Source of the DNA: a virus | Virus record (IMG/VR): IMGVR_UViG_3300024348_000080 | Location: 1 to 46,013 of that record | Length of the DNA: 46,013 nt | Strand: one strand, 5' to 3' | Shown here: piece by piece, positions 1 to 46,013 of the stretch | Position numbering within the stretch: position 1 is the first letter of the stretch | How the letters are laid out: every line of letters starts with the position of its first letter | The notes under the pieces: model-generated | What the model saw: the letters and a program-made list of their open reading frames with translations, nothing else | The model's database searches: none | Told to the model about the DNA's origin: nothing | Made by a program: the position numbers and the translations under genes

Positions 1-632
1 CAAAGAAAGCTAACCTATCTAAAACTCTTGCAGGAATGCGTAAAGGAGAAGAAGGTATGATTACACGTAAAGGAGTAAAGGATGTAATCAAATATGCTTC
101 ACGTGTAGACCCTAGAGGTATTGCAACTGCTCCTATGGGTATGCCTGTTGCTCCTAACACTATTGAAAGTCCTGCAAACTGGTACAATGAATCTACTTGG
201 GATAAAGCTCAAGCAGAGAATGCAGCTCGTCCTGTAGCTAATGCTCCTGCAACTCCTGCAACTACTAAAGGAGGTTCTGAGAAAGTAAGAGCCTACCAAG
301 AAATGTTGCGTAGTAAAGGTTATGATATTGCAGCTGATGGTGCTTGGGGTCCTAAAACACAAAAGGCTTACGAGGCTTATATTAAGTCTAAGACAGCTTC
401 AACAAACTCTGCTTCTAAAGCTTCTGCTACACAAAAAACTAATTCTGAATTTAAAATAACAACTTCTGATCCCTACATGAGAACTAGTAATGCAGGTAAT
501 GCAGGATATACTGACAATACGAGATCAGGTAACTTTGACGCTGTTAGTAGAAAAACAGCAGATAGAGCTGAGTATGCTAGAAAAGTTGGAACTATTAGAC
601 AAACTCCAGGGAAGAAAGTTTACCCTAAATAA
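1..632 (+). CDS. Virion-type protein with peptidoglycan-binding domain (5' partial)
   Basis: The reading frame is open from base 3, with no stop before the ATG at 36 (sense codons read KKANLSKTLAG before that Met), so this is the C-terminal part of a gene entering from the left. Counted from the ATG at 36, residues about 82-117 (VRAYQEMLRSKGYDI..DGAWGPKTQKAYEAY) match the pattern of the PG_binding_1 fold: LRSKGY, then DGxWGPKT, then an aromatic helix. The rest is Ala/Thr/Ser-rich linker and a basic C-terminus ending KKVYPK. No catalytic domain is visible, so this is more likely a wall-binding virion protein than the endolysin, although a catalytic part could lie upstream of the window. The next gene starts 6 bp downstream, in the same operon. 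The domain is fairly sure; the role is inference. Confidence 0.65.
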   Translation, partial: KKANLSKTLAGMRKGEEGMITRKGVKDVIKYASRVDPRGIATAPMGMPVAPNTIESPANWYNESTWDKAQAENAARPVANAPATPATTKGGSEKVRAYQEMLRSKGYDIAADGAWGPKTQKAYEAYIKSKTASTNSASKASATQKTNSEFKITTSDPYMRTSNAGNAGYTDNTRSGNFDAVSRKTADRAEYARKVGTIRQTPGKKVYPK

Positions 633-637
633 CTAAT

Positions 638-1318
638 ATGTTTGTTCCAGGAGTTAACGGTTCTATAATTGCAAATTCTAATGCACCCTCAGGTTCAAGA
701 CTTAAGGGTGCATATAAGAATTCTAAGAAGCGTAAAATGCCTAATGGAGGTTCTGTATCTTTAGACAACATATCTCCTGAAGGTAGTGTAGGGTATTCTT
801 ATTCTCCCTCTTTTAAATCGTTACGTGGCAAACTACAGGGTTCTACTAATATCCTATCAGGTAAACAGGAGTATATTACTCCTAGCGTAGGAGCATCTTA
901 TAAGAACCTTAACGTAGATTATACTCCAGGAAATCTTATGGCTTCGGTCATGAGTAATAAACTGAATGTAAATGCAGAAGCTAACTTTAATAAAAATAAA
1001 TTAGTAGGTTCAGCAGTTGCAGGTAACTATCAACTTAATCCTAATCTTTCTGTTTATGGTAATGTAAACTACACTCCAAAAGAACCTGTTAACTATGGTG
1101 TAGGATTTAGATATAATAAGTCTTTTGAAAAGGGAGGAGAAGTAGAAGATCATGATGATGATAAAGAAATGGTAGACGGAGTAGCGAGTATTCTTCGTAG
1201 AGTTAAAGACAAAAAAAACAGATTGCAATTGGCTAATCAATTATCCAAACAGTTTGACAGAGAAAAGGTAAAGTATGATTTACCTTCTTTCTTAGCTAAA
1301 TCAAAAGTAAAGAAATGA
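638..1318 (+). CDS. Putative virion protein with beta-strand repeats and charged C-terminus
   Basis: A 226-aa product, not assigned to a named family. Residues about 38-168 alternate polar and hydrophobic residues in short strands separated by Gly/Asn/Pro turns (VGYSYSPSF, VGASYKNLNVDYTP, LNVNAEANFNKNKL, LSVYGNVNYTP, YGVGFRYNKSF). This looks like a beta-barrel or beta-solenoid and recalls outer-membrane-barrel hairpins. Then comes EKGGEVEDHDDDKEM, an acidic stretch, and a basic helical C-terminus ending KSKVKK. No signal peptide is visible. The ATG at 638 follows the previous stop by 6 bp, and the stop overlaps the start of the next gene (1315). The position among short basic or Gly-Gly-containing proteins ahead of the large cargo genes suggests a virion component. 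A cell-surface mimic is possible but unsupported. Confidence 0.55.
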   Translation: MFVPGVNGSIIANSNAPSGSRLKGAYKNSKKRKMPNGGSVSLDNISPEGSVGYSYSPSFKSLRGKLQGSTNILSGKQEYITPSVGASYKNLNVDYTPGNLMASVMSNKLNVNAEANFNKNKLVGSAVAGNYQLNPNLSVYGNVNYTPKEPVNYGVGFRYNKSFEKGGEVEDHDDDKEMVDGVASILRRVKDKKNRLQLANQLSKQFDREKVKYDLPSFLAKSKVKK

Positions 1319-1764
1319 AACAGATGATAAAACGTAAGGATGGATCTTACTCACAACGAGGTTTGTGGGATAACATTCGTGCTAATAAAGGTTCTGGTAA
1401 GAAGCCTACAAAAGAAATGCTTAAGCAAGAGACTAAGATTAAAAAAGAAAGTCGCTTAAAGAAAGCATACATGGCTAAAGGAGGAACTATCTCTCATACA
1501 ACTAAAGGCCCAGGAGCAAACTATCGTCCTACTAAACAGGGAGCAGGTATGACTCAAAAAGGAGTTATGGCTTATCGTAGAGCAAACCCTGGATCTAAAC
1601 TAAGTACAGCAGTAACAGGAGACGTAAAAGCAGGAAGCAAAGCAGCTGGTCGCAGAAAATCTTATTGTGCTCGTTCATTAGGACAGTTACGTAGATCTTC
1701 ACAGGCTACACAGAATGATCCTAACAGCAGAATACGTCAAGCACGTAGACGCTGGAAATGTTAA
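1315..1764 (+). CDS. Basic phage protein with RRKSYCARS...RRRWKC C-terminus
   Basis: 149 aa, strongly basic. The N-terminal half is Lys-rich (KRKDGSYSQRGLWDN, KKPTKEMLKQETKIKKESRLKK) and contains the MAKGG motif at about residue 53. The C-terminal half has VMAYRRANPGSKLSTAVTG, then GRRKSYCARSLGQL, then DPNSRIRQARRRWKC. That order (KGVxAYRRxNPGSKL, RRKSxCARS, KRWxC ending) is a recurrent short domain I know from phage and large-virus virion proteins of unknown function. The two Cys residues and many Arg suggest DNA or metal binding, possibly as packaged protein. The start overlaps the previous stop by 4 bp, so translation is probably coupled. Confidence 0.6.
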   Translation: MKQMIKRKDGSYSQRGLWDNIRANKGSGKKPTKEMLKQETKIKKESRLKKAYMAKGGTISHTTKGPGANYRPTKQGAGMTQKGVMAYRRANPGSKLSTAVTGDVKAGSKAAGRRKSYCARSLGQLRRSSQATQNDPNSRIRQARRRWKC

Positions 1765-1765
1765 A

Positions 1766-1789
1766 CTAAAACTAAAACTAAAACTAAAT
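1766..1789 (+). repeat. Tandem AAACTA leader repeat
   Basis: Four copies of a six-base AAACTA unit sit directly between the stop of the basic protein and the ATG at 1792. Similar A-rich AAACTA/AAACA leaders precede several minus-strand genes (for example just upstream of 35932, 42893 and 43616). No Shine-Dalgarno sequence is present, so the leader probably serves SD-independent initiation. Confidence 0.5.
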
Positions 1790-1791
1790 AT

Positions 1792-1944
1792 ATGGCAGCT
1801 AAAACATCTAAATCAAATACATCTTCATCTTCAAAGTTCAAGGTTAAACCTAAGGTAAGAAGAAAGGGAGTTGTAGCAAAGACTAGAGCATCTAAGCTTA
1901 AGTCTAGCAAAAATTATCTCAAGAAAAGTAGAGGACAGGGTTGA
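1792..1944 (+). CDS. Small Lys/Ser-rich basic protein (50 aa)
   Basis: A short frame of 50 codons starting MAAKTSKSNTSSSS and continuing with KFKVKPKVRRKGVVAKTRASKLKSSKN... to KSRGQG. It has about 17 Lys/Arg and no acidic residue, resembling histone-tail-like or nucleoid peptides. The start is supported by the AAACTA tandem leader directly upstream. The TGA stop (1942-1944) forms the end of the 5' arm of the terminator hairpin, so the gene is the last of this operon. A DNA-condensing or packaged basic peptide is plausible; the function is inference. Confidence 0.55.
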   Translation: MAAKTSKSNTSSSSKFKVKPKVRRKGVVAKTRASKLKSSKNYLKKSRGQG

Positions 1945-1966
1945 GAAATCAACCCTTGCTTTTTTA
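1937..1966 (+). terminator. Rho-independent terminator of the first virion operon
   Basis: The arms AGGGTTGA (1937-1944) and TCAACCCT (1949-1956) pair perfectly over 8 bp around a GAAA tetraloop and are followed by TTGC and a run of six T. The stop codon of the 50-aa protein lies in the first arm. Confidence 0.88.
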
Positions 1967-1990
1967 TCTTAATCTTGTATATTTGTATAA
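1956..1990 (+). promoter_or_regulatory. Bacteroidetes-type promoter for the large virion operon
   Basis: A TTG at 1956-1958 and TATATTTGTATAA at 1978-1990 are separated by 19 bp, matching the Bacteroidetes consensus (-33 TTG, -7 TAnnTTTG). The site lies between the terminator at 1937-1966 and the gene at 2049, so it restarts transcription after a stop. The same box recurs at 6108, 20123 and 28618. Confidence 0.75.
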
Positions 1991-2008
1991 CTAGCTTAAA
2001 CTCAAGCA

Positions 2009-2033
2009 GTTATTAACCTTCTATGTTAATAAC
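2009..2033 (+). promoter_or_regulatory. Leader hairpin before the 771-aa gene
   Basis: GTTATTAAC (2009-2017) and GTTAATAAC (2025-2033) form a perfect 9-bp inverted repeat with a 7-base loop, ending 15 bases before the ATG at 2049 and downstream of the promoter. No U tract follows, so it is not a terminator. It could be a 5' stabilising hairpin or a dyad operator. Confidence 0.45.
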
Positions 2034-2048
2034 ATAATTAATTAAAAC

Positions 2049-4364
2049 ATGTTAAGAAATCGCTTATTTAAAAGATTTGGTAATGGGGGAGAGGATCTTA
2101 ATCCTAAAGCCACTAACTTGTCTAACCCACAACTTACAGATAACCCAGACAACGCAGGAGAACTTCTTAATATTCCTGGGTTTATTTCTAGTCCACAAGA
2201 AAAATGGGATTGGCAGACTAAAGTTAATCCTAAAGTACCTGAACTAGATATGTCTTCGTATGTTACTTTGGATCCTAATCAAGTACCTACAGAAGAACAA
2301 AAATTTTCAAAGTCAGATGAGTTAACTAAAACAAAAGACGCAGGTTCTTTAGAAAAAAACTGGTTTGATCAGTTTAAAGGACAGGAAAATGCACTCGTAG
2401 GTTTAGGACTACTAGGAATAGATTCTGCTCTTGGATACAACCAAGACTTAAGGAATGAACGTAAATTTAACGAATCAATACAACAAAGAAATTCTAAACC
2501 TCTTTACGATTACAACTATATGTACGGTCGTACAACAAGTGGAGGTACAGAATATCAGCCTACAATTAAAGCAGAAATGGGTGCAAAAATAAACAAACGT
2601 TATTCCTCTGGTGGAGATAATAATGTAGAGATTGAAGGTGGAGAGTTTATCCAACTTCCAAACTTAGAAACAGAAATGGCTTCAGGTCCTTCTCATTTAA
2701 ATGGAGGTATACCTACAAACCTTCCTGATGAAACTCGTGTATATTCTAACAGTCTAAAGCCAGAAGGTTCTAAGAAAACCTTTGCTCAAATGGCTAAAAA
2801 CTACGACATCACATCATATAAAAAGACTCTTGATAATCCTTTTGCTAAACAGGTAGATAAAGATACTGCAGGTATTATGATGCAACGTAACCAAAAAATT
2901 CTTGATGATCTGTTTAAAGATCAACAATATCTTAACGGAGATTCTAATGGAGAGATGGAGGCAAAGCACGGAGCAAGCATAAACAATGCAGGTTTCAGAG
3001 CACTTCCTCAAAGTGTGCAAGATAAAATACTTGCAGAAATGCAATACGGAGGAAATGTTCAAGAAGAAGAAACTTTACAAATGGCTAAGGGGGGTAAAAA
3101 AAATCCTCAACCTAGTACAGATAGTCTTCCTCCACAAATTCGCACTTATGCTAAATGGGATCCAGGATTTCAAAAGAAAGATGGAACAGTAGGAGCTTAT
3201 AGATTAGAAGTACCTGCAGGCTTAGATCAAGATGCACTTACTGGTATAGCAAAGGCAGCTGAGTCTTATGGTGTTGATAACTTAGTACAAAGTTCTAATG
3301 CAAGAATTACAGGATCTGCTAACATTAAAGGATTTCACTCAGGACTTTCTCCTCAAGATTTTGAAAAGAAGATTGTAGCAGAAAGTTTAGGTAAAGAGGG
3401 AGCGAGTAAATTAAATGAATTAGATACTCGTAAGAAAGCTTTTGAATTAATGGGTGTAAGTACTGAAGGGTATGATATTAACGATGCTTCAAAACTTTAC
3501 GGAGATGAGTACTTTAGAGAGAAAGCTTTTTATCCTGCATTCAAAAAATATTTACCTGAAGGAAAGTTTAGACCACAAGCAGGTGACGATTCTATGTTTG
3601 GCTTTGAGCATTACGATGCTATTAAAGCTAAGACTCCTCCAGGAGAAATTCCTCCAGGAGACAGTAGTGGTATTCCCCCTGATGGAACAAAGATAAACGA
3701 TGTAACCCCAGGTAAGTCAGGTACTTATACTCCTGGACAATTTCCTTTGTACCAAGCAATTCCTGAGGCTATGGGACTTGCTCAGTCACAAGAAATTTAT
3801 CCTTATGCTATTCCTGAGATAGATGCTCCTTATCTTCGCCCTCAGACTTTAAACATTCAGAGCGAACTTCAAGATATAGATAATATGGGTACAGCAGCTA
3901 TTAGAGCAGGAGCAGATCCTAATATGTCTTACATTGCAGGATTAGATGCTAAACAAAAAGCATTTGGAGCAAAACAGAACTATGATGCTAATGCACGTTC
4001 TCAAGCAGACATGGCTAATGCTAATTCAAGTTTTCAAGCAGATCAATTTAATGCAGCAGCATTTGATCGTGTATACAATAACTCAATAGCTCAAGCAAGG
4101 GATGCACAGTCTGCAGAAAAACAAGCAGCTGTTGCAAGTCTTGTAACTAAGAAAGGTCAGTTTGAACAAGATGAAAACTTAAAGGCTATGGGAATTGCTA
4201 CTGTTGCCCCAGGTATGAATGTTAATTCTACAGGACAAATGAACTTTGACGGAATGAAAGCTGCCTTTGATTATTTCAATTATATGAAAGATCAGGAAGC
4301 TAATACAGCTAAAGCTACTAAAGCTACCGCTAAGAACGGAATGTATAAAAAATCTAAATATTAA
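2049..4364 (+). CDS. Large virion protein with GPSHLNGGIP domain (771 aa)
   Basis: Not matched to a named gene. Residues about 195-255 (VEIEGGEFIQLPN..GPSHLNGGIPTNLPDETRVYSNSLKP..KKTFAQMAKNYD) resemble a domain common in Bacteroidetes phage virion proteins, with the pattern EGGE-x-GPSHxxGGI-x-LP-x-TRVYSDxLK-x-KTFA. Gly-Gly motifs occur at residue 13 (KRFGNGGED) and later (MAKGGKKNP). The middle has an AYRLEV..GLDQDAL..FREKAFYPAFKKYLP segment of unknown fold, a Pro-rich linker (PPGEIPPGDSSGIPPDG), and a C-terminal Ala/Gln-rich helical part (from about residue 625). The stop is 3 bp before the next gene. It is first in the operon that leads to the giant proteins, which fits a tail-hub or cargo-type structural protein. 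Confidence 0.6.
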   Translation: MLRNRLFKRFGNGGEDLNPKATNLSNPQLTDNPDNAGELLNIPGFISSPQEKWDWQTKVNPKVPELDMSSYVTLDPNQVPTEEQKFSKSDELTKTKDAGSLEKNWFDQFKGQENALVGLGLLGIDSALGYNQDLRNERKFNESIQQRNSKPLYDYNYMYGRTTSGGTEYQPTIKAEMGAKINKRYSSGGDNNVEIEGGEFIQLPNLETEMASGPSHLNGGIPTNLPDETRVYSNSLKPEGSKKTFAQMAKNYDITSYKKTLDNPFAKQVDKDTAGIMMQRNQKILDDLFKDQQYLNGDSNGEMEAKHGASINNAGFRALPQSVQDKILAEMQYGGNVQEEETLQMAKGGKKNPQPSTDSLPPQIRTYAKWDPGFQKKDGTVGAYRLEVPAGLDQDALTGIAKAAESYGVDNLVQSSNARITGSANIKGFHSGLSPQDFEKKIVAESLGKEGASKLNELDTRKKAFELMGVSTEGYDINDASKLYGDEYFREKAFYPAFKKYLPEGKFRPQAGDDSMFGFEHYDAIKAKTPPGEIPPGDSSGIPPDGTKINDVTPGKSGTYTPGQFPLYQAIPEAMGLAQSQEIYPYAIPEIDAPYLRPQTLNIQSELQDIDNMGTAAIRAGADPNMSYIAGLDAKQKAFGAKQNYDANARSQADMANANSSFQADQFNAAAFDRVYNNSIAQARDAQSAEKQAAVASLVTKKGQFEQDENLKAMGIATVAPGMNVNSTGQMNFDGMKAAFDYFNYMKDQEANTAKATKATAKNGMYKKSKY

Positions 4365-4367
4365 ACC

Positions 4368-6089
4368 ATGCCAATCTCAGCACAACATACCAAATTTGTT
4401 TACCCAGATTACATCTCTCCTTTACCAGCAGAAGACTTAATTAAGTTTGCTGAAAAGAAACAACAGATGTATGATGAGGGTGTATCTAAAGTACAACAAA
4501 GTTTAGATAGTTATAACAACCTTAGAGGTTCTATCCTTACAGATGTAGAGAAAGAATACTTTGATAAGTCTATGGGTAACCTAGTTAAGTCTATAAGTAA
4601 TAGTGCAGGATTAGACTTCTCTAACAAAGCAAACGTACAAGCAGTTCTTAGTGTAGGTAAACCCTTAGAGAGAGATCAGTACATTACTACGGCTATCTCT
4701 AATGGAAAAGAAGTATCTCGTAGACAAGATCAGTTGTCTAAGATGAAGCCAGGAGAACGTAGTGTAGTCAATGATCATTTCTATATGAAGGATGTTCAAG
4801 ACTACATGAAGAGTGGTAAGCTAGGTCAAAAGATTGGCTACGGAAAAGAATACACTCCTTATGTAGATCTTTCTAAAGATTGGATGGAGTTTATGAAAAC
4901 TCAAAAGCCTAATCAGGATGAGTCTTTTAATATGAAATCTGCTATGGGACCTGCTTACATTGAGAAGGTAACTGTAGAAGGATATAACACTACAGACCTA
5001 GCTAACAAGTTTAAGTCTTTTATTGCTACTGATCCTAATAAGTTACGTCAGTTTCAAATGGATGCTGGCTATAGTTTAGAACAAGTAGGAACAGAAAGTG
5101 CTCACCAAGGTTACGTAGAAGATATGCAAGCTAAGGCTGTTACAGCTGCAGAGAACGCTAAAATGTTTAAAGCAGAGTCAGACAGACTTCAAAAAGCTTA
5201 TAACACTACAGGTTCAGCTACAGTTAAAGCGCAGCTAGAACAGACTAAGCAAAAAGCTACTTACTACGAACAATCTAGATTATTGGCTGAACAAAAAGCT
5301 GCTACTCCTATTGAAGACTTTGACTTAGGAGAGTACATGGAAATATATCAAGATAAGTTTGCTACTAATATGGGTAACATGTATGCTTCTCAAAAAGTAA
5401 GTAGAGATCTTATTACTAACCAATACTGGAAAGAGGCTAACGAAGATGCTAGGCAGATGCGTAAGATTAACGCAGATAGAAAGACTGCAATCGACATGGC
5501 TAACTTAAATCAAAAAGTAGGATACCAAGTTGATACCTCTGCTGTTAAACCTGTACTTCAAAACTTTGATAAAATTGCAGCAGGTCTTGCTATCATATCT
5601 CAAGAAGCTAGTAAGGATGGTAATGCAGGAGCAACTGAAAATCTTAACGAAGCAGTAAACAACTTAAGAAGGGCACAGAAAGCTACAGGAGAACAACAGT
5701 TGTTCTTTATCGAACAGGCATTAGCTAAACTTCCTAAGAGAGGAATCAATGCTAAATACCAACAAGCTATTACTTCTCTTCTTACAGGTAGTGAGGGATT
5801 AGACTATGAGTCTACTAATAGAAAACTTAGAGAAGATTTAGGAAGAATCAGAGCAGGAATAAATCAAAATATGTCTGGAGCTAATTCAAGTCTTCCTGTA
5901 AGTGTTGCAGGAGCATTTAGCGAAACAGTAGGAGGTATACAATCTTTTGACTTCTTAAGAAACTCTGCTAACTTAGGCAATTTCTACATTGGAGTTCCTG
6001 ATACCAGTATTACTACTTCTGATGACGGTACTGGAATTATAAAAACAAGTACTACAACCAAGTATAGCGGGGATATAGACAAGAAGTAA
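4368..6089 (+). CDS. Helical virion/cargo protein (573 aa)
   Basis: A 573-aa product, almost entirely predicted helix, rich in Lys, Gln and Ala. It begins MPISAQHTKFVYPDYISPLPAEDLIKFAEKKQ. A long coiled region at about 240-330 (EDMQAKAVTAAENAKMFKAESDRLQKAY...) and another at about 395-500 are visible. The C-terminus is Thr/Ser-rich (TSTTTKYSGDIDKK). No enzymatic motif or membrane segment is seen. It starts 3 bp after the 771-aa gene and lies just upstream of the RNA polymerase giant. In crAss-like phages this slot holds internal cargo or tail proteins, so I infer a virion-packaged role. Confidence 0.55.
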   Translation: MPISAQHTKFVYPDYISPLPAEDLIKFAEKKQQMYDEGVSKVQQSLDSYNNLRGSILTDVEKEYFDKSMGNLVKSISNSAGLDFSNKANVQAVLSVGKPLERDQYITTAISNGKEVSRRQDQLSKMKPGERSVVNDHFYMKDVQDYMKSGKLGQKIGYGKEYTPYVDLSKDWMEFMKTQKPNQDESFNMKSAMGPAYIEKVTVEGYNTTDLANKFKSFIATDPNKLRQFQMDAGYSLEQVGTESAHQGYVEDMQAKAVTAAENAKMFKAESDRLQKAYNTTGSATVKAQLEQTKQKATYYEQSRLLAEQKAATPIEDFDLGEYMEIYQDKFATNMGNMYASQKVSRDLITNQYWKEANEDARQMRKINADRKTAIDMANLNQKVGYQVDTSAVKPVLQNFDKIAAGLAIISQEASKDGNAGATENLNEAVNNLRRAQKATGEQQLFFIEQALAKLPKRGINAKYQQAITSLLTGSEGLDYESTNRKLREDLGRIRAGINQNMSGANSSLPVSVAGAFSETVGGIQSFDFLRNSANLGNFYIGVPDTSITTSDDGTGIIKTSTTTKYSGDIDKK

Positions 6090-6107
6090 CATTTACTTAT
6101 ATTTACT

Positions 6108-6120
6108 TATATTTGTTTAT
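6108..6120 (+). promoter_or_regulatory. Promoter-like TATATTTG box before the 4651-aa gene
   Basis: TATATTTG (6108-6115) follows two tandem copies of ATTTACTTAT (6091-6110) in the 60-bp gap before the ATG at 6150. The -7 box matches TAnnTTTG, but I see no TTG at the proper distance, so this is weaker than the sites at 1978, 20123 and 28618. Confidence 0.45.
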
Positions 6121-6149
6121 AATCTTAAATTTTTTTTAATATCTAATAC

Positions 6150-9100
6150 ATGCCACAAGATCCTATAATTGCATTATTACAAAGTCAAGGATTAGATCCT
6201 TTTACAAAATCTAAACCACTTTCAGGATTAGAAAGTGCTACCAACTTAACCAGAGCTGCTGAAGTAAGTGGTGCTGCTTTTCAGCCCTTTGAATCACAGT
6301 TAGCTATTGGTAAAGGAGTACAAAGTATTTTAGAGGCAGACGTTCAAGCAGCTAACGCTAACGTAAGTACTGCTCTTGCAATGGGTAATGCTAAAGATTT
6401 AGGATTTACACTTCCACAGATAGCAGATATAGACTTAAATACTAAGAATGAATTAAAAGATTCTGCTGATATTCTTAACAGGGTTCTAAGAGAAGGTACT
6501 ATTGAAGAGAGTCAAGCAGCTTTAAGTGAGCTTAGGGATAAATACAATCGTGTTGCAAACTCTAGTCTAGGTAGTAAGGGTAAAGATACACTCAGAAAGT
6601 CTTATGGAGAGTTAGTAGATAGGGTTAATCAAATCAATACTTCTAAGTTAGCTAAGAGTCAAGCAGATGCTTACTTTGCTGAGAACTCTTTAGAAGACAG
6701 AGAGAAGATGTTAGCTAATCCTAATGCTAATCAAAGATTATCTTTAAACATTAAATCTAAACAAAGTAGAAATGCTGACATCCTTAATGGGTTAGCTGAC
6801 TTTGAATCTCACAAAGTAGGTTCTAGATTATACAACGAAGAAGACTTAGCTACCTTTAAGTCTACTTACGTAAAGACTGATGATGATCTATACGCAGGTA
6901 TGGAGATGCAGTACAACTACGCAATGAAAGGTGCAGTAGATGAGAAAGTAGCAAACTATCAAAAACAAATTTCAGACATTGATGCACAGATTAAACAATC
7001 TATGAATCAAGACCAGAAGAATTCTTTGGCTTTACAGAAAGCAAACATAAACAAAGAACTTACCTATTCTAAAAATTTAAGTAACAAATTAAAACCTTAT
7101 ACCCTAGAAGATAATTACTTAAAACAATTTTATCCTGAGCAATATACTCGCAAGAAAGAAAGAGAAAAGCAAGAAGTATACAGGAATGAAATGTGGGCTG
7201 AGGGAGATCAAGGTTCTGTAGGAGAAACTTTATACAGATCAGGTCAACAAATTAAATCTAACTTCCTTAAACAAGTAGCAGGCTTAGCTTATCTAGGGGG
7301 TGCTAATGAGTTAGGGTATCGTATTAAGTCAGGTGCAGAGTATGCAGCTCCTCCAACTTATTTTGTTGGTAAAGACTTAAATAAAAACAATAAGATTGAT
7401 GACGCAGAGATTACTCGTGATATCCACGGAGACAGAGTAACCATGAGTCAAGTAAGTTGGACAGATAAGAACGGTAATAAAACTTGGAATCTATGGGCTT
7501 CTGTAGAACAAGTACTTCCTATTGCAACTGACGTAGCAACTACTATACTTTTATCTAAAGGTGTAGGAGCTATTGGAAGAGGTGCAGGATTAACTTATGG
7601 AAGAATAGGAGCAGCTGCAGGATTAAGTGAAGCAGGTACTGCTACATTTATTAAGAGTGTTGCTCCACGTATTTCTACTATGGGTGTAGTTACAGCAACT
7701 ACGTTTCCTAGATTCTATGCAGAAGAACGTTCTAACTTTAAAGACGGAAATACAGCATTTAACGTAGCTCTTATGAGAGCAGGGGTAGAAGGTCTTACTG
7801 AGACTATTGTACCTGATGTTAACATGTTTAGTGGTAAGATTGCTTATGGTGCTTTAGATGGCGCTTTTGCTAAACTAGGTAAACTAGATCCTGCAAGTTT
7901 AAGTCGTTTAACTACTCAAAGAGATTTACTATTGGGACTTCTTCCTAAGGGAGCCTTAAGTCCTACTAAAGCTGCTTTACTTATGGCACCTGCAGCAATA
8001 CGTAGAACTTTAAGTGGTGCTACTCAGGAGTCTGTAGAAGAATTAGGTTCTCTTGTAGGAAACTATTTTGTAGATAAATATGCTTCTTCTCAAAACTTTG
8101 AAGTAGAAGAAACTAATCAACTTACAGGTGATGCTTTCTTAGATACATTTGTAGAAGGATTTATTCCATCTTTATTTATTTCAGGAGCAACTAACTTAGC
8201 ATCTAAAGGTGCTATGAAACAAGAACGTTTAGGTCAAGCAAGGTGGAACATTGCAAACAATCCTGAAAAGTACAAACAGTTAGTTGCTAATAAAGTACAA
8301 GCAGGAAAACTCACCAAAGAAGAAGGACTAAAACAAACAGCAGCAGTAGATAACCTTTCCAAAAGGCTAGACTCTATGACTGATATGAAGAACATTAAGA
8401 ATCTAACAAACCTGTTAGACGATAAAGAACTTCAGTTTCAATATTTCAACAATTCTATGTTTCAGGAAGACTTGTTGAATGTAGACACTACCCAACTTTC
8501 TCCTGAGCAACTAACAGAGTACCAAGACTCTCTTGCTAAAACTAGTAAAGAGATACTTACTACGAAAAAACTTTCAGATAAATATACTGGCTTAGAAGAA
8601 ACTGATAAGAGGGAAATTATTTCTAAATTATTTAATAGTCAGGCAAAAGCTGCTATTAGTCCTGATACTAGGATGACTTCTTTGTTAGGTATTGCTGAAC
8701 AAACAAGGCAGTCTTTATTGACTGTTCCTGTAGCAGATGAAAGATATCAGTTTGTAAACGAAGAGTATAAGAAATTTCAAGATCAAGTTGATGCAAACAT
8801 TGTTGCTAGGGTAACTAACTTTAAAACTACTTTAGAAAACAACCCAGAACAACTTACAGCTTTAGAGTTAGCAATGGCAAAGGAAACTTATATGCCTGCT
8901 TTAGAGAGAATGGAAGCTATTGATGCTGGGTTTAGTTTAGCTAACTCTCCTATTGCTCCTCAACAAGGGCCTAAAACATTTGATGAGTCTGTGCCTGAGT
9001 TGGTACAATCAATTCAAGCTGAATTAAGTACTAGACAAATCTTAACTACGGATGATTTTCAAACAGAGATTCCTAAGAACTTAAGAAATCCTGAAACTAA

Positions 9101-12100
9101 AAGTATGCAAGAACAACAACTTGCAGTTTCTGAATTATCAGAAAATGAGTTGGCTACAGGAGAACTAGAAGAAGGTGCTCATGATCACTTAACAGATAAT
9201 CAAAAATTTATTCTTGCTATTGAGTTAGATGCTCATAAAACAGAAAAGGCAGAGAATCCAAATACTCTTACCGACTTAGAAAATGATATAATCTCTAATC
9301 GTAAAAACCTTTATAGTCTTTCTACTAGAGGATTATCTGCTGAAAATACTAGAGCAAGAATTATAGAAATGAATAAGGCTGCTATGGAGATTGCTCCAAG
9401 CACACCTGAAGTAAATAACTTTTCGCCTAACCCTGTAGTTACAGATACTAGTAGAACTCCTGAGCCTATAGTAAATGTTCCAGGTCAACTAGACGAAGTA
9501 GATAGAGAGATCTATACTCAATACTCTAACTACTTGGCTGAGTTTAATCAACAGTTAGCAGACTATGATCCATCTGCTGATGAGACTCGTACAATGATAG
9601 CTGAGTTTAACAAAAGTCTTTTTGATGGACTATTGACTTTAGATTCTTTAAATGCAGTTAGGTCTGCTTTACTTGCTATTTACCCTCAAAACATATTAGC
9701 TGTTGAAGCTATGTATGAAGCAGCTAAGCAAGGTAACATAAACTTAGACACAATAGAACTTAGTCCTAAGAAAAGAGAAAGACTTGCTGCTCATTTAGAA
9801 AACCTTATAGGAGAGGCACAGTCTATATCTACTTCTACAGATACTAGGGCTGATATAGAAAGAAGAAGACAAGAAGAATTAGATAAAACTAATGCTCAAA
9901 TTGAACGTGTAGAAAAAAGAGGTGATTCTTTTATTAGAACAAAAATTGAAGTTTATACTGCTTTAAGTGGTAATGAAACATTAGATGAAATTAGAATAAT
10001 TACATTTAAAGATGGAAGTAGAATATTTACAAAAACAGATGTTAAAACAGGACAATTAATTCTTGATGAAAAAATAAAAAAAGAAAATACTACTACAAAT
10101 GAAAAGTTTATTGAAGAGTGGGTTGGTAATTTAGATAATAGTTTAAAGAAAATAGCAGAAGATAACAATCCAAATAAAACTGTTATAGATAAAATCAATG
10201 CTAAGTATGATGCCGAACTGACTGCTTTAGAACAACCTATACCTACTGAAGTATTAGAAGAAGCACCAGAAGTTATAGAGGACGAAGAGACTATTCAATC
10301 AGACAACTATGACTCAGCACAGGGATCTGATAAAACACAATCTACAGATCCTCTCAAAAAATTTAAAGGATTAGAACTTCAGTTAATATCTGTCACAAAG
10401 GAGAATGTAGCTCTTAACGATCCAGCAGTACAACTTGCTTATAACATTATGGATTCTTATTCTGAGTCTAAACGTTTAGGAAAGGCTGTTAACATGGATG
10501 TTAGGATTCAAAGCATGATGGGTATATATGAGTTTGTATTACCTGCAGGATCAGTAGAAAGGCTTAACGAACTTAAACAACTTAAGTCTCTTAGTGAGGA
10601 AGAGAAGGCAGAACTTAGGAAACTACTATCTGTAAATAATCTTTCCATTCATAATGAAGGGATTTTATTATTCTTAGAAAATAATCCTTCTAAAATAGGA
10701 ACTGGGGTGGGTAGTGTGTTTATAGACTCTGATAATAACTTACTTAAGTTTACATCTAAGGGAAAACCATCTACTAATAAGAATGCTTATGTATTTGTTC
10801 CTGCTATTAAGAACACAGGAATACCAGAAGAACAAGCAATTAGACAAAGAGTTAGTAAGGGTGAGATTTTAAAATCTTCAATTACAGGTATTGTATCAGG
10901 ATTTGACAAACCTACGTCTTTAACTAAGGCAGTAGGAGAAAAGATTTATGTACATACAGGACCTGCCTTTACTATTAAAGGAGCTGAAAAAGATTTTACA
11001 GTTAAACCTGGTGTTGTTTATCTACAAAATGAAAATGCTCGTTATCAATATACAGGTGTAAATATTCCTACTAATGGTAATGATATTCAAATACTTGTTA
11101 ATGCTTTTAACGAAGGTACTTTGCCTGATACTATTGATAAGTCTATTAGAGAAGATGCAGCATTATTTTTAAACTATCTAAATAGACAAATAAATTCTAC
11201 TAAAGTAGGTAAAGAAAATACTTTAAAAATTAGATTCTTTAAAGCCGCTAATTTATTCTTGTCAACGACTAATGATAATAAATTAGTAGTAAAGTATCAA
11301 GTAAAAGGTAAAGATGGTAAAAAATACTTAAAACCGTCTAAGAATCAAAAAGAAGATTTAGAAAAAATAGGACAATTATCTTACAAGTTAGTAGATGCAA
11401 GATTCTTAGAAGATGATAAACCTTATACTGCTTTAGTAGTAGATGCTAAAGGTAAGATAAGTACTAAGTTATTTAACTCTTACTCTGACTTTATTAAGAG
11501 CCCTGAGTTTGGAGCAAACTATGAAAGAGAAGAGAATAGAACATTTTCTTTTAGTCCAGAACTTGTTTCTCTTAATGCACCTTCAGTTGCTGTAGATGAC
11601 ATAGATACAACTCCTAACGCTCCTATTAGTGACATACCTGTTGCTCCAAAGCAACTTGACTTGCTTATGGACCAGCCTAGATTAACTTCAGAACAATTAT
11701 CAGAAGTAGAAGCAAGAGCAACAAGACAGCGTGAAATTGAACAAGGAAATGCACTAGATGAAGAGCAACTTTACAGAGAGTACTTACAAGAGAAAGAGGC
11801 TTTTAGAACATTAGATTTACCTCTTGAAGGAATGGCTTTAGAAGGAAATAGAATAAGTAGAGATTCTTTTGTAAGATTTGCAGATAAAGCAAATCTACAA
11901 GGAAGAGAAGGTAAAGCAATTATATTTGCTTACATAGGTAAAAGAGGAGAAGGAGTAGGAGTAGATGAAGTAGCACGTATAGGGTCAGGTATTTCAGATA
12001 AAGAAGTAACTGCCCAAAACATTATAGACTTTATCTTACGTTATCCAGGAGGTATTGGAGGTCCAACTTCTAAATCAACTACTACTTATTTTGGAGCTAA

Positions 12101-15100
12101 TAATCCTGATATTAATCCGAGGTATGCTAATATTAAAAGCACAGCTAAAGTACAAGAAGCTCCTAGAAGGCTTAGTAGAATAGCTATTCTTAATGCCCAA
12201 CGAGGAGGAGAAGCGCCTACCAGTGAAGATCCTTACTTGTTTAGAGAAAAATCTTTAAGTAATTCTATTACGGCTAGACAGAATGCCTTAGCAAAAGCTT
12301 GGGTAGCTAGTAATCCTATATTTAAAAACACTCCTTTCATCTTTGATGAAACTATTAGCCATCCTGAAGCATATGCTGTATGGTCTAAGGCAGGTATCTT
12401 CTTATATGAAGGAGCTAACTATGCAGAAGCTTACCATGAAGCATGGCATGAATTCTCTCAGTTGTACTTAACACCTGAACAGAAAGAAGCTTTGTATGCA
12501 GAAGCAAGAGCAATCTACGGAAACTTACCTTTTGTACAATTGGAAGAAAGATTAGCAGATGATTTCCGTGCCTATGCTTTGAGTGGAGGTGTAACAATGC
12601 CTGAGTCTTTTAAGAAAGCTACGGAATCTAAATCTATATTTAAACAGATTTGGGACTTTATTACTAACCTGTTCTCAAATAAAAAGACAGTTGACCATTA
12701 CTTCTCTCGTTTGTACAAAGGAAACCTTAACGAATTTAAACGTAAAGAATCTAATCAATACTTCAAACAACTTTATTCTGGGAAGTATACTTTCAATGAC
12801 GACCAGGGAGTAAGTCATGCTCTTTCTTATGTAGACTCTAAAAAATACTTAGATGACCTAGACAGTCTTTATGTATCTACTGCTAATACTATGTCTAAAG
12901 ACAAAGGATTTACCTTTGTTAACATACTAGCTAATCCTAAAGAAGCCAACCTAGTTTATTCTATGATGGCTAAGCAACTATACTCAGAATATGATGAGTT
13001 ATTAGAGATGTATGAAGAGGAGAAGAACAGAGAGTACATTCCACGCATTAATGCTATTGCAGATATTTTAGAAAACTTTGAAGCTACACAAAGATTCCAT
13101 AAACAAAACTCTTTCTTGTTTGAAGACAAGGTTAGAAAAGAACTTTTAAATAATCAAGTAATTGATTTAGAAAGTGTGAACTCTGAATTTGCTGCATATG
13201 AGGCTAGCGTAAACGAAATGTCTCAGAAGCAGTTGGCTTCACAAGCTTTAATTAGTGCTCTTAGAACGCTTCCTAAGTATGAAAACGGAGTAAAGTTATT
13301 CCATCCTGTATTTGGAACTGCTCTGTTGAGTGACTTTAGTGCTAACTGGAACATCTTACAACGTAGGTTGTCGGGAGTAAACTCTTACTCAGAACTCTTT
13401 TCTAGAATAGAAAGCATTGCTGAAGTATATCCTCAGTTCACACAGTTCTTGTCTTACTTGCCAACTCCAGAAGAGAACCTAGTTCTTACAAGTGACTTAA
13501 ACTTTAAGAATGAATTCTATCGTATCTTTAGTATGCCTTACATTGAAGGATACACTACAGACATTAAAAGAAATGAGAATGGAGAGATTACTGATGTTAG
13601 GATATTCCAAGCACAGTCATTAGACTCTCAAAACATTAAACGTTCTTATGATTCGGCTTTCTCTCTTAATCCTTCTGAGTTCTCCCTAGTTAACAGCGAG
13701 ACAGGTACAGCATACCTAAACACACCAAAGTACTTTAAAACTTTCCCAGGTATTCCTGCAGTACCTATTGATGAGGAAGATTTTGAAGACTACAATAATT
13801 CTTTATATAGAATGTTAACTCCATTAGGATTTAACTTAAGTCCTAATTCTATTGAGTTATTTTTAAAAGAAGATCCTACAGTTCAGGCAGGTAGAGTAAC
13901 TTTAATCTATAACAAACTTAAAGCACTTTCTGAGTCACAAGCTTACATTGCAACTCCTTTGGCAAGCATTTCTTCTGCTCATATTGTTGAGGATAAGGGA
14001 ACTAAAAGAAAAATAGATGGTGAAAATAGTAGCGTATCTAACATTATCCAGTATGAAGTAGAGGCTAACCCTCAGTACGTTAATGACATGCGTTACAATG
14101 CAGTACAGAAACAAATCTGGTCTGTAAACCAACACACTTTAATGACTAGAGTTCTTGGAGTATTAAATGATGAACTTACTTATCCTACATTAGAGAATGT
14201 TTATGACGAACTTCCTCACTTAGATCCTAGAAACAATCCTAATACTATAGGTTCTTTTGTATTGTCTTATTTGTTTAAGGCAAACGGAGAACGTTATTCA
14301 GATACTATACAAGGACAAGAAGTTTATAGGAAGGTAGAGTTAGGTAACCTGTTAGGAATTAAAGATAAAGGAGAAGGTGAAAAGACAATTGATTCTAACC
14401 AGGCTAAAAAACATTATGCTGATGTTGTAGGATTAGTTAAGTCAGGAGTAGAAGAACTTAACCGTCTTAGTGGTAAGGCAACTACTAGAGGATTAATACT
14501 TGATCTTCGGTTAAGAAAGTTTTTAGGCTTCAGTAATTCTACTAACCAAGTAGATGAGTTTCTTTCTGAGGGACCAGTTCAAGTTCCTAAAAGTTTATTT
14601 GTAAGTAAGATTCTTCCTCTTATCAAATCTGAAATTGAGGTTACTCGTAAGAACTCTGACAAATATGAAATTAAACCTTTAGATAAAGATGGTACTCCTA
14701 AGCTTGCTTACTTCCAAGACATCTTTAGTTCAGAACAAAGAAAAGCTTTATACTCTGCATACACTACTGGAGATTCTACAAAGTCTTTAGAGGATGTATT
14801 TGATCAAATGCCTGAGAAAGACGAAATACTTAAGAAGTTTAGAGAACATATTGCTAACAATGTATCTCTTTCAGAAGATATATTAGGTACAATCTATCCT
14901 GTAGACAAAGTAGATTTATTTAAGTATCACTTTTTCTCTTTTATTTCTCGTATTGAACAACATAAACTATTCTTTAATCACCCTTACTACTACAAGAACG
15001 TTAAAGATATTGAAAAGCGTTTGAGTATGTGGAACGCTTTTGGTTCTTACCCTGTGATTGATCAGCAAAACATGGACTACTTGTTATCAGATAGGTCAGG

Positions 15101-18100
15101 TTTAAGTATGTATTCTCATAGAGATGCTTTTCATGCTCACGCAGATCAAGTAGGAATAAAAGTAAACGCTAATAGAGCTGCAGTAGATCAAATCTCTTAT
15201 CTTGTTTTAGAGGATGAGCCTATTAAATCGGCTACAGCAAAAGCAAGTAAGTTCTATGGTAAGTACAAAGATGCTTACACAAAGGATCTTAAGTCAGAAA
15301 AACAAAATGCTGCAGCTTTCTGTACATTAGATTTTTACCGTAAGTTCTTTGCTTTGTCTACAGGTCTTACTCTTCCGATGAGGCAGGAGTTTGATCGCCA
15401 AGATAAAATTTATAAAAAGTATTTAGAGTTACAAAGAGCAGACGAGTTCAACAGAGAGCAGATTACTAAAGAATTAGAAGCAGAGCTAAACAAAGGACCC
15501 TTCTATAAGTTTACTATTAAGAAACTTCAGTATGCAGGTCATAACAAGATAGAAAGTGGAGAGTCAGTTCCTGTAGGTCATAAGTATTCTATGAAGCCTA
15601 TTCTTCCTTCTGAGATTATAGCTGATCCTAAACTTGCTTCTATTCTTCAAAAACTTCATGCCTCTTCTGCAGAATATGCAGTATTTAAATCAGGTACTAA
15701 GTTGTCTGAGACAGTTGAGCCTGTAAAGTTGTTTAACTCTAAAGGAGAAGTACAAGATCAAGCAGTACCAGTAGGTTTGATTGATCTTAAGAATATCAAA
15801 GAACAAGTACTGATTGAGAATAAAGAAGACTTTAACAACATCTTCAGTACTCAGTTCCGTAAACTTGTATATAAAGATATAACTACTCCTGAAGGAGAAG
15901 CGTTGTATGAGTCTTACAAGTCTATTATTAAAAATCTTACTGGCTTTGATAAGCTTAACTTCTTAGAACAGTTAGATGATAAAGAAAAACTTGTAGAGTT
16001 TTTGATTCGTGAAATCTCTAAGAAGAATGCAGCAGAGTCTACTAAGGATCTTTTTAAATTAAAAGGTGATGGTACTTTAACTCACAGTCTTGATAGTATG
16101 ATTGACCGTACTATTATGGAGAGTGCTGTTGTATCTAGTGTTAAGAACCAGATTATTAAGCAAAAACTTCCTGGTGCACAAAGAGTACAGTATCCTGTAT
16201 CTTTGATTAGACCTTCAAGGCAGTTAAGATTCTACGATATAGTAGATGGTAAAGTAACTAAGGCTGAAGTCATAGTATCTTTCTCAAAAGGATACTACTC
16301 TTTACTTAGTCTTCTGTCACCTGTAGACAAACAACCTATTGGTCAGCTAGACAACGAAGGTAAGGTAATAAATCCTCATACTGCACTTACTCGTTTAAAT
16401 GAAGCACTTGCTAATCCTAAGTTTAGAAGTCGTTACTCTAATCAACTTACTATGGAAGCTATTCGTATTCCTGGAGAAACATATCACTCTATGGAGAACT
16501 TTGAGATTGTAGAGTTCTTACCTGAAGAAAGCGGAGAGATTATTCTAGTTCCTGATGAACTCGTAATTAAGTCTGGTGGTGATTTTGATATTGATAAGTT
16601 GTTCTGCTACGATGCTGTGTTGAATGCAGACGGAAGTTTTGTATACGGTCCTGAAATTAATCCAGAACAAGCTTTTGAATTAAAGAAAAGTCTTATAAAC
16701 AAACTACAAGAGAATAAAGAATTGTTTAGAGAGTTCTATCAAGAAAAACAGGATCTTATTCAAGACTTACAAGATATTCTTGTTAAGCGTGGTATCTCTG
16801 CAGACACTAAAGTAGCTGATTTATATATAGAACTTATTTCTTATAAGTATGTAAACGAACAAGAACTTGTAGATGAAGGATCAATTACTGAAACAGATCA
16901 AGAAAAACTTAGAAAGTGGGCAGCAGGAGAAATTACTCCTGAAAAGAAAGATCTCTCTAAAGAGATTAAAAATAGACTTAAAGTACTTAGAGCCACCTTA
17001 TCAGAGATATCGTCTGAGGGACTGTCTCAGGAGCTTACACAGATCAATAACAAGCTTAGAGTAATTGCACAAGAAGGAAGAGATATTAAAAATGACTTAA
17101 AGAATCTTAGAGGTCGATTTACAAACAGACTACTTCTTAATATCTCTAATCGTTTATCTCAACCTGAAATCTTTGAATCCTTAATCGCACCTAACGATAT
17201 TGCTACTATTAAAGAAGCAGTAAACCGATTTGGTACTGCTTCAAAAGTTACTACAGCTTCTCTTACAAATCTTGTTAGCCCTCTTTACCAGTTATATGTA
17301 TTCTCTTTGAATACTTATAAGACTTCTTTGGGTACTGATGCTAAGAATAACGTATTCCATGCACTACTCCAAAGAACTACTTTCTACAGAGAGGATGAAA
17401 AAGGTAACAGAAAATATCTTTTAGATGCAAATAGAACTATAGATGGATTCTTAAACTTCAGTGGTGTATACAATGTAGATGGCGGTAAAATATCTAACAT
17501 ATCAGGGGAGATGATTAGCGCTCACGTAGATATTGAAAAGAACGATGGTATAGCTCAGATTGGACTTAACAACGTAGTCACTCCTGTAGTTAACTATGCT
17601 AACATGGCAGGTACTAGACTCTTTGATATGGTGAAGTTAGTTAACTTAACTGACGGTTATGTTAACCCTAAAACAGGAGTTAAGAGAACTTCATCTATTA
17701 TAAAATACTCTAGAAAAAAATCTATAGACGAAGTTTTAGAGACTGCGGCTAATAATGCACCTGAAGGTAGTGTAGTTAGGGATTTGATTGAAACATCTAA
17801 AGACAAGTACGGAATGATTAGTCGTAACAAGTTTATTAACAATGTGTTTAATCAAATGTTAAAAAATACTACAGCAGAAACTACTTTACAGTTAATGCTT
17901 ACAGTAGAAGATTCTGTACAGGATCTTAGAAGATTTGCACAGTTTCTTGAATTAGAAGATCAAACAAGAGATCTAGCTACGATTTCATTGGCTACAGACT
18001 ATGATACATTCTCTCCTCAAAACTTTGAATCGTTTAGATCTAACATCTTAAGCTTGGTTCCATATCTTAAAGAAGGAGGAGAAAAAGCAGGTATCTTTAA

Positions 18101-20105
18101 CAAACAAGGTTTAGAAGATATCATAAATAATTCAATTGTTGCTCCTTTCCAGGTGCAGCAAGATGTTCTGGATAAGTTTGTTGAAGTATTCCCTATCTCT
18201 GCTAATCCTAAGATTACAAATACTATTCTTAAAAAGTATGCAATAGCTCAAAAGATAAATAAAAAATTAGACTACGATAAGTTTTCTCGTACATTTAAAA
18301 ACGATTTACTTTATGCTTTGTACATTAACAATGTACCACAGGTAGTTCAGTTTGAGACTTACTTAGATAAGAGAAGTCCTGCAAACTTAGCAACTATGCT
18401 TACTAACCTTAAGAGTAGATTACTTAATAGAGGTATCTCTGCTGATAACATTATGTTTGATATCATGAGTGCAACTACAGATGTTGACTCTAAGTATATT
18501 AGGACAGGAGTGTTAGATACAGACTTAGACTATTCAGTTGATATGTATAAGGAAGAGTTTGAGAAAGGATTTAACTGGTCTCACTCTGAGCTAGATCCTA
18601 CAAATCCTGTAGACTCTGAACTTATTGGAGATATGCAAGCTTTCTTTAAAGCATTTGCTTACGCAGGTATTATGGGAAGTCAGTTGAACAAGAAGTTTGA
18701 TTCTTACTTGCCTTTGATTCCTGAATCTATTTATACTCTTCCTATGACTTCAATCATTGAAGGCTTTGCTAGAGATTTAAATACTACGGAATCTGCTACT
18801 CAACCATCTACTAGTGTTAAAGGATTCCAAGGATACCAAGGTGGTTTTGAAAACATAGGTAAAGGAACTCCACAAGGAGATGGTAAGGATAAAGCAATGA
18901 GACAAGTTGCTAATGTATTTATAGGAGAACTTTCTAAGAATGGTAAAGGCTCTACTTTGACTTCTGCTAAAGAAATAGCTCAAAAACAAGGAGAAGAACC
19001 TAATACTTCAGGAGCAAGATATCTAGATGGAGACAAGAATAAATATGTTAATGAGATACATTCGGCTTCTATTAAACTAAAAGGTCAATCTTTAGTTGCA
19101 ATGCTAGCAAGAAATGGAAAGCTTGCAGGACAAGTGTTGTCTGCAGAGACAAAAAGAAAAATTAAAGGACTATCCGAACAAGGAGCAACTTTTGTAGTAG
19201 GAGACATGCCTGGGGTAGATTCTCAATTTATAGATTACTTACAAGAAATAGGGGCTAAGTTTACTATTTATCATACAGGTTCTACATCTAGAATTCAAGT
19301 AAAACAACCTACTCAATCATCTACTAGTGTTGAAGTAATTCCTCTAAATGAATCACAAAGATTTACTAGAGAATCAGCTGAAAAAGATACAGAGTATATG
19401 TATTTATTTACAGATAATGCTGGTAGAACGTCAGGCTCAGGAGTTATTGATCCTAACAGTTGGTATGCTAAAAAATATGGTGCAGATAAAAAATATGCAA
19501 GTAAAACACAAGCTGTAGCAAGAGGTCTTAAAAATGTTTATCCTATTACTACAATGGTAGATGATAAGAGAACTCAATGGACAGATGACCAATTTAATGA
19601 ATACAAGAAAATTATTGATGATGAAATAGAAACTATTAAACAGGCATCTAAGAAGTATAATGGTATTAAGTTTGGTGCAGAAATGCCTTTTGGTAAAGGT
19701 GCTATTTCTAATATGAAAGACAGTGCTCCTAAAATATGGAATTATCTTAATACAAAACTTGCTGAAATAGGTATTGATAATACGGGAGATATACCTGTAT
19801 CTACTCAACCATCTACTAGTATCGAAGAAAGTTTCTTTAAAGACTTTATAATTAGATTTAATGAAAACCATCCAGAGTTCCGTAATCTAGAAGTTCCTAA
19901 AACTATGACGTACTACAAAGACTATCTTCTGTCTAGAGAGAACGTTGTAGCTCAGTATGAAGCATCTATACAAAGTATTACTAAAACTTCTGATGCTGAA
20001 TCTCAACAAATGACTTTAGAGTTACCAGTAGATAATAGCTTTGGATTGAAAGATTCTTTTGCTAGCCTACGTGAGATTGATAACAACTTACGTAAAAACT
20101 GTTGA
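6150..20105 (+). CDS. Giant virion RNA polymerase polyprotein (crAss-like, DFDID motif), 4651 aa
   Basis: Seen in order: a helical N-terminus; a Gly/Ala-rich hydrophobic segment (about 450-520, ending GVVTATTFPRF) that may contact membrane; Glu-rich helical regions; a zincin-like motif YHEAWHEF with first His at 2096 and a downstream ERLADDFRAY that could give the third ligand; then the RNA polymerase region with RIPGETYHSMENFEIVEFLP leading to VIKSGGDFDIDKLF, catalytic Asp at 3478, 3480 and 3482. The DFDxD form is that of YonO and crAss-like virion RNA polymerases, which are single-chain relatives of cellular RNAP. Residues about 4224-4550 hold a SLOG-like and a TDN..RTSG domain between QPSTS-type repeats. 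Known biology: in Cellulophaga phage phi14:2 the homologue is packaged and transcribes early genes. This protein is far longer than that roughly 2200-aa homologue. Cleavage after synthesis is possible but not shown. Confidence 0.88.
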   Translation: MPQDPIIALLQSQGLDPFTKSKPLSGLESATNLTRAAEVSGAAFQPFESQLAIGKGVQSILEADVQAANANVSTALAMGNAKDLGFTLPQIADIDLNTKNELKDSADILNRVLREGTIEESQAALSELRDKYNRVANSSLGSKGKDTLRKSYGELVDRVNQINTSKLAKSQADAYFAENSLEDREKMLANPNANQRLSLNIKSKQSRNADILNGLADFESHKVGSRLYNEEDLATFKSTYVKTDDDLYAGMEMQYNYAMKGAVDEKVANYQKQISDIDAQIKQSMNQDQKNSLALQKANINKELTYSKNLSNKLKPYTLEDNYLKQFYPEQYTRKKEREKQEVYRNEMWAEGDQGSVGETLYRSGQQIKSNFLKQVAGLAYLGGANELGYRIKSGAEYAAPPTYFVGKDLNKNNKIDDAEITRDIHGDRVTMSQVSWTDKNGNKTWNLWASVEQVLPIATDVATTILLSKGVGAIGRGAGLTYGRIGAAAGLSEAGTATFIKSVAPRISTMGVVTATTFPRFYAEERSNFKDGNTAFNVALMRAGVEGLTETIVPDVNMFSGKIAYGALDGAFAKLGKLDPASLSRLTTQRDLLLGLLPKGALSPTKAALLMAPAAIRRTLSGATQESVEELGSLVGNYFVDKYASSQNFEVEETNQLTGDAFLDTFVEGFIPSLFISGATNLASKGAMKQERLGQARWNIANNPEKYKQLVANKVQAGKLTKEEGLKQTAAVDNLSKRLDSMTDMKNIKNLTNLLDDKELQFQYFNNSMFQEDLLNVDTTQLSPEQLTEYQDSLAKTSKEILTTKKLSDKYTGLEETDKREIISKLFNSQAKAAISPDTRMTSLLGIAEQTRQSLLTVPVADERYQFVNEEYKKFQDQVDANIVARVTNFKTTLENNPEQLTALELAMAKETYMPALERMEAIDAGFSLANSPIAPQQGPKTFDESVPELVQSIQAELSTRQILTTDDFQTEIPKNLRNPETKSMQEQQLAVSELSENELATGELEEGAHDHLTDNQKFILAIELDAHKTEKAENPNTLTDLENDIISNRKNLYSLSTRGLSAENTRARIIEMNKAAMEIAPSTPEVNNFSPNPVVTDTSRTPEPIVNVPGQLDEVDREIYTQYSNYLAEFNQQLADYDPSADETRTMIAEFNKSLFDGLLTLDSLNAVRSALLAIYPQNILAVEAMYEAAKQGNINLDTIELSPKKRERLAAHLENLIGEAQSISTSTDTRADIERRRQEELDKTNAQIERVEKRGDSFIRTKIEVYTALSGNETLDEIRIITFKDGSRIFTKTDVKTGQLILDEKIKKENTTTNEKFIEEWVGNLDNSLKKIAEDNNPNKTVIDKINAKYDAELTALEQPIPTEVLEEAPEVIEDEETIQSDNYDSAQGSDKTQSTDPLKKFKGLELQLISVTKENVALNDPAVQLAYNIMDSYSESKRLGKAVNMDVRIQSMMGIYEFVLPAGSVERLNELKQLKSLSEEEKAELRKLLSVNNLSIHNEGILLFLENNPSKIGTGVGSVFIDSDNNLLKFTSKGKPSTNKNAYVFVPAIKNTGIPEEQAIRQRVSKGEILKSSITGIVSGFDKPTSLTKAVGEKIYVHTGPAFTIKGAEKDFTVKPGVVYLQNENARYQYTGVNIPTNGNDIQILVNAFNEGTLPDTIDKSIREDAALFLNYLNRQINSTKVGKENTLKIRFFKAANLFLSTTNDNKLVVKYQVKGKDGKKYLKPSKNQKEDLEKIGQLSYKLVDARFLEDDKPYTALVVDAKGKISTKLFNSYSDFIKSPEFGANYEREENRTFSFSPELVSLNAPSVAVDDIDTTPNAPISDIPVAPKQLDLLMDQPRLTSEQLSEVEARATRQREIEQGNALDEEQLYREYLQEKEAFRTLDLPLEGMALEGNRISRDSFVRFADKANLQGREGKAIIFAYIGKRGEGVGVDEVARIGSGISDKEVTAQNIIDFILRYPGGIGGPTSKSTTTYFGANNPDINPRYANIKSTAKVQEAPRRLSRIAILNAQRGGEAPTSEDPYLFREKSLSNSITARQNALAKAWVASNPIFKNTPFIFDETISHPEAYAVWSKAGIFLYEGANYAEAYHEAWHEFSQLYLTPEQKEALYAEARAIYGNLPFVQLEERLADDFRAYALSGGVTMPESFKKATESKSIFKQIWDFITNLFSNKKTVDHYFSRLYKGNLNEFKRKESNQYFKQLYSGKYTFNDDQGVSHALSYVDSKKYLDDLDSLYVSTANTMSKDKGFTFVNILANPKEANLVYSMMAKQLYSEYDELLEMYEEEKNREYIPRINAIADILENFEATQRFHKQNSFLFEDKVRKELLNNQVIDLESVNSEFAAYEASVNEMSQKQLASQALISALRTLPKYENGVKLFHPVFGTALLSDFSANWNILQRRLSGVNSYSELFSRIESIAEVYPQFTQFLSYLPTPEENLVLTSDLNFKNEFYRIFSMPYIEGYTTDIKRNENGEITDVRIFQAQSLDSQNIKRSYDSAFSLNPSEFSLVNSETGTAYLNTPKYFKTFPGIPAVPIDEEDFEDYNNSLYRMLTPLGFNLSPNSIELFLKEDPTVQAGRVTLIYNKLKALSESQAYIATPLASISSAHIVEDKGTKRKIDGENSSVSNIIQYEVEANPQYVNDMRYNAVQKQIWSVNQHTLMTRVLGVLNDELTYPTLENVYDELPHLDPRNNPNTIGSFVLSYLFKANGERYSDTIQGQEVYRKVELGNLLGIKDKGEGEKTIDSNQAKKHYADVVGLVKSGVEELNRLSGKATTRGLILDLRLRKFLGFSNSTNQVDEFLSEGPVQVPKSLFVSKILPLIKSEIEVTRKNSDKYEIKPLDKDGTPKLAYFQDIFSSEQRKALYSAYTTGDSTKSLEDVFDQMPEKDEILKKFREHIANNVSLSEDILGTIYPVDKVDLFKYHFFSFISRIEQHKLFFNHPYYYKNVKDIEKRLSMWNAFGSYPVIDQQNMDYLLSDRSGLSMYSHRDAFHAHADQVGIKVNANRAAVDQISYLVLEDEPIKSATAKASKFYGKYKDAYTKDLKSEKQNAAAFCTLDFYRKFFALSTGLTLPMRQEFDRQDKIYKKYLELQRADEFNREQITKELEAELNKGPFYKFTIKKLQYAGHNKIESGESVPVGHKYSMKPILPSEIIADPKLASILQKLHASSAEYAVFKSGTKLSETVEPVKLFNSKGEVQDQAVPVGLIDLKNIKEQVLIENKEDFNNIFSTQFRKLVYKDITTPEGEALYESYKSIIKNLTGFDKLNFLEQLDDKEKLVEFLIREISKKNAAESTKDLFKLKGDGTLTHSLDSMIDRTIMESAVVSSVKNQIIKQKLPGAQRVQYPVSLIRPSRQLRFYDIVDGKVTKAEVIVSFSKGYYSLLSLLSPVDKQPIGQLDNEGKVINPHTALTRLNEALANPKFRSRYSNQLTMEAIRIPGETYHSMENFEIVEFLPEESGEIILVPDELVIKSGGDFDIDKLFCYDAVLNADGSFVYGPEINPEQAFELKKSLINKLQENKELFREFYQEKQDLIQDLQDILVKRGISADTKVADLYIELISYKYVNEQELVDEGSITETDQEKLRKWAAGEITPEKKDLSKEIKNRLKVLRATLSEISSEGLSQELTQINNKLRVIAQEGRDIKNDLKNLRGRFTNRLLLNISNRLSQPEIFESLIAPNDIATIKEAVNRFGTASKVTTASLTNLVSPLYQLYVFSLNTYKTSLGTDAKNNVFHALLQRTTFYREDEKGNRKYLLDANRTIDGFLNFSGVYNVDGGKISNISGEMISAHVDIEKNDGIAQIGLNNVVTPVVNYANMAGTRLFDMVKLVNLTDGYVNPKTGVKRTSSIIKYSRKKSIDEVLETAANNAPEGSVVRDLIETSKDKYGMISRNKFINNVFNQMLKNTTAETTLQLMLTVEDSVQDLRRFAQFLELEDQTRDLATISLATDYDTFSPQNFESFRSNILSLVPYLKEGGEKAGIFNKQGLEDIINNSIVAPFQVQQDVLDKFVEVFPISANPKITNTILKKYAIAQKINKKLDYDKFSRTFKNDLLYALYINNVPQVVQFETYLDKRSPANLATMLTNLKSRLLNRGISADNIMFDIMSATTDVDSKYIRTGVLDTDLDYSVDMYKEEFEKGFNWSHSELDPTNPVDSELIGDMQAFFKAFAYAGIMGSQLNKKFDSYLPLIPESIYTLPMTSIIEGFARDLNTTESATQPSTSVKGFQGYQGGFENIGKGTPQGDGKDKAMRQVANVFIGELSKNGKGSTLTSAKEIAQKQGEEPNTSGARYLDGDKNKYVNEIHSASIKLKGQSLVAMLARNGKLAGQVLSAETKRKIKGLSEQGATFVVGDMPGVDSQFIDYLQEIGAKFTIYHTGSTSRIQVKQPTQSSTSVEVIPLNESQRFTRESAEKDTEYMYLFTDNAGRTSGSGVIDPNSWYAKKYGADKKYASKTQAVARGLKNVYPITTMVDDKRTQWTDDQFNEYKKIIDDEIETIKQASKKYNGIKFGAEMPFGKGAISNMKDSAPKIWNYLNTKLAEIGIDNTGDIPVSTQPSTSIEESFFKDFIIRFNENHPEFRNLEVPKTMTYYKDYLLSRENVVAQYEASIQSITKTSDAESQQMTLELPVDNSFGLKDSFASLREIDNNLRKNC
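12405..12600 (+). other. Zincin-like metalloprotease motif inside the 4651-aa protein
   Basis: HEAWHE starts at residue 2096 (12435), within AEAYHEAWHEFSQLYLTPEQ. About 37 residues later comes QLEERLADDFRAYALSGG, whose Glu/Asp would supply the third zinc ligand, as in other HExxH..E..AD.F proteins of large phages. The motif and spacing are seen; protease activity is inferred. Confidence 0.65.
16440..16640 (+). other. RNA polymerase catalytic loop (DFDID) region
   Basis: GGDFDIDKLF lies at residues 3476-3485, codons 16575-16604. It follows a beta-rich stretch with RIPGETYHSMENFEIVEF and ILVPDELVIKSG, the usual run-in to the second double-psi barrel of DFDxD-type polymerases. All three Asp that should hold the catalytic Mg are present. 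Confidence 0.9.
18796..18818 (+). repeat. Linker direct repeat, copy 1
   Basis: Contains CTACTCAACCATCTACTAGT (18796-18815) followed by GTT, encoding the linker TQPSTSV. It is in frame, identical over 20 bases to copy 3, and differs from copy 2 at one base. Confidence 0.85.
18990..19300 (+). other. SLOG-like (DprA/YspA-type) domain in the 4651-aa protein
   Basis: Residues about 4285-4385 read GARYLDGDKNKYVNEIHSAS, LAGQVLSAETKRKIKGLSEQ, then ATFVVGDMPGVDSQFIDYLQ followed by EIGAKFTIYHTG. The pattern of hydrophobic strand, GDxxGVD, helix, then GA/strand is the Rossmann-like nucleotide-binding core of SLOG proteins (DprA, YspA/DUF2493, LOG, TIR-linked sensors). Those families bind nucleotides, NAD-derived molecules or DNA. 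The ligand here is unknown. Confidence 0.6.
19309..19331 (+). repeat. Linker direct repeat, copy 2
   Basis: Same 20-mer as copies 1 and 3 with a single C-to-T change (CAATCA in place of CAACCA), followed by GTT. It encodes TQSSTSV and lies 513 bp after copy 1 and 492 bp before copy 3. Confidence 0.85.
19374..19795 (+). other. TDN..RTSG domain in the 4651-aa protein
   Basis: Residues about 4410-4548 begin with YMYLFTDNAGRTSGSGVIDP, then WYAKKYGADKKYASKTQAVARGL, NVYPITTMVDDKRTQWTDDQ, and end with GIKFGAEMPFGKGAISNMKD and APKIWNYLNTKLAEIGIDNTG. I recognise this as a small stand-alone domain seen in other phages and bacteria. Its layout recalls macro-like or A1S_2505-type domains (F.FTDN/FGSN start, Gly-rich loop, YPI(P)TxxxD, xFxx.FGxGxI), but I cannot name it with certainty. 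Ligand binding is inferred only from that resemblance. Confidence 0.5.
19801..19823 (+). repeat. Linker direct repeat, copy 3
   Basis: CTACTCAACCATCTACTAGT, identical to copy 1 over 20 bases, then ATC. It encodes TQPSTSI at the end of the TDN..RTSG domain. The C-terminal tail of the protein (about 95 aa) follows. Confidence 0.85.
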
Positions 20106-20136
20106 TTAAATTTTAATTAAACTATATTTGTATTAA
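20102..20136 (+). promoter_or_regulatory. Promoter for the 2815-aa gene
   Basis: TATATTTG at 20123-20130 followed by TATTAA, with TTG at 20102-20104 (18 bp spacing, partly within the end of the upstream gene), matches the Bacteroidetes consensus. It fills the 41-bp gap between the two giants and shows that the second giant can be transcribed separately. Confidence 0.65.
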
Positions 20137-20146
20137 CCCATTAACT

Positions 20147-23100
20147 ATGTTTTGTCCTAACCTATCAGACCCTAATATAAAAGCTCAGTTTGAGTCACTT
20201 CAATCTATTGTCCCAGAATATGCTTATTATCTCTGGGATAAGTATCAAGGAGAAGTACCTGCTAAGTACTATAATCTAAGTAAACTATCTCCTAGCCTAG
20301 GTACATCTGTTGATACTGTTCAGAATGCTATTAAAAACAGTTTACCTGTTGAAGTTAGTAGTATCGTGAACGTAGTAGAAACTGTTCCCTTAGATGTATT
20401 AGGAAGAGAGGATCTATTCCTTTCTATGAAACAAATCTTAAATGAGAATGGTATTAGGGATGAAGTTTTAATTAACTGGGCTGGTAAAAACAAGGCAGCA
20501 ATTGGTAATATCAAAAAGTTTAAGTCTACAGTACAATTAGAAGGGGTAGTAGAAAGTATTTACAATAGTAAAAGTAAGCCAGAGAATCACATAGAACTTA
20601 AACTTAATCCTTTAGCGTTAGAGAGTTTTAACAAATGGGTAAAAGCTTTGGAAAAATACCCAATACCTTTTAGAGATTTAATGTTAACTCATGCTATTAA
20701 GTATTTAAATCCACAAAGAAGGTCTAAGTATGTTCTACAGTTAAGTGATGTAGCATTACAAAATGCTTATGGTATAGTTGTAAACAAACCCCATGAAGCA
20801 AATAGGATAGGTAAACTTTACGATCAAGAAGTATTAGCTACTCTATCAGATGCAGTTGAACATGAACCTTCTGCGAGTGGTAAAGGTTATTGGGTTCATA
20901 TTCCAAATACTCAGAAGAAAAATTTTGGATTTAACACTTACGAAGACTTTAAAAAAGATACAGAACGTCAAATTGCTTCTTTAGACTTTCGTATAAAAGA
21001 CTTATTAGAAAAAAGTAATCCAGAATATTACAGTAATTTACTTGCAGAATTAGAAGAATTAAAAAGTAAAAAACCTGTTTTTTATACACAAGAACCTAGT
21101 CTTAACAGAGAAGAAGCTAATAGTTATGGATTTGAAGAGTTTGAATACGTAAGAGTTGAAAGTAGTTATGGTAGAGGCGAGAATCCTTTTCAAGAATACT
21201 TAGGCTTGAACTACAAAGGATATTATATACATGGTTATAACACACAACAGGGTAGACCTGGTACAAAAGTTATTCCTATAACAAAAAAACAAGCAGAAGA
21301 GATTTGGAATAGACGTATTGTAGATTATCCTTTCGGGGTATACGAAGTTAAGGATTACCAAAAAATATATAGTTTACAACAACAAATTGAATGGAATAAT
21401 CCTGAAAGAAATCTAAAAGAATTACAAGAAGCAGAAGACGAAAAAAGTAAATTAAACCAAAAATTTAATTCTATTTCTCCTTCTGACTGGGACAGTGAAG
21501 AAGCAAGTCAGTATAGAACAAACGTAGATACTCTCAGAAAGTTATCTCCTGCTACTTGGTGTACTTCTGGTTCTATGACAGAACATTACGTAGAAAACTA
21601 CGATAATTATCTATTGATTGTAGATGGAGTTACTGTTGCGGGGATTGAAGCTGATCCACTATCTAAAATAGAAGATAAAGAAAGTCTTTTAAAGAGTCTT
21701 AATAGAATAAATACCGCTATTGAAAATGGAGTTGCAGACCCTGCTCAATATACGGATAAAGATAAAATTGAAAGAATTTTATCAGGAAATGCTTCTATTA
21801 CAAAAAGAAAAGTAAAAGAAGTCACCTCTCGTGCTAACAACGGGGTAGCTCCTATAAATCACTTAGACGATATAATAGCTTTTTTTGAGAAACATAACTT
21901 AGATTTAAATAATCGTTCTGTTAAACAAGCGCAACAATTAAAGTCTCAAGGAAAAGTAGATTCTGAATATCAAGAAGAGGATAGGGACTACTACGAAGGA
22001 CCTTACGATTATGAAGAACCCTTTGATTATGAAGGAGATGTATATTTGGAACGTCCAAATGAAGAAGATTATGCAATAGCTTTAGAAGAAGGTAGAAGAC
22101 GAGAGATTGCACGAGAATTAGTTTCTGTAGAAGATACTTTAGAGAATCTTCCTTTACTGGCAACTCCTGGAAGATATAATGTTTTTTCTTACATAAATCA
22201 AGCACTTAGAAATGATGAAAGAGTAGCAAGAGCTGCGGTTGGTCTTGATCCACATAATATAAATCATATAGCTAGTAATCGTACATTTTACGCAGAACTT
22301 GCAATTCAAGCTGTTAATGCAAATCCTGCTGTATGGGTATATTTACCTCAAGAAGGTAAGGATTTACCTGGTCTAGAATTAGTATACACAACATGGGCTG
22401 ATGCAAATTATCCAATTGATGACCTACCTTTTTCTAAAACTAATACTAATCAAATACAAGGATACTACGATGCTAAGACTGACAAAGTTGTAGTAGTAGC
22501 ATCTAATGTTTCTAAAGAAGAAGCTCCTAAGGTTGCCATTCATGAAGTAGCCCACAGAGGTATGATTAGAATGGCTAAAGACTTAAAAGGAACAAAAGAA
22601 CTTTATCAAGTATTGACTAACTCTGAGAGAGAGTTAATGAAGAAACTACCTGATTTATTAAAAAGAACTGGACATACAAATGTAGAAAACTTACTAAAAG
22701 ATTATGGATTTAATATAGAGTCAGAGGAAGGTAAAGCAAAACTTTTAATGGAGTTAGCTGCAAGATGGGCAGAGACTTTAGTAAATAAACCTAAGCCTTC
22801 TTGGTGGAAACAATTCTTAACAGGTATTCAGCAATGGGTAACTAAATTTACAGGTAAAACTTTAAATGAAGATGAAGTAAATGAGTTAGTTGGAGGATTT
22901 GTTAGATATGGTTCTCAGGTTAAACAAGACATGCCTTCTACCATGTTTAGTAGGAAGGATGCTAAGTTTGTATCTGATAGGTTTATTCGATTAGAAAGAC
23001 AATACGACTTTCTTAAGGAGTCTCAGATGGATTCTGAGTATTGGAACCTTCCTAGTATATCTGCCAAGAAACAATACCTAGCTAAGAAACAGTTTGATAC

Positions 23101-26100
23101 TGTTGTTAAATTAATAGAAGGTAGAGATTCTGTAGAAGTAATTAATAATAAGATTTACTTGTCTCCTACTAAAGCAGTTGAAGGAGGTAAAGTTCTTTAT
23201 GGCTATGCGTCAGGTTTAGCTGAGGATATAAATAAGATGTATCCGTTAGTAACAGACTCTTCTCCTGCTTATGTTAGACAAGAGGCTAATGGAAGAACTT
23301 ATGTAGAGTTTGACTTAACTGGTCGCTATGCAACCCTATTAGTAGAGGGAGTAGCATTCTTAGAAGAGGAAACTATGAGGGCAGAGATTGAACTAATGGA
23401 TATCCAAGATGCTATTCGTAAAGAAAAAGCAGCTATCATGGAGAAGTTAGAGTCTGCTAATGAAGTAGTCATTGACGGAGAAGTGTATGCTTACACAGGT
23501 TCAATGTTCCAAAAAGGATTTGCATTAACTCAAGCTTTAAAGGAACCAAAGATTAAAGATTATACTAAGTTACTTAACAAATTAGTTTCTAGATTCCCAG
23601 GAGTTACGTGGAAGTGGAACACTGATATTGTTGAGGCAGCAAAAGTAAACCTAGCTACAGGACAAATAGAAATTAATCCTACTCTTATACAAGAAGATAC
23701 TCCTTGGCATGAGTTTGGACACTTTGTAGTTAGAGGAATTAGAGAATCTAATCCTGAATTGTTTGAACAGCTTAAGAAAGAGATAGAGGCATTACACAAT
23801 GAAGCTCCAACCTCCTCTTCTTATTCTCGTGTAGAAGCTTCTTATCCTGAGTATGTAGGAACAGATTCATTCTGGGAAGAAGCAATTGTTACAGAATTAG
23901 GAAGACAGGCTGCTAGAAAAGAAAACAGAAGTTTGTTTGATAAAGTACTTGATTGGTTTAAATCTTTAATAAACGACTTGGGAGGAAAGAATACACAACA
24001 ATTGGCTATGTCTAATCTAGTAGATTCTTTAGTAGATCCTAGTGTTACTTTTGACACAGAGTTTAACGAAGAAGCAGTAAGCGACTATATGTTCCAAAGG
24101 ATTGTTCCTGCAGAAGAAGTCGATGCACTTACCAGTTATGTAAAGATTTCGCCTAATGATCCTTTTGTATTTAAAGATTACGCAGAGAAAGTACAAGTAA
24201 TTGCTAACGCTATCAGTGAGACTGAGTTCAAAAAGATTTTAGATACTAACAAATACTTAGGATTAGGTAGTGAGTCTCTGCAAAGAGCATTAGCTGCTAT
24301 CAGAGAAGTTAAGAACATTGTAACCAAAGAAGATGTAGCTGCTTCTGTATTAGAACTTGCAGACTACTTACAGTATAATGCACTTTACTTGACAGGAGTA
24401 GTTCGTCACTTAAATAACATTATTGAAGATCCAAATATTCCCTCTGGTAAAAAACTAGGAGATTTGCATAGAGGTTACAAACAAGCTTTAGCTATTGAAA
24501 AGCATATCAAGAAGATAGAAGAGTTGTTTACTACTCGTGCTTTAGATGAGATGATGCGTAGTGAAGTTCAAAAAGATGCTTTTCTTAAGAATCTTTCTTG
24601 GATGCGTACAGCAATTGCTACTATTAAGAATGGTCACAACAATAAAATAATTGATCCTGTAATAGATGAACTTGCTGAAACTTTTAAAGGACAGTCTAAA
24701 GATATTGAAGCTTCTTTTGATAGAGACATAGATAAACTTAAGTCAAGAACACAGACAGATACTATTCTCAAAAGAATTAAAGAGTTAGAAAAAGAAAAAC
24801 AAGATAGCTTACTTACTCCTGAGAACATTAAAAAGTTCTTGGCAGATAGTAATTCTCCTTGGTACTTAGCTATTGACTCTGCAATGGCTACTAAGAACCC
24901 AGGAGTTCAATTAATTGCTAACTATATAAGAAGTATCAATAACGAGTTTCAGGAAAACTTAAAACCTATTGCTAGTGAGTGGCAGGATCTTATGGATGAC
25001 ATTGCTGCTAGTGAAGGAGGATTTGTAGGTTCTGCATTGAAAACTAAGAAATTCTTTGAACCATTTATTAGAGAGACAGTTCTATATGAAGTTATTGACG
25101 GAGAGTTAGTTAAAGATAAAAAGGTTCTTTCGCTTAACACAGAAGTTAAAACAGTTGAGTTAGGCAATAGAATTACTGAACTGAAACATGCAATTGATTT
25201 CGGAGCAACTGAGGAAATTAGAGAACAAGCAGAAGAAGATCTTAAGAAGTTTTACGAAGAGTATACAGAACGTCCATTCACAGACGATTATTACGAGATC
25301 CAGAAACTTCTTCCAGATGATATTAAATTTAAACGTAATCAAATTTATCAAGAACTTGCAGCAATCAGAGAAGAGTTTGGTACAGGTATCATTGAAGATG
25401 AGATTCTAGAACGCCTAAGAGATAAAGAACAAGAACTTTACGAGTTAGAAAGACTTTACACAGAGGATGGAACTCTTAAAGAGGGAAAACCTTTAGAAGA
25501 TGCATTAGCTATTCAGGCTTGGAAAGAAGGTAAGAGATCTGCTGATGTTGTAAGTTTTGTTCTTACTCCTGACAGTAAGTCTGTATTTGAGAGAATGCTT
25601 GTAGATAAGAAAGCACAGTTAGCTAAAGCTTTAGCATCAGCAAAGATTCCTCAACAAAGAGAAGATGCACATAAAGCTTATAATAACTGGGCAAGTATTT
25701 ATACAAGAACAGTATATACTCAAGAGTTTTATGATACAAGACAAGATATCTTAGACGAAATCCAAGAGTTACTTAGTGATAGAGGTTCGTTGAGTGATAA
25801 GTACTCTGAGTTATTTAATCTTTTGTTAGGTACAAGAGATACCAATGGTGTGTACAATCCTGTAAATGTTACAGACAAACAAGTACAGAAGGCAAAAGAA
25901 GTAGAAGAAGAGATTGAAGAGATTAAAGCCTTGCTTAAGCAGGATAGTCCGCTTAGTCTTCCTGTAAAAACAAGACTAGGACAACTCATAGAACAATTAC
26001 AAGCACTTCAGAGTAATGTAAACTCTGAATACTATACTAACGCTGTAGACAATCAATTAAAAACAATCAGAACTAAAGTATTTACAGAACATACTGATTG

Positions 26101-28594
26101 GGATGTAACTTCTGTTGAGCGTGAAACTAACATTAGATTTAAAAACTCTGACTGGTATAAGAACAATCACATTACTAAGTATAGATATAACCCTGAAACT
26201 AGATCAGTAGCAGCAGTAGAGGAGCCTATATTTATGTGGAGGGTTACTAGACCTAACGATCTTAAATACATTGAGACTGATGCTCCTTCTTCTTTGTGGT
26301 ATAAGTCTATAGTTAGTCCTAAATACAAAAACAATAACTATAAGCCAGGAGAAGTTACGTTTAAAGCAGTAACAGGAGGTATCTATCATAACTCTGGTTA
26401 TAACAATCTATCTAACAATCAGAAAGCTTTACTTGGTAGAATGAAACAACTTCACTCTCGTAGTCAAGAAGGTCTTTACCAAAAAGATAAATTAGGAGAT
26501 TTGATTCCTGGTATGAGAAAGACTAGGGGAGAGTTTGTAGACTTAGTTAAACTTAAGGCAAACACTATCAAGCAATTCTTTAAAGGAATTAAGAACTGGT
26601 TTACAGGTGATCGTGAGAATTTCTCTGACGAAGATGATATCTATGGAGACGCTTATCAAACAGATGCATTTGGTGACCCAGTAGTAAGAGAGTCTAGAAG
26701 ACTATTTAATCGTTATGCTCGTACTCTTCCTTTAGAGGAACAGTCTTACGATATTATGACTGCTATGGCTTCTTACGCTACTTCTTCTGAGAGATTTAAA
26801 GTAATGCGTAAGTATCAGTCTACAGTTCTGACTATGGAAGAAGTGTTTAACCGAGGTAAGTCTGAGTCTCTCTCTTCTAAGGTTATCAAAGATTTAGTAG
26901 ACAGAGAACTTTATGGTAAGGTACTTGAGGATAAAAATGATTCTAAACTTTTACGCCAAACTAATAGTATTATTAGTGGTGTTTCTAGTATAGCAGGATT
27001 TAAAACTCTTGGGTTCAACCTTTTGAGTTTACCACAGAACTGGATAAATGGTTATCTTAAGATTTTCTCGCAGCTTGGATTCTATCATATTACTGCAAAG
27101 GATATGGCAAAAGCGTTTGGAGATACTTCAGGAATTAGTAAAGAGTTTTACTTAAGCTATAATCAATTTGGAAATAAGAGCTATAGAGTATCTTTAGTAG
27201 ATTACTTTACAGGTACACAGTCTACGGCTAACCAAGCAAGTGAACTTAATAATAAAGGACTTGTTAAGTACGGTAAAGCATGGAAATCAGTTTCTACGCT
27301 TAGAGACTTTACAGAATTTGATATTTCTGCAGTAACAACCTATGCTTTCTTAAACAAGTACAGAGTACCCTTAAAAGGATCTACTACTACTATACCGCTT
27401 AAGGATGCATTTGAACAAGTAAACGGTGTTATCCAGCCTAAAAACAATGTAGACATAGATTTTGATTTTATTCAAAAAGTAAGGATGAATATTCAGTTGG
27501 CTAACGAAAGAGCTCAAGGTGTTTATTCTCCTGAAGCACAGCCTACTGCAATGAAAAATGCTTGGTTTAGGTCTCTTATGTTCTTGAAGAAATGGATTAT
27601 ACCAGATTTAAAAACTACTTGGGGAACAGACACTGTACACTATGGTGCAGGTATTCGTACTATAGGTTCGCATCAAGCTGCAATAAGGTTTATGAGAGAC
27701 ATTGTACTACTAGATAAAGGTAACTTTGTTAGAACGTGGTCAACTAGCTCAGAGGTACAACAGGCAGGCTTAAAACAGTTTGCAGTTTCTTTAGGTGCTT
27801 ATACAGTTCTTGCTAACTTAATTGTTCAAATGTCTCTTGCTATGGATTGCGAAGAAGATGGAGAGGCAGACTGGAAAGATTATGTTTGTCTTGGACTTAA
27901 GAGAACAACAAACGAAGCTGAAGGTGTATTTACTCTTTGGGGAATGAATGAAATGAAGTTTACTTATATTTCTGAACAAGCAAACGGTGTATCTATTTTT
28001 GAAAAGATTGGTTGGGCAGCTTTAGGTCCTTTTAGTGTATGGAGAAAATTCTGGACAGATGACGACTTATTTACTACAGAACCTTATTATAGATATAAAT
28101 CTAACTCTAACAAGGTAGATTGGGATAAAACACATCCTATGCAAGCAGGACAAAATGGATTAGCTGTTTTAGGTATGGAATTTTTAGGACTTAGAGGTTC
28201 GTTTATTGGGCCTAAGTCTGTAGAGTTTCAAAACAGAGCATTCAATGACTATGCTCCAAAGACTTATACTAAAGAGTTAAGAACTAGATATAAGAAAGAT
28301 CATGAAGGTCTTGAAATTATGCCTACTAGAACTCGCTTGGCTCAAGAAAAGAAATTCTATAAGAAACAACTTAAAGAAATCCAAGAAGAGATAAGAGGCT
28401 ATAAAGTAAAAGGAGAACCTGTACCTACTAATCTAGAGAATAAGTTAATTAAACTTAGAGACTCTTACAGAAGTAGAATAGAGAATATCAAAGAAGGAAA
28501 TATAGAAGAGGGAAGTTCTATTGCTTATCCTTTCATGGATGTACTTGGAGACAGAAGGGGGTTAGATATTACTCCTGACGCTGACGAGGAATAA
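20147..28594 (+). CDS. Giant virion protein with two zincin motifs (2815 aa)
   Basis: Begins MFCPNLSDPNIKAQFESLQS, a CPN-type opening I associate with the large RNAP-cluster proteins of Bacteroidetes phages. Residues about 245-760 are AT-rich and contain LSPATWCTSGS (W471-C472-T473) followed by YLLIVDGVTVAGIE, and a DDERVARAAVGLDPHN..FYAELAIQAV segment resembling DUF4116-like repeats. Then come HEVAH at residue 799 (AIHEVAHRGMIRM) and HEFGH at 1188 (DTPWHEFGHFVVRG), both preceded by strand-rich sequence typical of zincins. The rest is long helical coiled-coil sequence with a hydrophobic stretch AVSLGAYTVLANLIVQMSL near 2540, and a charged helical C-terminus. Gene order fits a second virion-packaged, injected protein acting with the RNA polymerase. 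Protease activity is inferred. Confidence 0.75.
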   Translation: MFCPNLSDPNIKAQFESLQSIVPEYAYYLWDKYQGEVPAKYYNLSKLSPSLGTSVDTVQNAIKNSLPVEVSSIVNVVETVPLDVLGREDLFLSMKQILNENGIRDEVLINWAGKNKAAIGNIKKFKSTVQLEGVVESIYNSKSKPENHIELKLNPLALESFNKWVKALEKYPIPFRDLMLTHAIKYLNPQRRSKYVLQLSDVALQNAYGIVVNKPHEANRIGKLYDQEVLATLSDAVEHEPSASGKGYWVHIPNTQKKNFGFNTYEDFKKDTERQIASLDFRIKDLLEKSNPEYYSNLLAELEELKSKKPVFYTQEPSLNREEANSYGFEEFEYVRVESSYGRGENPFQEYLGLNYKGYYIHGYNTQQGRPGTKVIPITKKQAEEIWNRRIVDYPFGVYEVKDYQKIYSLQQQIEWNNPERNLKELQEAEDEKSKLNQKFNSISPSDWDSEEASQYRTNVDTLRKLSPATWCTSGSMTEHYVENYDNYLLIVDGVTVAGIEADPLSKIEDKESLLKSLNRINTAIENGVADPAQYTDKDKIERILSGNASITKRKVKEVTSRANNGVAPINHLDDIIAFFEKHNLDLNNRSVKQAQQLKSQGKVDSEYQEEDRDYYEGPYDYEEPFDYEGDVYLERPNEEDYAIALEEGRRREIARELVSVEDTLENLPLLATPGRYNVFSYINQALRNDERVARAAVGLDPHNINHIASNRTFYAELAIQAVNANPAVWVYLPQEGKDLPGLELVYTTWADANYPIDDLPFSKTNTNQIQGYYDAKTDKVVVVASNVSKEEAPKVAIHEVAHRGMIRMAKDLKGTKELYQVLTNSERELMKKLPDLLKRTGHTNVENLLKDYGFNIESEEGKAKLLMELAARWAETLVNKPKPSWWKQFLTGIQQWVTKFTGKTLNEDEVNELVGGFVRYGSQVKQDMPSTMFSRKDAKFVSDRFIRLERQYDFLKESQMDSEYWNLPSISAKKQYLAKKQFDTVVKLIEGRDSVEVINNKIYLSPTKAVEGGKVLYGYASGLAEDINKMYPLVTDSSPAYVRQEANGRTYVEFDLTGRYATLLVEGVAFLEEETMRAEIELMDIQDAIRKEKAAIMEKLESANEVVIDGEVYAYTGSMFQKGFALTQALKEPKIKDYTKLLNKLVSRFPGVTWKWNTDIVEAAKVNLATGQIEINPTLIQEDTPWHEFGHFVVRGIRESNPELFEQLKKEIEALHNEAPTSSSYSRVEASYPEYVGTDSFWEEAIVTELGRQAARKENRSLFDKVLDWFKSLINDLGGKNTQQLAMSNLVDSLVDPSVTFDTEFNEEAVSDYMFQRIVPAEEVDALTSYVKISPNDPFVFKDYAEKVQVIANAISETEFKKILDTNKYLGLGSESLQRALAAIREVKNIVTKEDVAASVLELADYLQYNALYLTGVVRHLNNIIEDPNIPSGKKLGDLHRGYKQALAIEKHIKKIEELFTTRALDEMMRSEVQKDAFLKNLSWMRTAIATIKNGHNNKIIDPVIDELAETFKGQSKDIEASFDRDIDKLKSRTQTDTILKRIKELEKEKQDSLLTPENIKKFLADSNSPWYLAIDSAMATKNPGVQLIANYIRSINNEFQENLKPIASEWQDLMDDIAASEGGFVGSALKTKKFFEPFIRETVLYEVIDGELVKDKKVLSLNTEVKTVELGNRITELKHAIDFGATEEIREQAEEDLKKFYEEYTERPFTDDYYEIQKLLPDDIKFKRNQIYQELAAIREEFGTGIIEDEILERLRDKEQELYELERLYTEDGTLKEGKPLEDALAIQAWKEGKRSADVVSFVLTPDSKSVFERMLVDKKAQLAKALASAKIPQQREDAHKAYNNWASIYTRTVYTQEFYDTRQDILDEIQELLSDRGSLSDKYSELFNLLLGTRDTNGVYNPVNVTDKQVQKAKEVEEEIEEIKALLKQDSPLSLPVKTRLGQLIEQLQALQSNVNSEYYTNAVDNQLKTIRTKVFTEHTDWDVTSVERETNIRFKNSDWYKNNHITKYRYNPETRSVAAVEEPIFMWRVTRPNDLKYIETDAPSSLWYKSIVSPKYKNNNYKPGEVTFKAVTGGIYHNSGYNNLSNNQKALLGRMKQLHSRSQEGLYQKDKLGDLIPGMRKTRGEFVDLVKLKANTIKQFFKGIKNWFTGDRENFSDEDDIYGDAYQTDAFGDPVVRESRRLFNRYARTLPLEEQSYDIMTAMASYATSSERFKVMRKYQSTVLTMEEVFNRGKSESLSSKVIKDLVDRELYGKVLEDKNDSKLLRQTNSIISGVSSIAGFKTLGFNLLSLPQNWINGYLKIFSQLGFYHITAKDMAKAFGDTSGISKEFYLSYNQFGNKSYRVSLVDYFTGTQSTANQASELNNKGLVKYGKAWKSVSTLRDFTEFDISAVTTYAFLNKYRVPLKGSTTTIPLKDAFEQVNGVIQPKNNVDIDFDFIQKVRMNIQLANERAQGVYSPEAQPTAMKNAWFRSLMFLKKWIIPDLKTTWGTDTVHYGAGIRTIGSHQAAIRFMRDIVLLDKGNFVRTWSTSSEVQQAGLKQFAVSLGAYTVLANLIVQMSLAMDCEEDGEADWKDYVCLGLKRTTNEAEGVFTLWGMNEMKFTYISEQANGVSIFEKIGWAALGPFSVWRKFWTDDDLFTTEPYYRYKSNSNKVDWDKTHPMQAGQNGLAVLGMEFLGLRGSFIGPKSVEFQNRAFNDYAPKTYTKELRTRYKKDHEGLEIMPTRTRLAQEKKFYKKQLKEIQEEIRGYKVKGEPVPTNLENKLIKLRDSYRSRIENIKEGNIEEGSSIAYPFMDVLGDRRGLDITPDADEE
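20880..22480 (+). other. AT-rich WCT/DUF4116-like insertion region in the 2815-aa protein
   Basis: Codon use shifts here to more A/T-rich forms with many AAA/GAA runs and acidic tracts (EYQEEDRDYYEGPYDYEEPFDYEG). It encodes a segment with LSPATWCTSG and VDGVTVAGIE, a domain seen in phage and bacterial proteins as a WCT..Y..IVDG pattern, then a repeat-like stretch with VARAAVGLDPHN and AELAIQAVNANP. The borders are approximate and the function is unknown. Confidence 0.45.
22541..22555 (+). other. HEVAH zincin motif (first of two in the 2815-aa protein)
   Basis: H799-E-V-A-H803 sits in KVAIHEVAHRGMIRMAK after a strand-like KVVVVASNVS. About 80 residues on, KLLMELAARWAE could provide the third ligand. 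Motif seen; activity inferred. Confidence 0.6.
23708..23722 (+). other. HEFGH zincin motif (second of two in the 2815-aa protein)
   Basis: H1188-E-F-G-H1192 in QEDTPWHEFGHFVVRGIRE, with SFWEEAIVTELGRQAA about 60 residues downstream as a possible third-ligand helix. The preceding TGQIEINPTLIQ is the strand usually seen before the active helix. Confidence 0.65.
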
Positions 28595-28595
28595 C

Positions 28596-28630
28596 TTGAC
28601 TTTATTTTTAATTAAGGTAAATTTGTATAA
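28596..28630 (+). promoter_or_regulatory. Promoter for the lysis-region operon
   Basis: TTGAC at 28596-28600 and TAAATTTGTATAA at 28618-28630; the TTG and the TAnnTTTG box are 19 bp apart, a clear match to the Bacteroidetes consensus. It serves the genes from 28674 onward. Confidence 0.75.
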
Positions 28631-28631
28631 C

Positions 28632-28649
28632 TCGGACTCAGGTCGGACT
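28632..28649 (+). repeat. TCGGACT direct repeat in the leader
   Basis: Two copies of TCGGACT (28632-28638 and 28643-28649), 11 bp apart, with a third partial TCG at 28655, lie just downstream of the promoter and upstream of the ATG at 28674. The patch is GC-rich for this genome. About one helical turn of spacing would suit a protein-binding site, but that is inference. Confidence 0.4.
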
Positions 28650-28673
28650 TAATGTCGAAACGATAATAAAATT

Positions 28674-29000
28674 ATGGAAAATAATGATTTGCTCAAAGAA
28701 CAAGCCAGAAGGCTTCGTCACATTGAATCAATTGTATGCTGCATTGGAGACAATGTAGGCTTAAAAGGTTCTAAAGTAATTAGTGGTACTAGCCCTGTAA
28801 CAGGAAGCTTTCAGTACTTTGTAGTTAACGCTACTGCTGTAGTTAGTGCTATCCTAGATCAGAACGGTAATAGTTTAATGACTGGTTTAGGTTTATCAGG
28901 CGTTAGCTTGTTAACTTTAACTAAGATTACTGTACCTGCTGGAACAACTATCTCTTCTATTACACTTGCTTCAGGATCTGTAGTAGCATATAACTCTTAA
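28674..29000 (+). CDS. Small beta-rich virion-type protein (108 aa)
   Basis: The N-terminal helix (MENNDLLKEQARRLRHIESIVCCIG) is followed by a Ser/Thr/Gly/Val-rich beta region: SFQYFVVNATAVVSAILDQN, MTGLGLSGVSLLTLTKITVP, and the end SITLASGSVVAYNS. This layout (VxNxDxV.. NGNxLxxxLGLSG.. G..I.SITLxSGSVxAY) is common in small proteins of Bacteroidetes phages near structural and lysis genes, probably a capsid or tail accessory. No named family is assigned. It is the first gene after the promoter at 28618, and the next gene starts 3 bp after its stop. Confidence 0.55.
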   Translation: MENNDLLKEQARRLRHIESIVCCIGDNVGLKGSKVISGTSPVTGSFQYFVVNATAVVSAILDQNGNSLMTGLGLSGVSLLTLTKITVPAGTTISSITLASGSVVAYNS

Positions 29001-29002
29001 GA

Positions 29003-29431
29003 ATGAAGACAACAATACTAGTTGCCGCATCCACAGTATGTGCTTTTCTAGGCACATATTTTTTAAAGTTAACTGCTGATAACTTCGAGCAGTTTTTGGC
29101 TATAGTATCTGTTGTTACTTTAGATGGTTTCTTTGGTGTATGGGCTGGAACTAAGAAAGAAGGCTTTCAAACTCGTAAAGCACTAAAAGTAATCAAGACT
29201 TTGGTTGGTTGGGTAGTTATACTAGCTGTTGTTCTTTTGGTAGAGAAGGGATTTGATGGTACATTTTGGTTAAGTGAGACTGTTTGTGCTCCTTTTATTC
29301 TTTTTCAACTAATTAGTGCTCTTAAGAATGCTCACACAGTAGGAGTAATAGATAACAGTGTATTATCTCAAGTCTTAGAAAAGATAGACAAACATAAATT
29401 CAACCACAATAATGAAAAACCTCTCGATTAA
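29003..29431 (+). CDS. Putative holin
   Basis: 142 aa with four hydrophobic segments at about 4-22, 30-48, 64-81 and 92-108, a conserved-looking charged DGFFGVWAGTKKEGF between the second and third, and a hydrophilic C-terminal tail (VLEKIDKHKFNHNNEKPLD). The size, membrane segments and the VTLDGFFGxWxGTKK pattern fit the phage holin 4 / toxin-secretion holin type. It would form lesions in the inner membrane at the end of infection. It sits directly before a spanin-like pair, which supports a lysis role. The stop overlaps the next start by about 20 bp. Confidence 0.65.
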   Translation: MKTTILVAASTVCAFLGTYFLKLTADNFEQFLAIVSVVTLDGFFGVWAGTKKEGFQTRKALKVIKTLVGWVVILAVVLLVEKGFDGTFWLSETVCAPFILFQLISALKNAHTVGVIDNSVLSQVLEKIDKHKFNHNNEKPLD

Positions 29432-29729
29432 ACTTAACTTTATTTTCTTCTTTGCTATTGTCTACCTTTTATACAGGTATGAATATGTACAAGAGCAAGA
29501 TACTAATCAAGTAATATCTTTTATTGATTCTATAGATAAAGCAAATGATACTTACTTTGAGAAGTTAGACTCCTTAGAGCACATAAAACACGAAGAGTAT
29601 AGAACCTATGAAAAAATCACCCTTAAGTATGATACAATTCAGATTGCTATTGACACTATGCCTGATATTGACGGCACAAAGTACCTACTCACAATCTCTA
29701 GACAGCTTACCGCTAAAGGAGTTGAATGA
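29412..29729 (+). CDS. Putative inner-membrane spanin subunit (Rz-like)
   Basis: 105 aa. One N-terminal membrane anchor (about residues 9-21, NFIFFFAIVYLLY) after a short basic end, followed by a charged helical periplasmic part (YVQEQDTNQVISFIDSIDKAN, FEKLDSLEHIKHEEYRTYEK). This is the topology of an i-spanin. The start overlaps the end of the holin gene, and the 3' part overlaps the next gene in another frame from 29608, the embedded arrangement typical of Rz/Rz1. No sequence family is recognised; the call rests on topology and context. Confidence 0.55.
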   Translation: MKNLSIKLNFIFFFAIVYLLYRYEYVQEQDTNQVISFIDSIDKANDTYFEKLDSLEHIKHEEYRTYEKITLKYDTIQIAIDTMPDIDGTKYLLTISRQLTAKGVE

Positions 29730-29988
29730 TGAGTTCCTAAAAGGAATTCAAGCACGTGAAAAGGTAGTTAGTCTTAAAAAGATTGTTAAGACTGACAGTA
29801 TACAGTTAACTTTATATAAAGATTCTATTATTCCAAACTTCAGGAAAGCCCTGGATACCGCTAAAATAGAGATAGTTCGCTTAGATACTAAAGTTAAATC
29901 ACAAGGAGAAACGATTAAAACACTTAAAAATGTTTTGAAAGGTGGATTATTTGCTATAGTTTTGTTAACCATAGGGTTAATACTTTAA
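29608..29988 (+). CDS. Exported partner of the spanin-like pair (overlapping frame)
   Basis: 126 aa in a different frame from the previous gene, overlapping it for 122 bp. It has a signal peptide (MKKSPLSMIQFRLLLTLCLILTAQSTYSQS, likely cut near STYS-Q), a helical periplasmic body with coiled-coil heptads (TKVKSQGETIKTLKNVLKG) and a C-terminal hydrophobic segment (about 112-126, LFAIVLLTIGLIL). A classical o-spanin would be a lipoprotein. The Cys at 17-18 within the hydrophobic core is not in a normal lipobox, so this is an unusual form, perhaps a periplasmic partner anchored at its C-terminus. The alternative internal Met at residue 8 is possible. Confidence 0.5.
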   Translation: MKKSPLSMIQFRLLLTLCLILTAQSTYSQSLDSLPLKELNDEFLKGIQAREKVVSLKKIVKTDSIQLTLYKDSIIPNFRKALDTAKIEIVRLDTKVKSQGETIKTLKNVLKGGLFAIVLLTIGLIL

Positions 29989-29998
29989 CTCTCTGCCT

Positions 29999-31333
29999 AT
30001 GATCTCAATCTCTAAACAGATTGTTCAATATTACATTGACAATCCAAATACAACCGAGACAGCTGTTGAAGTTGCTATACGCTTCAACTATCAGCCAGAA
30101 ATAAACAATCTACTAAGAGGAAAAAGGGTTCGTGATTTAAAAAGAACTGCTGCTGCTAAAGTACTTAGAGGAGATTCTTCATATCAATTAACTCCTGGCT
30201 CTCTTGTTTTATCTAATCATACTCTAGGAACTTACGATGAGAACTTAGATAAAGGTACTCTAGAAGTATCTAAACTAGTCTCAGAGCAACCTAGATCTGC
30301 TGAAGAGATCATTGCAATCCACAAAATAGATAAAACTAAGTGGAGATTAGTTCAGTATTGGAGTAAAGAAAAGAGTTCAGGCTGGCTAGTGTCAGCCTTA
30401 TTTGCTTCTATAAAGCCTGAGGATAGTTTACCTCAAGACATACTAGATGTTTTAAGAGAAGTTTTCTTAGAATCTAACATAAGTCCTTGCCCTACTCCTA
30501 AGAAGACTCCTGTAGCCACTAAGAAGGCTTTATTTGTCTATATGAGTGACAAACATGTAGGAGCACTTACTCACCCTAATGCTTTATTCAGTAATGAGTA
30601 CAACGAAGATGTCTTTGAAGTACGTATGATGAAAGTATTAGAGGAGATAGAGAAGCAAGTAAAAGCTTTTGGTAGACTAGAAGACTTATTTATTTGTGAT
30701 TTAGGAGATTCATTAGATGGTTGGAATGCTCACACTACTAGAGGAGGACACCAACTACCGCAAAACATGAACAATAAAGAGTCTTTTATGACTTACCTTT
30801 ATGCTCACAAAAGATTTTTTGATGAATTGCAAGAAAAGAATCTTGCAAATAACATTCATGCTATCATGCAGACAGAGGATAACCATGCAGGTTCCTTTGG
30901 TTATATTACAAACCAAGCATTAGCTTTATATTTAAATACAGCTTATCCATTTATCAAAGTAACGATAATGGAGAAGTTCCTAGAACATTTTGATTATGGC
31001 AAACACACGTTTATCTTTACTCATGGAAAAGATTCTGAAGATCTTAAGCATGGTCTTCCCCTTTTCTTAACAGAGAAGGCAGAAAATTTCCTTAATAAAT
31101 ACATAGATCACCACAACTTAGGAGATAATAAAAACATTTCTATAGTAAAAGGAGACTTACATACAGAGAGTATGCAACAGGTATACAAGTTTAGATACCG
31201 TAACGTATTATCTATGTATGGCTCTTCTAAGTGGGTAATGAATAACTTTGGTCCAGGATATCCAGGAGTTTCATTTGATTTAGTAGAAAAAGATACAGAT
31301 TTAATATATTCGTTTTATATTCGCTTTAAATAA
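29999..31333 (+). CDS. Calcineurin-like metallophosphoesterase with N-terminal DNA-binding-like region
   Basis: 444 aa. Metal-binding motifs are in the expected order: D184-K-H186 (YMSDKHVG), G236-D-S-L-D-G (ICDLGDSLDG), E293-D-N-H296 (QTEDNHAG), H342 (FTHGKD) and G385-D-L-H388 (VKGDLHTE). These fit the two-metal centre of the calcineurin superfamily (SbcD/Mre11, phage phosphoesterases). The first 60 residues (ISKQIVQYYIDNPNTTETAVEVAIRFNY..RGKRVRDLKR) look like a helix-turn-helix. Its role could be DNA processing or removal of phosphate from a nucleotide signal; the substrate is not readable from sequence. The gene lies between the lysis genes and the end of the late block, unlike the replication enzymes on the other strand. 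Confidence 0.8.
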   Translation: MISISKQIVQYYIDNPNTTETAVEVAIRFNYQPEINNLLRGKRVRDLKRTAAAKVLRGDSSYQLTPGSLVLSNHTLGTYDENLDKGTLEVSKLVSEQPRSAEEIIAIHKIDKTKWRLVQYWSKEKSSGWLVSALFASIKPEDSLPQDILDVLREVFLESNISPCPTPKKTPVATKKALFVYMSDKHVGALTHPNALFSNEYNEDVFEVRMMKVLEEIEKQVKAFGRLEDLFICDLGDSLDGWNAHTTRGGHQLPQNMNNKESFMTYLYAHKRFFDELQEKNLANNIHAIMQTEDNHAGSFGYITNQALALYLNTAYPFIKVTIMEKFLEHFDYGKHTFIFTHGKDSEDLKHGLPLFLTEKAENFLNKYIDHHNLGDNKNISIVKGDLHTESMQQVYKFRYRNVLSMYGSSKWVMNNFGPGYPGVSFDLVEKDTDLIYSFYIRFK

Positions 31334-31349
31334 AATCAAATAAACAGTT

Positions 31350-31580
31350 ATGATTACCCTAGCAGATATAGATAAATTAATAAATCAGTTCTACTTAGAC
31401 TCAGAGAAGGATGGTCAGGCAATGAGACCTAACGCAGTCCTACTTACAGAAGAACAGTTTGAGGACTTACTCATAGAGATGGGAGTAGTAGATGAAGATG
31501 ATGTAACAATAGAAAGTATACTAGAATTAGATGTCATCCTAGCAGAAGGGTTAGAACACCCAAGAGTAATAAGACTTTAA
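31350..31580 (+). CDS. Small acidic protein (76 aa), unknown
   Basis: A 76-aa product rich in Asp/Glu (LLIEMGVVDEDDVTIESILEL). It begins MITLADIDKLINQFYLDSEK and ends GLEHPRVIRL. No motif or membrane segment is visible. It follows the phosphoesterase by 16 bp and is the last gene of the plus-strand block, directly before the bidirectional terminator. The high acidity is compatible with a DNA-mimic or adaptor, but there is no direct support. Function unknown. Confidence 0.55.
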   Translation: MITLADIDKLINQFYLDSEKDGQAMRPNAVLLTEEQFEDLLIEMGVVDEDDVTIESILELDVILAEGLEHPRVIRL

Positions 31581-31604
31581 TAAGACTTTAATAAGACTGT
31601 AAAT

Positions 31605-31634
31605 AAAAAGGGGCCCTATTAAGAGCCCCTTTTT
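31605..31634. terminator. Bidirectional terminator between the convergent blocks
   Basis: AAAAAGGGGC (31605-31614) and GCCCCTTTTT (31625-31634) are perfect 10-bp arms around a 10-base loop, with A and T tracts on the two sides so that either strand ends in U after a GC stem. It lies exactly where the plus block (ending 31580) and the minus block (ending 31678) meet. Confidence 0.9.
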
Positions 31635-31648
31635 GGTTGGTTGGAAAT

Positions 31649-31680
31649 ACTAAAAACTAAAAACTAAATTACTAAAACTA
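31649..31680 (+). repeat. ACTAAAA tandem tract after the terminator
   Basis: ACTAAAA-type units (actaaaaactaaaaactaaa, then ttactaaaacta) run up to and into the TAG stop (31678-31680) of the minus-strand gene. The tract looks like the AAACTA leaders found before start codons in this window, but no plus-strand gene follows. On the minus strand it is a T-rich tail. Confidence 0.4.
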
Positions 31681-32004
31681 CTTAACCTCCTGTGGTCCTC
31701 CTGTTAAGCTAAAGAAAGCAAGAATTTCTTCTTTTACTTTCAACTCAACAACTATAGGCTCACTGGTGGTTTCAAATTTAGTGATTTTTACTGGAACTTT
31801 TTGCTTAGTAGCAGGATCAATTTTATATTGATAGTCTACAGGGTTAAGTTTGTCAGCATTTCCGTCTAAAACAACAGCTAAGCCATTGTCTGTAGGGTAA
31901 GTCATTAAGACTTTACTAATTTCAAAGGAGAAACCTTTCTTAATGACAAGTTCCATCTCTTCTCCATTCTCGATTTTTTCTTTTTCGCTGTAATAGAATA
32001 ACAT
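31678..32004 (-). CDS. Unknown protein (108 aa)
   Basis: 108 aa, ATG start at 32004, TAG stop. It begins MLFYYSEKEKIENGEEMELV; the middle YPTDNGLAVVLDGNADKLNP and QYKIDPATKQKVPVKITKF suggest beta strands; the end is ILAFFSLTGGPQEVK. No family is recognised. It lies 18 bp after the GroES-like gene and is last in the minus block, next to the shared terminator. The strand-rich pattern would suit a small structural or accessory protein. Confidence 0.5.
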   Translation of the reverse strand: MLFYYSEKEKIENGEEMELVIKKGFSFEISKVLMTYPTDNGLAVVLDGNADKLNPVDYQYKIDPATKQKVPVKITKFETTSEPIVVELKVKEEILAFFSLTGGPQEVK

Positions 32005-32022
32005 ATTTTTAGTTTTAATTGA

Positions 32023-32304
32023 TTACCAAATGAAAGCAATATCGGTATCTCTTACCATGATTCTTTCTGAACCTTCTACTTCTACTAGTTCAGCAGATTG
32101 AAGATACATTAGGTTTACGTACACTACATCGCCTACTTTTACATTGGTTACTTCTTCTCCAACAGTATGGACTTCTAAGTGCTTTAAACCTATTAGTTCT
32201 TTCATGTTCATTTCCTCTTCCATCTCTGGTGTAAGTTGGATAAGTCTTTCTTCTTTCTTAGGACGATTGAGTAACACTCTATGTCCAAATAATTTTATGC
32301 TCAT
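32023..32304 (-). CDS. GroES-like co-chaperonin fold protein
   Basis: 93 aa, about the length of GroES. The start MSIKLFGHRVLLNRPKKEER resembles the GroES N-terminal strand (xIKPLxDRVLVKPxxxEE). Then HLEVHTVGEEVTNVKVGDVVYVNLMYLQ matches xxVVAVGxG..V KVGDxVxFxxYxG, and ERIMVRDTDIAFIW matches the C-terminal ExxxLxExDIxAIx. Phage co-chaperonins such as T4 gp31 replace or modify host GroES to fold large capsid proteins. The mobile loop region here (LTPEMEEEMNMKELIGLKH) differs from bacterial GroES. Similarity is by pattern only. Confidence 0.6.
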   Translation of the reverse strand: MSIKLFGHRVLLNRPKKEERLIQLTPEMEEEMNMKELIGLKHLEVHTVGEEVTNVKVGDVVYVNLMYLQSAELVEVEGSERIMVRDTDIAFIW

Positions 32305-32314
32305 TTCTATTTTT

Positions 32315-32767
32315 TTATTTGTTTATTAAAAATTCTTCAGGTGGGAAAAATCTACAAAGTTCTCTTGGTACTTGATAAAAATCTTCATATCCTTTTCTAC
32401 CGTCTTTGCTTATGTGCTTCTGTATCTTGTGTTCTTCTTTAAATATAATATCAGAAATAGCGCCTATAGCTCCCCCATTTATATTGCTGATTATAAAGTA
32501 GATAAACTCATTCTGTTCTGCAAACTTTTTCTTCCTAGATAAAAAAGACACTGTATCATAGAAATCTTCTGGTGTAGTTATACTTCTATCTTTTTTCATT
32601 TCTGCTTCAAACAAGTATTTCTTTCCATTCTTGTATGCAATTATGTCTATATTATAGTCTTCTTTTTCTTTAGCTATTAGTTCAAACCCCCTACTAACAA
32701 TATAATCAGAAAGGAGTTGAATTCCCTTCTGATTATATGTGTCATAAGATTCTTGTATAAAAGCCAT
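32315..32767 (-). CDS. PD-(D/E)XK nuclease-like protein (150 aa)
   Basis: Residues 40-58 (NIDIIAYKNGKKYLFEAEMK) give D41, E54, E56 and K58, the D-x(n)-ExK signature of the restriction-endonuclease-like fold, after a helix (LLSDYIVSRGFELIAKEKED). A later VSFLSRKKKFAEQNEFIYFI could be the helix-strand pair following the core. The size is close to small phage resolvases and single-domain nucleases. The ATG at 32767 shares one base with the upstream stop, so it is cotranscribed. Substrate unknown; a role in recombination or host DNA degradation is inference. Confidence 0.6.
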   Translation of the reverse strand: MAFIQESYDTYNQKGIQLLSDYIVSRGFELIAKEKEDYNIDIIAYKNGKKYLFEAEMKKDRSITTPEDFYDTVSFLSRKKKFAEQNEFIYFIISNINGGAIGAISDIIFKEEHKIQKHISKDGRKGYEDFYQVPRELCRFFPPEEFLINK

Positions 32768-33228
32768 TAACTCAAGTATTCTTCAAATCTATAGATTTCT
32801 TTTCTTATATCCATGTCTATGTCATTAAATTTTATATTTCTATGAAATAAAATCTTGTAATCATCTGACATGTCATTGAATCTATTCTGCTTAAACAAAT
32901 CTATGTCTCTTCTGTAGATAGAATTAACTCTAAAGACAAACATTATCTTATCTTCTAGTTCATAGTAGTCATAGAAAGAATCAAAGTTGGTGATCTTCTT
33001 TTGAAATTCATTAAAGGCAGCTCGATCTGTAGGTTTAAACAAGAAGAAAAGACAGTATAGATACTTAGACTTATACCCGTAGTCATCTATATAAACGTTA
33101 ATTAAACCAAAGTTTAACAGTACACGTAAAGATTCTTCCCCCCTTGCTGTAAATATCAAGGGGCTTAGAAATCTTGTGCTATTATTTAAACTTGTATTCA
33201 CTACTTTCTTATACAATTCTGATTCCAT
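32767..33228 (-). CDS. Unknown protein (about 153 aa)
   Basis: I place the start at the ATG at 33228 (MESELYKKVVNTSLNN) rather than an upstream TTG at 33273, which would lengthen the overlap with the upstream nuclease gene from 20 bp to 65 bp. The protein is rich in Tyr, Phe and Asp (VYIDDYGYKSKYLYCLFFLF, NFDSFYDYYELEDKIMFVFR). It has no membrane segment that clearly qualifies and no known motif. It lies between two nuclease genes, so it may be a partner in the same process, but nothing in the sequence proves this. Confidence 0.55.
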   Translation of the reverse strand: MESELYKKVVNTSLNNSTRFLSPLIFTARGEESLRVLLNFGLINVYIDDYGYKSKYLYCLFFLFKPTDRAAFNEFQKKITNFDSFYDYYELEDKIMFVFRVNSIYRRDIDLFKQNRFNDMSDDYKILFHRNIKFNDIDMDIRKEIYRFEEYLS

Positions 33229-34177
33229 TGTTTTGGTAGTCTTCTCTAGTATAGTTCCACAAATCACTGTCAATATGCCAACGTAAACGTTCTAGTGCTT
33301 GATGAAAGCCTTCGTAAGTCCTACCTTGATATACTCCTCCGTCTTTACCTAAAGTCATTGCTTCATCTGATAACTCATAGATAAGCGGGCTACCTGGAAA
33401 TTTTTGGCTTTCTACTAAGAATCTAAAATTCTTAACAGTTAAACCCCCTCCATAGATACTTAAGTCTGATTGCTTTAAAGCTTCTGTATAAAATGCTCCT
33501 TGAAGATCATAACGATACTTCATAAGAGTCTCTGTCCAATAGTTTAAAGAAGTTGTAGTAGTCTTTAAGTCGATAGGATATAAAAACTTATTATCTACGT
33601 CCACAACTACCAAGTCTAATAGAGCCTTACACTCAAATCCCAAGTACTCAAAAGTAAGAGCCTGTTGTGTAAAGATTTTATATTGGTCATTGCCTAAGAT
33701 AAACTTAGAACTAAAGGGATGATTCTTAAGAGATTCTACCAGGTTATAGATTGTAGCTAATTGTGCTGGAGAAATTACTTTTCTTCCATCTGCTTCAATT
33801 AGGTGATCATAATAGGCTTTACCTTCTTTCTCAAATCTTTCTCTCACCTTAGGAAGAGTATCTCTTTTAAACCCTACAGTCTCGTAAGCGATTTGTTCTG
33901 CATTGGAATCATGTCTATTGATGAATAGGTTCCATACAAAGTCTCCCATCTGAGCTGTTGGTCTTTCTACTGTGCTGATTAGAAATTCTTCTTGGAAGAC
34001 TTCTTCTCCTTGTGTAATGATTAAGTCTACTCCATCTCCTATCAATGTTACGTCTGCTGGTTCTTCTGTGTCAGACTTAGGATCGTAATTAAAATATAGG
34101 TTAGGATGTTGTAGGATCTTTTTAAGCCTACTTTGACTTATTGCGGTATTGCTTAGGTAATCTTGATTTAGAATCAT
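33209..34177 (-). CDS. RecB/Cas4-like PD-(D/E)XK exonuclease
   Basis: About 322 aa from the ATG at 34177 (MILNQDYLSNTAISQSRLKKI); a TTG four codons upstream is less likely. The opening (SNTAISQSRLKKILQHPNLYF) is the usual substrate-entry helix of RecB-family phage nucleases. The core has D188 (FECKALLDLVVVDVD), D203 and K205 (PIDLKTTTTS), then Q226 and Y230 (RYDLQGAFYTEAL), the QxxxY motif IV of RecB/Cas4/lambda-exo types. It likely degrades double-stranded DNA ends to make single strands for annealing. The SSB and RecA-like ATPase genes further upstream in the block would act next. Confidence 0.75.
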   Translation of the reverse strand: MILNQDYLSNTAISQSRLKKILQHPNLYFNYDPKSDTEEPADVTLIGDGVDLIITQGEEVFQEEFLISTVERPTAQMGDFVWNLFINRHDSNAEQIAYETVGFKRDTLPKVRERFEKEGKAYYDHLIEADGRKVISPAQLATIYNLVESLKNHPFSSKFILGNDQYKIFTQQALTFEYLGFECKALLDLVVVDVDNKFLYPIDLKTTTTSLNYWTETLMKYRYDLQGAFYTEALKQSDLSIYGGGLTVKNFRFLVESQKFPGSPLIYELSDEAMTLGKDGGVYQGRTYEGFHQALERLRWHIDSDLWNYTREDYQNNGIRIV

Positions 34178-34215
34178 TTCTTTTTTCAATTGTTACGGTT
34201 AAAACAAACCAAAGA

Positions 34216-34266
34216 AAGCATAAGTGTATGTTTAAGTCATATAATGAAGATGTACGACTTATGCTT
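34216..34266 (-). promoter_or_regulatory. Long hairpin in the gap upstream of the RecB-like gene
   Basis: AAGCATAAGT (34216-34225) and ACTTATGCTT (34257-34266) are perfect inverted 10-mers. Pairing can extend about six more bases with wobble and one bulge. It sits between a terminator-like hairpin (34287-34321) and the start at 34177. No TAnnTTTG box is present. It may be an operator dyad, an early-promoter element or an mRNA leader structure. Confidence 0.45.
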
Positions 34267-34271
34267 ATCGT

Positions 34272-34321
34272 TGGTATAAAATAAAAGAACCAATAAGGAT
34301 AACCTCGTTGTCCTCTGGTTC
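34272..34321 (-). terminator. Putative terminator after the dATP/dGTP diphosphohydrolase-like gene
   Basis: On the minus strand the outer stem GAACCA/TGGTTC and an inner stem AGGACAAC/GTTATCCT (one A-C mismatch) are followed by TTTTATTTTAT. It starts 12 bp after the stop at 34333. The outer and inner stems are separated by one or two bases, so stability is moderate. Confidence 0.5.
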
Positions 34322-34332
34322 CATGAAGAAAG

Positions 34333-34656
34333 TTACTTAGTTGGAATTTCACGGCTTCTATCATCATATTGAGACTTTTCTCTCATTATGTACGAGAGAA
34401 ACATAGCATTAGACATTATATGTCCTAGGTGATCTATTCCTGACTCAGGGTCTTTATCTTCCCCATCTAGGAAAGCAAACATATGTCTAAGTAAACTTTC
34501 GCTTACTGCAGAAACTGGCATACCTTTCATCCAATTCCATTTATCATATTTGTTTTCTCCATACTCAAGTACTTCTACCATAGACTCTAGAGATTTAAAG
34601 TCTACTAAAGTCCATCTTCTTTTTCCTGTGTTGTAACGTACAGCCTGTTCAGTCAT
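34333..34656 (-). CDS. dATP/dGTP diphosphohydrolase-like protein (DUF5664 type)
   Basis: 107 aa with the pattern RYNTGKRRWTLVDFKSLESM, VLEYGENKYDKWNWMKGMP, ESLLRHMFAFLDGEDKDPES, GIDHLGHIMSNAMFLSYI. This matches the compact helical domain annotated as dATP/dGTP diphosphohydrolase N-terminal (PF18909/DUF5664), with E-x-GxxKYxxxNW and LLRHxxAxxxGEDxDxESGxxHLxHxxxNxxFL motifs holding metal ligands (related in layout to MazG/HisE). It would hydrolyse purine dNTPs and tune the pool for phage replication. No adenylosuccinate-like PurZ gene is visible in this window, so there is no direct support for diaminopurine DNA. Confidence 0.75.
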   Translation of the reverse strand: MTEQAVRYNTGKRRWTLVDFKSLESMVEVLEYGENKYDKWNWMKGMPVSAVSESLLRHMFAFLDGEDKDPESGIDHLGHIMSNAMFLSYIMREKSQYDDRSREIPTK

Positions 34657-34658
34657 GA

Positions 34659-34925
34659 TTACCGTTTTAAAGCACCCGTAGTTGTTTTAGGAGTAGATTC
34701 TGCTGGTTTTACAGTTAAAGTAACTCTTCCAAACCTCATTGAAGTTATTTCAGTAACTACAGAATTTACTCCGTTGCAATCAATAATAGTACCCAATTGA
34801 ATACTTTCTGCTGATTCGTTGTCATTGTAGGTGACAATGTTTTCTCCGTAATGGTAGTTGACATCAGGTAAGCCCACGGCTTCCACTCTGTCTGTTTCTG
34901 TTCTTGGTTCTATTATATATAACAT
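34659..34925 (-). CDS. Unknown small protein (88 aa)
   Basis: 88 aa. It begins MLYIIEPRTETDRVEAVGLP; the middle (IDCNGVNSVVTEITSMRFGRVTLTVKP) looks strand-rich; the C-terminus is TTGALKR. No family is recognised. The ATG at 34925 is preceded by an AAACTAAACTT leader, similar to other genes here. The stop is 2 bp before the next ATG (34656), so the two are probably translated together. Confidence 0.5.
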   Translation of the reverse strand: MLYIIEPRTETDRVEAVGLPDVNYHYGENIVTYNDNESAESIQLGTIIDCNGVNSVVTEITSMRFGRVTLTVKPAESTPKTTTGALKR

Positions 34926-34938
34926 AAGTTTAGTTTAA

Positions 34939-35376
34939 TTAATTTAATTCTGGTACAGGCACTCCAAGAGTATCTGTTGCAAAGTTAATTATTTGCTTAA
35001 TAAATTCATTAACTTCTTCTTTTTTTCCTTTAGAAAGTGAGAGTGGTGTTTTAATAAATTGACCTTGGAACATAATCTCCTCATAGAAGAACTTGTCCTT
35101 GAGATAAGTGACTACCTCTTCTTTGGTGTATACTTCTCCTGTAAGGGCTTCAAATCCTCCTCTGATGATAGGTACTAGGGTGCTGTAGAAATAAGCTAAC
35201 TGAGGGTTTGTTTTCTTAGAATCTAATCTAGTTATACAAACTTCTACATCCACCGCAGGATCTCCTTTTGTCAATTCTCTAAAGTACGACTGCATCAACT
35301 CTCTATCTCCCTTAAGATGAATAGTTCCATCTATGTTAAGGGAGAGAGTAGCTGGCATATAGATGCGGTTAATCAT
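34939..35376 (-). CDS. NinB-like recombination protein
   Basis: 145 aa, the size of lambda NinB (146 aa). The pattern DVEVCITRLDSKKTNPQLAYFY, then a GGFEALTGEVYTKEEVVTYLKDKFF helix pair, TPLSLSKGKKEEVNEFIKQI and the end FATDTLGVPVPEL corresponds to the NinB/Orf family (R-S-x-x-QNxxYxx..., helical middle, T-xLs-x-EFxxFIxxI..a...GV.iP.P). NinB binds single-stranded DNA and helps RecBCD-independent recombination. The NinG-like gene two genes upstream strengthens the call. The conserved QN is PQ-L here. Moderate confidence. Confidence 0.55.
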   Translation of the reverse strand: MINRIYMPATLSLNIDGTIHLKGDRELMQSYFRELTKGDPAVDVEVCITRLDSKKTNPQLAYFYSTLVPIIRGGFEALTGEVYTKEEVVTYLKDKFFYEEIMFQGQFIKTPLSLSKGKKEEVNEFIKQIINFATDTLGVPVPELN

Positions 35377-35386
35377 TGTTTAATTA

Positions 35387-35932
35387 TTAGTCTGCTGCCC
35401 AACCAAAGAATACATATTCTCCTGGACGTTCTCCACTACTAGGCTTATAGTTTACAAAGGCTACATTTTTCTCACCTTCTTTTAAAACATTAACTCTAGT
35501 AACGTGACTACTAATCTTAGTAAGTTCTGTGTAGTCTCTAGCAATTTTAATTGCTCCTGCTTGTAATGGATGACTTCCAATAAGTCTTCCTTCTGCTTGT
35601 ACTTCGTATCTAGTTTCCCAAACACGTCTACCTACTTGAAGTACTAGCTCTACTTGGCTTTTAATCTTGTTGGTGTTTAACTGAGGTTCTACAGTGCAGA
35701 TACCCCAACAATCTCTTTTATCCATAACGTCTTCTGCAGATTCAATAAATGCACTTAGTTTCTTGCCTGACTCTTTAAACTTCTTAGTAACGTCTACAAA
35801 ACCATTAGTTGTACTAATGGTTCCATTATACGGATCATTACCGTACTCATCAGTAGCGTCTTCTATTGCATTGTTGTAAGCGTCTTTCATACTAGCCGCT
35901 ATTTTTCTTTCATAAAATGTGGTTGATCCCAT
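35387..35932 (-). CDS. Unknown conserved-looking protein (181 aa)
   Basis: 181 aa, begins MGSTTFYERKIAASMKDAYN. A helical N-terminal third is followed by a strand-rich part (CTVEPQLNTNKIKSQVELVL, VGRRVWETRYEVQAEGRLIG, VNVLKEGEKNVAFVNYKPSS) and an aromatic end (GEYVFFGWAAD). No motif is recognised. Upstream of the ATG is a long A-rich leader of TAAAAC/TAAACT units (35935-35963). It lies just after the polymerase gene and before NinB, so a role in DNA metabolism is plausible; the function is not readable. Confidence 0.55.
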   Translation of the reverse strand: MGSTTFYERKIAASMKDAYNNAIEDATDEYGNDPYNGTISTTNGFVDVTKKFKESGKKLSAFIESAEDVMDKRDCWGICTVEPQLNTNKIKSQVELVLQVGRRVWETRYEVQAEGRLIGSHPLQAGAIKIARDYTELTKISSHVTRVNVLKEGEKNVAFVNYKPSSGERPGEYVFFGWAAD

Positions 35933-35934
35933 AA

Positions 35935-35963
35935 TTTTAGTTTAGTTTATTTTAGTTTTAGTT
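35935..35963 (-). repeat. A-rich leader repeat before the 181-aa gene
   Basis: On the minus strand the gap reads AAATAAAACTAAAACTAAAATAAACTAAACTAAAATT just before the ATG at 35932, a run of CTAAAA/CTAAA units. No Shine-Dalgarno sequence is present. The unit matches the plus-strand leader at 1766-1789. Confidence 0.5.
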
Positions 35964-37934
35964 TTATTTACTCCAATAAGGTGATATACAGGGATCTGCT
36001 TTAAGTAATATTCTTGTACAAAACTTAGCTCCTGAATCCACCATTGATTTTTCTAATTGTGCAGCAACCTGCTGCGCAATCTCTTCTGGTGTTTCTACCA
36101 GTATTTCGTCATGAATGACATTTACAATCTTAACTTTAAATAAAAGATCATTAGGTACTAGATATCTTGACCAAAAGTAAACACATGCTAACTTGGTTAT
36201 CTCTGCAGATTCCCCTTGGATTGGATAGTTTAAGGACATTCTTTCTATGTCACCTCTTTTTCTAAAGAATTTAGAAACCTTTTCTTTCATAGCAACTGCT
36301 GTAGGAGTACTTGCATTCTTAAGTTTTTTATATCTTTCCCAGAAGTCTTTATCCATTTCGTTCTTGAGTTGATTAAACTCATCATAATAGTCTACATAAG
36401 ATCTCTTACCTGTTACAGGAGAGATTAATACATATCCATTATCAACTCCGAACTTCTTGGCTTCATCAAAGTATGCTTTTAGTCCAGGAAATGCAAAAAA
36501 GTAGGCTGCATAAATCTTATTGCCTTTCTCTACGCTTAATCCTAACTGTTCTGCTATACCTATACCACTACCACCGTAGTTAATTGCAAAGCCTGCTACC
36601 TTAGCTGACTGTCTTTTATCTTTGTGTTTCTTTTTAATCTCATTTAGATCTAAGCCATCTAACTCTTCGTACATCTTTGATGCTACAAACGAGTGCATGT
36701 CTCCTAAATCTTTATCATAGAACTCAAGTAAATTATCATCCAAACACTTGTTTACTAGTACAATCTGTTCTTGACCTGTATAGTCACAGCCTACTAGTGT
36801 GTTTCCTTCTTCTGCTACAAAACAACTACGTGTTTCTTCATCTGAGGGAATGTTTTGGAAGTTAAAATTCTTGGTTGTTCCTGACTTACCTCCACTAGAT
36901 AAGCGACCTGTGTTCATTAACTGTTTGAACTGAGTGTGTATTCTACCGCTTGCGGGATTAATTTGCTCAATCCAGTTATACCCATAGGTGCCTATGTCTT
37001 TTTGGGCTTCTTTAAACGAAAGGTAAATCTTGATAATAGGATGTTTGTCTTGAAACTTAATTAGATGGTTTGCTTCTATTGTATGTTTCTTAACTCCTTT
37101 CTCCACTACAGAAGTATTTACTCCTATAGCTTCAAAGAACTCTACTACTTGAGCAGGCGAGTTCCAGTTAATTTTAATCTTGTTTCCTCCAGAGAATAAG
37201 TCTAACTGATAGTTAATAAACTTATTCATCTCGTTAGTAAAGATAAACTCATTCAATTTTCTAGTAGCTGCATCTGCTTGAGTCTGTACTTTGTAAATCT
37301 TGTTAGTCCATTTATCTACGTCTAGCTTCATACCACAATATTCTATGTAAGCTAAAACTAAGACAAAGCGATTGTCTAAGTCGATTGATACTTTGGATCC
37401 TGCAGCAAATAGAATTACTTCTTGAGCTTCTTTAAGAGCATGTAGGTATTTTACGTCATAAGCAGAATACTTTACAAAGCCTTCTGTTAGATTGCCTGTA
37501 ATATTCTTTCTTTCTTCCTTGTCTAATATGACTCCACAGTGTAGTTTTACACAAGCAGCTAAGGAACACCTATGACTTTCTATACCTAGTCTTGATGTTT
37601 TTTCGCCTAAAAAGGTATCGTATACCTTGGTTGGTACAATTCTCTGATGATATAAGAACTTTAAATCAAACTTTAAGTTATGACCAATGACTCCTTTAGT
37701 CTCTAAGAGCTGTTTGTAGTCATTAATATCAATCGTAGTCAAGTCAACTACAAACTGATTGTCATTGTCACCTAGCTGAAGCGTGTATAGCTTACAGGTA
37801 TATGCATCAAATCCAGAAGTCTCTGTATCTATAGCAACCCACTCTAGGTCTTTAAGGTAGTTTAATGATTCTTGTACTGTGCAGAGAGTTATATCAGGTA
37901 GGGAAATGTTTTGTTTTGTTACTAGATAAATCAT
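35964..37934 (-). CDS. Family A DNA polymerase with 3'-5' exonuclease
   Basis: 656 aa. Exonuclease: Exo I D36-T-E38 (VAIDTETSGF), Exo II D90 (GHNLKFDLKF), Exo III Y156-xxx-D160. Polymerase: motif A with catalytic D384 and the sugar-gate Glu at 389 (GCDYTGQEQIV), motif B R441-xxx-K445-xxx-F449-xxx-Y453-G454 (RQSAKVAGFAINYGG), motif C H608-D-E610 (VNVIHDEILVE). All catalytic residues are present, so this should be the active replicative polymerase, acting with the DnaB-like helicase and primase of this block. The 5'-3' nuclease domain of bacterial Pol I is absent, as usual for phage enzymes. The ATG overlaps the NinG-like stop by 4 bp (ATGA). Confidence 0.93.
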   Translation of the reverse strand: MIYLVTKQNISLPDITLCTVQESLNYLKDLEWVAIDTETSGFDAYTCKLYTLQLGDNDNQFVVDLTTIDINDYKQLLETKGVIGHNLKFDLKFLYHQRIVPTKVYDTFLGEKTSRLGIESHRCSLAACVKLHCGVILDKEERKNITGNLTEGFVKYSAYDVKYLHALKEAQEVILFAAGSKVSIDLDNRFVLVLAYIEYCGMKLDVDKWTNKIYKVQTQADAATRKLNEFIFTNEMNKFINYQLDLFSGGNKIKINWNSPAQVVEFFEAIGVNTSVVEKGVKKHTIEANHLIKFQDKHPIIKIYLSFKEAQKDIGTYGYNWIEQINPASGRIHTQFKQLMNTGRLSSGGKSGTTKNFNFQNIPSDEETRSCFVAEEGNTLVGCDYTGQEQIVLVNKCLDDNLLEFYDKDLGDMHSFVASKMYEELDGLDLNEIKKKHKDKRQSAKVAGFAINYGGSGIGIAEQLGLSVEKGNKIYAAYFFAFPGLKAYFDEAKKFGVDNGYVLISPVTGKRSYVDYYDEFNQLKNEMDKDFWERYKKLKNASTPTAVAMKEKVSKFFRKRGDIERMSLNYPIQGESAEITKLACVYFWSRYLVPNDLLFKVKIVNVIHDEILVETPEEIAQQVAAQLEKSMVDSGAKFCTRILLKADPCISPYWSK

Positions 37935-38578
37935 TTTAATAAGGGTTCCACTATCTTGTTATAATCCTTCAATGCTTGGTGTAACTTCTTATACTTCTGA
38001 TCTTGGCTATAGTTTCCTTCTTCAATTTCTGTAAGGCAGGTTCTATAAACGTCATAGATAAGTTTTCTATCGTAGTTACTTAATTTTAATATTTTGTTAG
38101 AAAGCTGTAGCATGTCTTCCGTAGTATCAGTTCCCCATATCCTGTTTAAAGACTTACCTAAGTTCCACACGTGGTGAGGAGTATATAGATTGCATCTAGG
38201 ACAAGCGGGTAAAAGATTAGTTAGGTGATAGCGAGTAGCAACTTTAGTTCTACCTACAAAGTGAGCACACTGTAATCCCTTAGGGTCTAGTGTAATCTCA
38301 CAAGCATGGCATTTGTTAATGTGTGCTCCTCTAACTAACCAAGAAGTTATCTGGTCTAGTTTACTTTGACTGATAGTTTCTTTCTCTAACTTACGTTTAA
38401 GTTCTTTACGGACTTTCTGCTTTTCTTTCTTCTCCTTCATTACACACGTAGCACATAGTCTCTTTGTTTTGTTGGCTATGGCTTTAATCTTCCCACAGTC
38501 TGAACAAGGCTTTTGAATTTCCTTAGGTTCAGGGACTCCTTTAACAGGAATCTTTTTTGTTGCTGTTCTCTTTAACAT
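37931..38578 (-). CDS. ninG: NinG/Rap-like recombination nuclease
   Basis: About 215 aa. The start is taken at the ATG at 38578; a TTG at 38587 is part of the promoter-like TATATTTG box. An N-terminal zinc motif C25-x2-C28...C42-x2-C45 and a second C90-x2-C93 are followed by GLQCAHFVGRTKVATRYHLT (C104, H106) and LLPACPRCN (C126, C129), then LNRIWGTDTTEDML. This order matches NinG (Rap), which cuts branched DNA such as Holliday junctions in lambda recombination; it is an HNH-type zinc protein. It is cotranscribed with the polymerase by a 4-bp overlap. The family call is good; the exact cleavage is inferred. Confidence 0.75.
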   Translation of the reverse strand: MLKRTATKKIPVKGVPEPKEIQKPCSDCGKIKAIANKTKRLCATCVMKEKKEKQKVRKELKRKLEKETISQSKLDQITSWLVRGAHINKCHACEITLDPKGLQCAHFVGRTKVATRYHLTNLLPACPRCNLYTPHHVWNLGKSLNRIWGTDTTEDMLQLSNKILKLSNYDRKLIYDVYRTCLTEIEEGNYSQDQKYKKLHQALKDYNKIVEPLLK

Positions 38579-38592
38579 ATTATACAAATATA
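38576..38592 (-). promoter_or_regulatory. Promoter-like box fused to the NinG-like start codon
   Basis: Minus-strand TATATTTGTATAATATG: the TATATTTG box ends only 7 bases before the ATG at 38578. A Bacteroidetes start site would normally fall about 5-7 bases past the box, so an mRNA from here would have almost no leader. No clear TTG lies at -33. It follows the terminator at 38603-38622 directly. Confidence 0.5.
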
Positions 38593-38593
38593 A

Positions 38594-38622
38594 TAAAAGA
38601 AAAGGGGATCTTGTGACCCCCT
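38594..38622 (-). terminator. Terminator after the DUF932 gene
   Basis: On the minus strand AGGGGGTC-ACAA-GATCCCCT forms an 8-bp stem including one G-U pair with a 4-base loop, followed by TTTCTTTTATTA. The opposite strand would carry an A-C mismatch, so it is tuned to the minus direction. It ends the small upstream operon (DUF932 and neighbours). Confidence 0.75.
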
Positions 38623-38647
38623 AATCTTTTTGGCATGCAAGAGACAA

Positions 38648-39496
38648 TTACAAAGTTAATCTAGCCTCGTGTATAGGAGTGTAAGTTTCAGAAATTAATT
38701 CTAATCCTCTGTTGTTAATTGTGTAAGCAGTTCCGTGAATTAGAGACTCACGCTTAGCTTCAATACTCTTGTGTCCCATCATATAGTTGGTAAAGCGAGT
38801 AGTAGCGTTAAACAAAGCGTAAGCTGTGTTCTCGTGTGTTTCATACTCAGTAGTCAAAGCTGTTCTAAAGTCGTTAATACGATTTTTACCTCTAGACGCT
38901 TCTCCATCTCCTCCGATAATGTTAATGATAAATTCATCTGTAACTGCTTCGGGAATATAAATCTTACTGAGTTCTATTAGCTTCTCAATAAACTGTTCTT
39001 CTTGAGTAAGAGAACTTTGCAACTGAGAGATAATACCACTTAAACGCTCGTGAGAGTTCTTAGTATGTCTTACACGTTGAGAGTCTCTAAGAGCCATATA
39101 AAAGGTATTAGAGCAAACTACAGTTACGTTAGTTGCACCAAAGCCCATAGGAGCACTACCATCATGTGATGTAAGAGCTGTAAGGAATCTTTTGTTATAA
39201 GATCCTCCAATCTGTACATCGGTTAAAGGAAACTGGTAATAGACTTTTTGTCCGTTACCTAGAAATCCACCTCTTTCTCCGTTAATGTTAACTCGGACAG
39301 CAGCTTCTAAGAGCATGTCAAGGATTTCTGCATTTTGAGTAGGAACATACTTAGATCCTACTACACCAAGACAATTATTGTTGTCTTCACGGAATACTCC
39401 GTAAGCAGGAGTAATTTCTCCATCAGGACCAAACAAAGGTTTCTTTGCTACAGTCCAATTTGTTCTAGATGATTCTAGCAATTGTTGTTTATTCAT
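38648..39496 (-). CDS. DUF932 (phage/plasmid-like TIGR03299-type) protein
   Basis: 282 aa. The opening TNWTVAKKPLFGPDGEITPAYGVFRED and CLGVVGSKYVPTQNAEILDMLL match the DUF932 family (xWxVxxxPL...Y.vIRxDtg.xLGVVGxxYxPvQNxEaf). Further core features are FLGNGQKVYYQFPL, FLTALTSHDGSAPMGFGATN and VTVVCSNTFYMAL (usually TxVVCxNTL). The family is widespread on phages and plasmids; the biochemical role is not established, though proximity to recombination genes is common. The start overlaps the stop of the 65-aa gene (ATGA). A minus-strand terminator follows. Confidence 0.8.
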   Translation of the reverse strand: MNKQQLLESSRTNWTVAKKPLFGPDGEITPAYGVFREDNNNCLGVVGSKYVPTQNAEILDMLLEAAVRVNINGERGGFLGNGQKVYYQFPLTDVQIGGSYNKRFLTALTSHDGSAPMGFGATNVTVVCSNTFYMALRDSQRVRHTKNSHERLSGIISQLQSSLTQEEQFIEKLIELSKIYIPEAVTDEFIINIIGGDGEASRGKNRINDFRTALTTEYETHENTAYALFNATTRFTNYMMGHKSIEAKRESLIHGTAYTINNRGLELISETYTPIHEARLTL

Positions 39497-39690
39497 GGTT
39501 TTATTTTTTTAATGTTTTCGATAAAGTCTATTAATTCGTCTAATTCTTTAATTCTTCCTTGGATCTCACAGTACTCATACTCACTGCTTTGCTCCATTTC
39601 TTTTATTATTTTAGTTCTATTAGATAGATACTCTACTAATTTTCCTTTTAATTCTAAATGTCCTAAGGACTCATAGTCTTGCCAATTCAT
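39493..39690 (-). CDS. Small helical protein (65 aa)
   Basis: 65 aa: MNWQDYESLGHLELKGKLVE, then a predicted coiled-coil helix (YLSNRTKIIKEMEQSSEYEY.. IQGRIKELDELIDFIENIKK) and a Lys-rich end. No family is recognised. It overlaps the DUF932 start by 4 bp and begins 9 bp after the uracil-DNA glycosylase gene, so it is probably cotranscribed. An A-rich AAAACAAAGAA leader precedes the ATG. Confidence 0.5.
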   Translation of the reverse strand: MNWQDYESLGHLELKGKLVEYLSNRTKIIKEMEQSSEYEYCEIQGRIKELDELIDFIENIKKIKP

Positions 39691-39699
39691 TTCTTTGTT

Positions 39700-40401
39700 T
39701 TATTTTAAGTTTTCTAGCCAGTCTATATCGTCTGGATTACTGGCCATTAGTATTTGGTTAATTCTTTTAAAGTGATCACATTCCCAAACTCCACCTTTGT
39801 ATACGGCAGAAACAGGATGTGATGCTACTAGTACGTGGTGTACATCATCATTGATAAGGGGAGCAAACTTTAAAGCGTCTTTTCCCCAAAAACAGAATAT
39901 AAGTCCTGTAGTACTCTCGTTTAGTGTTTTGAATACAGCTTCTGTAAACTGTTTCCAAGGCTCTAGGTGAGAACCTGACTTACCTTCTTCGATAGTCAAA
40001 GCAGCATTTAGCATAAGAATTCCTTGCTTAGCCCATGATTCTATATTCATATCAGTAGGGAAGCTTAGATCGTCTGGATAAATGTCTGTTTTAATACGGT
40101 TATACATCATTCTTAAAGACGGAGTAATATAAGTCTTTTTTCTAGGGGAGAAAGCCAATCCATGAGCAATAGGTTCTCCTATATTTCTGCCTGGATAAGG
40201 ATCCATTCCTAAAATAACAACCCTTACTTTCTGAAAAGGTGTTAAATTAAAAGCCTTGAAGACTTCGTCCTTATAAGGAAAGATAGTTTTAGTCTTTCTT
40301 TCATTAGCTACGAAACCTCCAAGGGCTTTAAAGTACGGACTTTCTATTGTGTCTTTTAAGTGATGATACCAATCGTCTGGAATATCAATTAGTTTTTGCA
40401 T
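39700..40401 (-). CDS. ung: Uracil-DNA glycosylase, family 1
   Basis: 233 aa, normal size for UNG. Motif A reads G65-M-D67-P-Y-P70 in VRVVILGMDPYPGRNIGEPI, where the usual form is GQDPYH; the catalytic Asp is kept. Next is HGLAFSPRKK, ILMLNAALTIEEGKSGSHLE (LLLNxxLTVxxxxxxSH), GLIFCFWGKDAL and the second catalytic motif H195-P-V-S-A with VWECDHFKRIN. It removes uracil from DNA, protecting an AT-rich genome from cytosine deamination or marking foreign U-DNA. crAss-like phages often carry UDG. Stop and start are close to the DnaA-like gene upstream, overlapping it by 17 bp. Confidence 0.9.
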   Translation of the reverse strand: MQKLIDIPDDWYHHLKDTIESPYFKALGGFVANERKTKTIFPYKDEVFKAFNLTPFQKVRVVILGMDPYPGRNIGEPIAHGLAFSPRKKTYITPSLRMMYNRIKTDIYPDDLSFPTDMNIESWAKQGILMLNAALTIEEGKSGSHLEPWKQFTEAVFKTLNESTTGLIFCFWGKDALKFAPLINDDVHHVLVASHPVSAVYKGGVWECDHFKRINQILMASNPDDIDWLENLK

Positions 40402-40999
40402 CTTTATTCACTAGCTTACTTCTTTTAAGTTGAGTTCTTCTAACAATAATATTAGGATTAAGAGTAGTACTCATAAGTCCTGGGTAGGTTTCTTCCATCA
40501 TGTTTATAACTTGATTGTATCTTGTTTTGTAACTTTTAATAGAATTAGAAAAGTTTAAATGTTGTTTCATAGAATGTATAATCGTAGAGTGATCTCTTCC
40601 TAATAAAGTACCTACCTTCTTGTAAGTGTAGTTAAAGTGTATTAAAAGTACAGCTGCAAAATGAAATCTTGCTTCTGTTAGCTCACGTTTACGACTATTT
40701 ATTGTAAAATCCTTTACAGTTATTCTGTTTATATCACAAACAATATGCATTACTCCTAACTCAAACTCTGAAAACTTATTTAAATTTACTTTAAGTTCAT
40801 GTGCTTTTATCATTGCCAACTTGCGTTTTAATCTTAGCTCTTCTGGATTAATGTCATTTATTACTTTACTATAATACTGTTTGTTTTTAGTTTTCTTTAA
40901 AACTAATAACATAATATTATATCGTACTAGTGCTTCTACTTCTAACTTGTCAAAAGCAATTTCTAAAGCTTCGTTTATAATATCCTTAATTCTTGGCAT
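40385..40999 (-). CDS. DnaA domain-IV-like DNA-binding protein
   Basis: 204 aa. Residues about 95-150 contain SRKRELTEARFHFAAVLLIH, YKKVGTLLGRDHSTIIHSMK; GRDHSTIIHS (134-143) matches the DnaA signature (GGRDHTTVxHA) that reads the DnaA box. There is no AAA+ domain, so this is an orphan C-terminal DnaA domain with a basic helical N-terminus (LKRKLAMIKAHELK). It could bind a phage origin or host DnaA boxes, either to start phage replication or to control transcription. It sits beside the primase gene (the start overlaps the primase 3' end by 25 bp). Confidence 0.75.
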   Translation of the reverse strand: MPRIKDIINEALEIAFDKLEVEALVRYNIMLLVLKKTKNKQYYSKVINDINPEELRLKRKLAMIKAHELKVNLNKFSEFELGVMHIVCDINRITVKDFTINSRKRELTEARFHFAAVLLIHFNYTYKKVGTLLGRDHSTIIHSMKQHLNFSNSIKSYKTRYNQVINMMEETYPGLMSTTLNPNIIVRRTQLKRSKLVNKDAKTN

Positions 41000-41964
41000 A
41001 TCTTTATTAATTTTTCTCTTCCGTGGTTTTTGTAAATATCACTTATGTCTTTTCCTAAACTTCCGTGGTGGTATAGTACAGGAATTCCATACGTCTCTGA
41101 AATCTTCTTAGCACCTTCTTCTCCTGCTCTATCAGCGTCAAACCATACATACATAGTGTCAAATCTTGCTTTAAGTAACTCATAAGCATTCTCTGATATA
41201 GGTGTAGTTTCGCTTCTAACAGCAACAGCATTCACTCCAATAGAGTGTAAGGTCATAACATCTTTAGTGCCTTTAGTAATGATTAAAATAGTTCCCTTGT
41301 GTGGTAGCTGGGTGTAACCCTCAAGCATACCTCCAAAGAAGTTTGTTCTAAATTTAACTTTCTTCTCTGCATAGGGACGATAGAGTTTAAACTTATCTTT
41401 TTCCTTATACCGATAACAGGGGTCAAACGTATTACTAATGTACCAGATGTTATCTGCTATCCATGCTTTGTCTACTTTTCTTACATCATAGAACTTAAGT
41501 ATTTTTTCTGTTACTCCAAACTGAAGCCAGTACTCTAAGTCTTTCTGTGTAAATTTTGTAACTGTAACTTTAATAGATGCAGGCTTTATCTCTGCTGGCT
41601 TAGGACTTTTGAGAGTGGATACTTCCATCTCTAATCTAAGTCTATCTTCTAAACTAAAGTTCTTAAGTTGGAAATCTGATTCTATTTTATATAGAATGTC
41701 TGGATACTCATAGGCAGTACGCATTTGAGCTATGTCAATTGCATTGTAGTGCACTTTCTCCGTAGCATAATCTACAAAATACAGATTACCTCCTTGACTC
41801 CACCTAAAGAAACAGGTAGCATGCTTGTCAGATCTGAATGGATTCTTATATTTCTTTCTCAAGTCTATTTTCTCACCGAAGTAAAAAGACATTAGGTTTT
41901 CTTGCCCTAGTAAAGCGTATAAAGTCTTTACATTAGGTCGTATTTCGATGCTTGAGAGATCCAT
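40975..41964 (-). CDS. DnaG-like TOPRIM primase
   Basis: 329 aa. The N-terminal region (YKNPFRSDKHATCFFRWSQG, then LYFVDYA and NAIDIAQM) corresponds to the NP-F/H-x-D-K-x-PS-F zinc-binding type of phage primases but lacks the Cys set. TOPRIM: TKGTKDVMTLHSIG (230-243) gives the first motif with Thr-Lys where Glu is usual, as in several phage primases; W-F-D276-A-D278-R-A-G gives the DxDxxG metal site; GKDISDIYKNHG (304-315) completes it. It should lay RNA primers for the family A polymerase together with the DnaB-like helicase encoded further upstream. Confidence is high for TOPRIM primase, lower for detail. Confidence 0.82.
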   Translation of the reverse strand: MDLSSIEIRPNVKTLYALLGQENLMSFYFGEKIDLRKKYKNPFRSDKHATCFFRWSQGGNLYFVDYATEKVHYNAIDIAQMRTAYEYPDILYKIESDFQLKNFSLEDRLRLEMEVSTLKSPKPAEIKPASIKVTVTKFTQKDLEYWLQFGVTEKILKFYDVRKVDKAWIADNIWYISNTFDPCYRYKEKDKFKLYRPYAEKKVKFRTNFFGGMLEGYTQLPHKGTILIITKGTKDVMTLHSIGVNAVAVRSETTPISENAYELLKARFDTMYVWFDADRAGEEGAKKISETYGIPVLYHHGSLGKDISDIYKNHGREKLIKICQELRIL

Positions 41965-41991
41965 AAGTGTTGTTTTTAACCCTTCTTCAAT

Positions 41992-42021
41992 AAAAAAGGG
42001 GTCACAAAAGTAACCCCTTTT
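41992..42021 (-). terminator. Terminator between SSB-like and primase genes
   Basis: The 9-bp arms AAAAGGGGT (41994-42002) and ACCCCTTTT (42013-42021) surround a 10-base loop, with A and T tracts on both sides. For the minus strand the stem ends in CCCCTTTTTTATTG. It follows the SSB-like stop at 42051. Confidence 0.8.
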
Positions 42022-42050
42022 CTAAAAAAGAGAATAGATTACTTTTAATT

Positions 42051-42893
42051 TTAGAAGATATCGTTAATATCTGTGCTAACAGGACTTGTTGCTACTTCAC
42101 TAGTATCCCAACTCATCATAGATTCTGACTTGAAAGGAGTCTCAGTTTCGTTTGCTTCAGGAGCATCATTTTCGGTGTATTCTTTAAAAGTATAACTTCC
42201 GTAGAAACTCTTAAAGCCATACTCACCTGTAATTTGCTTAGATACATACTCAGTAATTTTACCTTGTACGTTAACAAATACCTTAGTGCATACGTCTTGA
42301 TATTTTTCATCTTTGATTCCCAAAAGAACCTTAACACCCATGTTGGCTTTGTTAAAGTGAGCAAAGAAGTCTACTAACTCAGTGCCTTTACCTTTAGCAA
42401 TAGTAGCCCAGTTGTCAAGAACAAATGGTTTTTCCTTTGGAGAGATGTTACCATAAGCTTTAAGCAAAGAATAAACTGTTTCTTCTCCGCCCTTAGCTTC
42501 ACGTACACTCTTCATATCTAATCTACGAGAAGGGTCAATAGATGCTTGATACTCACTTAGAGTAGCAAGGTTCTCAGCCCATGTAGTTTTAGTAAAGTTG
42601 TCAATGAATTGTTTCTTACCTGCTTGAGACATACGAGTGTCATTATTTACCCATAAAGTAAACTTACCACGCAAATCTGTTTTAAAGTCTGGATGATTAA
42701 CATACCAGAAGTCAAGACGCATTCCGTTCTCTGACTCATAGGTAGGCTCTTTAACTTTGTCTTCTTCAATACCTAGGATTTTTGCAAGTTCTTTAGCTGT
42801 AGGATTAACACTTACAACTTGAACAGGAGCAAATCCTGTGTACAATTTTTTGCCTGCTCCAGGCTCTCTGGTTTCTAATTGATCGAATTTCAT
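42051..42893 (-). CDS. Putative single-stranded DNA-binding protein
   Basis: 280 aa. The body is strand-rich with DFWYVNHPDFKTDLRGKFTL, NISPKEKPFVLDNWATIAKG, GVKVLLGIKDEKYQDVCTKV and EYGFKSFYGSYTF. The C-terminal 40 residues are acidic and disordered, ending STDINDIF. That is the acidic-plus-aromatic tip by which SSBs and T4 gp32 bind partner proteins (E. coli SSB ends DDDIPF). No certain OB-fold family is named. Directly upstream is the RecA-like ATPase and an A-rich leader of four AAAAC units (42894-42917); a terminator follows. The function is strongly suggested by tail and context, not proven. Confidence 0.62.
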   Translation of the reverse strand: MKFDQLETREPGAGKKLYTGFAPVQVVSVNPTAKELAKILGIEEDKVKEPTYESENGMRLDFWYVNHPDFKTDLRGKFTLWVNNDTRMSQAGKKQFIDNFTKTTWAENLATLSEYQASIDPSRRLDMKSVREAKGGEETVYSLLKAYGNISPKEKPFVLDNWATIAKGKGTELVDFFAHFNKANMGVKVLLGIKDEKYQDVCTKVFVNVQGKITEYVSKQITGEYGFKSFYGSYTFKEYTENDAPEANETETPFKSESMMSWDTSEVATSPVSTDINDIF

Positions 42894-42917
42894 AATTTAA
42901 TTTTGTTTTGTTTTGTT
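42894..42917 (-). repeat. AAAAC leader repeat before the SSB-like gene
   Basis: On the minus strand AAATAAAACAAAACAAAACAAAATTAAATT precedes the ATG at 42893. Tandem AAAAC units without a Shine-Dalgarno motif suggest a leader for a highly translated gene. Confidence 0.5.
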
Positions 42918-43616
42918 TTATTTTTTATCTTTTACTGGTGTTTCTTCTGCATAATAACGATCTATTGTATCACATACTATTTGCAAGTCGTTAGGGATAA
43001 GAGTTTCTGAAAACATATCCATAGGACTTTTAGCAGGGTAGTTTCTAAAACGATTAGTTACAAACTGATAAGTTGCTTTCTCTTCTTTATCTTCACCTAC
43101 GTGAGTATAAAGACAGATAGTAAACAATCCTTCTAGTACGATTTGGTTGTCTAGTGCTTTACCGATTGTCTTAATCTTCTGACCTACGATATGTCCATCA
43201 TCTTCAATGTTCTCTGAGTGAGTAACATAGAATACTTTAAGGTCATTACGAAGTTTACGAGCACTAGTAAGCATATTGGTTACATCTTTTGCAAGAGTAA
43301 CAAATTTACCAAAACCAATCTCATTGGCTTTTCTCATCATAAGAAAAGACATAGAGTAGATAGCATCATCCATGATGATGTTTTTGATGTGAGGAGCTTT
43401 CTCGCTGATCTGTTGTAACAATGCGGTGATTTGATTAATATCATCTACCTCCATGTAATTCTTAGATTCAAGATTGTAAAGCTTTTCTGCTCCTTTGAAA
43501 GGCAATTCTTTCCTTGCTACATTAATAATAAATGTTTCTTTTGGGTCTAGGGTCCTTACAGCTGTGGATTTACCAGTACCTGAAGGACCTACGATAGCGA
43601 TTAGTTTGCTTGACAT
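42918..43616 (-). CDS. RecA-like/Sak4-like AAA ATPase
   Basis: 232 aa. Walker A G10-P-S-G-T-G-K16-S17 in KLIAIVGPSGTGKSTAVRTL, Walker B I-I-M-D83-D84 (IKNIIMDDAIYS), and a sensor-like VFYVTHSENIEDD (often T/Q-H/K after a strand). Size and single ATPase domain fit the AAA_24/Sak4 group, single-strand annealing or RecA-like proteins of phages. Sak4 acts with SSB; the SSB-like gene lies just downstream. An AAACA/AAATA leader (43617-43634) precedes the ATG. Alternative: another P-loop protein. Confidence 0.75.
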   Translation of the reverse strand: MSSKLIAIVGPSGTGKSTAVRTLDPKETFIINVARKELPFKGAEKLYNLESKNYMEVDDINQITALLQQISEKAPHIKNIIMDDAIYSMSFLMMRKANEIGFGKFVTLAKDVTNMLTSARKLRNDLKVFYVTHSENIEDDGHIVGQKIKTIGKALDNQIVLEGLFTICLYTHVGEDKEEKATYQFVTNRFRNYPAKSPMDMFSETLIPNDLQIVCDTIDRYYAEETPVKDKK

Positions 43617-43634
43617 ATAGTTAGTTTATTTTGT

Positions 43635-43955
43635 TTATTTTGTTTCTAGTAATTTATCTAAATCTTCAGTTATTATTTTCCATCCGTACATAGAAGCAAA
43701 GAATCTTGCTCCTGCTTGACAACGCTTTTTATCTTTAGAAGGGAAACTTAAGATTGCTTTTCTTACTTTAGTGTCGTTATAAAGTAGTTTAGCTAGCCAA
43801 TCTATAAATTCTTCTTCTTTAGCCATTGTCCAGGTATGGTCCCAATACCACGTAGGGGAACTAAAATCTACGTCATCGTAGTTTACTTCAATCATATTAC
43901 ACATATGAGTGAGTACTTGGGTTAATTCAGGACTAAATTCATCTTTTTTATTCAT
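43635..43955 (-). CDS. Unknown small protein (106 aa)
   Basis: 106 aa, helical, with many Trp/Tyr (SSPTWYWDHTWTMAKEEEFI, ARFFASMYGWKIITEDLDKL). It begins MNKKDEFSPELTQVLTHMCN. No family is recognised. It lies between helicase and ATPase genes in a tight operon, so it may be a helper of one of them; the sequence gives no direct support. The stop is 18 bp before the next start. Confidence 0.5.
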   Translation of the reverse strand: MNKKDEFSPELTQVLTHMCNMIEVNYDDVDFSSPTWYWDHTWTMAKEEEFIDWLAKLLYNDTKVRKAILSFPSKDKKRCQAGARFFASMYGWKIITEDLDKLLETK

Positions 43956-43969
43956 AAGCTTTTACAATT

Positions 43970-45076
43970 TTATAATTTTAAATACTTTTCATAATGATTA
44001 CCTACAGGATTATTCATCTCTTCAGGTTTTGGTAACTCGTCAAACTTTCCGTTAGCTCCATTAAAGTAAAGTCCTACGCTTGAATTTTCTAAGCCATAGT
44101 AACGGTCTTTAAGGAATTTAAGAGAGCGATATTTGTTACCAAGCAATGTTACATCATAGCCATTATGGACTGCTATGTTATATCTTGTTGGACTAAATAA
44201 ACCTAGAACTACTTCGTAATCTTGGTGTACACCCTTGTTAATGTGGAGTTCTTCCATAGAAGGTTCTAATTTCTCTTCCATTAACTGTCCTTTGTAGGTG
44301 TAGGTTTGCTTTTCTGATGCAGGAGTCTGTTGATGGACAATAATACTAGCCATCTTATATCGCTTAGAAAACACGTCTAATACATAATCCTTAATCATAA
44401 AGTCAAAAGTCTGATAGGAACTTAATTTCATCTTAGTGTCAGGAGCTATCTCATTAGATAAAAGACTAATGTGGTCTAGTACAAAGAATACCCAATGGTC
44501 TTCAGATTTGTATCTGTAGCCTGTAGTAATTCTTCTACCATCATCTAAGTCTTTGTAGATGTTTTCTCCTACATCTGGATTATCGAAGTACGCTTTTACG
44601 TACTTAGCTATACCTGTAGGATTCCTTATATAATCTATAACATCTACAATGTTTTGTAAATTAGTAATAAAGGTTTCTGCAGCTCTTATCTTAGTCATTA
44701 ACTCAGAACTTACACTATAGTTTCCTATAGATTTTAATTGCTGTACAGTAACAGTAATGTTGTGATTCTGATGTAAATAAATAGAGATAAAAGATAGCCA
44801 AAAGTCAGTAGCACTTTCTTCTAAAGCAAAATAAAATATCTTAGGAGTAATCTCTGTATTTCTTGTTGCTTTGTAGATGTTTACGATAGTCATGTATTTT
44901 GCAAACTTTGACTTACCTACACCTGATGCAGCAGTAATACAAGTAATAGAACCTTTAGTAAATCCTCCATAATACTGAGCTAATCTAGGAAAGGGAGGAG
45001 CAATAGATGTTATCCCTCCTGCTTCTTTGATTATCTTATTTCTTTCTATTTGGGAAATTATACTTTCAAAGTTCAT
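43970..45076 (-). CDS. DnaB-like replicative helicase (RecA-type core)
   Basis: 368 aa. Walker A S51-G-V-G-K55-S56 (ITCITAASGVGKSKFAKYM), catalytic Glu 86/87 (FYFALEES), Walker B strand V-L-D201-H (WVFFVLDHISLL), and the third motif I-I-V-H-Q-Q (sensor, 246-250). This is the core order of DnaB/SF4 helicases. The N-terminal DnaB domain is missing, so the protein is short, like other phage helicases. It should unwind the fork in front of the family A polymerase. It starts 2 bp after the 182-aa gene, with a primase further down in the same block. Confidence 0.82.
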   Translation of the reverse strand: MNFESIISQIERNKIIKEAGGITSIAPPFPRLAQYYGGFTKGSITCITAASGVGKSKFAKYMTIVNIYKATRNTEITPKIFYFALEESATDFWLSFISIYLHQNHNITVTVQQLKSIGNYSVSSELMTKIRAAETFITNLQNIVDVIDYIRNPTGIAKYVKAYFDNPDVGENIYKDLDDGRRITTGYRYKSEDHWVFFVLDHISLLSNEIAPDTKMKLSSYQTFDFMIKDYVLDVFSKRYKMASIIVHQQTPASEKQTYTYKGQLMEEKLEPSMEELHINKGVHQDYEVVLGLFSPTRYNIAVHNGYDVTLLGNKYRSLKFLKDRYYGLENSSVGLYFNGANGKFDELPKPEEMNNPVGNHYEKYLKL

Positions 45077-45078
45077 CT

Positions 45079-45627
45079 TTATAGAATTTGATGGCTATTG
45101 TAAGCAGGTCCAGTACCATTCTTTAATTCTTCACACCACTTAGCTAAGTCGCTTTGTTCTACTCCATCAATCTTTTTAGAGATAAAGTAACCACACTCTC
45201 TGATATACCTAATAGATCCTTGTCCTTTCAAGGTATCTATGTAAAGGTCAGTAGCTTTGGCTATTTCATCTAGAGTGTAATCGTATTCTGCTAAGAATTT
45301 AATCAATCGCTTAACCACACTTACCTTGTCAGTAGTCTTTCCTGATACTCCTATGTTCTTTGCACTAAACTTAGCGATAAACTCTGTTACCCATGTAATA
45401 GGTATTTCAGGTTGTGGGGTTAGATTGTCAATAATCTTAATAGGATCAGAATGTCTAGCAACTTTAAGTGCAGATATTACTTCACTTATGTCAAGTTCTT
45501 CAAGTGCTTTAGGTGTCCAACTAAAAGTAGTTCCATTATTCAGAAGTTTCTCTTCGTAAATCCACTTGTCTATCATTTTCTCTTTGACTGCTAGTTCCCA
45601 TAGGACTTCGTAGAATGTTTTTTTCAT
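45079..45627 (-). CDS. Unknown protein (182 aa), possible helicase-associated
   Basis: 182 aa. The middle and C-terminus are helical (VKRLIKFLAEYDYTLDEIAK, DLYIDTLKGQGSIRYIRECG, YFISKKIDGVEQSDLAKWCE), a pattern I have seen near replication and late-gene regulators in T4-like phages. The N-terminus (MKKTFYEVLWELAVKEKMID) could be a DNA-binding helix bundle. It is 2 bp from the DnaB-like gene, where helicase loaders usually lie, but no loader motif is visible. The start overlaps the upstream gene by 92 bp. Confidence 0.55.
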   Translation of the reverse strand: MKKTFYEVLWELAVKEKMIDKWIYEEKLLNNGTTFSWTPKALEELDISEVISALKVARHSDPIKIIDNLTPQPEIPITWVTEFIAKFSAKNIGVSGKTTDKVSVVKRLIKFLAEYDYTLDEIAKATDLYIDTLKGQGSIRYIRECGYFISKKIDGVEQSDLAKWCEELKNGTGPAYNSHQIL

Positions 45628-45805
45628 TTTCTGTTGTGGTTAAAATTACGTTTATGCCTTTGAATAATTGATCTTTCTTAAACTTAGGCGGGTCTACAAA
45701 GATAATGGATTCTTCAACTTTTTCCAAGTCTTCCATCCACATTTTTTTCATAAAAAGATAGTCTGGGGTTGATTCCAGACTATCTCCATAATATTCATTT
45801 TCCAT
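45536..45805 (-). CDS. Small acidic protein (89 aa), unknown
   Basis: 89 aa, begins MENEYYGDSLESTPDYLFMK; acidic and helical (MEDLEKVEESIIFVDPPKFK). The last 30 residues (RSPMGTSSQRENDRQVDLRR) overlap the next gene in another frame over 92 bp, so the C-terminus is constrained by that gene. The ATG at 45805 and coding-like composition before the overlap support it. No motif is recognised. Confidence 0.4.
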   Translation of the reverse strand: MENEYYGDSLESTPDYLFMKKMWMEDLEKVEESIIFVDPPKFKKDQLFKGINVILTTTENEKNILRSPMGTSSQRENDRQVDLRRETSE

Positions 45806-45859
45806 AAATTTTAGTTGATTCTACTTGTTTAATAGATAATTTACGATTAAAGAAATACC

Positions 45860-46013
45860 CTAAGCTGTTCCTTTTATATCGTCAAACTCTAGCTTACCTA
45901 GAAAAAGATTTTTAAAGTTCTCTTCCATACCATCTGCCATGTCTGGAGTTACGTTAAACATACTCTCACAGTCATTACAAGTAGTCTCAATAAGTAAATC
46001 ATTTGTGATTTCT
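45860..46013 (-). CDS. 3' end of a gene entering from the right edge (50 aa)
   Basis: An open frame without stop from the right edge to TAG at 45860-45862: EITNDLLIETTCNDCESMFN VTPDMADGM... ending LEFDDIKGTA. It contains a CxxC (CNDC) that could bind zinc, and an acidic C-terminus. The start lies outside the window, so the family cannot be named. The 54-bp gap to the next ATG (45805) holds no terminator, so the operon continues. Confidence 0.55.
   Translation of the reverse strand, partial: EITNDLLIETTCNDCESMFNVTPDMADGMEENFKNLFLGKLEFDDIKGTA

What the first reader, a model, noticed from the sequence alone, without database searches (positions are those of the whole stretch)
18796..19823. Three 20-bp direct repeats bound two domain cassettes in the RNA polymerase giant
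The 20-mer CTACTCAACCATCTACTAGT occurs at 18796 and 19801 (identical) and at 19309 (one change), each encoding the linker TQ(P/S)STS in frame. The two intervals, 513 and 492 bp from repeat start to repeat start, each hold one compact domain: SLOG-like and TDN..RTSG. Repeats this similar at DNA level, not only protein level, suggest recent duplication or recombination that inserts or swaps domains at the C-terminus of a packaged polymerase, like an exchangeable payload slot.
Basis: partly seen in the sequence, partly recalled or inferred. Interest (0 to 1): 0.82.

Follow-up and report, generated by a model that had tools for sequence, protein, structure and literature searches.

The report
Swappable payload slot in phage polymerase
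In crAss-like phages a giant RNA polymerase, of a kind known elsewhere to be carried inside the virus particle, has a slot where whole protein domains are swapped between distantly related phages, often joined in frame by the same short DNA linker, which may let phages re-arm quickly against bacterial defences.

Summary
The three 20-mers are real and mark a widespread phenomenon. An 18-base core of the repeat occurs in 85 IMG/VR stretches, 105 copies, all in one reading frame. Sixteen stretches carry several copies; all 20 spacings are multiples of 3. Of 83 distinct records 64 carry a crAss-like RNA polymerase, against 4 of 38 (shorter) control records. Segments between linkers are domain-sized: 38 cassettes, 16 families, 11 recurrent.

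The window's second cassette is 98-99% identical in DNA to cassettes in three phages whose polymerase core is only 26-33% identical in protein; in the window similarity stops at the linkers. Close relatives carry another domain, or none, there. Codon bias is rejected.

Best explanation: homology-directed swapping of domain cassettes, helped by a shared 23-bp linker, in a polymerase probably delivered with the virion. Exchange is shown; crossover at the linker, packaging and anti-defence function are inferred. Many relatives of both cassettes lack the linker on one or both sides.

The parts
6150..20105 (+). Giant crAss-like RNA polymerase ORF, 4651 aa
   Evidence: matches to crAss-like records; GGDFDIDKL motif
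16575..16601 (+). Polymerase motif GGDFDIDKL (DxDxD type), residues 3476-3484
   Evidence: that DxDxD marks the crAss RNAP: PMC7886860 passages
18796..18818 (+). Linker copy 1 (20-mer 18796-18815 plus GTT)
   Evidence: 23-bp conserved unit
18816..19310 (+). Cassette 1, 165 aa, 'GFQGYQGG..PQGDGKDK' alpha/beta domain, fold unassigned
   Evidence: 95.7% DNA identity to L151 (18796-19301) and 92.2% to L152 (18796-19310); structure
19309..19331 (+). Linker copy 2 (one base differs, CCA to TCA, P to S)
19329..19802 (+). Cassette 2, 158 aa, divergent DUF7831 domain
   Evidence: PF25176, 25.4 bits, cut-off 27; 98.4-99.4% DNA identity to L019, L111, L110; structure
19801..19823 (+). Linker copy 3 (20-mer, followed by ATC instead of GTT)
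18700..18791 (+). Conserved polymerase backbone just before the slot
   Evidence: 81.5% DNA identity to L002, which stops at 18791
19832..20105 (+). Conserved C-terminal backbone after the slot (ENHPEFR .. NNLRKNC)
   Evidence: 84.8% DNA identity to L002 over 19832-19996 (query ended at 20000); protein tails

Best explanation
The region is an exchangeable domain slot in the giant RNA polymerase of a crAss-like phage. Domain-sized cassettes (132-325 aa from linker to linker) are gained, lost and swapped between phages as in-frame units. The near-invariant 23-bp linker CTACTCAAYCATCTACTAGTGTT has two jobs: it encodes a T/S/P-rich peptide between domains, and it supplies a short homology at which recombination joins unrelated cassettes without breaking the frame, most likely by phage single-strand annealing or host RecA-type recombination. 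Because the polymerase of related phages is packaged and injected, the swapped domains would be delivered with the DNA at the start of infection. Several belong to families linked to NAD/ADP-ribose or nucleotide chemistry (NADAR, YpsA-type SLOG, DprA-like) or are 2OG-Fe(II) oxygenases, which fits early counter-defence. Shown here: the repeats, in-frame arrays, cross-lineage cassette identity, and backbone pairs that differ by cassettes. Inferred: crossover within the linker, the enzyme responsible, packaging, and anti-defence function.
For: Arrays: 85 stretches, 105 copies, 16 multi-copy, 20 of 20 spacings divisible by 3 (three pairs of stretches with equal spacings look like shared lineages); reversed-pattern control 38 stretches, none multi-copy. 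All 105 copies lie in one frame. One record has 7 linkers. Association: 64 of 83 distinct linker records carry the crAss-like polymerase versus 4 of 38 controls; among records of 20 kb or more, 61 of 72 versus 4 of 21. Linker and motif are in the same ORF in 30 of 41 examined, window included. Exchange: cassette 2 is 98.4-99.4% identical in DNA to G001, G004 and G006, whose polymerase core is 26-33% identical in protein over the aligned 64-285 residues. In the seven pairs that include the window, 11 of 14 block ends on the window side lie in or within 2 bases of a linker; the others are 10, 12 and 31 bases off. Backbone pairs: G033/G035 are 93-96% identical in DNA up to 7 bases before the first linker, then carry six internal cassettes versus one; G006/G018 82% up to 9 bases before it, then different cassettes; G007/G038 94.2% up to a linker of G038; G018/G031 96.8%, differing by a 405-base in-frame segment. 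Window clade: L006 versus L008, 91-92% identical on both sides of a 777-base in-frame difference that holds an oxygenase-like cassette with an eroded linker near its start. DNA rather than protein conservation. Linker variants agree within a genome: 54 of 64 pairs versus 32.7 expected, p under 1e-4; without G033 33 of 43, p 0.004. A passage in PMC3945230 gives a minimal pairing segment of 23-27 bp for Red beta and 31-34 for RecA.
Against: No recombination event was observed directly. The linker is not required: among relatives found by protein, a linker within 3 mismatches is on the left in 7 of 23 DUF7831 loci and 6 of 24 cassette-1 loci, on the right in 3 and 1, on both sides in 2 and 1. In five of the seven window pairs the partner has no recognised linker near one end. 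In G033/G035 the backbone resumes 686-698 bases after the last recognised linker, so the right junction is not at one. Crossovers inside a domain also occur (L157). ORFs without this linker show little repetition: 59 in-frame repeats versus 48.6 expected. No recombinase was identified; DUF932 (13 of 28 records) has no role that my search showed. At least 23 of 38 internal cassettes match no Pfam family at E 0.001, and neither window cassette has an assigned activity. Packaging was not tested.
Confidence: 0.72

Rival explanations
1. Site-specific recombination: the 20-mer is a recognition site for an integrase or resolvase, as in integrons or shufflons.
For: Near-invariant short site at boundaries and arrays of up to six internal cassettes.
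Against: Phage_integrase 0 of 28 and Resolvase 0 of 28 records (25 linker-bearing, window included, and 3 clade relatives), with the controls ringing in 14 and 10 of 14 known genomes. Ends of the 98-99% blocks vary (left 19309 or 19318, right 19811 to 19821), and those of the 92% blocks more (19280 to 19309, 19791 to 19818), instead of lying at one fixed point. The site tolerates C/T at one base and changes at its ends. Records may be fragments, and an enzyme could come from the host.
Confidence: 0.08
2. Protein-level constraint: TQPSTS is a conserved processing or docking peptide and the DNA similarity follows from codon bias.
For: Always translated in one frame; strong codon bias.
Against: Identical coding by chance 0.010; 17 of 19 in the protein-fetched set use one coding. 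Residues vary (P/S/L; the preceding T/S/P/A) while silent bases stay fixed. The motif is absent from the orthologous ORFs L002-L013.
Confidence: 0.04
3. Hitch-hiking: each cassette carries its linker, most often the left one, as part of the transferred unit, but crossovers occur elsewhere, and the linker is a passenger.
For: Left linkers are commoner than right ones (7 and 6 against 3 and 1). Shared blocks often include both window linkers. Mosaicism inside cassette 1 shows that crossovers in domains happen (L157).
Against: Unrelated cassettes share the linker. Flanks of shared cassettes have no DNA match. The variable linker base follows the genome more than expected by chance, which fits exchange or conversion at linkers.
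Confidence: 0.22
4. Assembly artefact: short repeats made metagenome assemblers join unrelated phages.
For: The linker records are metagenome contigs, and a false join at the linker would keep the frame.
Against: The same arrays recur in contigs of different IMG sample numbers: G019 and G027, G005 and G006, with identical linker positions relative to the motif; L152 and L153 share cassette and flanks. L006/L008 differ by one insert inside an otherwise continuous backbone.
Confidence: 0.03

Closest known systems
Polyvalent proteins of phages and conjugative elements (Iyer et al. 2017, PMC5512222; passages seen)
   Same: Many unrelated conflict domains in one large polypeptide thought to be injected with the DNA; N4-type virion polymerases fused to other domains are included; the paper raises cassette recombination as a possibility for one bacterial locus.
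   Different: The terms crass, linker and domain shuffling do not occur in its held text. The passages I saw describe no common DNA linker.
Crassvirales virion RNA polymerase (PMC10172136, PMC7886860, PMC10136315; passages seen)
   Same: Giant polymerase of crAss-like phages with the DxDxD motif; PMC7886860 notes extreme divergence, variable protein boundaries and a PDDEXK domain in a large transcription protein of some phages.
   Different: The passages seen mention no payload cassettes and no shared linker; linker was searched for in PMC10136315 only (0 occurrences). The records here are IMG/VR contigs whose hosts I do not know.
NAD/ADP-ribose domains of viruses (PMC9503650; passages seen)
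   Same: Macro, NADAR, SLOG and DUF4326 domains, sometimes fused, proposed to counter host signalling early in infection.
   Different: The term crass does not occur in its held text; outside RNA-virus polyproteins it calls such domains typically standalone; the passages give no exchange mechanism.
Phage protein domain mosaicism (Smug et al. 2023, PMC10684548; passages seen)
   Same: Ongoing shuffling of protein fragments among phages.
   Different: The terms linker and flank do not occur in its held text; the paper states that it is agnostic about the genetic process.
Integron gene cassettes (recalled)
   Same: Arrays of exchangeable units separated by a shared short sequence.
   Different: Here the units are protein domains in one ORF, the separator is translated, and no integrase was found in 28 records.
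Polymorphic toxins (PMC3482391; listing and abstract start only)
   Same: C-terminal domains replaced by recombination with cassettes.
   Different: Here there are tandem arrays with one shared linker in a polymerase, not a secreted toxin tip.

Membership tests
Crassvirales-type giant RNA polymerase | DxDxD catalytic motif in a very large protein that matches crAss polymerases | tested here: met
   GGDFDIDKL in a 4651-aa ORF; weak but significant matches in 73 phage records, several annotated as RNA polymerase
Crassvirales-type giant RNA polymerase | Packaged in the virion and injected | not testable with these tools
   Reported for phi crAss001 and phi 14:2 in passages of PMC10172136 and PMC7886860
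Polyvalent proteins | Two or more domains of unlike activity in one polypeptide | tested here: met
   Polymerase plus a DUF7831-like and an unassigned domain in the window; 2OG oxygenase, cpYpsA, NADAR, DUF7831 in linker-bearing ORFs of other phages
Polyvalent proteins | Delivered into the host with the DNA | not testable with these tools
   Inferred from related phages only
DUF7831 (PF25176), cassette 2 | Score above the Pfam gathering cut-off | tested here: inconclusive
   25.4 bits against 27, E 1.3e-5; other linker-borne cassettes L247:261-1025 and L250:4747-5157 score 130.6 and 124.9 but form a separate cluster
SLOG superfamily, cassette 1 | Profile match or SLOG fold | tested here: inconclusive
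   No Pfam or PHROG match; best Foldseek E 0.03; best VIA row a phosphatase, Z 5.7, 92 residues, 3.0 A; a Moco carrier protein (SLOG-related by recall) at Z 4.1, 103 residues, 3.5 A, tied with many others
Macro domain, cassette 2 | Macro fold | tested here: inconclusive
   The nine best VIA rows are macro domains but with Z only 3.6-4.4
Integron | Tyrosine integrase with the array | tested here: not met
   Phage_integrase 0 of 28 records; records may be fragments
Integron | attC-type folded recombination site | not tested
   No folding of the linker was run; the site is about 23 bp and translated

The most novel reading that the evidence does not exclude
A community of crAss-like phages shares one pool of counter-defence domain cassettes and a common 23-bp translated linker that works as a recombinase-free, integron-like capture site. 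The linker is kept uniform by recombination itself and turns the injected polymerase into an open platform on which a linker-borne domain can be mounted in frame.
Probability: 0.42. Interest if true: 0.92.

Novelty: new variant of a known kind. Interest (0 to 1): 0.85.

Why it matters
It gives a concrete DNA-level route by which phages can rearrange protein domains without breaking the frame, something usually inferred only from protein mosaics. It offers a simple search key: a linker pattern finds new payload domains, many without a known family, which are candidates for injected anti-defence factors. It makes the question of how phage modules recombine with little homology directly testable with one short sequence, and it may explain part of the size and variability of crAss-like polymerases.

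Tried and rejected
Duplication as origin: the two window cassettes fall in different families. Codon bias: rejected. Chance: rejected. Cellular origin of the linker: the 18-mer in genome contigs gives 14 stretches with 16 copies in mixed frames (10, 5 and 1) and no spaced array; L263 is a tandem 18-base repeat. Other linkers as repeats: an unsupervised search found 59 in-frame repeats against 48.6 expected in ORFs without the linker, and 126 against 46.2 in ORFs with it. Site-specific recombinase: none in 28 records. Fold of both cassettes: no confident PDB match; a family not listed is not excluded. PHROGs on the first four pieces gave only weak matches. DNA search of the phages collection gave one record and tblastn of cassette 2 three gut crAss records at 36-41%. 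Papers: the listings of my ten searches and the passages of the papers opened (the last one PMC12386605) showed no report of this linker; most subscription papers and bioRxiv are outside that library. Labels from recall, not from a call: 'macro-like' for the FVFGSN domain (no Pfam match), AlkB-like for 2OG-FeII_Oxy_2, DprA as part of SLOG. Selection to note: 36 of the linker records and the 40 stretches were hand-picked, the remaining 42 records being searched; the control records are shorter on average; the logo is on pattern-selected records, so the unbiased checks are; G019 and G005 were dropped from counts as same lineages as G027 and G006; one search printed 23 of 41 and 24 of 27 loci. 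Odds changed on review: after I lowered the best explanation from 0.77 to 0.72 and the novel case from 0.45 to 0.42, raised hitch-hiking from 0.18 to 0.22, and raised the artefact rival from 0.02 to 0.03 because a false join at the linker would keep the frame.

Full report
OBSERVATION. The 20-mer is present three times in the window and nowhere else at up to 3 mismatches, against 0.01 expected. The copies sit in frame in a 4651-aa ORF that carries a DxDxD-type polymerase motif and matches crAss-like phage records, several annotated as RNA polymerase. The two intervals encode separate domains, 165 and 158 aa, with models at pLDDT 82 and 94. The second is a divergent DUF7831, just under the Pfam cut-off. 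The first has no family and no confident fold, so 'SLOG-like' stays unproven for it, although other cassettes in the pool match cpYpsA, a SLOG family (4 of 38), or a DprA-like family (2 of 38).

THE SLOT IN THE WINDOW'S OWN CLADE. A scan for the polymerase tail gave 18 loci, 12 of them orthologous tails (L002-L013). L002 matches the window up to 18791 and again from 19832, with no match in between. In protein (nine of the 12 printed) that place holds an 'FVFGSN' domain in L002, L004 and L013 and is empty in L005, L006, L008, L010, L011 and L012. A second slot near the C-terminus holds an oxygenase-like domain (L002, L006), other domains (L004, L013, L011, L012) or nothing (L005, L008, L010). 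Over the piece compared, L003 matches as L002 does and L007 and L009 are identical to L006. L006 and L008 are 91-92% identical in DNA on both sides of a difference of 777 bases (259 codons): 823 bases in L006 against 46 in L008. The L006 segment has a linker three mismatches from the 20-mer about 55 bases in. Its domain matches L084 and L228 at 78-79% from that linker on, and L097 at 68%, whose protein Pfam names a 2OG-Fe(II) oxygenase.

THE LINKER IS A COMMUNITY-WIDE FEATURE. The 18-base core occurs in 85 stretches of viral contigs; a reversed pattern gives 38. There are 105 copies, all in the same frame, 92 of them in an open frame of 400 aa or more. Sixteen stretches have two to four copies and all 20 spacings are multiples of 3; the control has no multi-copy stretch. 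Some of the 16 look like the same lineage (L039 and L060, L055 and L061, L073 and L103 have equal spacings). Whole records show up to seven copies. Of 83 distinct linker records, 64 have the crAss-like polymerase at E 0.001 or better: 37 of 41 (36 hand-picked by me from the pattern list, five from the protein scan) and 27 of the remaining 42. The control is 4 of 38. Control records are shorter; at 20 kb or more the figures are 61 of 72 against 4 of 21, counted from the same calls. In 40 fetched stretches plus the window, linker and motif are in one ORF in 30 of 41; the linkers lie C-terminal to the motif in 27 of these and N-terminal in G019, G027 and G028.

CASSETTES. After removal of two duplicate lineages there are 38 internal cassettes, 132-325 aa from linker to linker, in 16 families of which 11 recur. 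At E 0.001 Pfam matches are DUF7831 6, 2OG-Fe(II) oxygenase 4, cpYpsA 4 and NADAR 1 of 38. Families recur in different genomes, orders and positions: for example the 'NPLVEAG' family in G027, G033 and G040, with a more distant member in G021.

EXCHANGE. Cassette 2 of the window is 99.4% identical in DNA to G004, 99.2% to G001 and 98.4% to G006, while polymerase core identities are 28, 33 and 26% in protein over 285, 64 and 267 aligned residues. In the seven pairs that include the window, 11 of 14 block ends on the window side are in or within 2 bases of a linker. In five of the seven the partner has no recognised linker near one end, because the linker there is incomplete, different or absent. 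Backbones that are similar carry different arrays. G033 and G035 (93-96%) part 7 bases before the first linker, then have six internal cassettes against one; their backbones meet again only 686-698 bases after the last recognised linker. G006 and G018 (82%) part 9 bases before it. G007 and G038 (94.2%) part at a linker of G038 that is 299 bases from the nearest in G007. G018 and G031 (96.8%) differ by a 405-base in-frame segment in front of the linker, share the next cassette at 99.7% and then differ again.

HOW GENERAL IS THE LINKER? Among relatives fetched by protein and printed, a linker within 3 mismatches is on the left in 7 of 23 DUF7831 loci and 6 of 24 cassette-1 loci, on the right in 3 and 1, and on both sides in 2 and 1. 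So these domains also live next to other linkers, at the end of proteins, or possibly as separate genes. The linker-bounded state is a common special case, with a bias to the left side that a full model must explain. Some cases are the last cassette of a protein, where a right linker is not needed.

DNA OR PROTEIN? Under the codon usage of the giant ORF two independent codings of TQPSTS agree with probability 0.010. Of 19 TQ[PSL]ST peptides in loci fetched by protein, 17 use ACTCAA[CT][CT]ATCTACT. In one search the 17 linkers with that core are preceded by NCT in 16 cases although the residue is T, S, P or A, and by GTT in one. The aligned linkers show a sharp conserved block of about 23 bases (pattern-selected, so its inner positions are partly by construction). 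The C/T base agrees within genomes in 54 of 64 pairs against 32.7 expected, or 33 of 43 without G033 (p 0.004). Together these fit a DNA element shaped by recombination better than a protein motif.

MECHANISM. No tyrosine integrase or serine resolvase was found in 28 records. The window encodes PolA, primase, a DnaB-like helicase, an AAA_24 protein, UDG, DUF932 and an exonuclease-like protein. A passage of PMC3945230 gives a minimal pairing length of 23-27 bp for Red beta and 31-34 bp for RecA; the linker's 23 bp is close to the first. I therefore favour annealing-type recombination at the linker during co-infection, followed by selection for in-frame products. This step is inferred. A self-reinforcing spread, in which linker-borne cassettes recombine more and so carry the linker onward, would explain why one linker is shared by unrelated domains; this is a hypothesis.

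PAYLOAD. Polymerase-associated proteins are found in virions of phi crAss001, and the phi 14:2 enzyme is a virion component moved into the host (passages of PMC10172136 and PMC7886860). Passages of PMC9503650 propose that viral NADAR, macro, SLOG and DUF4326 domains counter NAD-derived host signals. The cassette pool overlaps that list in NADAR and SLOG, so early counter-defence is the likeliest role. No activity was tested.

NOVELTY. The nearest kinds are the polyvalent protein (PMC5512222, passages), which raised cassette recombination at one bacterial locus, and phage domain mosaicism (PMC10684548). Neither held text has the word linker. The listings of my ten searches showed no report of this linker. 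I file it as a new variant of a known kind: a polymerase with domain arrays joined by one widely shared translated DNA linker.

Noticed in passing
L157 (and L062), cassette-1 relative: First 121 and last 135 aligned bases are 87-91% identical to the window cassette while the middle does not align: mosaicism inside a domain.
   Followed up: partly
L125, L126, L129 around 5001: DUF7831-like domain may be a free-standing gene with its own ATG after a stop codon, a possible source of cassettes.
   Followed up: no
L247:261-1025: A DUF7831 domain seems nested inside another cassette type (KPTIDLSREW..), which occurs without it in L244:1112-1489.
   Followed up: no
L001:7987-8439 (cr130_1): A gut crAss phage has the same DUF7831-type domain in a giant protein annotated DprA-like; one in-frame stop there is read with TAG as an amino acid.
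   Followed up: partly
window 38651-39496: DUF932 gene, family present in 13 of 28 records searched; my literature search showed no role.
   Followed up: partly
G029:C1:56872-56887: A one-mismatch linker core lies about 22 kb from the polymerase array in the same record.
   Followed up: no
L168 and L167: Other repeated short sequences (CCTACTCAACCGTCT; ACAACCTGTAATTCAA) flank domains in giants without the 20-mer.
   Followed up: no
L110-L177, cassette ends: The linker is commoner on the left of a cassette than on the right (13 against 4 of 47); unexplained.
   Followed up: no
window 20147-28594: A second giant ORF (2815 aa) follows directly, with no Pfam family over its cut-off.
   Followed up: no

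Follow-up and report, generated by a model that had tools for sequence, protein, structure and literature searches.

An exchangeable cassette with a WCT domain and a putative zincin in a giant crAss-like phage protein that is probably packaged in the virion

Residues ~245-778 of a 2815-aa phage protein, which a first-pass annotation had described as an AT-rich, inserted-looking region, most likely form the centre of an exchangeable cassette, made up of an N-domain, a WCT domain, DUF4116-like helices and a zincin, within a giant cargo protein encoded by a crAss-like phage. Judged from alignments with its relatives, the region is itself a patchwork, composed of a conserved WCT..IVDG core, two loop inserts and a fast-evolving acidic and DUF4116-like stretch. 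The window, by which we mean the whole stretch of DNA analysed, is a 46,013-bp virus contig whose long genes follow each other in the order 771 aa, 573 aa, 4651 aa and 2815 aa. The 2815-aa ORF (20147-28594; plus strand, as are all features described here) is intact and starts directly behind a virion RNA-polymerase-type gene, P0002 (6150..20105, 4651 aa), that carries a DFDID motif and ends on a Cys residue. Matches of P0002 in tblastn searches are weak and mostly to crAss-like and related phages (cr50_1, E 7e-12); the match to phi14:2 g066, annotated as 'catalytic RNA polymerase subunit', is also weak (E 1e-2). The DNA polymerase of the window is 38-48% identical to those of Lbo-JY46, cr108_1 and crAss001, the closest being from Leptolyngbya phage Lbo-JY46 and crAss-like phages. 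By these sequence relationships, a Crassvirales-type RNA polymerase and replication gene among them, the window is a contig of a crAss-like phage. No viruses are more abundant in the human gut than the crAss-like phages.

The arrangement of two mid-sized genes followed by giants resembles the layout of crAss001, in which gp45 and gp46 precede gp47/49/50 (PMC10172136), and RNA-polymerase-associated cargo has been detected by mass spectrometry in the virions of crAss001, the one phage for which such data are known (PMC10172136). The 2815-aa gene thus occupies the slot in which crassviruses encode packaged cargo, and its product is probably packaged in the virion. A search of 50,697 phage records, crAss001 included, gave no match to the cassette, so that packaging is here deduced from gene position; nor did tblastn with the C-terminal body of the protein detect significant similarity to named crassvirus cargo. 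Two further features of P0002 were noted: short TQ[PS]STS linkers repeat between domains in its C-terminal ~400 residues, as they do near the end of the RNA-polymerase-type protein encoded by gene 3-5918 of the related contig L130, and residues 4404-4534 resemble DUF7831 (E=1.3e-5, just under the cut-off).

Searches of GenBank phage records, plasmids, GTDB genomes and IMG/VR found relatives of the cassette only in IMG/VR contigs. Three of these (L001, L002 and L003) encode proteins ~84% identical to the window protein over its full length; the other relatives are strongly alike only in the first ~930 residues. The limits of the exchanged block emerge from two independent comparisons, L001/L003 and L003/L011, with which a third line of evidence, the standalone gene of L036, agrees. 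L001 and L003 are 98-100% identical over most of the ~800 bp leading up to the gene and differ once in its first 107 nt (99% identity over residues 1-30); by sliding identity, differences become dense from nt 108, and identity stays at 60-90% up to nt 2712 of the L001 gene, which corresponds to window residue ~931. Behind nt 2712 the two share 417 identical bases, and the remainder is about 97% identical (94-100% from residue ~951 on). L003 and L011 show the opposite pattern, with identity mostly at 86-100% (~95%) inside the block, apart from the insert borders, and dropping to about 40-70% (~50%) on either side of it; accordingly, differences at 4-fold sites amount to 0.05-0.15 inside the cassette vs 0.43-0.57 in the C-terminal part. 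L001, L002 and L003 are metagenome assemblies, for which chimeric assembly is possible on sequence alone, though the two comparisons share their breakpoints. These comparisons place the exchangeable cassette at residues ~36-931 (20252..22939), behind an N-terminal leader (residues 1-35, 20147..20251, MFCPNLSDP..., with Cys3) that stays with the phage during exchange, as the L001/L003 comparison and the early Cys residues of downstream giants indicate.

In L036 the cassette is a separate 739-aa gene with the same domains and the same end point, located between the RNA polymerase gene and the next giant gene; it is also a separate gene in L019 and L020/L021. The body of the window protein (residues 932-2815, 22940..28591) is the homologue of that separate downstream gene, residues 961-2815 matching the next gene of L036, L019 and L020 by blastp (E 5e-16, 5e-20 and 6e-9, respectively), and in L045 the next giant gene directly follows the RNA polymerase gene, with no cassette between. 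On this sequence evidence, the cassette is exchanged as one block among crAss-like phages, as a separate gene in some and fused in others. An account without exchange, in which the region is an acidic linker that lacks structure, evolves fast and contains small conserved islands, would be in keeping with the rapid evolution of the acidic linker and DUF4116-like stretch; we regard it as extremely improbable, given recombination limits that are sharp and common to two comparisons, the occurrence of the cassette as a standalone gene and the confident prediction of a compact WCT fold. Several variants of the locus were observed besides. A small gene (162-165 aa, NYRIQQEE motif, no terminal Cys) lies between the RNA polymerase gene and the cassette gene in L018 (4140-4637) and L020 (3509-3997). 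Where L020 has a single 1684-aa gene, L021 has three ORFs: two, of 583 aa (sharing its start with the L020 cassette gene) and 628 aa, together at 967-4607, precede the 1485-aa cassette gene. In L130 (3-5918), a zincin with the C-terminal part of the cassette, lacking the N-domain, the WCT domain and the N-terminal strands of the zincin, is fused to the end of an RNA-polymerase-type protein. A GNAT domain follows the cassette in L019 (7040-7300), and its best phage match is the N-terminal part of a giant protein of Lbo-JY46 (L110, gene 12355-20601).

All cassettes of sufficient length have the same domain order, from the N-domain through WCT, the acidic linker and the DUF4116-like stretch to the HEVAH zincin. 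The α-helical N-domain (residues 60-253, 20324..20905, ending in SASGKGYWVHIP) is conserved in all cassettes, as seen in alignments and in the AlphaFold model of an insert-free homologue. The WCT core follows in two halves, the first (residues 456-501, 21512..21649, NVDTLRKLSPATWCTSGSMTEHYVENYDNYLLIVDGVTVAGIE) near-invariant in all cassettes and the second (residues 555-600, 21809..21946, KVKEVTSRANNG...HLDDIIAFFEKHNLD) conserved; as the first-pass annotation had noticed, it contains a WCT motif, at residue 471, and an IVDG-type sequence, NYDNYLLIVDGVTVAGIE, at residues 484-501. Behind it lies a hypervariable, acidic and Tyr-rich linker (residues 609-660, 21971..22126), and the proposed difference in charge is real, the net charge being -28 across the 534 flagged residues, ~0 for the N-domain and +3 for the zincin.

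The claim that the flagged stretch differs from its flanks in composition was correct in direction, but the shift is mild. GC is 0.326 vs 0.343 +/- 0.012 (9th percentile) and GC3 is 0.143 vs 0.203 +/- 0.037 (5th percentile), both relative to equal-length windows of the two giant genes; GAA:GAG is 49:7 vs 372:189 (p=0.002, uncorrected), and adaptation to the codon usage of the phage itself is normal (84th percentile). With values in the 5th-9th percentile and normal codon adaptation, composition by itself would prove nothing. Moreover, composition marks no single block, insert A being AT-rich (GC 0.300) and the WCT core ordinary. That an acquired module lies between the N-terminus and the first zincin was right as to modularity and wrong as to limits, the true unit (residues ~36-931) including both supposed flanks. 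Nor does presence or absence in relatives follow one block: the two inserts vary, and the WCT core is always there, invariably placed between N-domain and HEVAH zincin in all cassettes of sufficient length, and so is not itself an insert. The idea that residues ~245-778 are a single module of foreign origin that entered between an ancestral N-terminus and the zincin draws on the slight AT-richness, the GAA bias and the acidity, as well as on present/absent blocks that do occur within these residues. As one block it is refuted by the constant position and highest conservation of the WCT core, by the swapping of N-domain and zincin along with it and by synonymous divergence that is not raised in insert A or in the DUF4116-like stretch, and we give it very little credence.

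The two inserts are loops within the WCT domain. Insert A (residues 254-455, 20906..21511), which separates GYWVHIP from the helix that precedes WCT, may be kept, missing or replaced in relatives: one type of ~190 aa is found in the window (205 aa), L001, L003, L013 and L022, a second of ~80 aa in L010/L020/L021 and further types in L005, L018 and L118, those of L010, L018 and L005 being unrelated to the insert of the window, and the slot holds only 17 aa in L011 and 12 aa in L019 and L036. As read from the sequence, the head of insert A has predicted-looking β-strands between helical or coiled stretches. Insert B (residues 502-554, 21650..21808) has 53 aa in the window, where it is akin only to the insert of L010, and is almost absent (11-13 aa) in L001/L003. 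Both inserts differ between L003 and L011, although their constant parts differ at just 5-15% of 4-fold sites, and insert states are interleaved on the tree of constant parts, which requires several changes. A relative of insert A (39% identity) lies near the end of the RNA-polymerase-type gene (2-4975) of L045, at 4001-4465, between coiled-coil-like flanks; from its presence in another giant protein we conclude that insert A is itself mobile between proteins. No family was found for the small insert heads in Pfam, and matches of insert A to PDB sequence profiles were at chance level.

Selection also divides the cassette. In the comparison of the window with L001, dN/dS is 0.06 for the N-domain, 0.03 and 0.08 for the two WCT halves and 0.12 for the zincin, vs 0.35 for insert A and 0.51 for the acidic linker; it reaches 0.75 over residues 651-765 of the DUF4116-like region and 1.02 over residues 695-755, with no value shown to exceed 1. 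dS is of similar size throughout (0.43-0.96, and 1.3 in the acidic linker). Thus, by these ratios, the WCT core and the zincin are under strong constraint, WCT being among the best-conserved parts, and in the DUF4116-like stretch and insert A the protein changes 5-10 times faster than in their neighbours. Fast protein divergence with ordinary synonymous divergence, in this comparison, argues for weak or diversifying selection and against a foreign origin of the fast parts. A diversity-generating retroelement was considered as the source of the DUF4116 variation and dismissed on inspection, as the changes extend beyond adenines.

An insert-free homologue of the WCT domain is modelled by AlphaFold as a compact fold (pLDDT 87.2, pTM 0.83) in which a strand and a helix lead to the WCT motif, followed by a helix, three strands and a helix. 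Foldseek against predicted viral proteins returned one unnamed phage protein with a TM score of 0.75, and PcfJ-like phage proteins, also predicted, superimpose with TM(query) of 0.59 and 0.55 at 3.9-4.9 Å. Sequence searches gave nothing consistent in Pfam and PHROGs, no Pfam model covering the WCT domain, and matches of the WCT domain and the zincin to PDB sequence profiles were at chance level; no relative of the WCT domain was found in GTDB genomes or among plasmids. The Pfam cut-off for PcfJ (PF14284) is reached neither by cassette family members nor in six relative contigs. A connection is nevertheless provided by a bridge family (L069, L104 and L105), found by a pattern search for WCT plus GDFH; L069 encodes a 3164-aa protein with a curated LPD38 domain. 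In hhalign, WCT scores 34.2 against the bridge family (best of 200 shuffles 24.2; 0/200 as good), and the bridge family scores 28.9 against PcfJ (best shuffle 20.0; 0/200 as good), for which phage EFDG1 served as the source of seeds. The direct comparison of WCT with PcfJ is weak (17.4, with 4/200 shuffles equal or better), and the controls (N-domain, zincin and DUF4116) score at most 15.4. The WCT domain thus appears, from models and profiles, to be near PcfJ in fold without being a member of the PcfJ family, the link running via a bridge family in LPD38 polyvalent proteins. It could instead be a degenerate GNAT acetyltransferase: in a PDB fold search with a longer model including WCT, which gave no match at E<=0.001, the best hits were GNATs (E ~0.07), several BFVD hits are GNATs, and genuine GNAT domains are fused close by in L019 and, with a weak match, in L020. 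However, superpositions on GNATs are poor (TM 0.3-0.45, mostly >7 Å) and those on PcfJ-like proteins better (0.55-0.59, 3.9-4.9 Å), no acetyl-CoA loop motif is seen, and the alignment of the bridge family with PcfJ covers most of the WCT domain, so that a GNAT origin seems unlikely. A limited literature search found no function for PcfJ. The WCT domain also has one invariant Cys, in an otherwise Cys-poor protein.

Downstream of the linker, the call of a DUF4116-like stretch (residues ~661-748, 22127..22390, helical and fast evolving) was correct, although in the window the match to PF13475 is below threshold (16.3 bits, cut-off 24.9); the orthologous stretch of L005 exceeds it (27.5 bits, E=2.3e-6). 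Residues 768-931 (22448..22939) form a putative zincin-like metallopeptidase domain, as judged from HEVAH (799-803), the conserved Glu869 and Glu876 and profile hits below threshold; HEVAH and the downstream Glu columns are invariant in the alignment, and DUF6782, a putative metallopeptidase, is weakly matched in 5/8 members. Zincins in polyvalent proteins have been proposed to process the polypeptide chain or to act on host proteins (PMC5512222).

Cysteine residues mark the termini of the giant proteins. In the window, the last codon of the RNA-polymerase-type gene (20100-20102) and the third codon of the next gene (20153-20155) encode Cys. At the junctions listed from crAss-like phages (including crAss001, phi14:2, the window, L132, L133 and L110), giants downstream of another giant begin with M and carry a Cys in position 3-5 (26/26), and giants upstream of another giant have a Cys within their last nine residues (26/26), vs 6/88 and 1/88, respectively, for other ORFs; the first member has no N-terminal Cys (0/8 chain starts) and the last no C-terminal one (0/13 chain ends). 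The p-values serve merely for orientation, since the list of junctions was drawn up by hand once the pattern had been noticed and related phages are not wholly independent. Two entries need qualification: cr108_1 conforms only on the assumption that its 2967-aa and 798-aa genes are parts of a single gene, and cr130_1, probably a recoded phage, has inner stops under code 11, so that only its ends were used. The clearest case is phi14:2, in which the only Cys of g067 (1797 residues) is its last residue, g066 (2180 residues) has two, at residue 3 and the penultimate position, and g065 (1421 residues) has one, at residue 3. In crAss001, gp47 has one Cys, third from the end, gp50 has N- and C-terminal Cys residues and gp49 one, N-terminal; the standalone cassette proteins of L036, L019 and L020 have Cys at both ends. 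A DNA-level signal is unlikely: TGT and TGC both occur, and the constraint therefore acts on the protein. A limited literature search found no mention of this pattern, which suggests that it is so far unreported. The pattern is directly visible at the termini; the covalent link is what we infer from it. Because crAss001 virions contain disulfides between tail proteins, disulfides between cargo termini are plausible, and it is a fairly balanced question, in our judgement, whether terminal Cys residues, probably through disulfides, couple the RNA-polymerase-associated cargo proteins of crassviruses head to tail, so that these are packaged as a single ordered chain, are threaded through the tail in that form and separate in the reducing cytoplasm of the host. 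Alternatively, the cysteines may bind metal or serve another role of the termini.

The 2815-aa protein is probably packaged and would be injected together with the virion RNA polymerase; the RNA-polymerase-associated giants of crAss001 virions must partly unfold to pass the tail (PMC10172136). The WCT/zincin cassette would join the chain as an extra link where it has its own gene (L036, L019, L020) or be fused into the last link, as in the window. Membership of the chain would explain the position of the 5' swap point immediately downstream of the Cys leader, the cassette being kept behind the leader because the leader would couple it to the preceding cargo protein. After delivery, the zincin may process the cargo chain or a host protein. 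More tentatively, the WCT domain and the DUF4116 helices may act as a recognition module, with exchangeable heads and a rapidly changing surface that would follow the variation of host targets; the conserved core, the exchangeable heads and the fast-changing helical surface would fit such a function, which we consider possible rather than probable.

The locus bears on how crAss-like phages inject megadaltons of protein through a narrow tail: one cargo protein appears to carry a plug-in cassette that is exchanged between phages with defined limits, an unnamed domain family (WCT) is added that seems linked to the PcfJ family, and a simple terminal-cysteine rule for cargo proteins is suggested that can be checked on the cultured phages crAss001 and phi14:2. 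Among known systems, the DarB/DdrB-type antirestriction polyproteins of phage P1 are likewise large packaged proteins with a zincin; a relation to DarB was set aside, as it yielded a non-significant profile hit (phrog_10089, E=0.48) and no shared antirestriction domain was found. The WCT domain shares with PcfJ (PF14284) the predicted fold and a motif register (Y..xxP, L, [HW]C, a β-hairpin and R..N), but has WC-T instead of H-C, carries loop inserts and has no member that reaches the Pfam model. The crAss001 cargo proteins gp47/gp49/gp50 (PMC10172136) are comparable in gene position beside the virion RNA polymerase, in giant size and in the terminal-cysteine pattern; in contrast, the WCT cassette occurs in none of the phage records searched, crAss001 included, and packaging is here read from the genes. 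The closest parallel in architecture is with the polyvalent proteins (Iyer et al. 2017, PMC5512222), which are also giant, multidomain and mosaic, contain a zincin and DUF4116/GNAT/LPD-type modules and have a neighbouring RNA polymerase gene; several unrelated effector-type domains are joined in one very long polypeptide here as well. Unlike in those proteins, the N-domain, WCT and the inserts are without a Pfam model, and the cassette moves as a block between close relatives.
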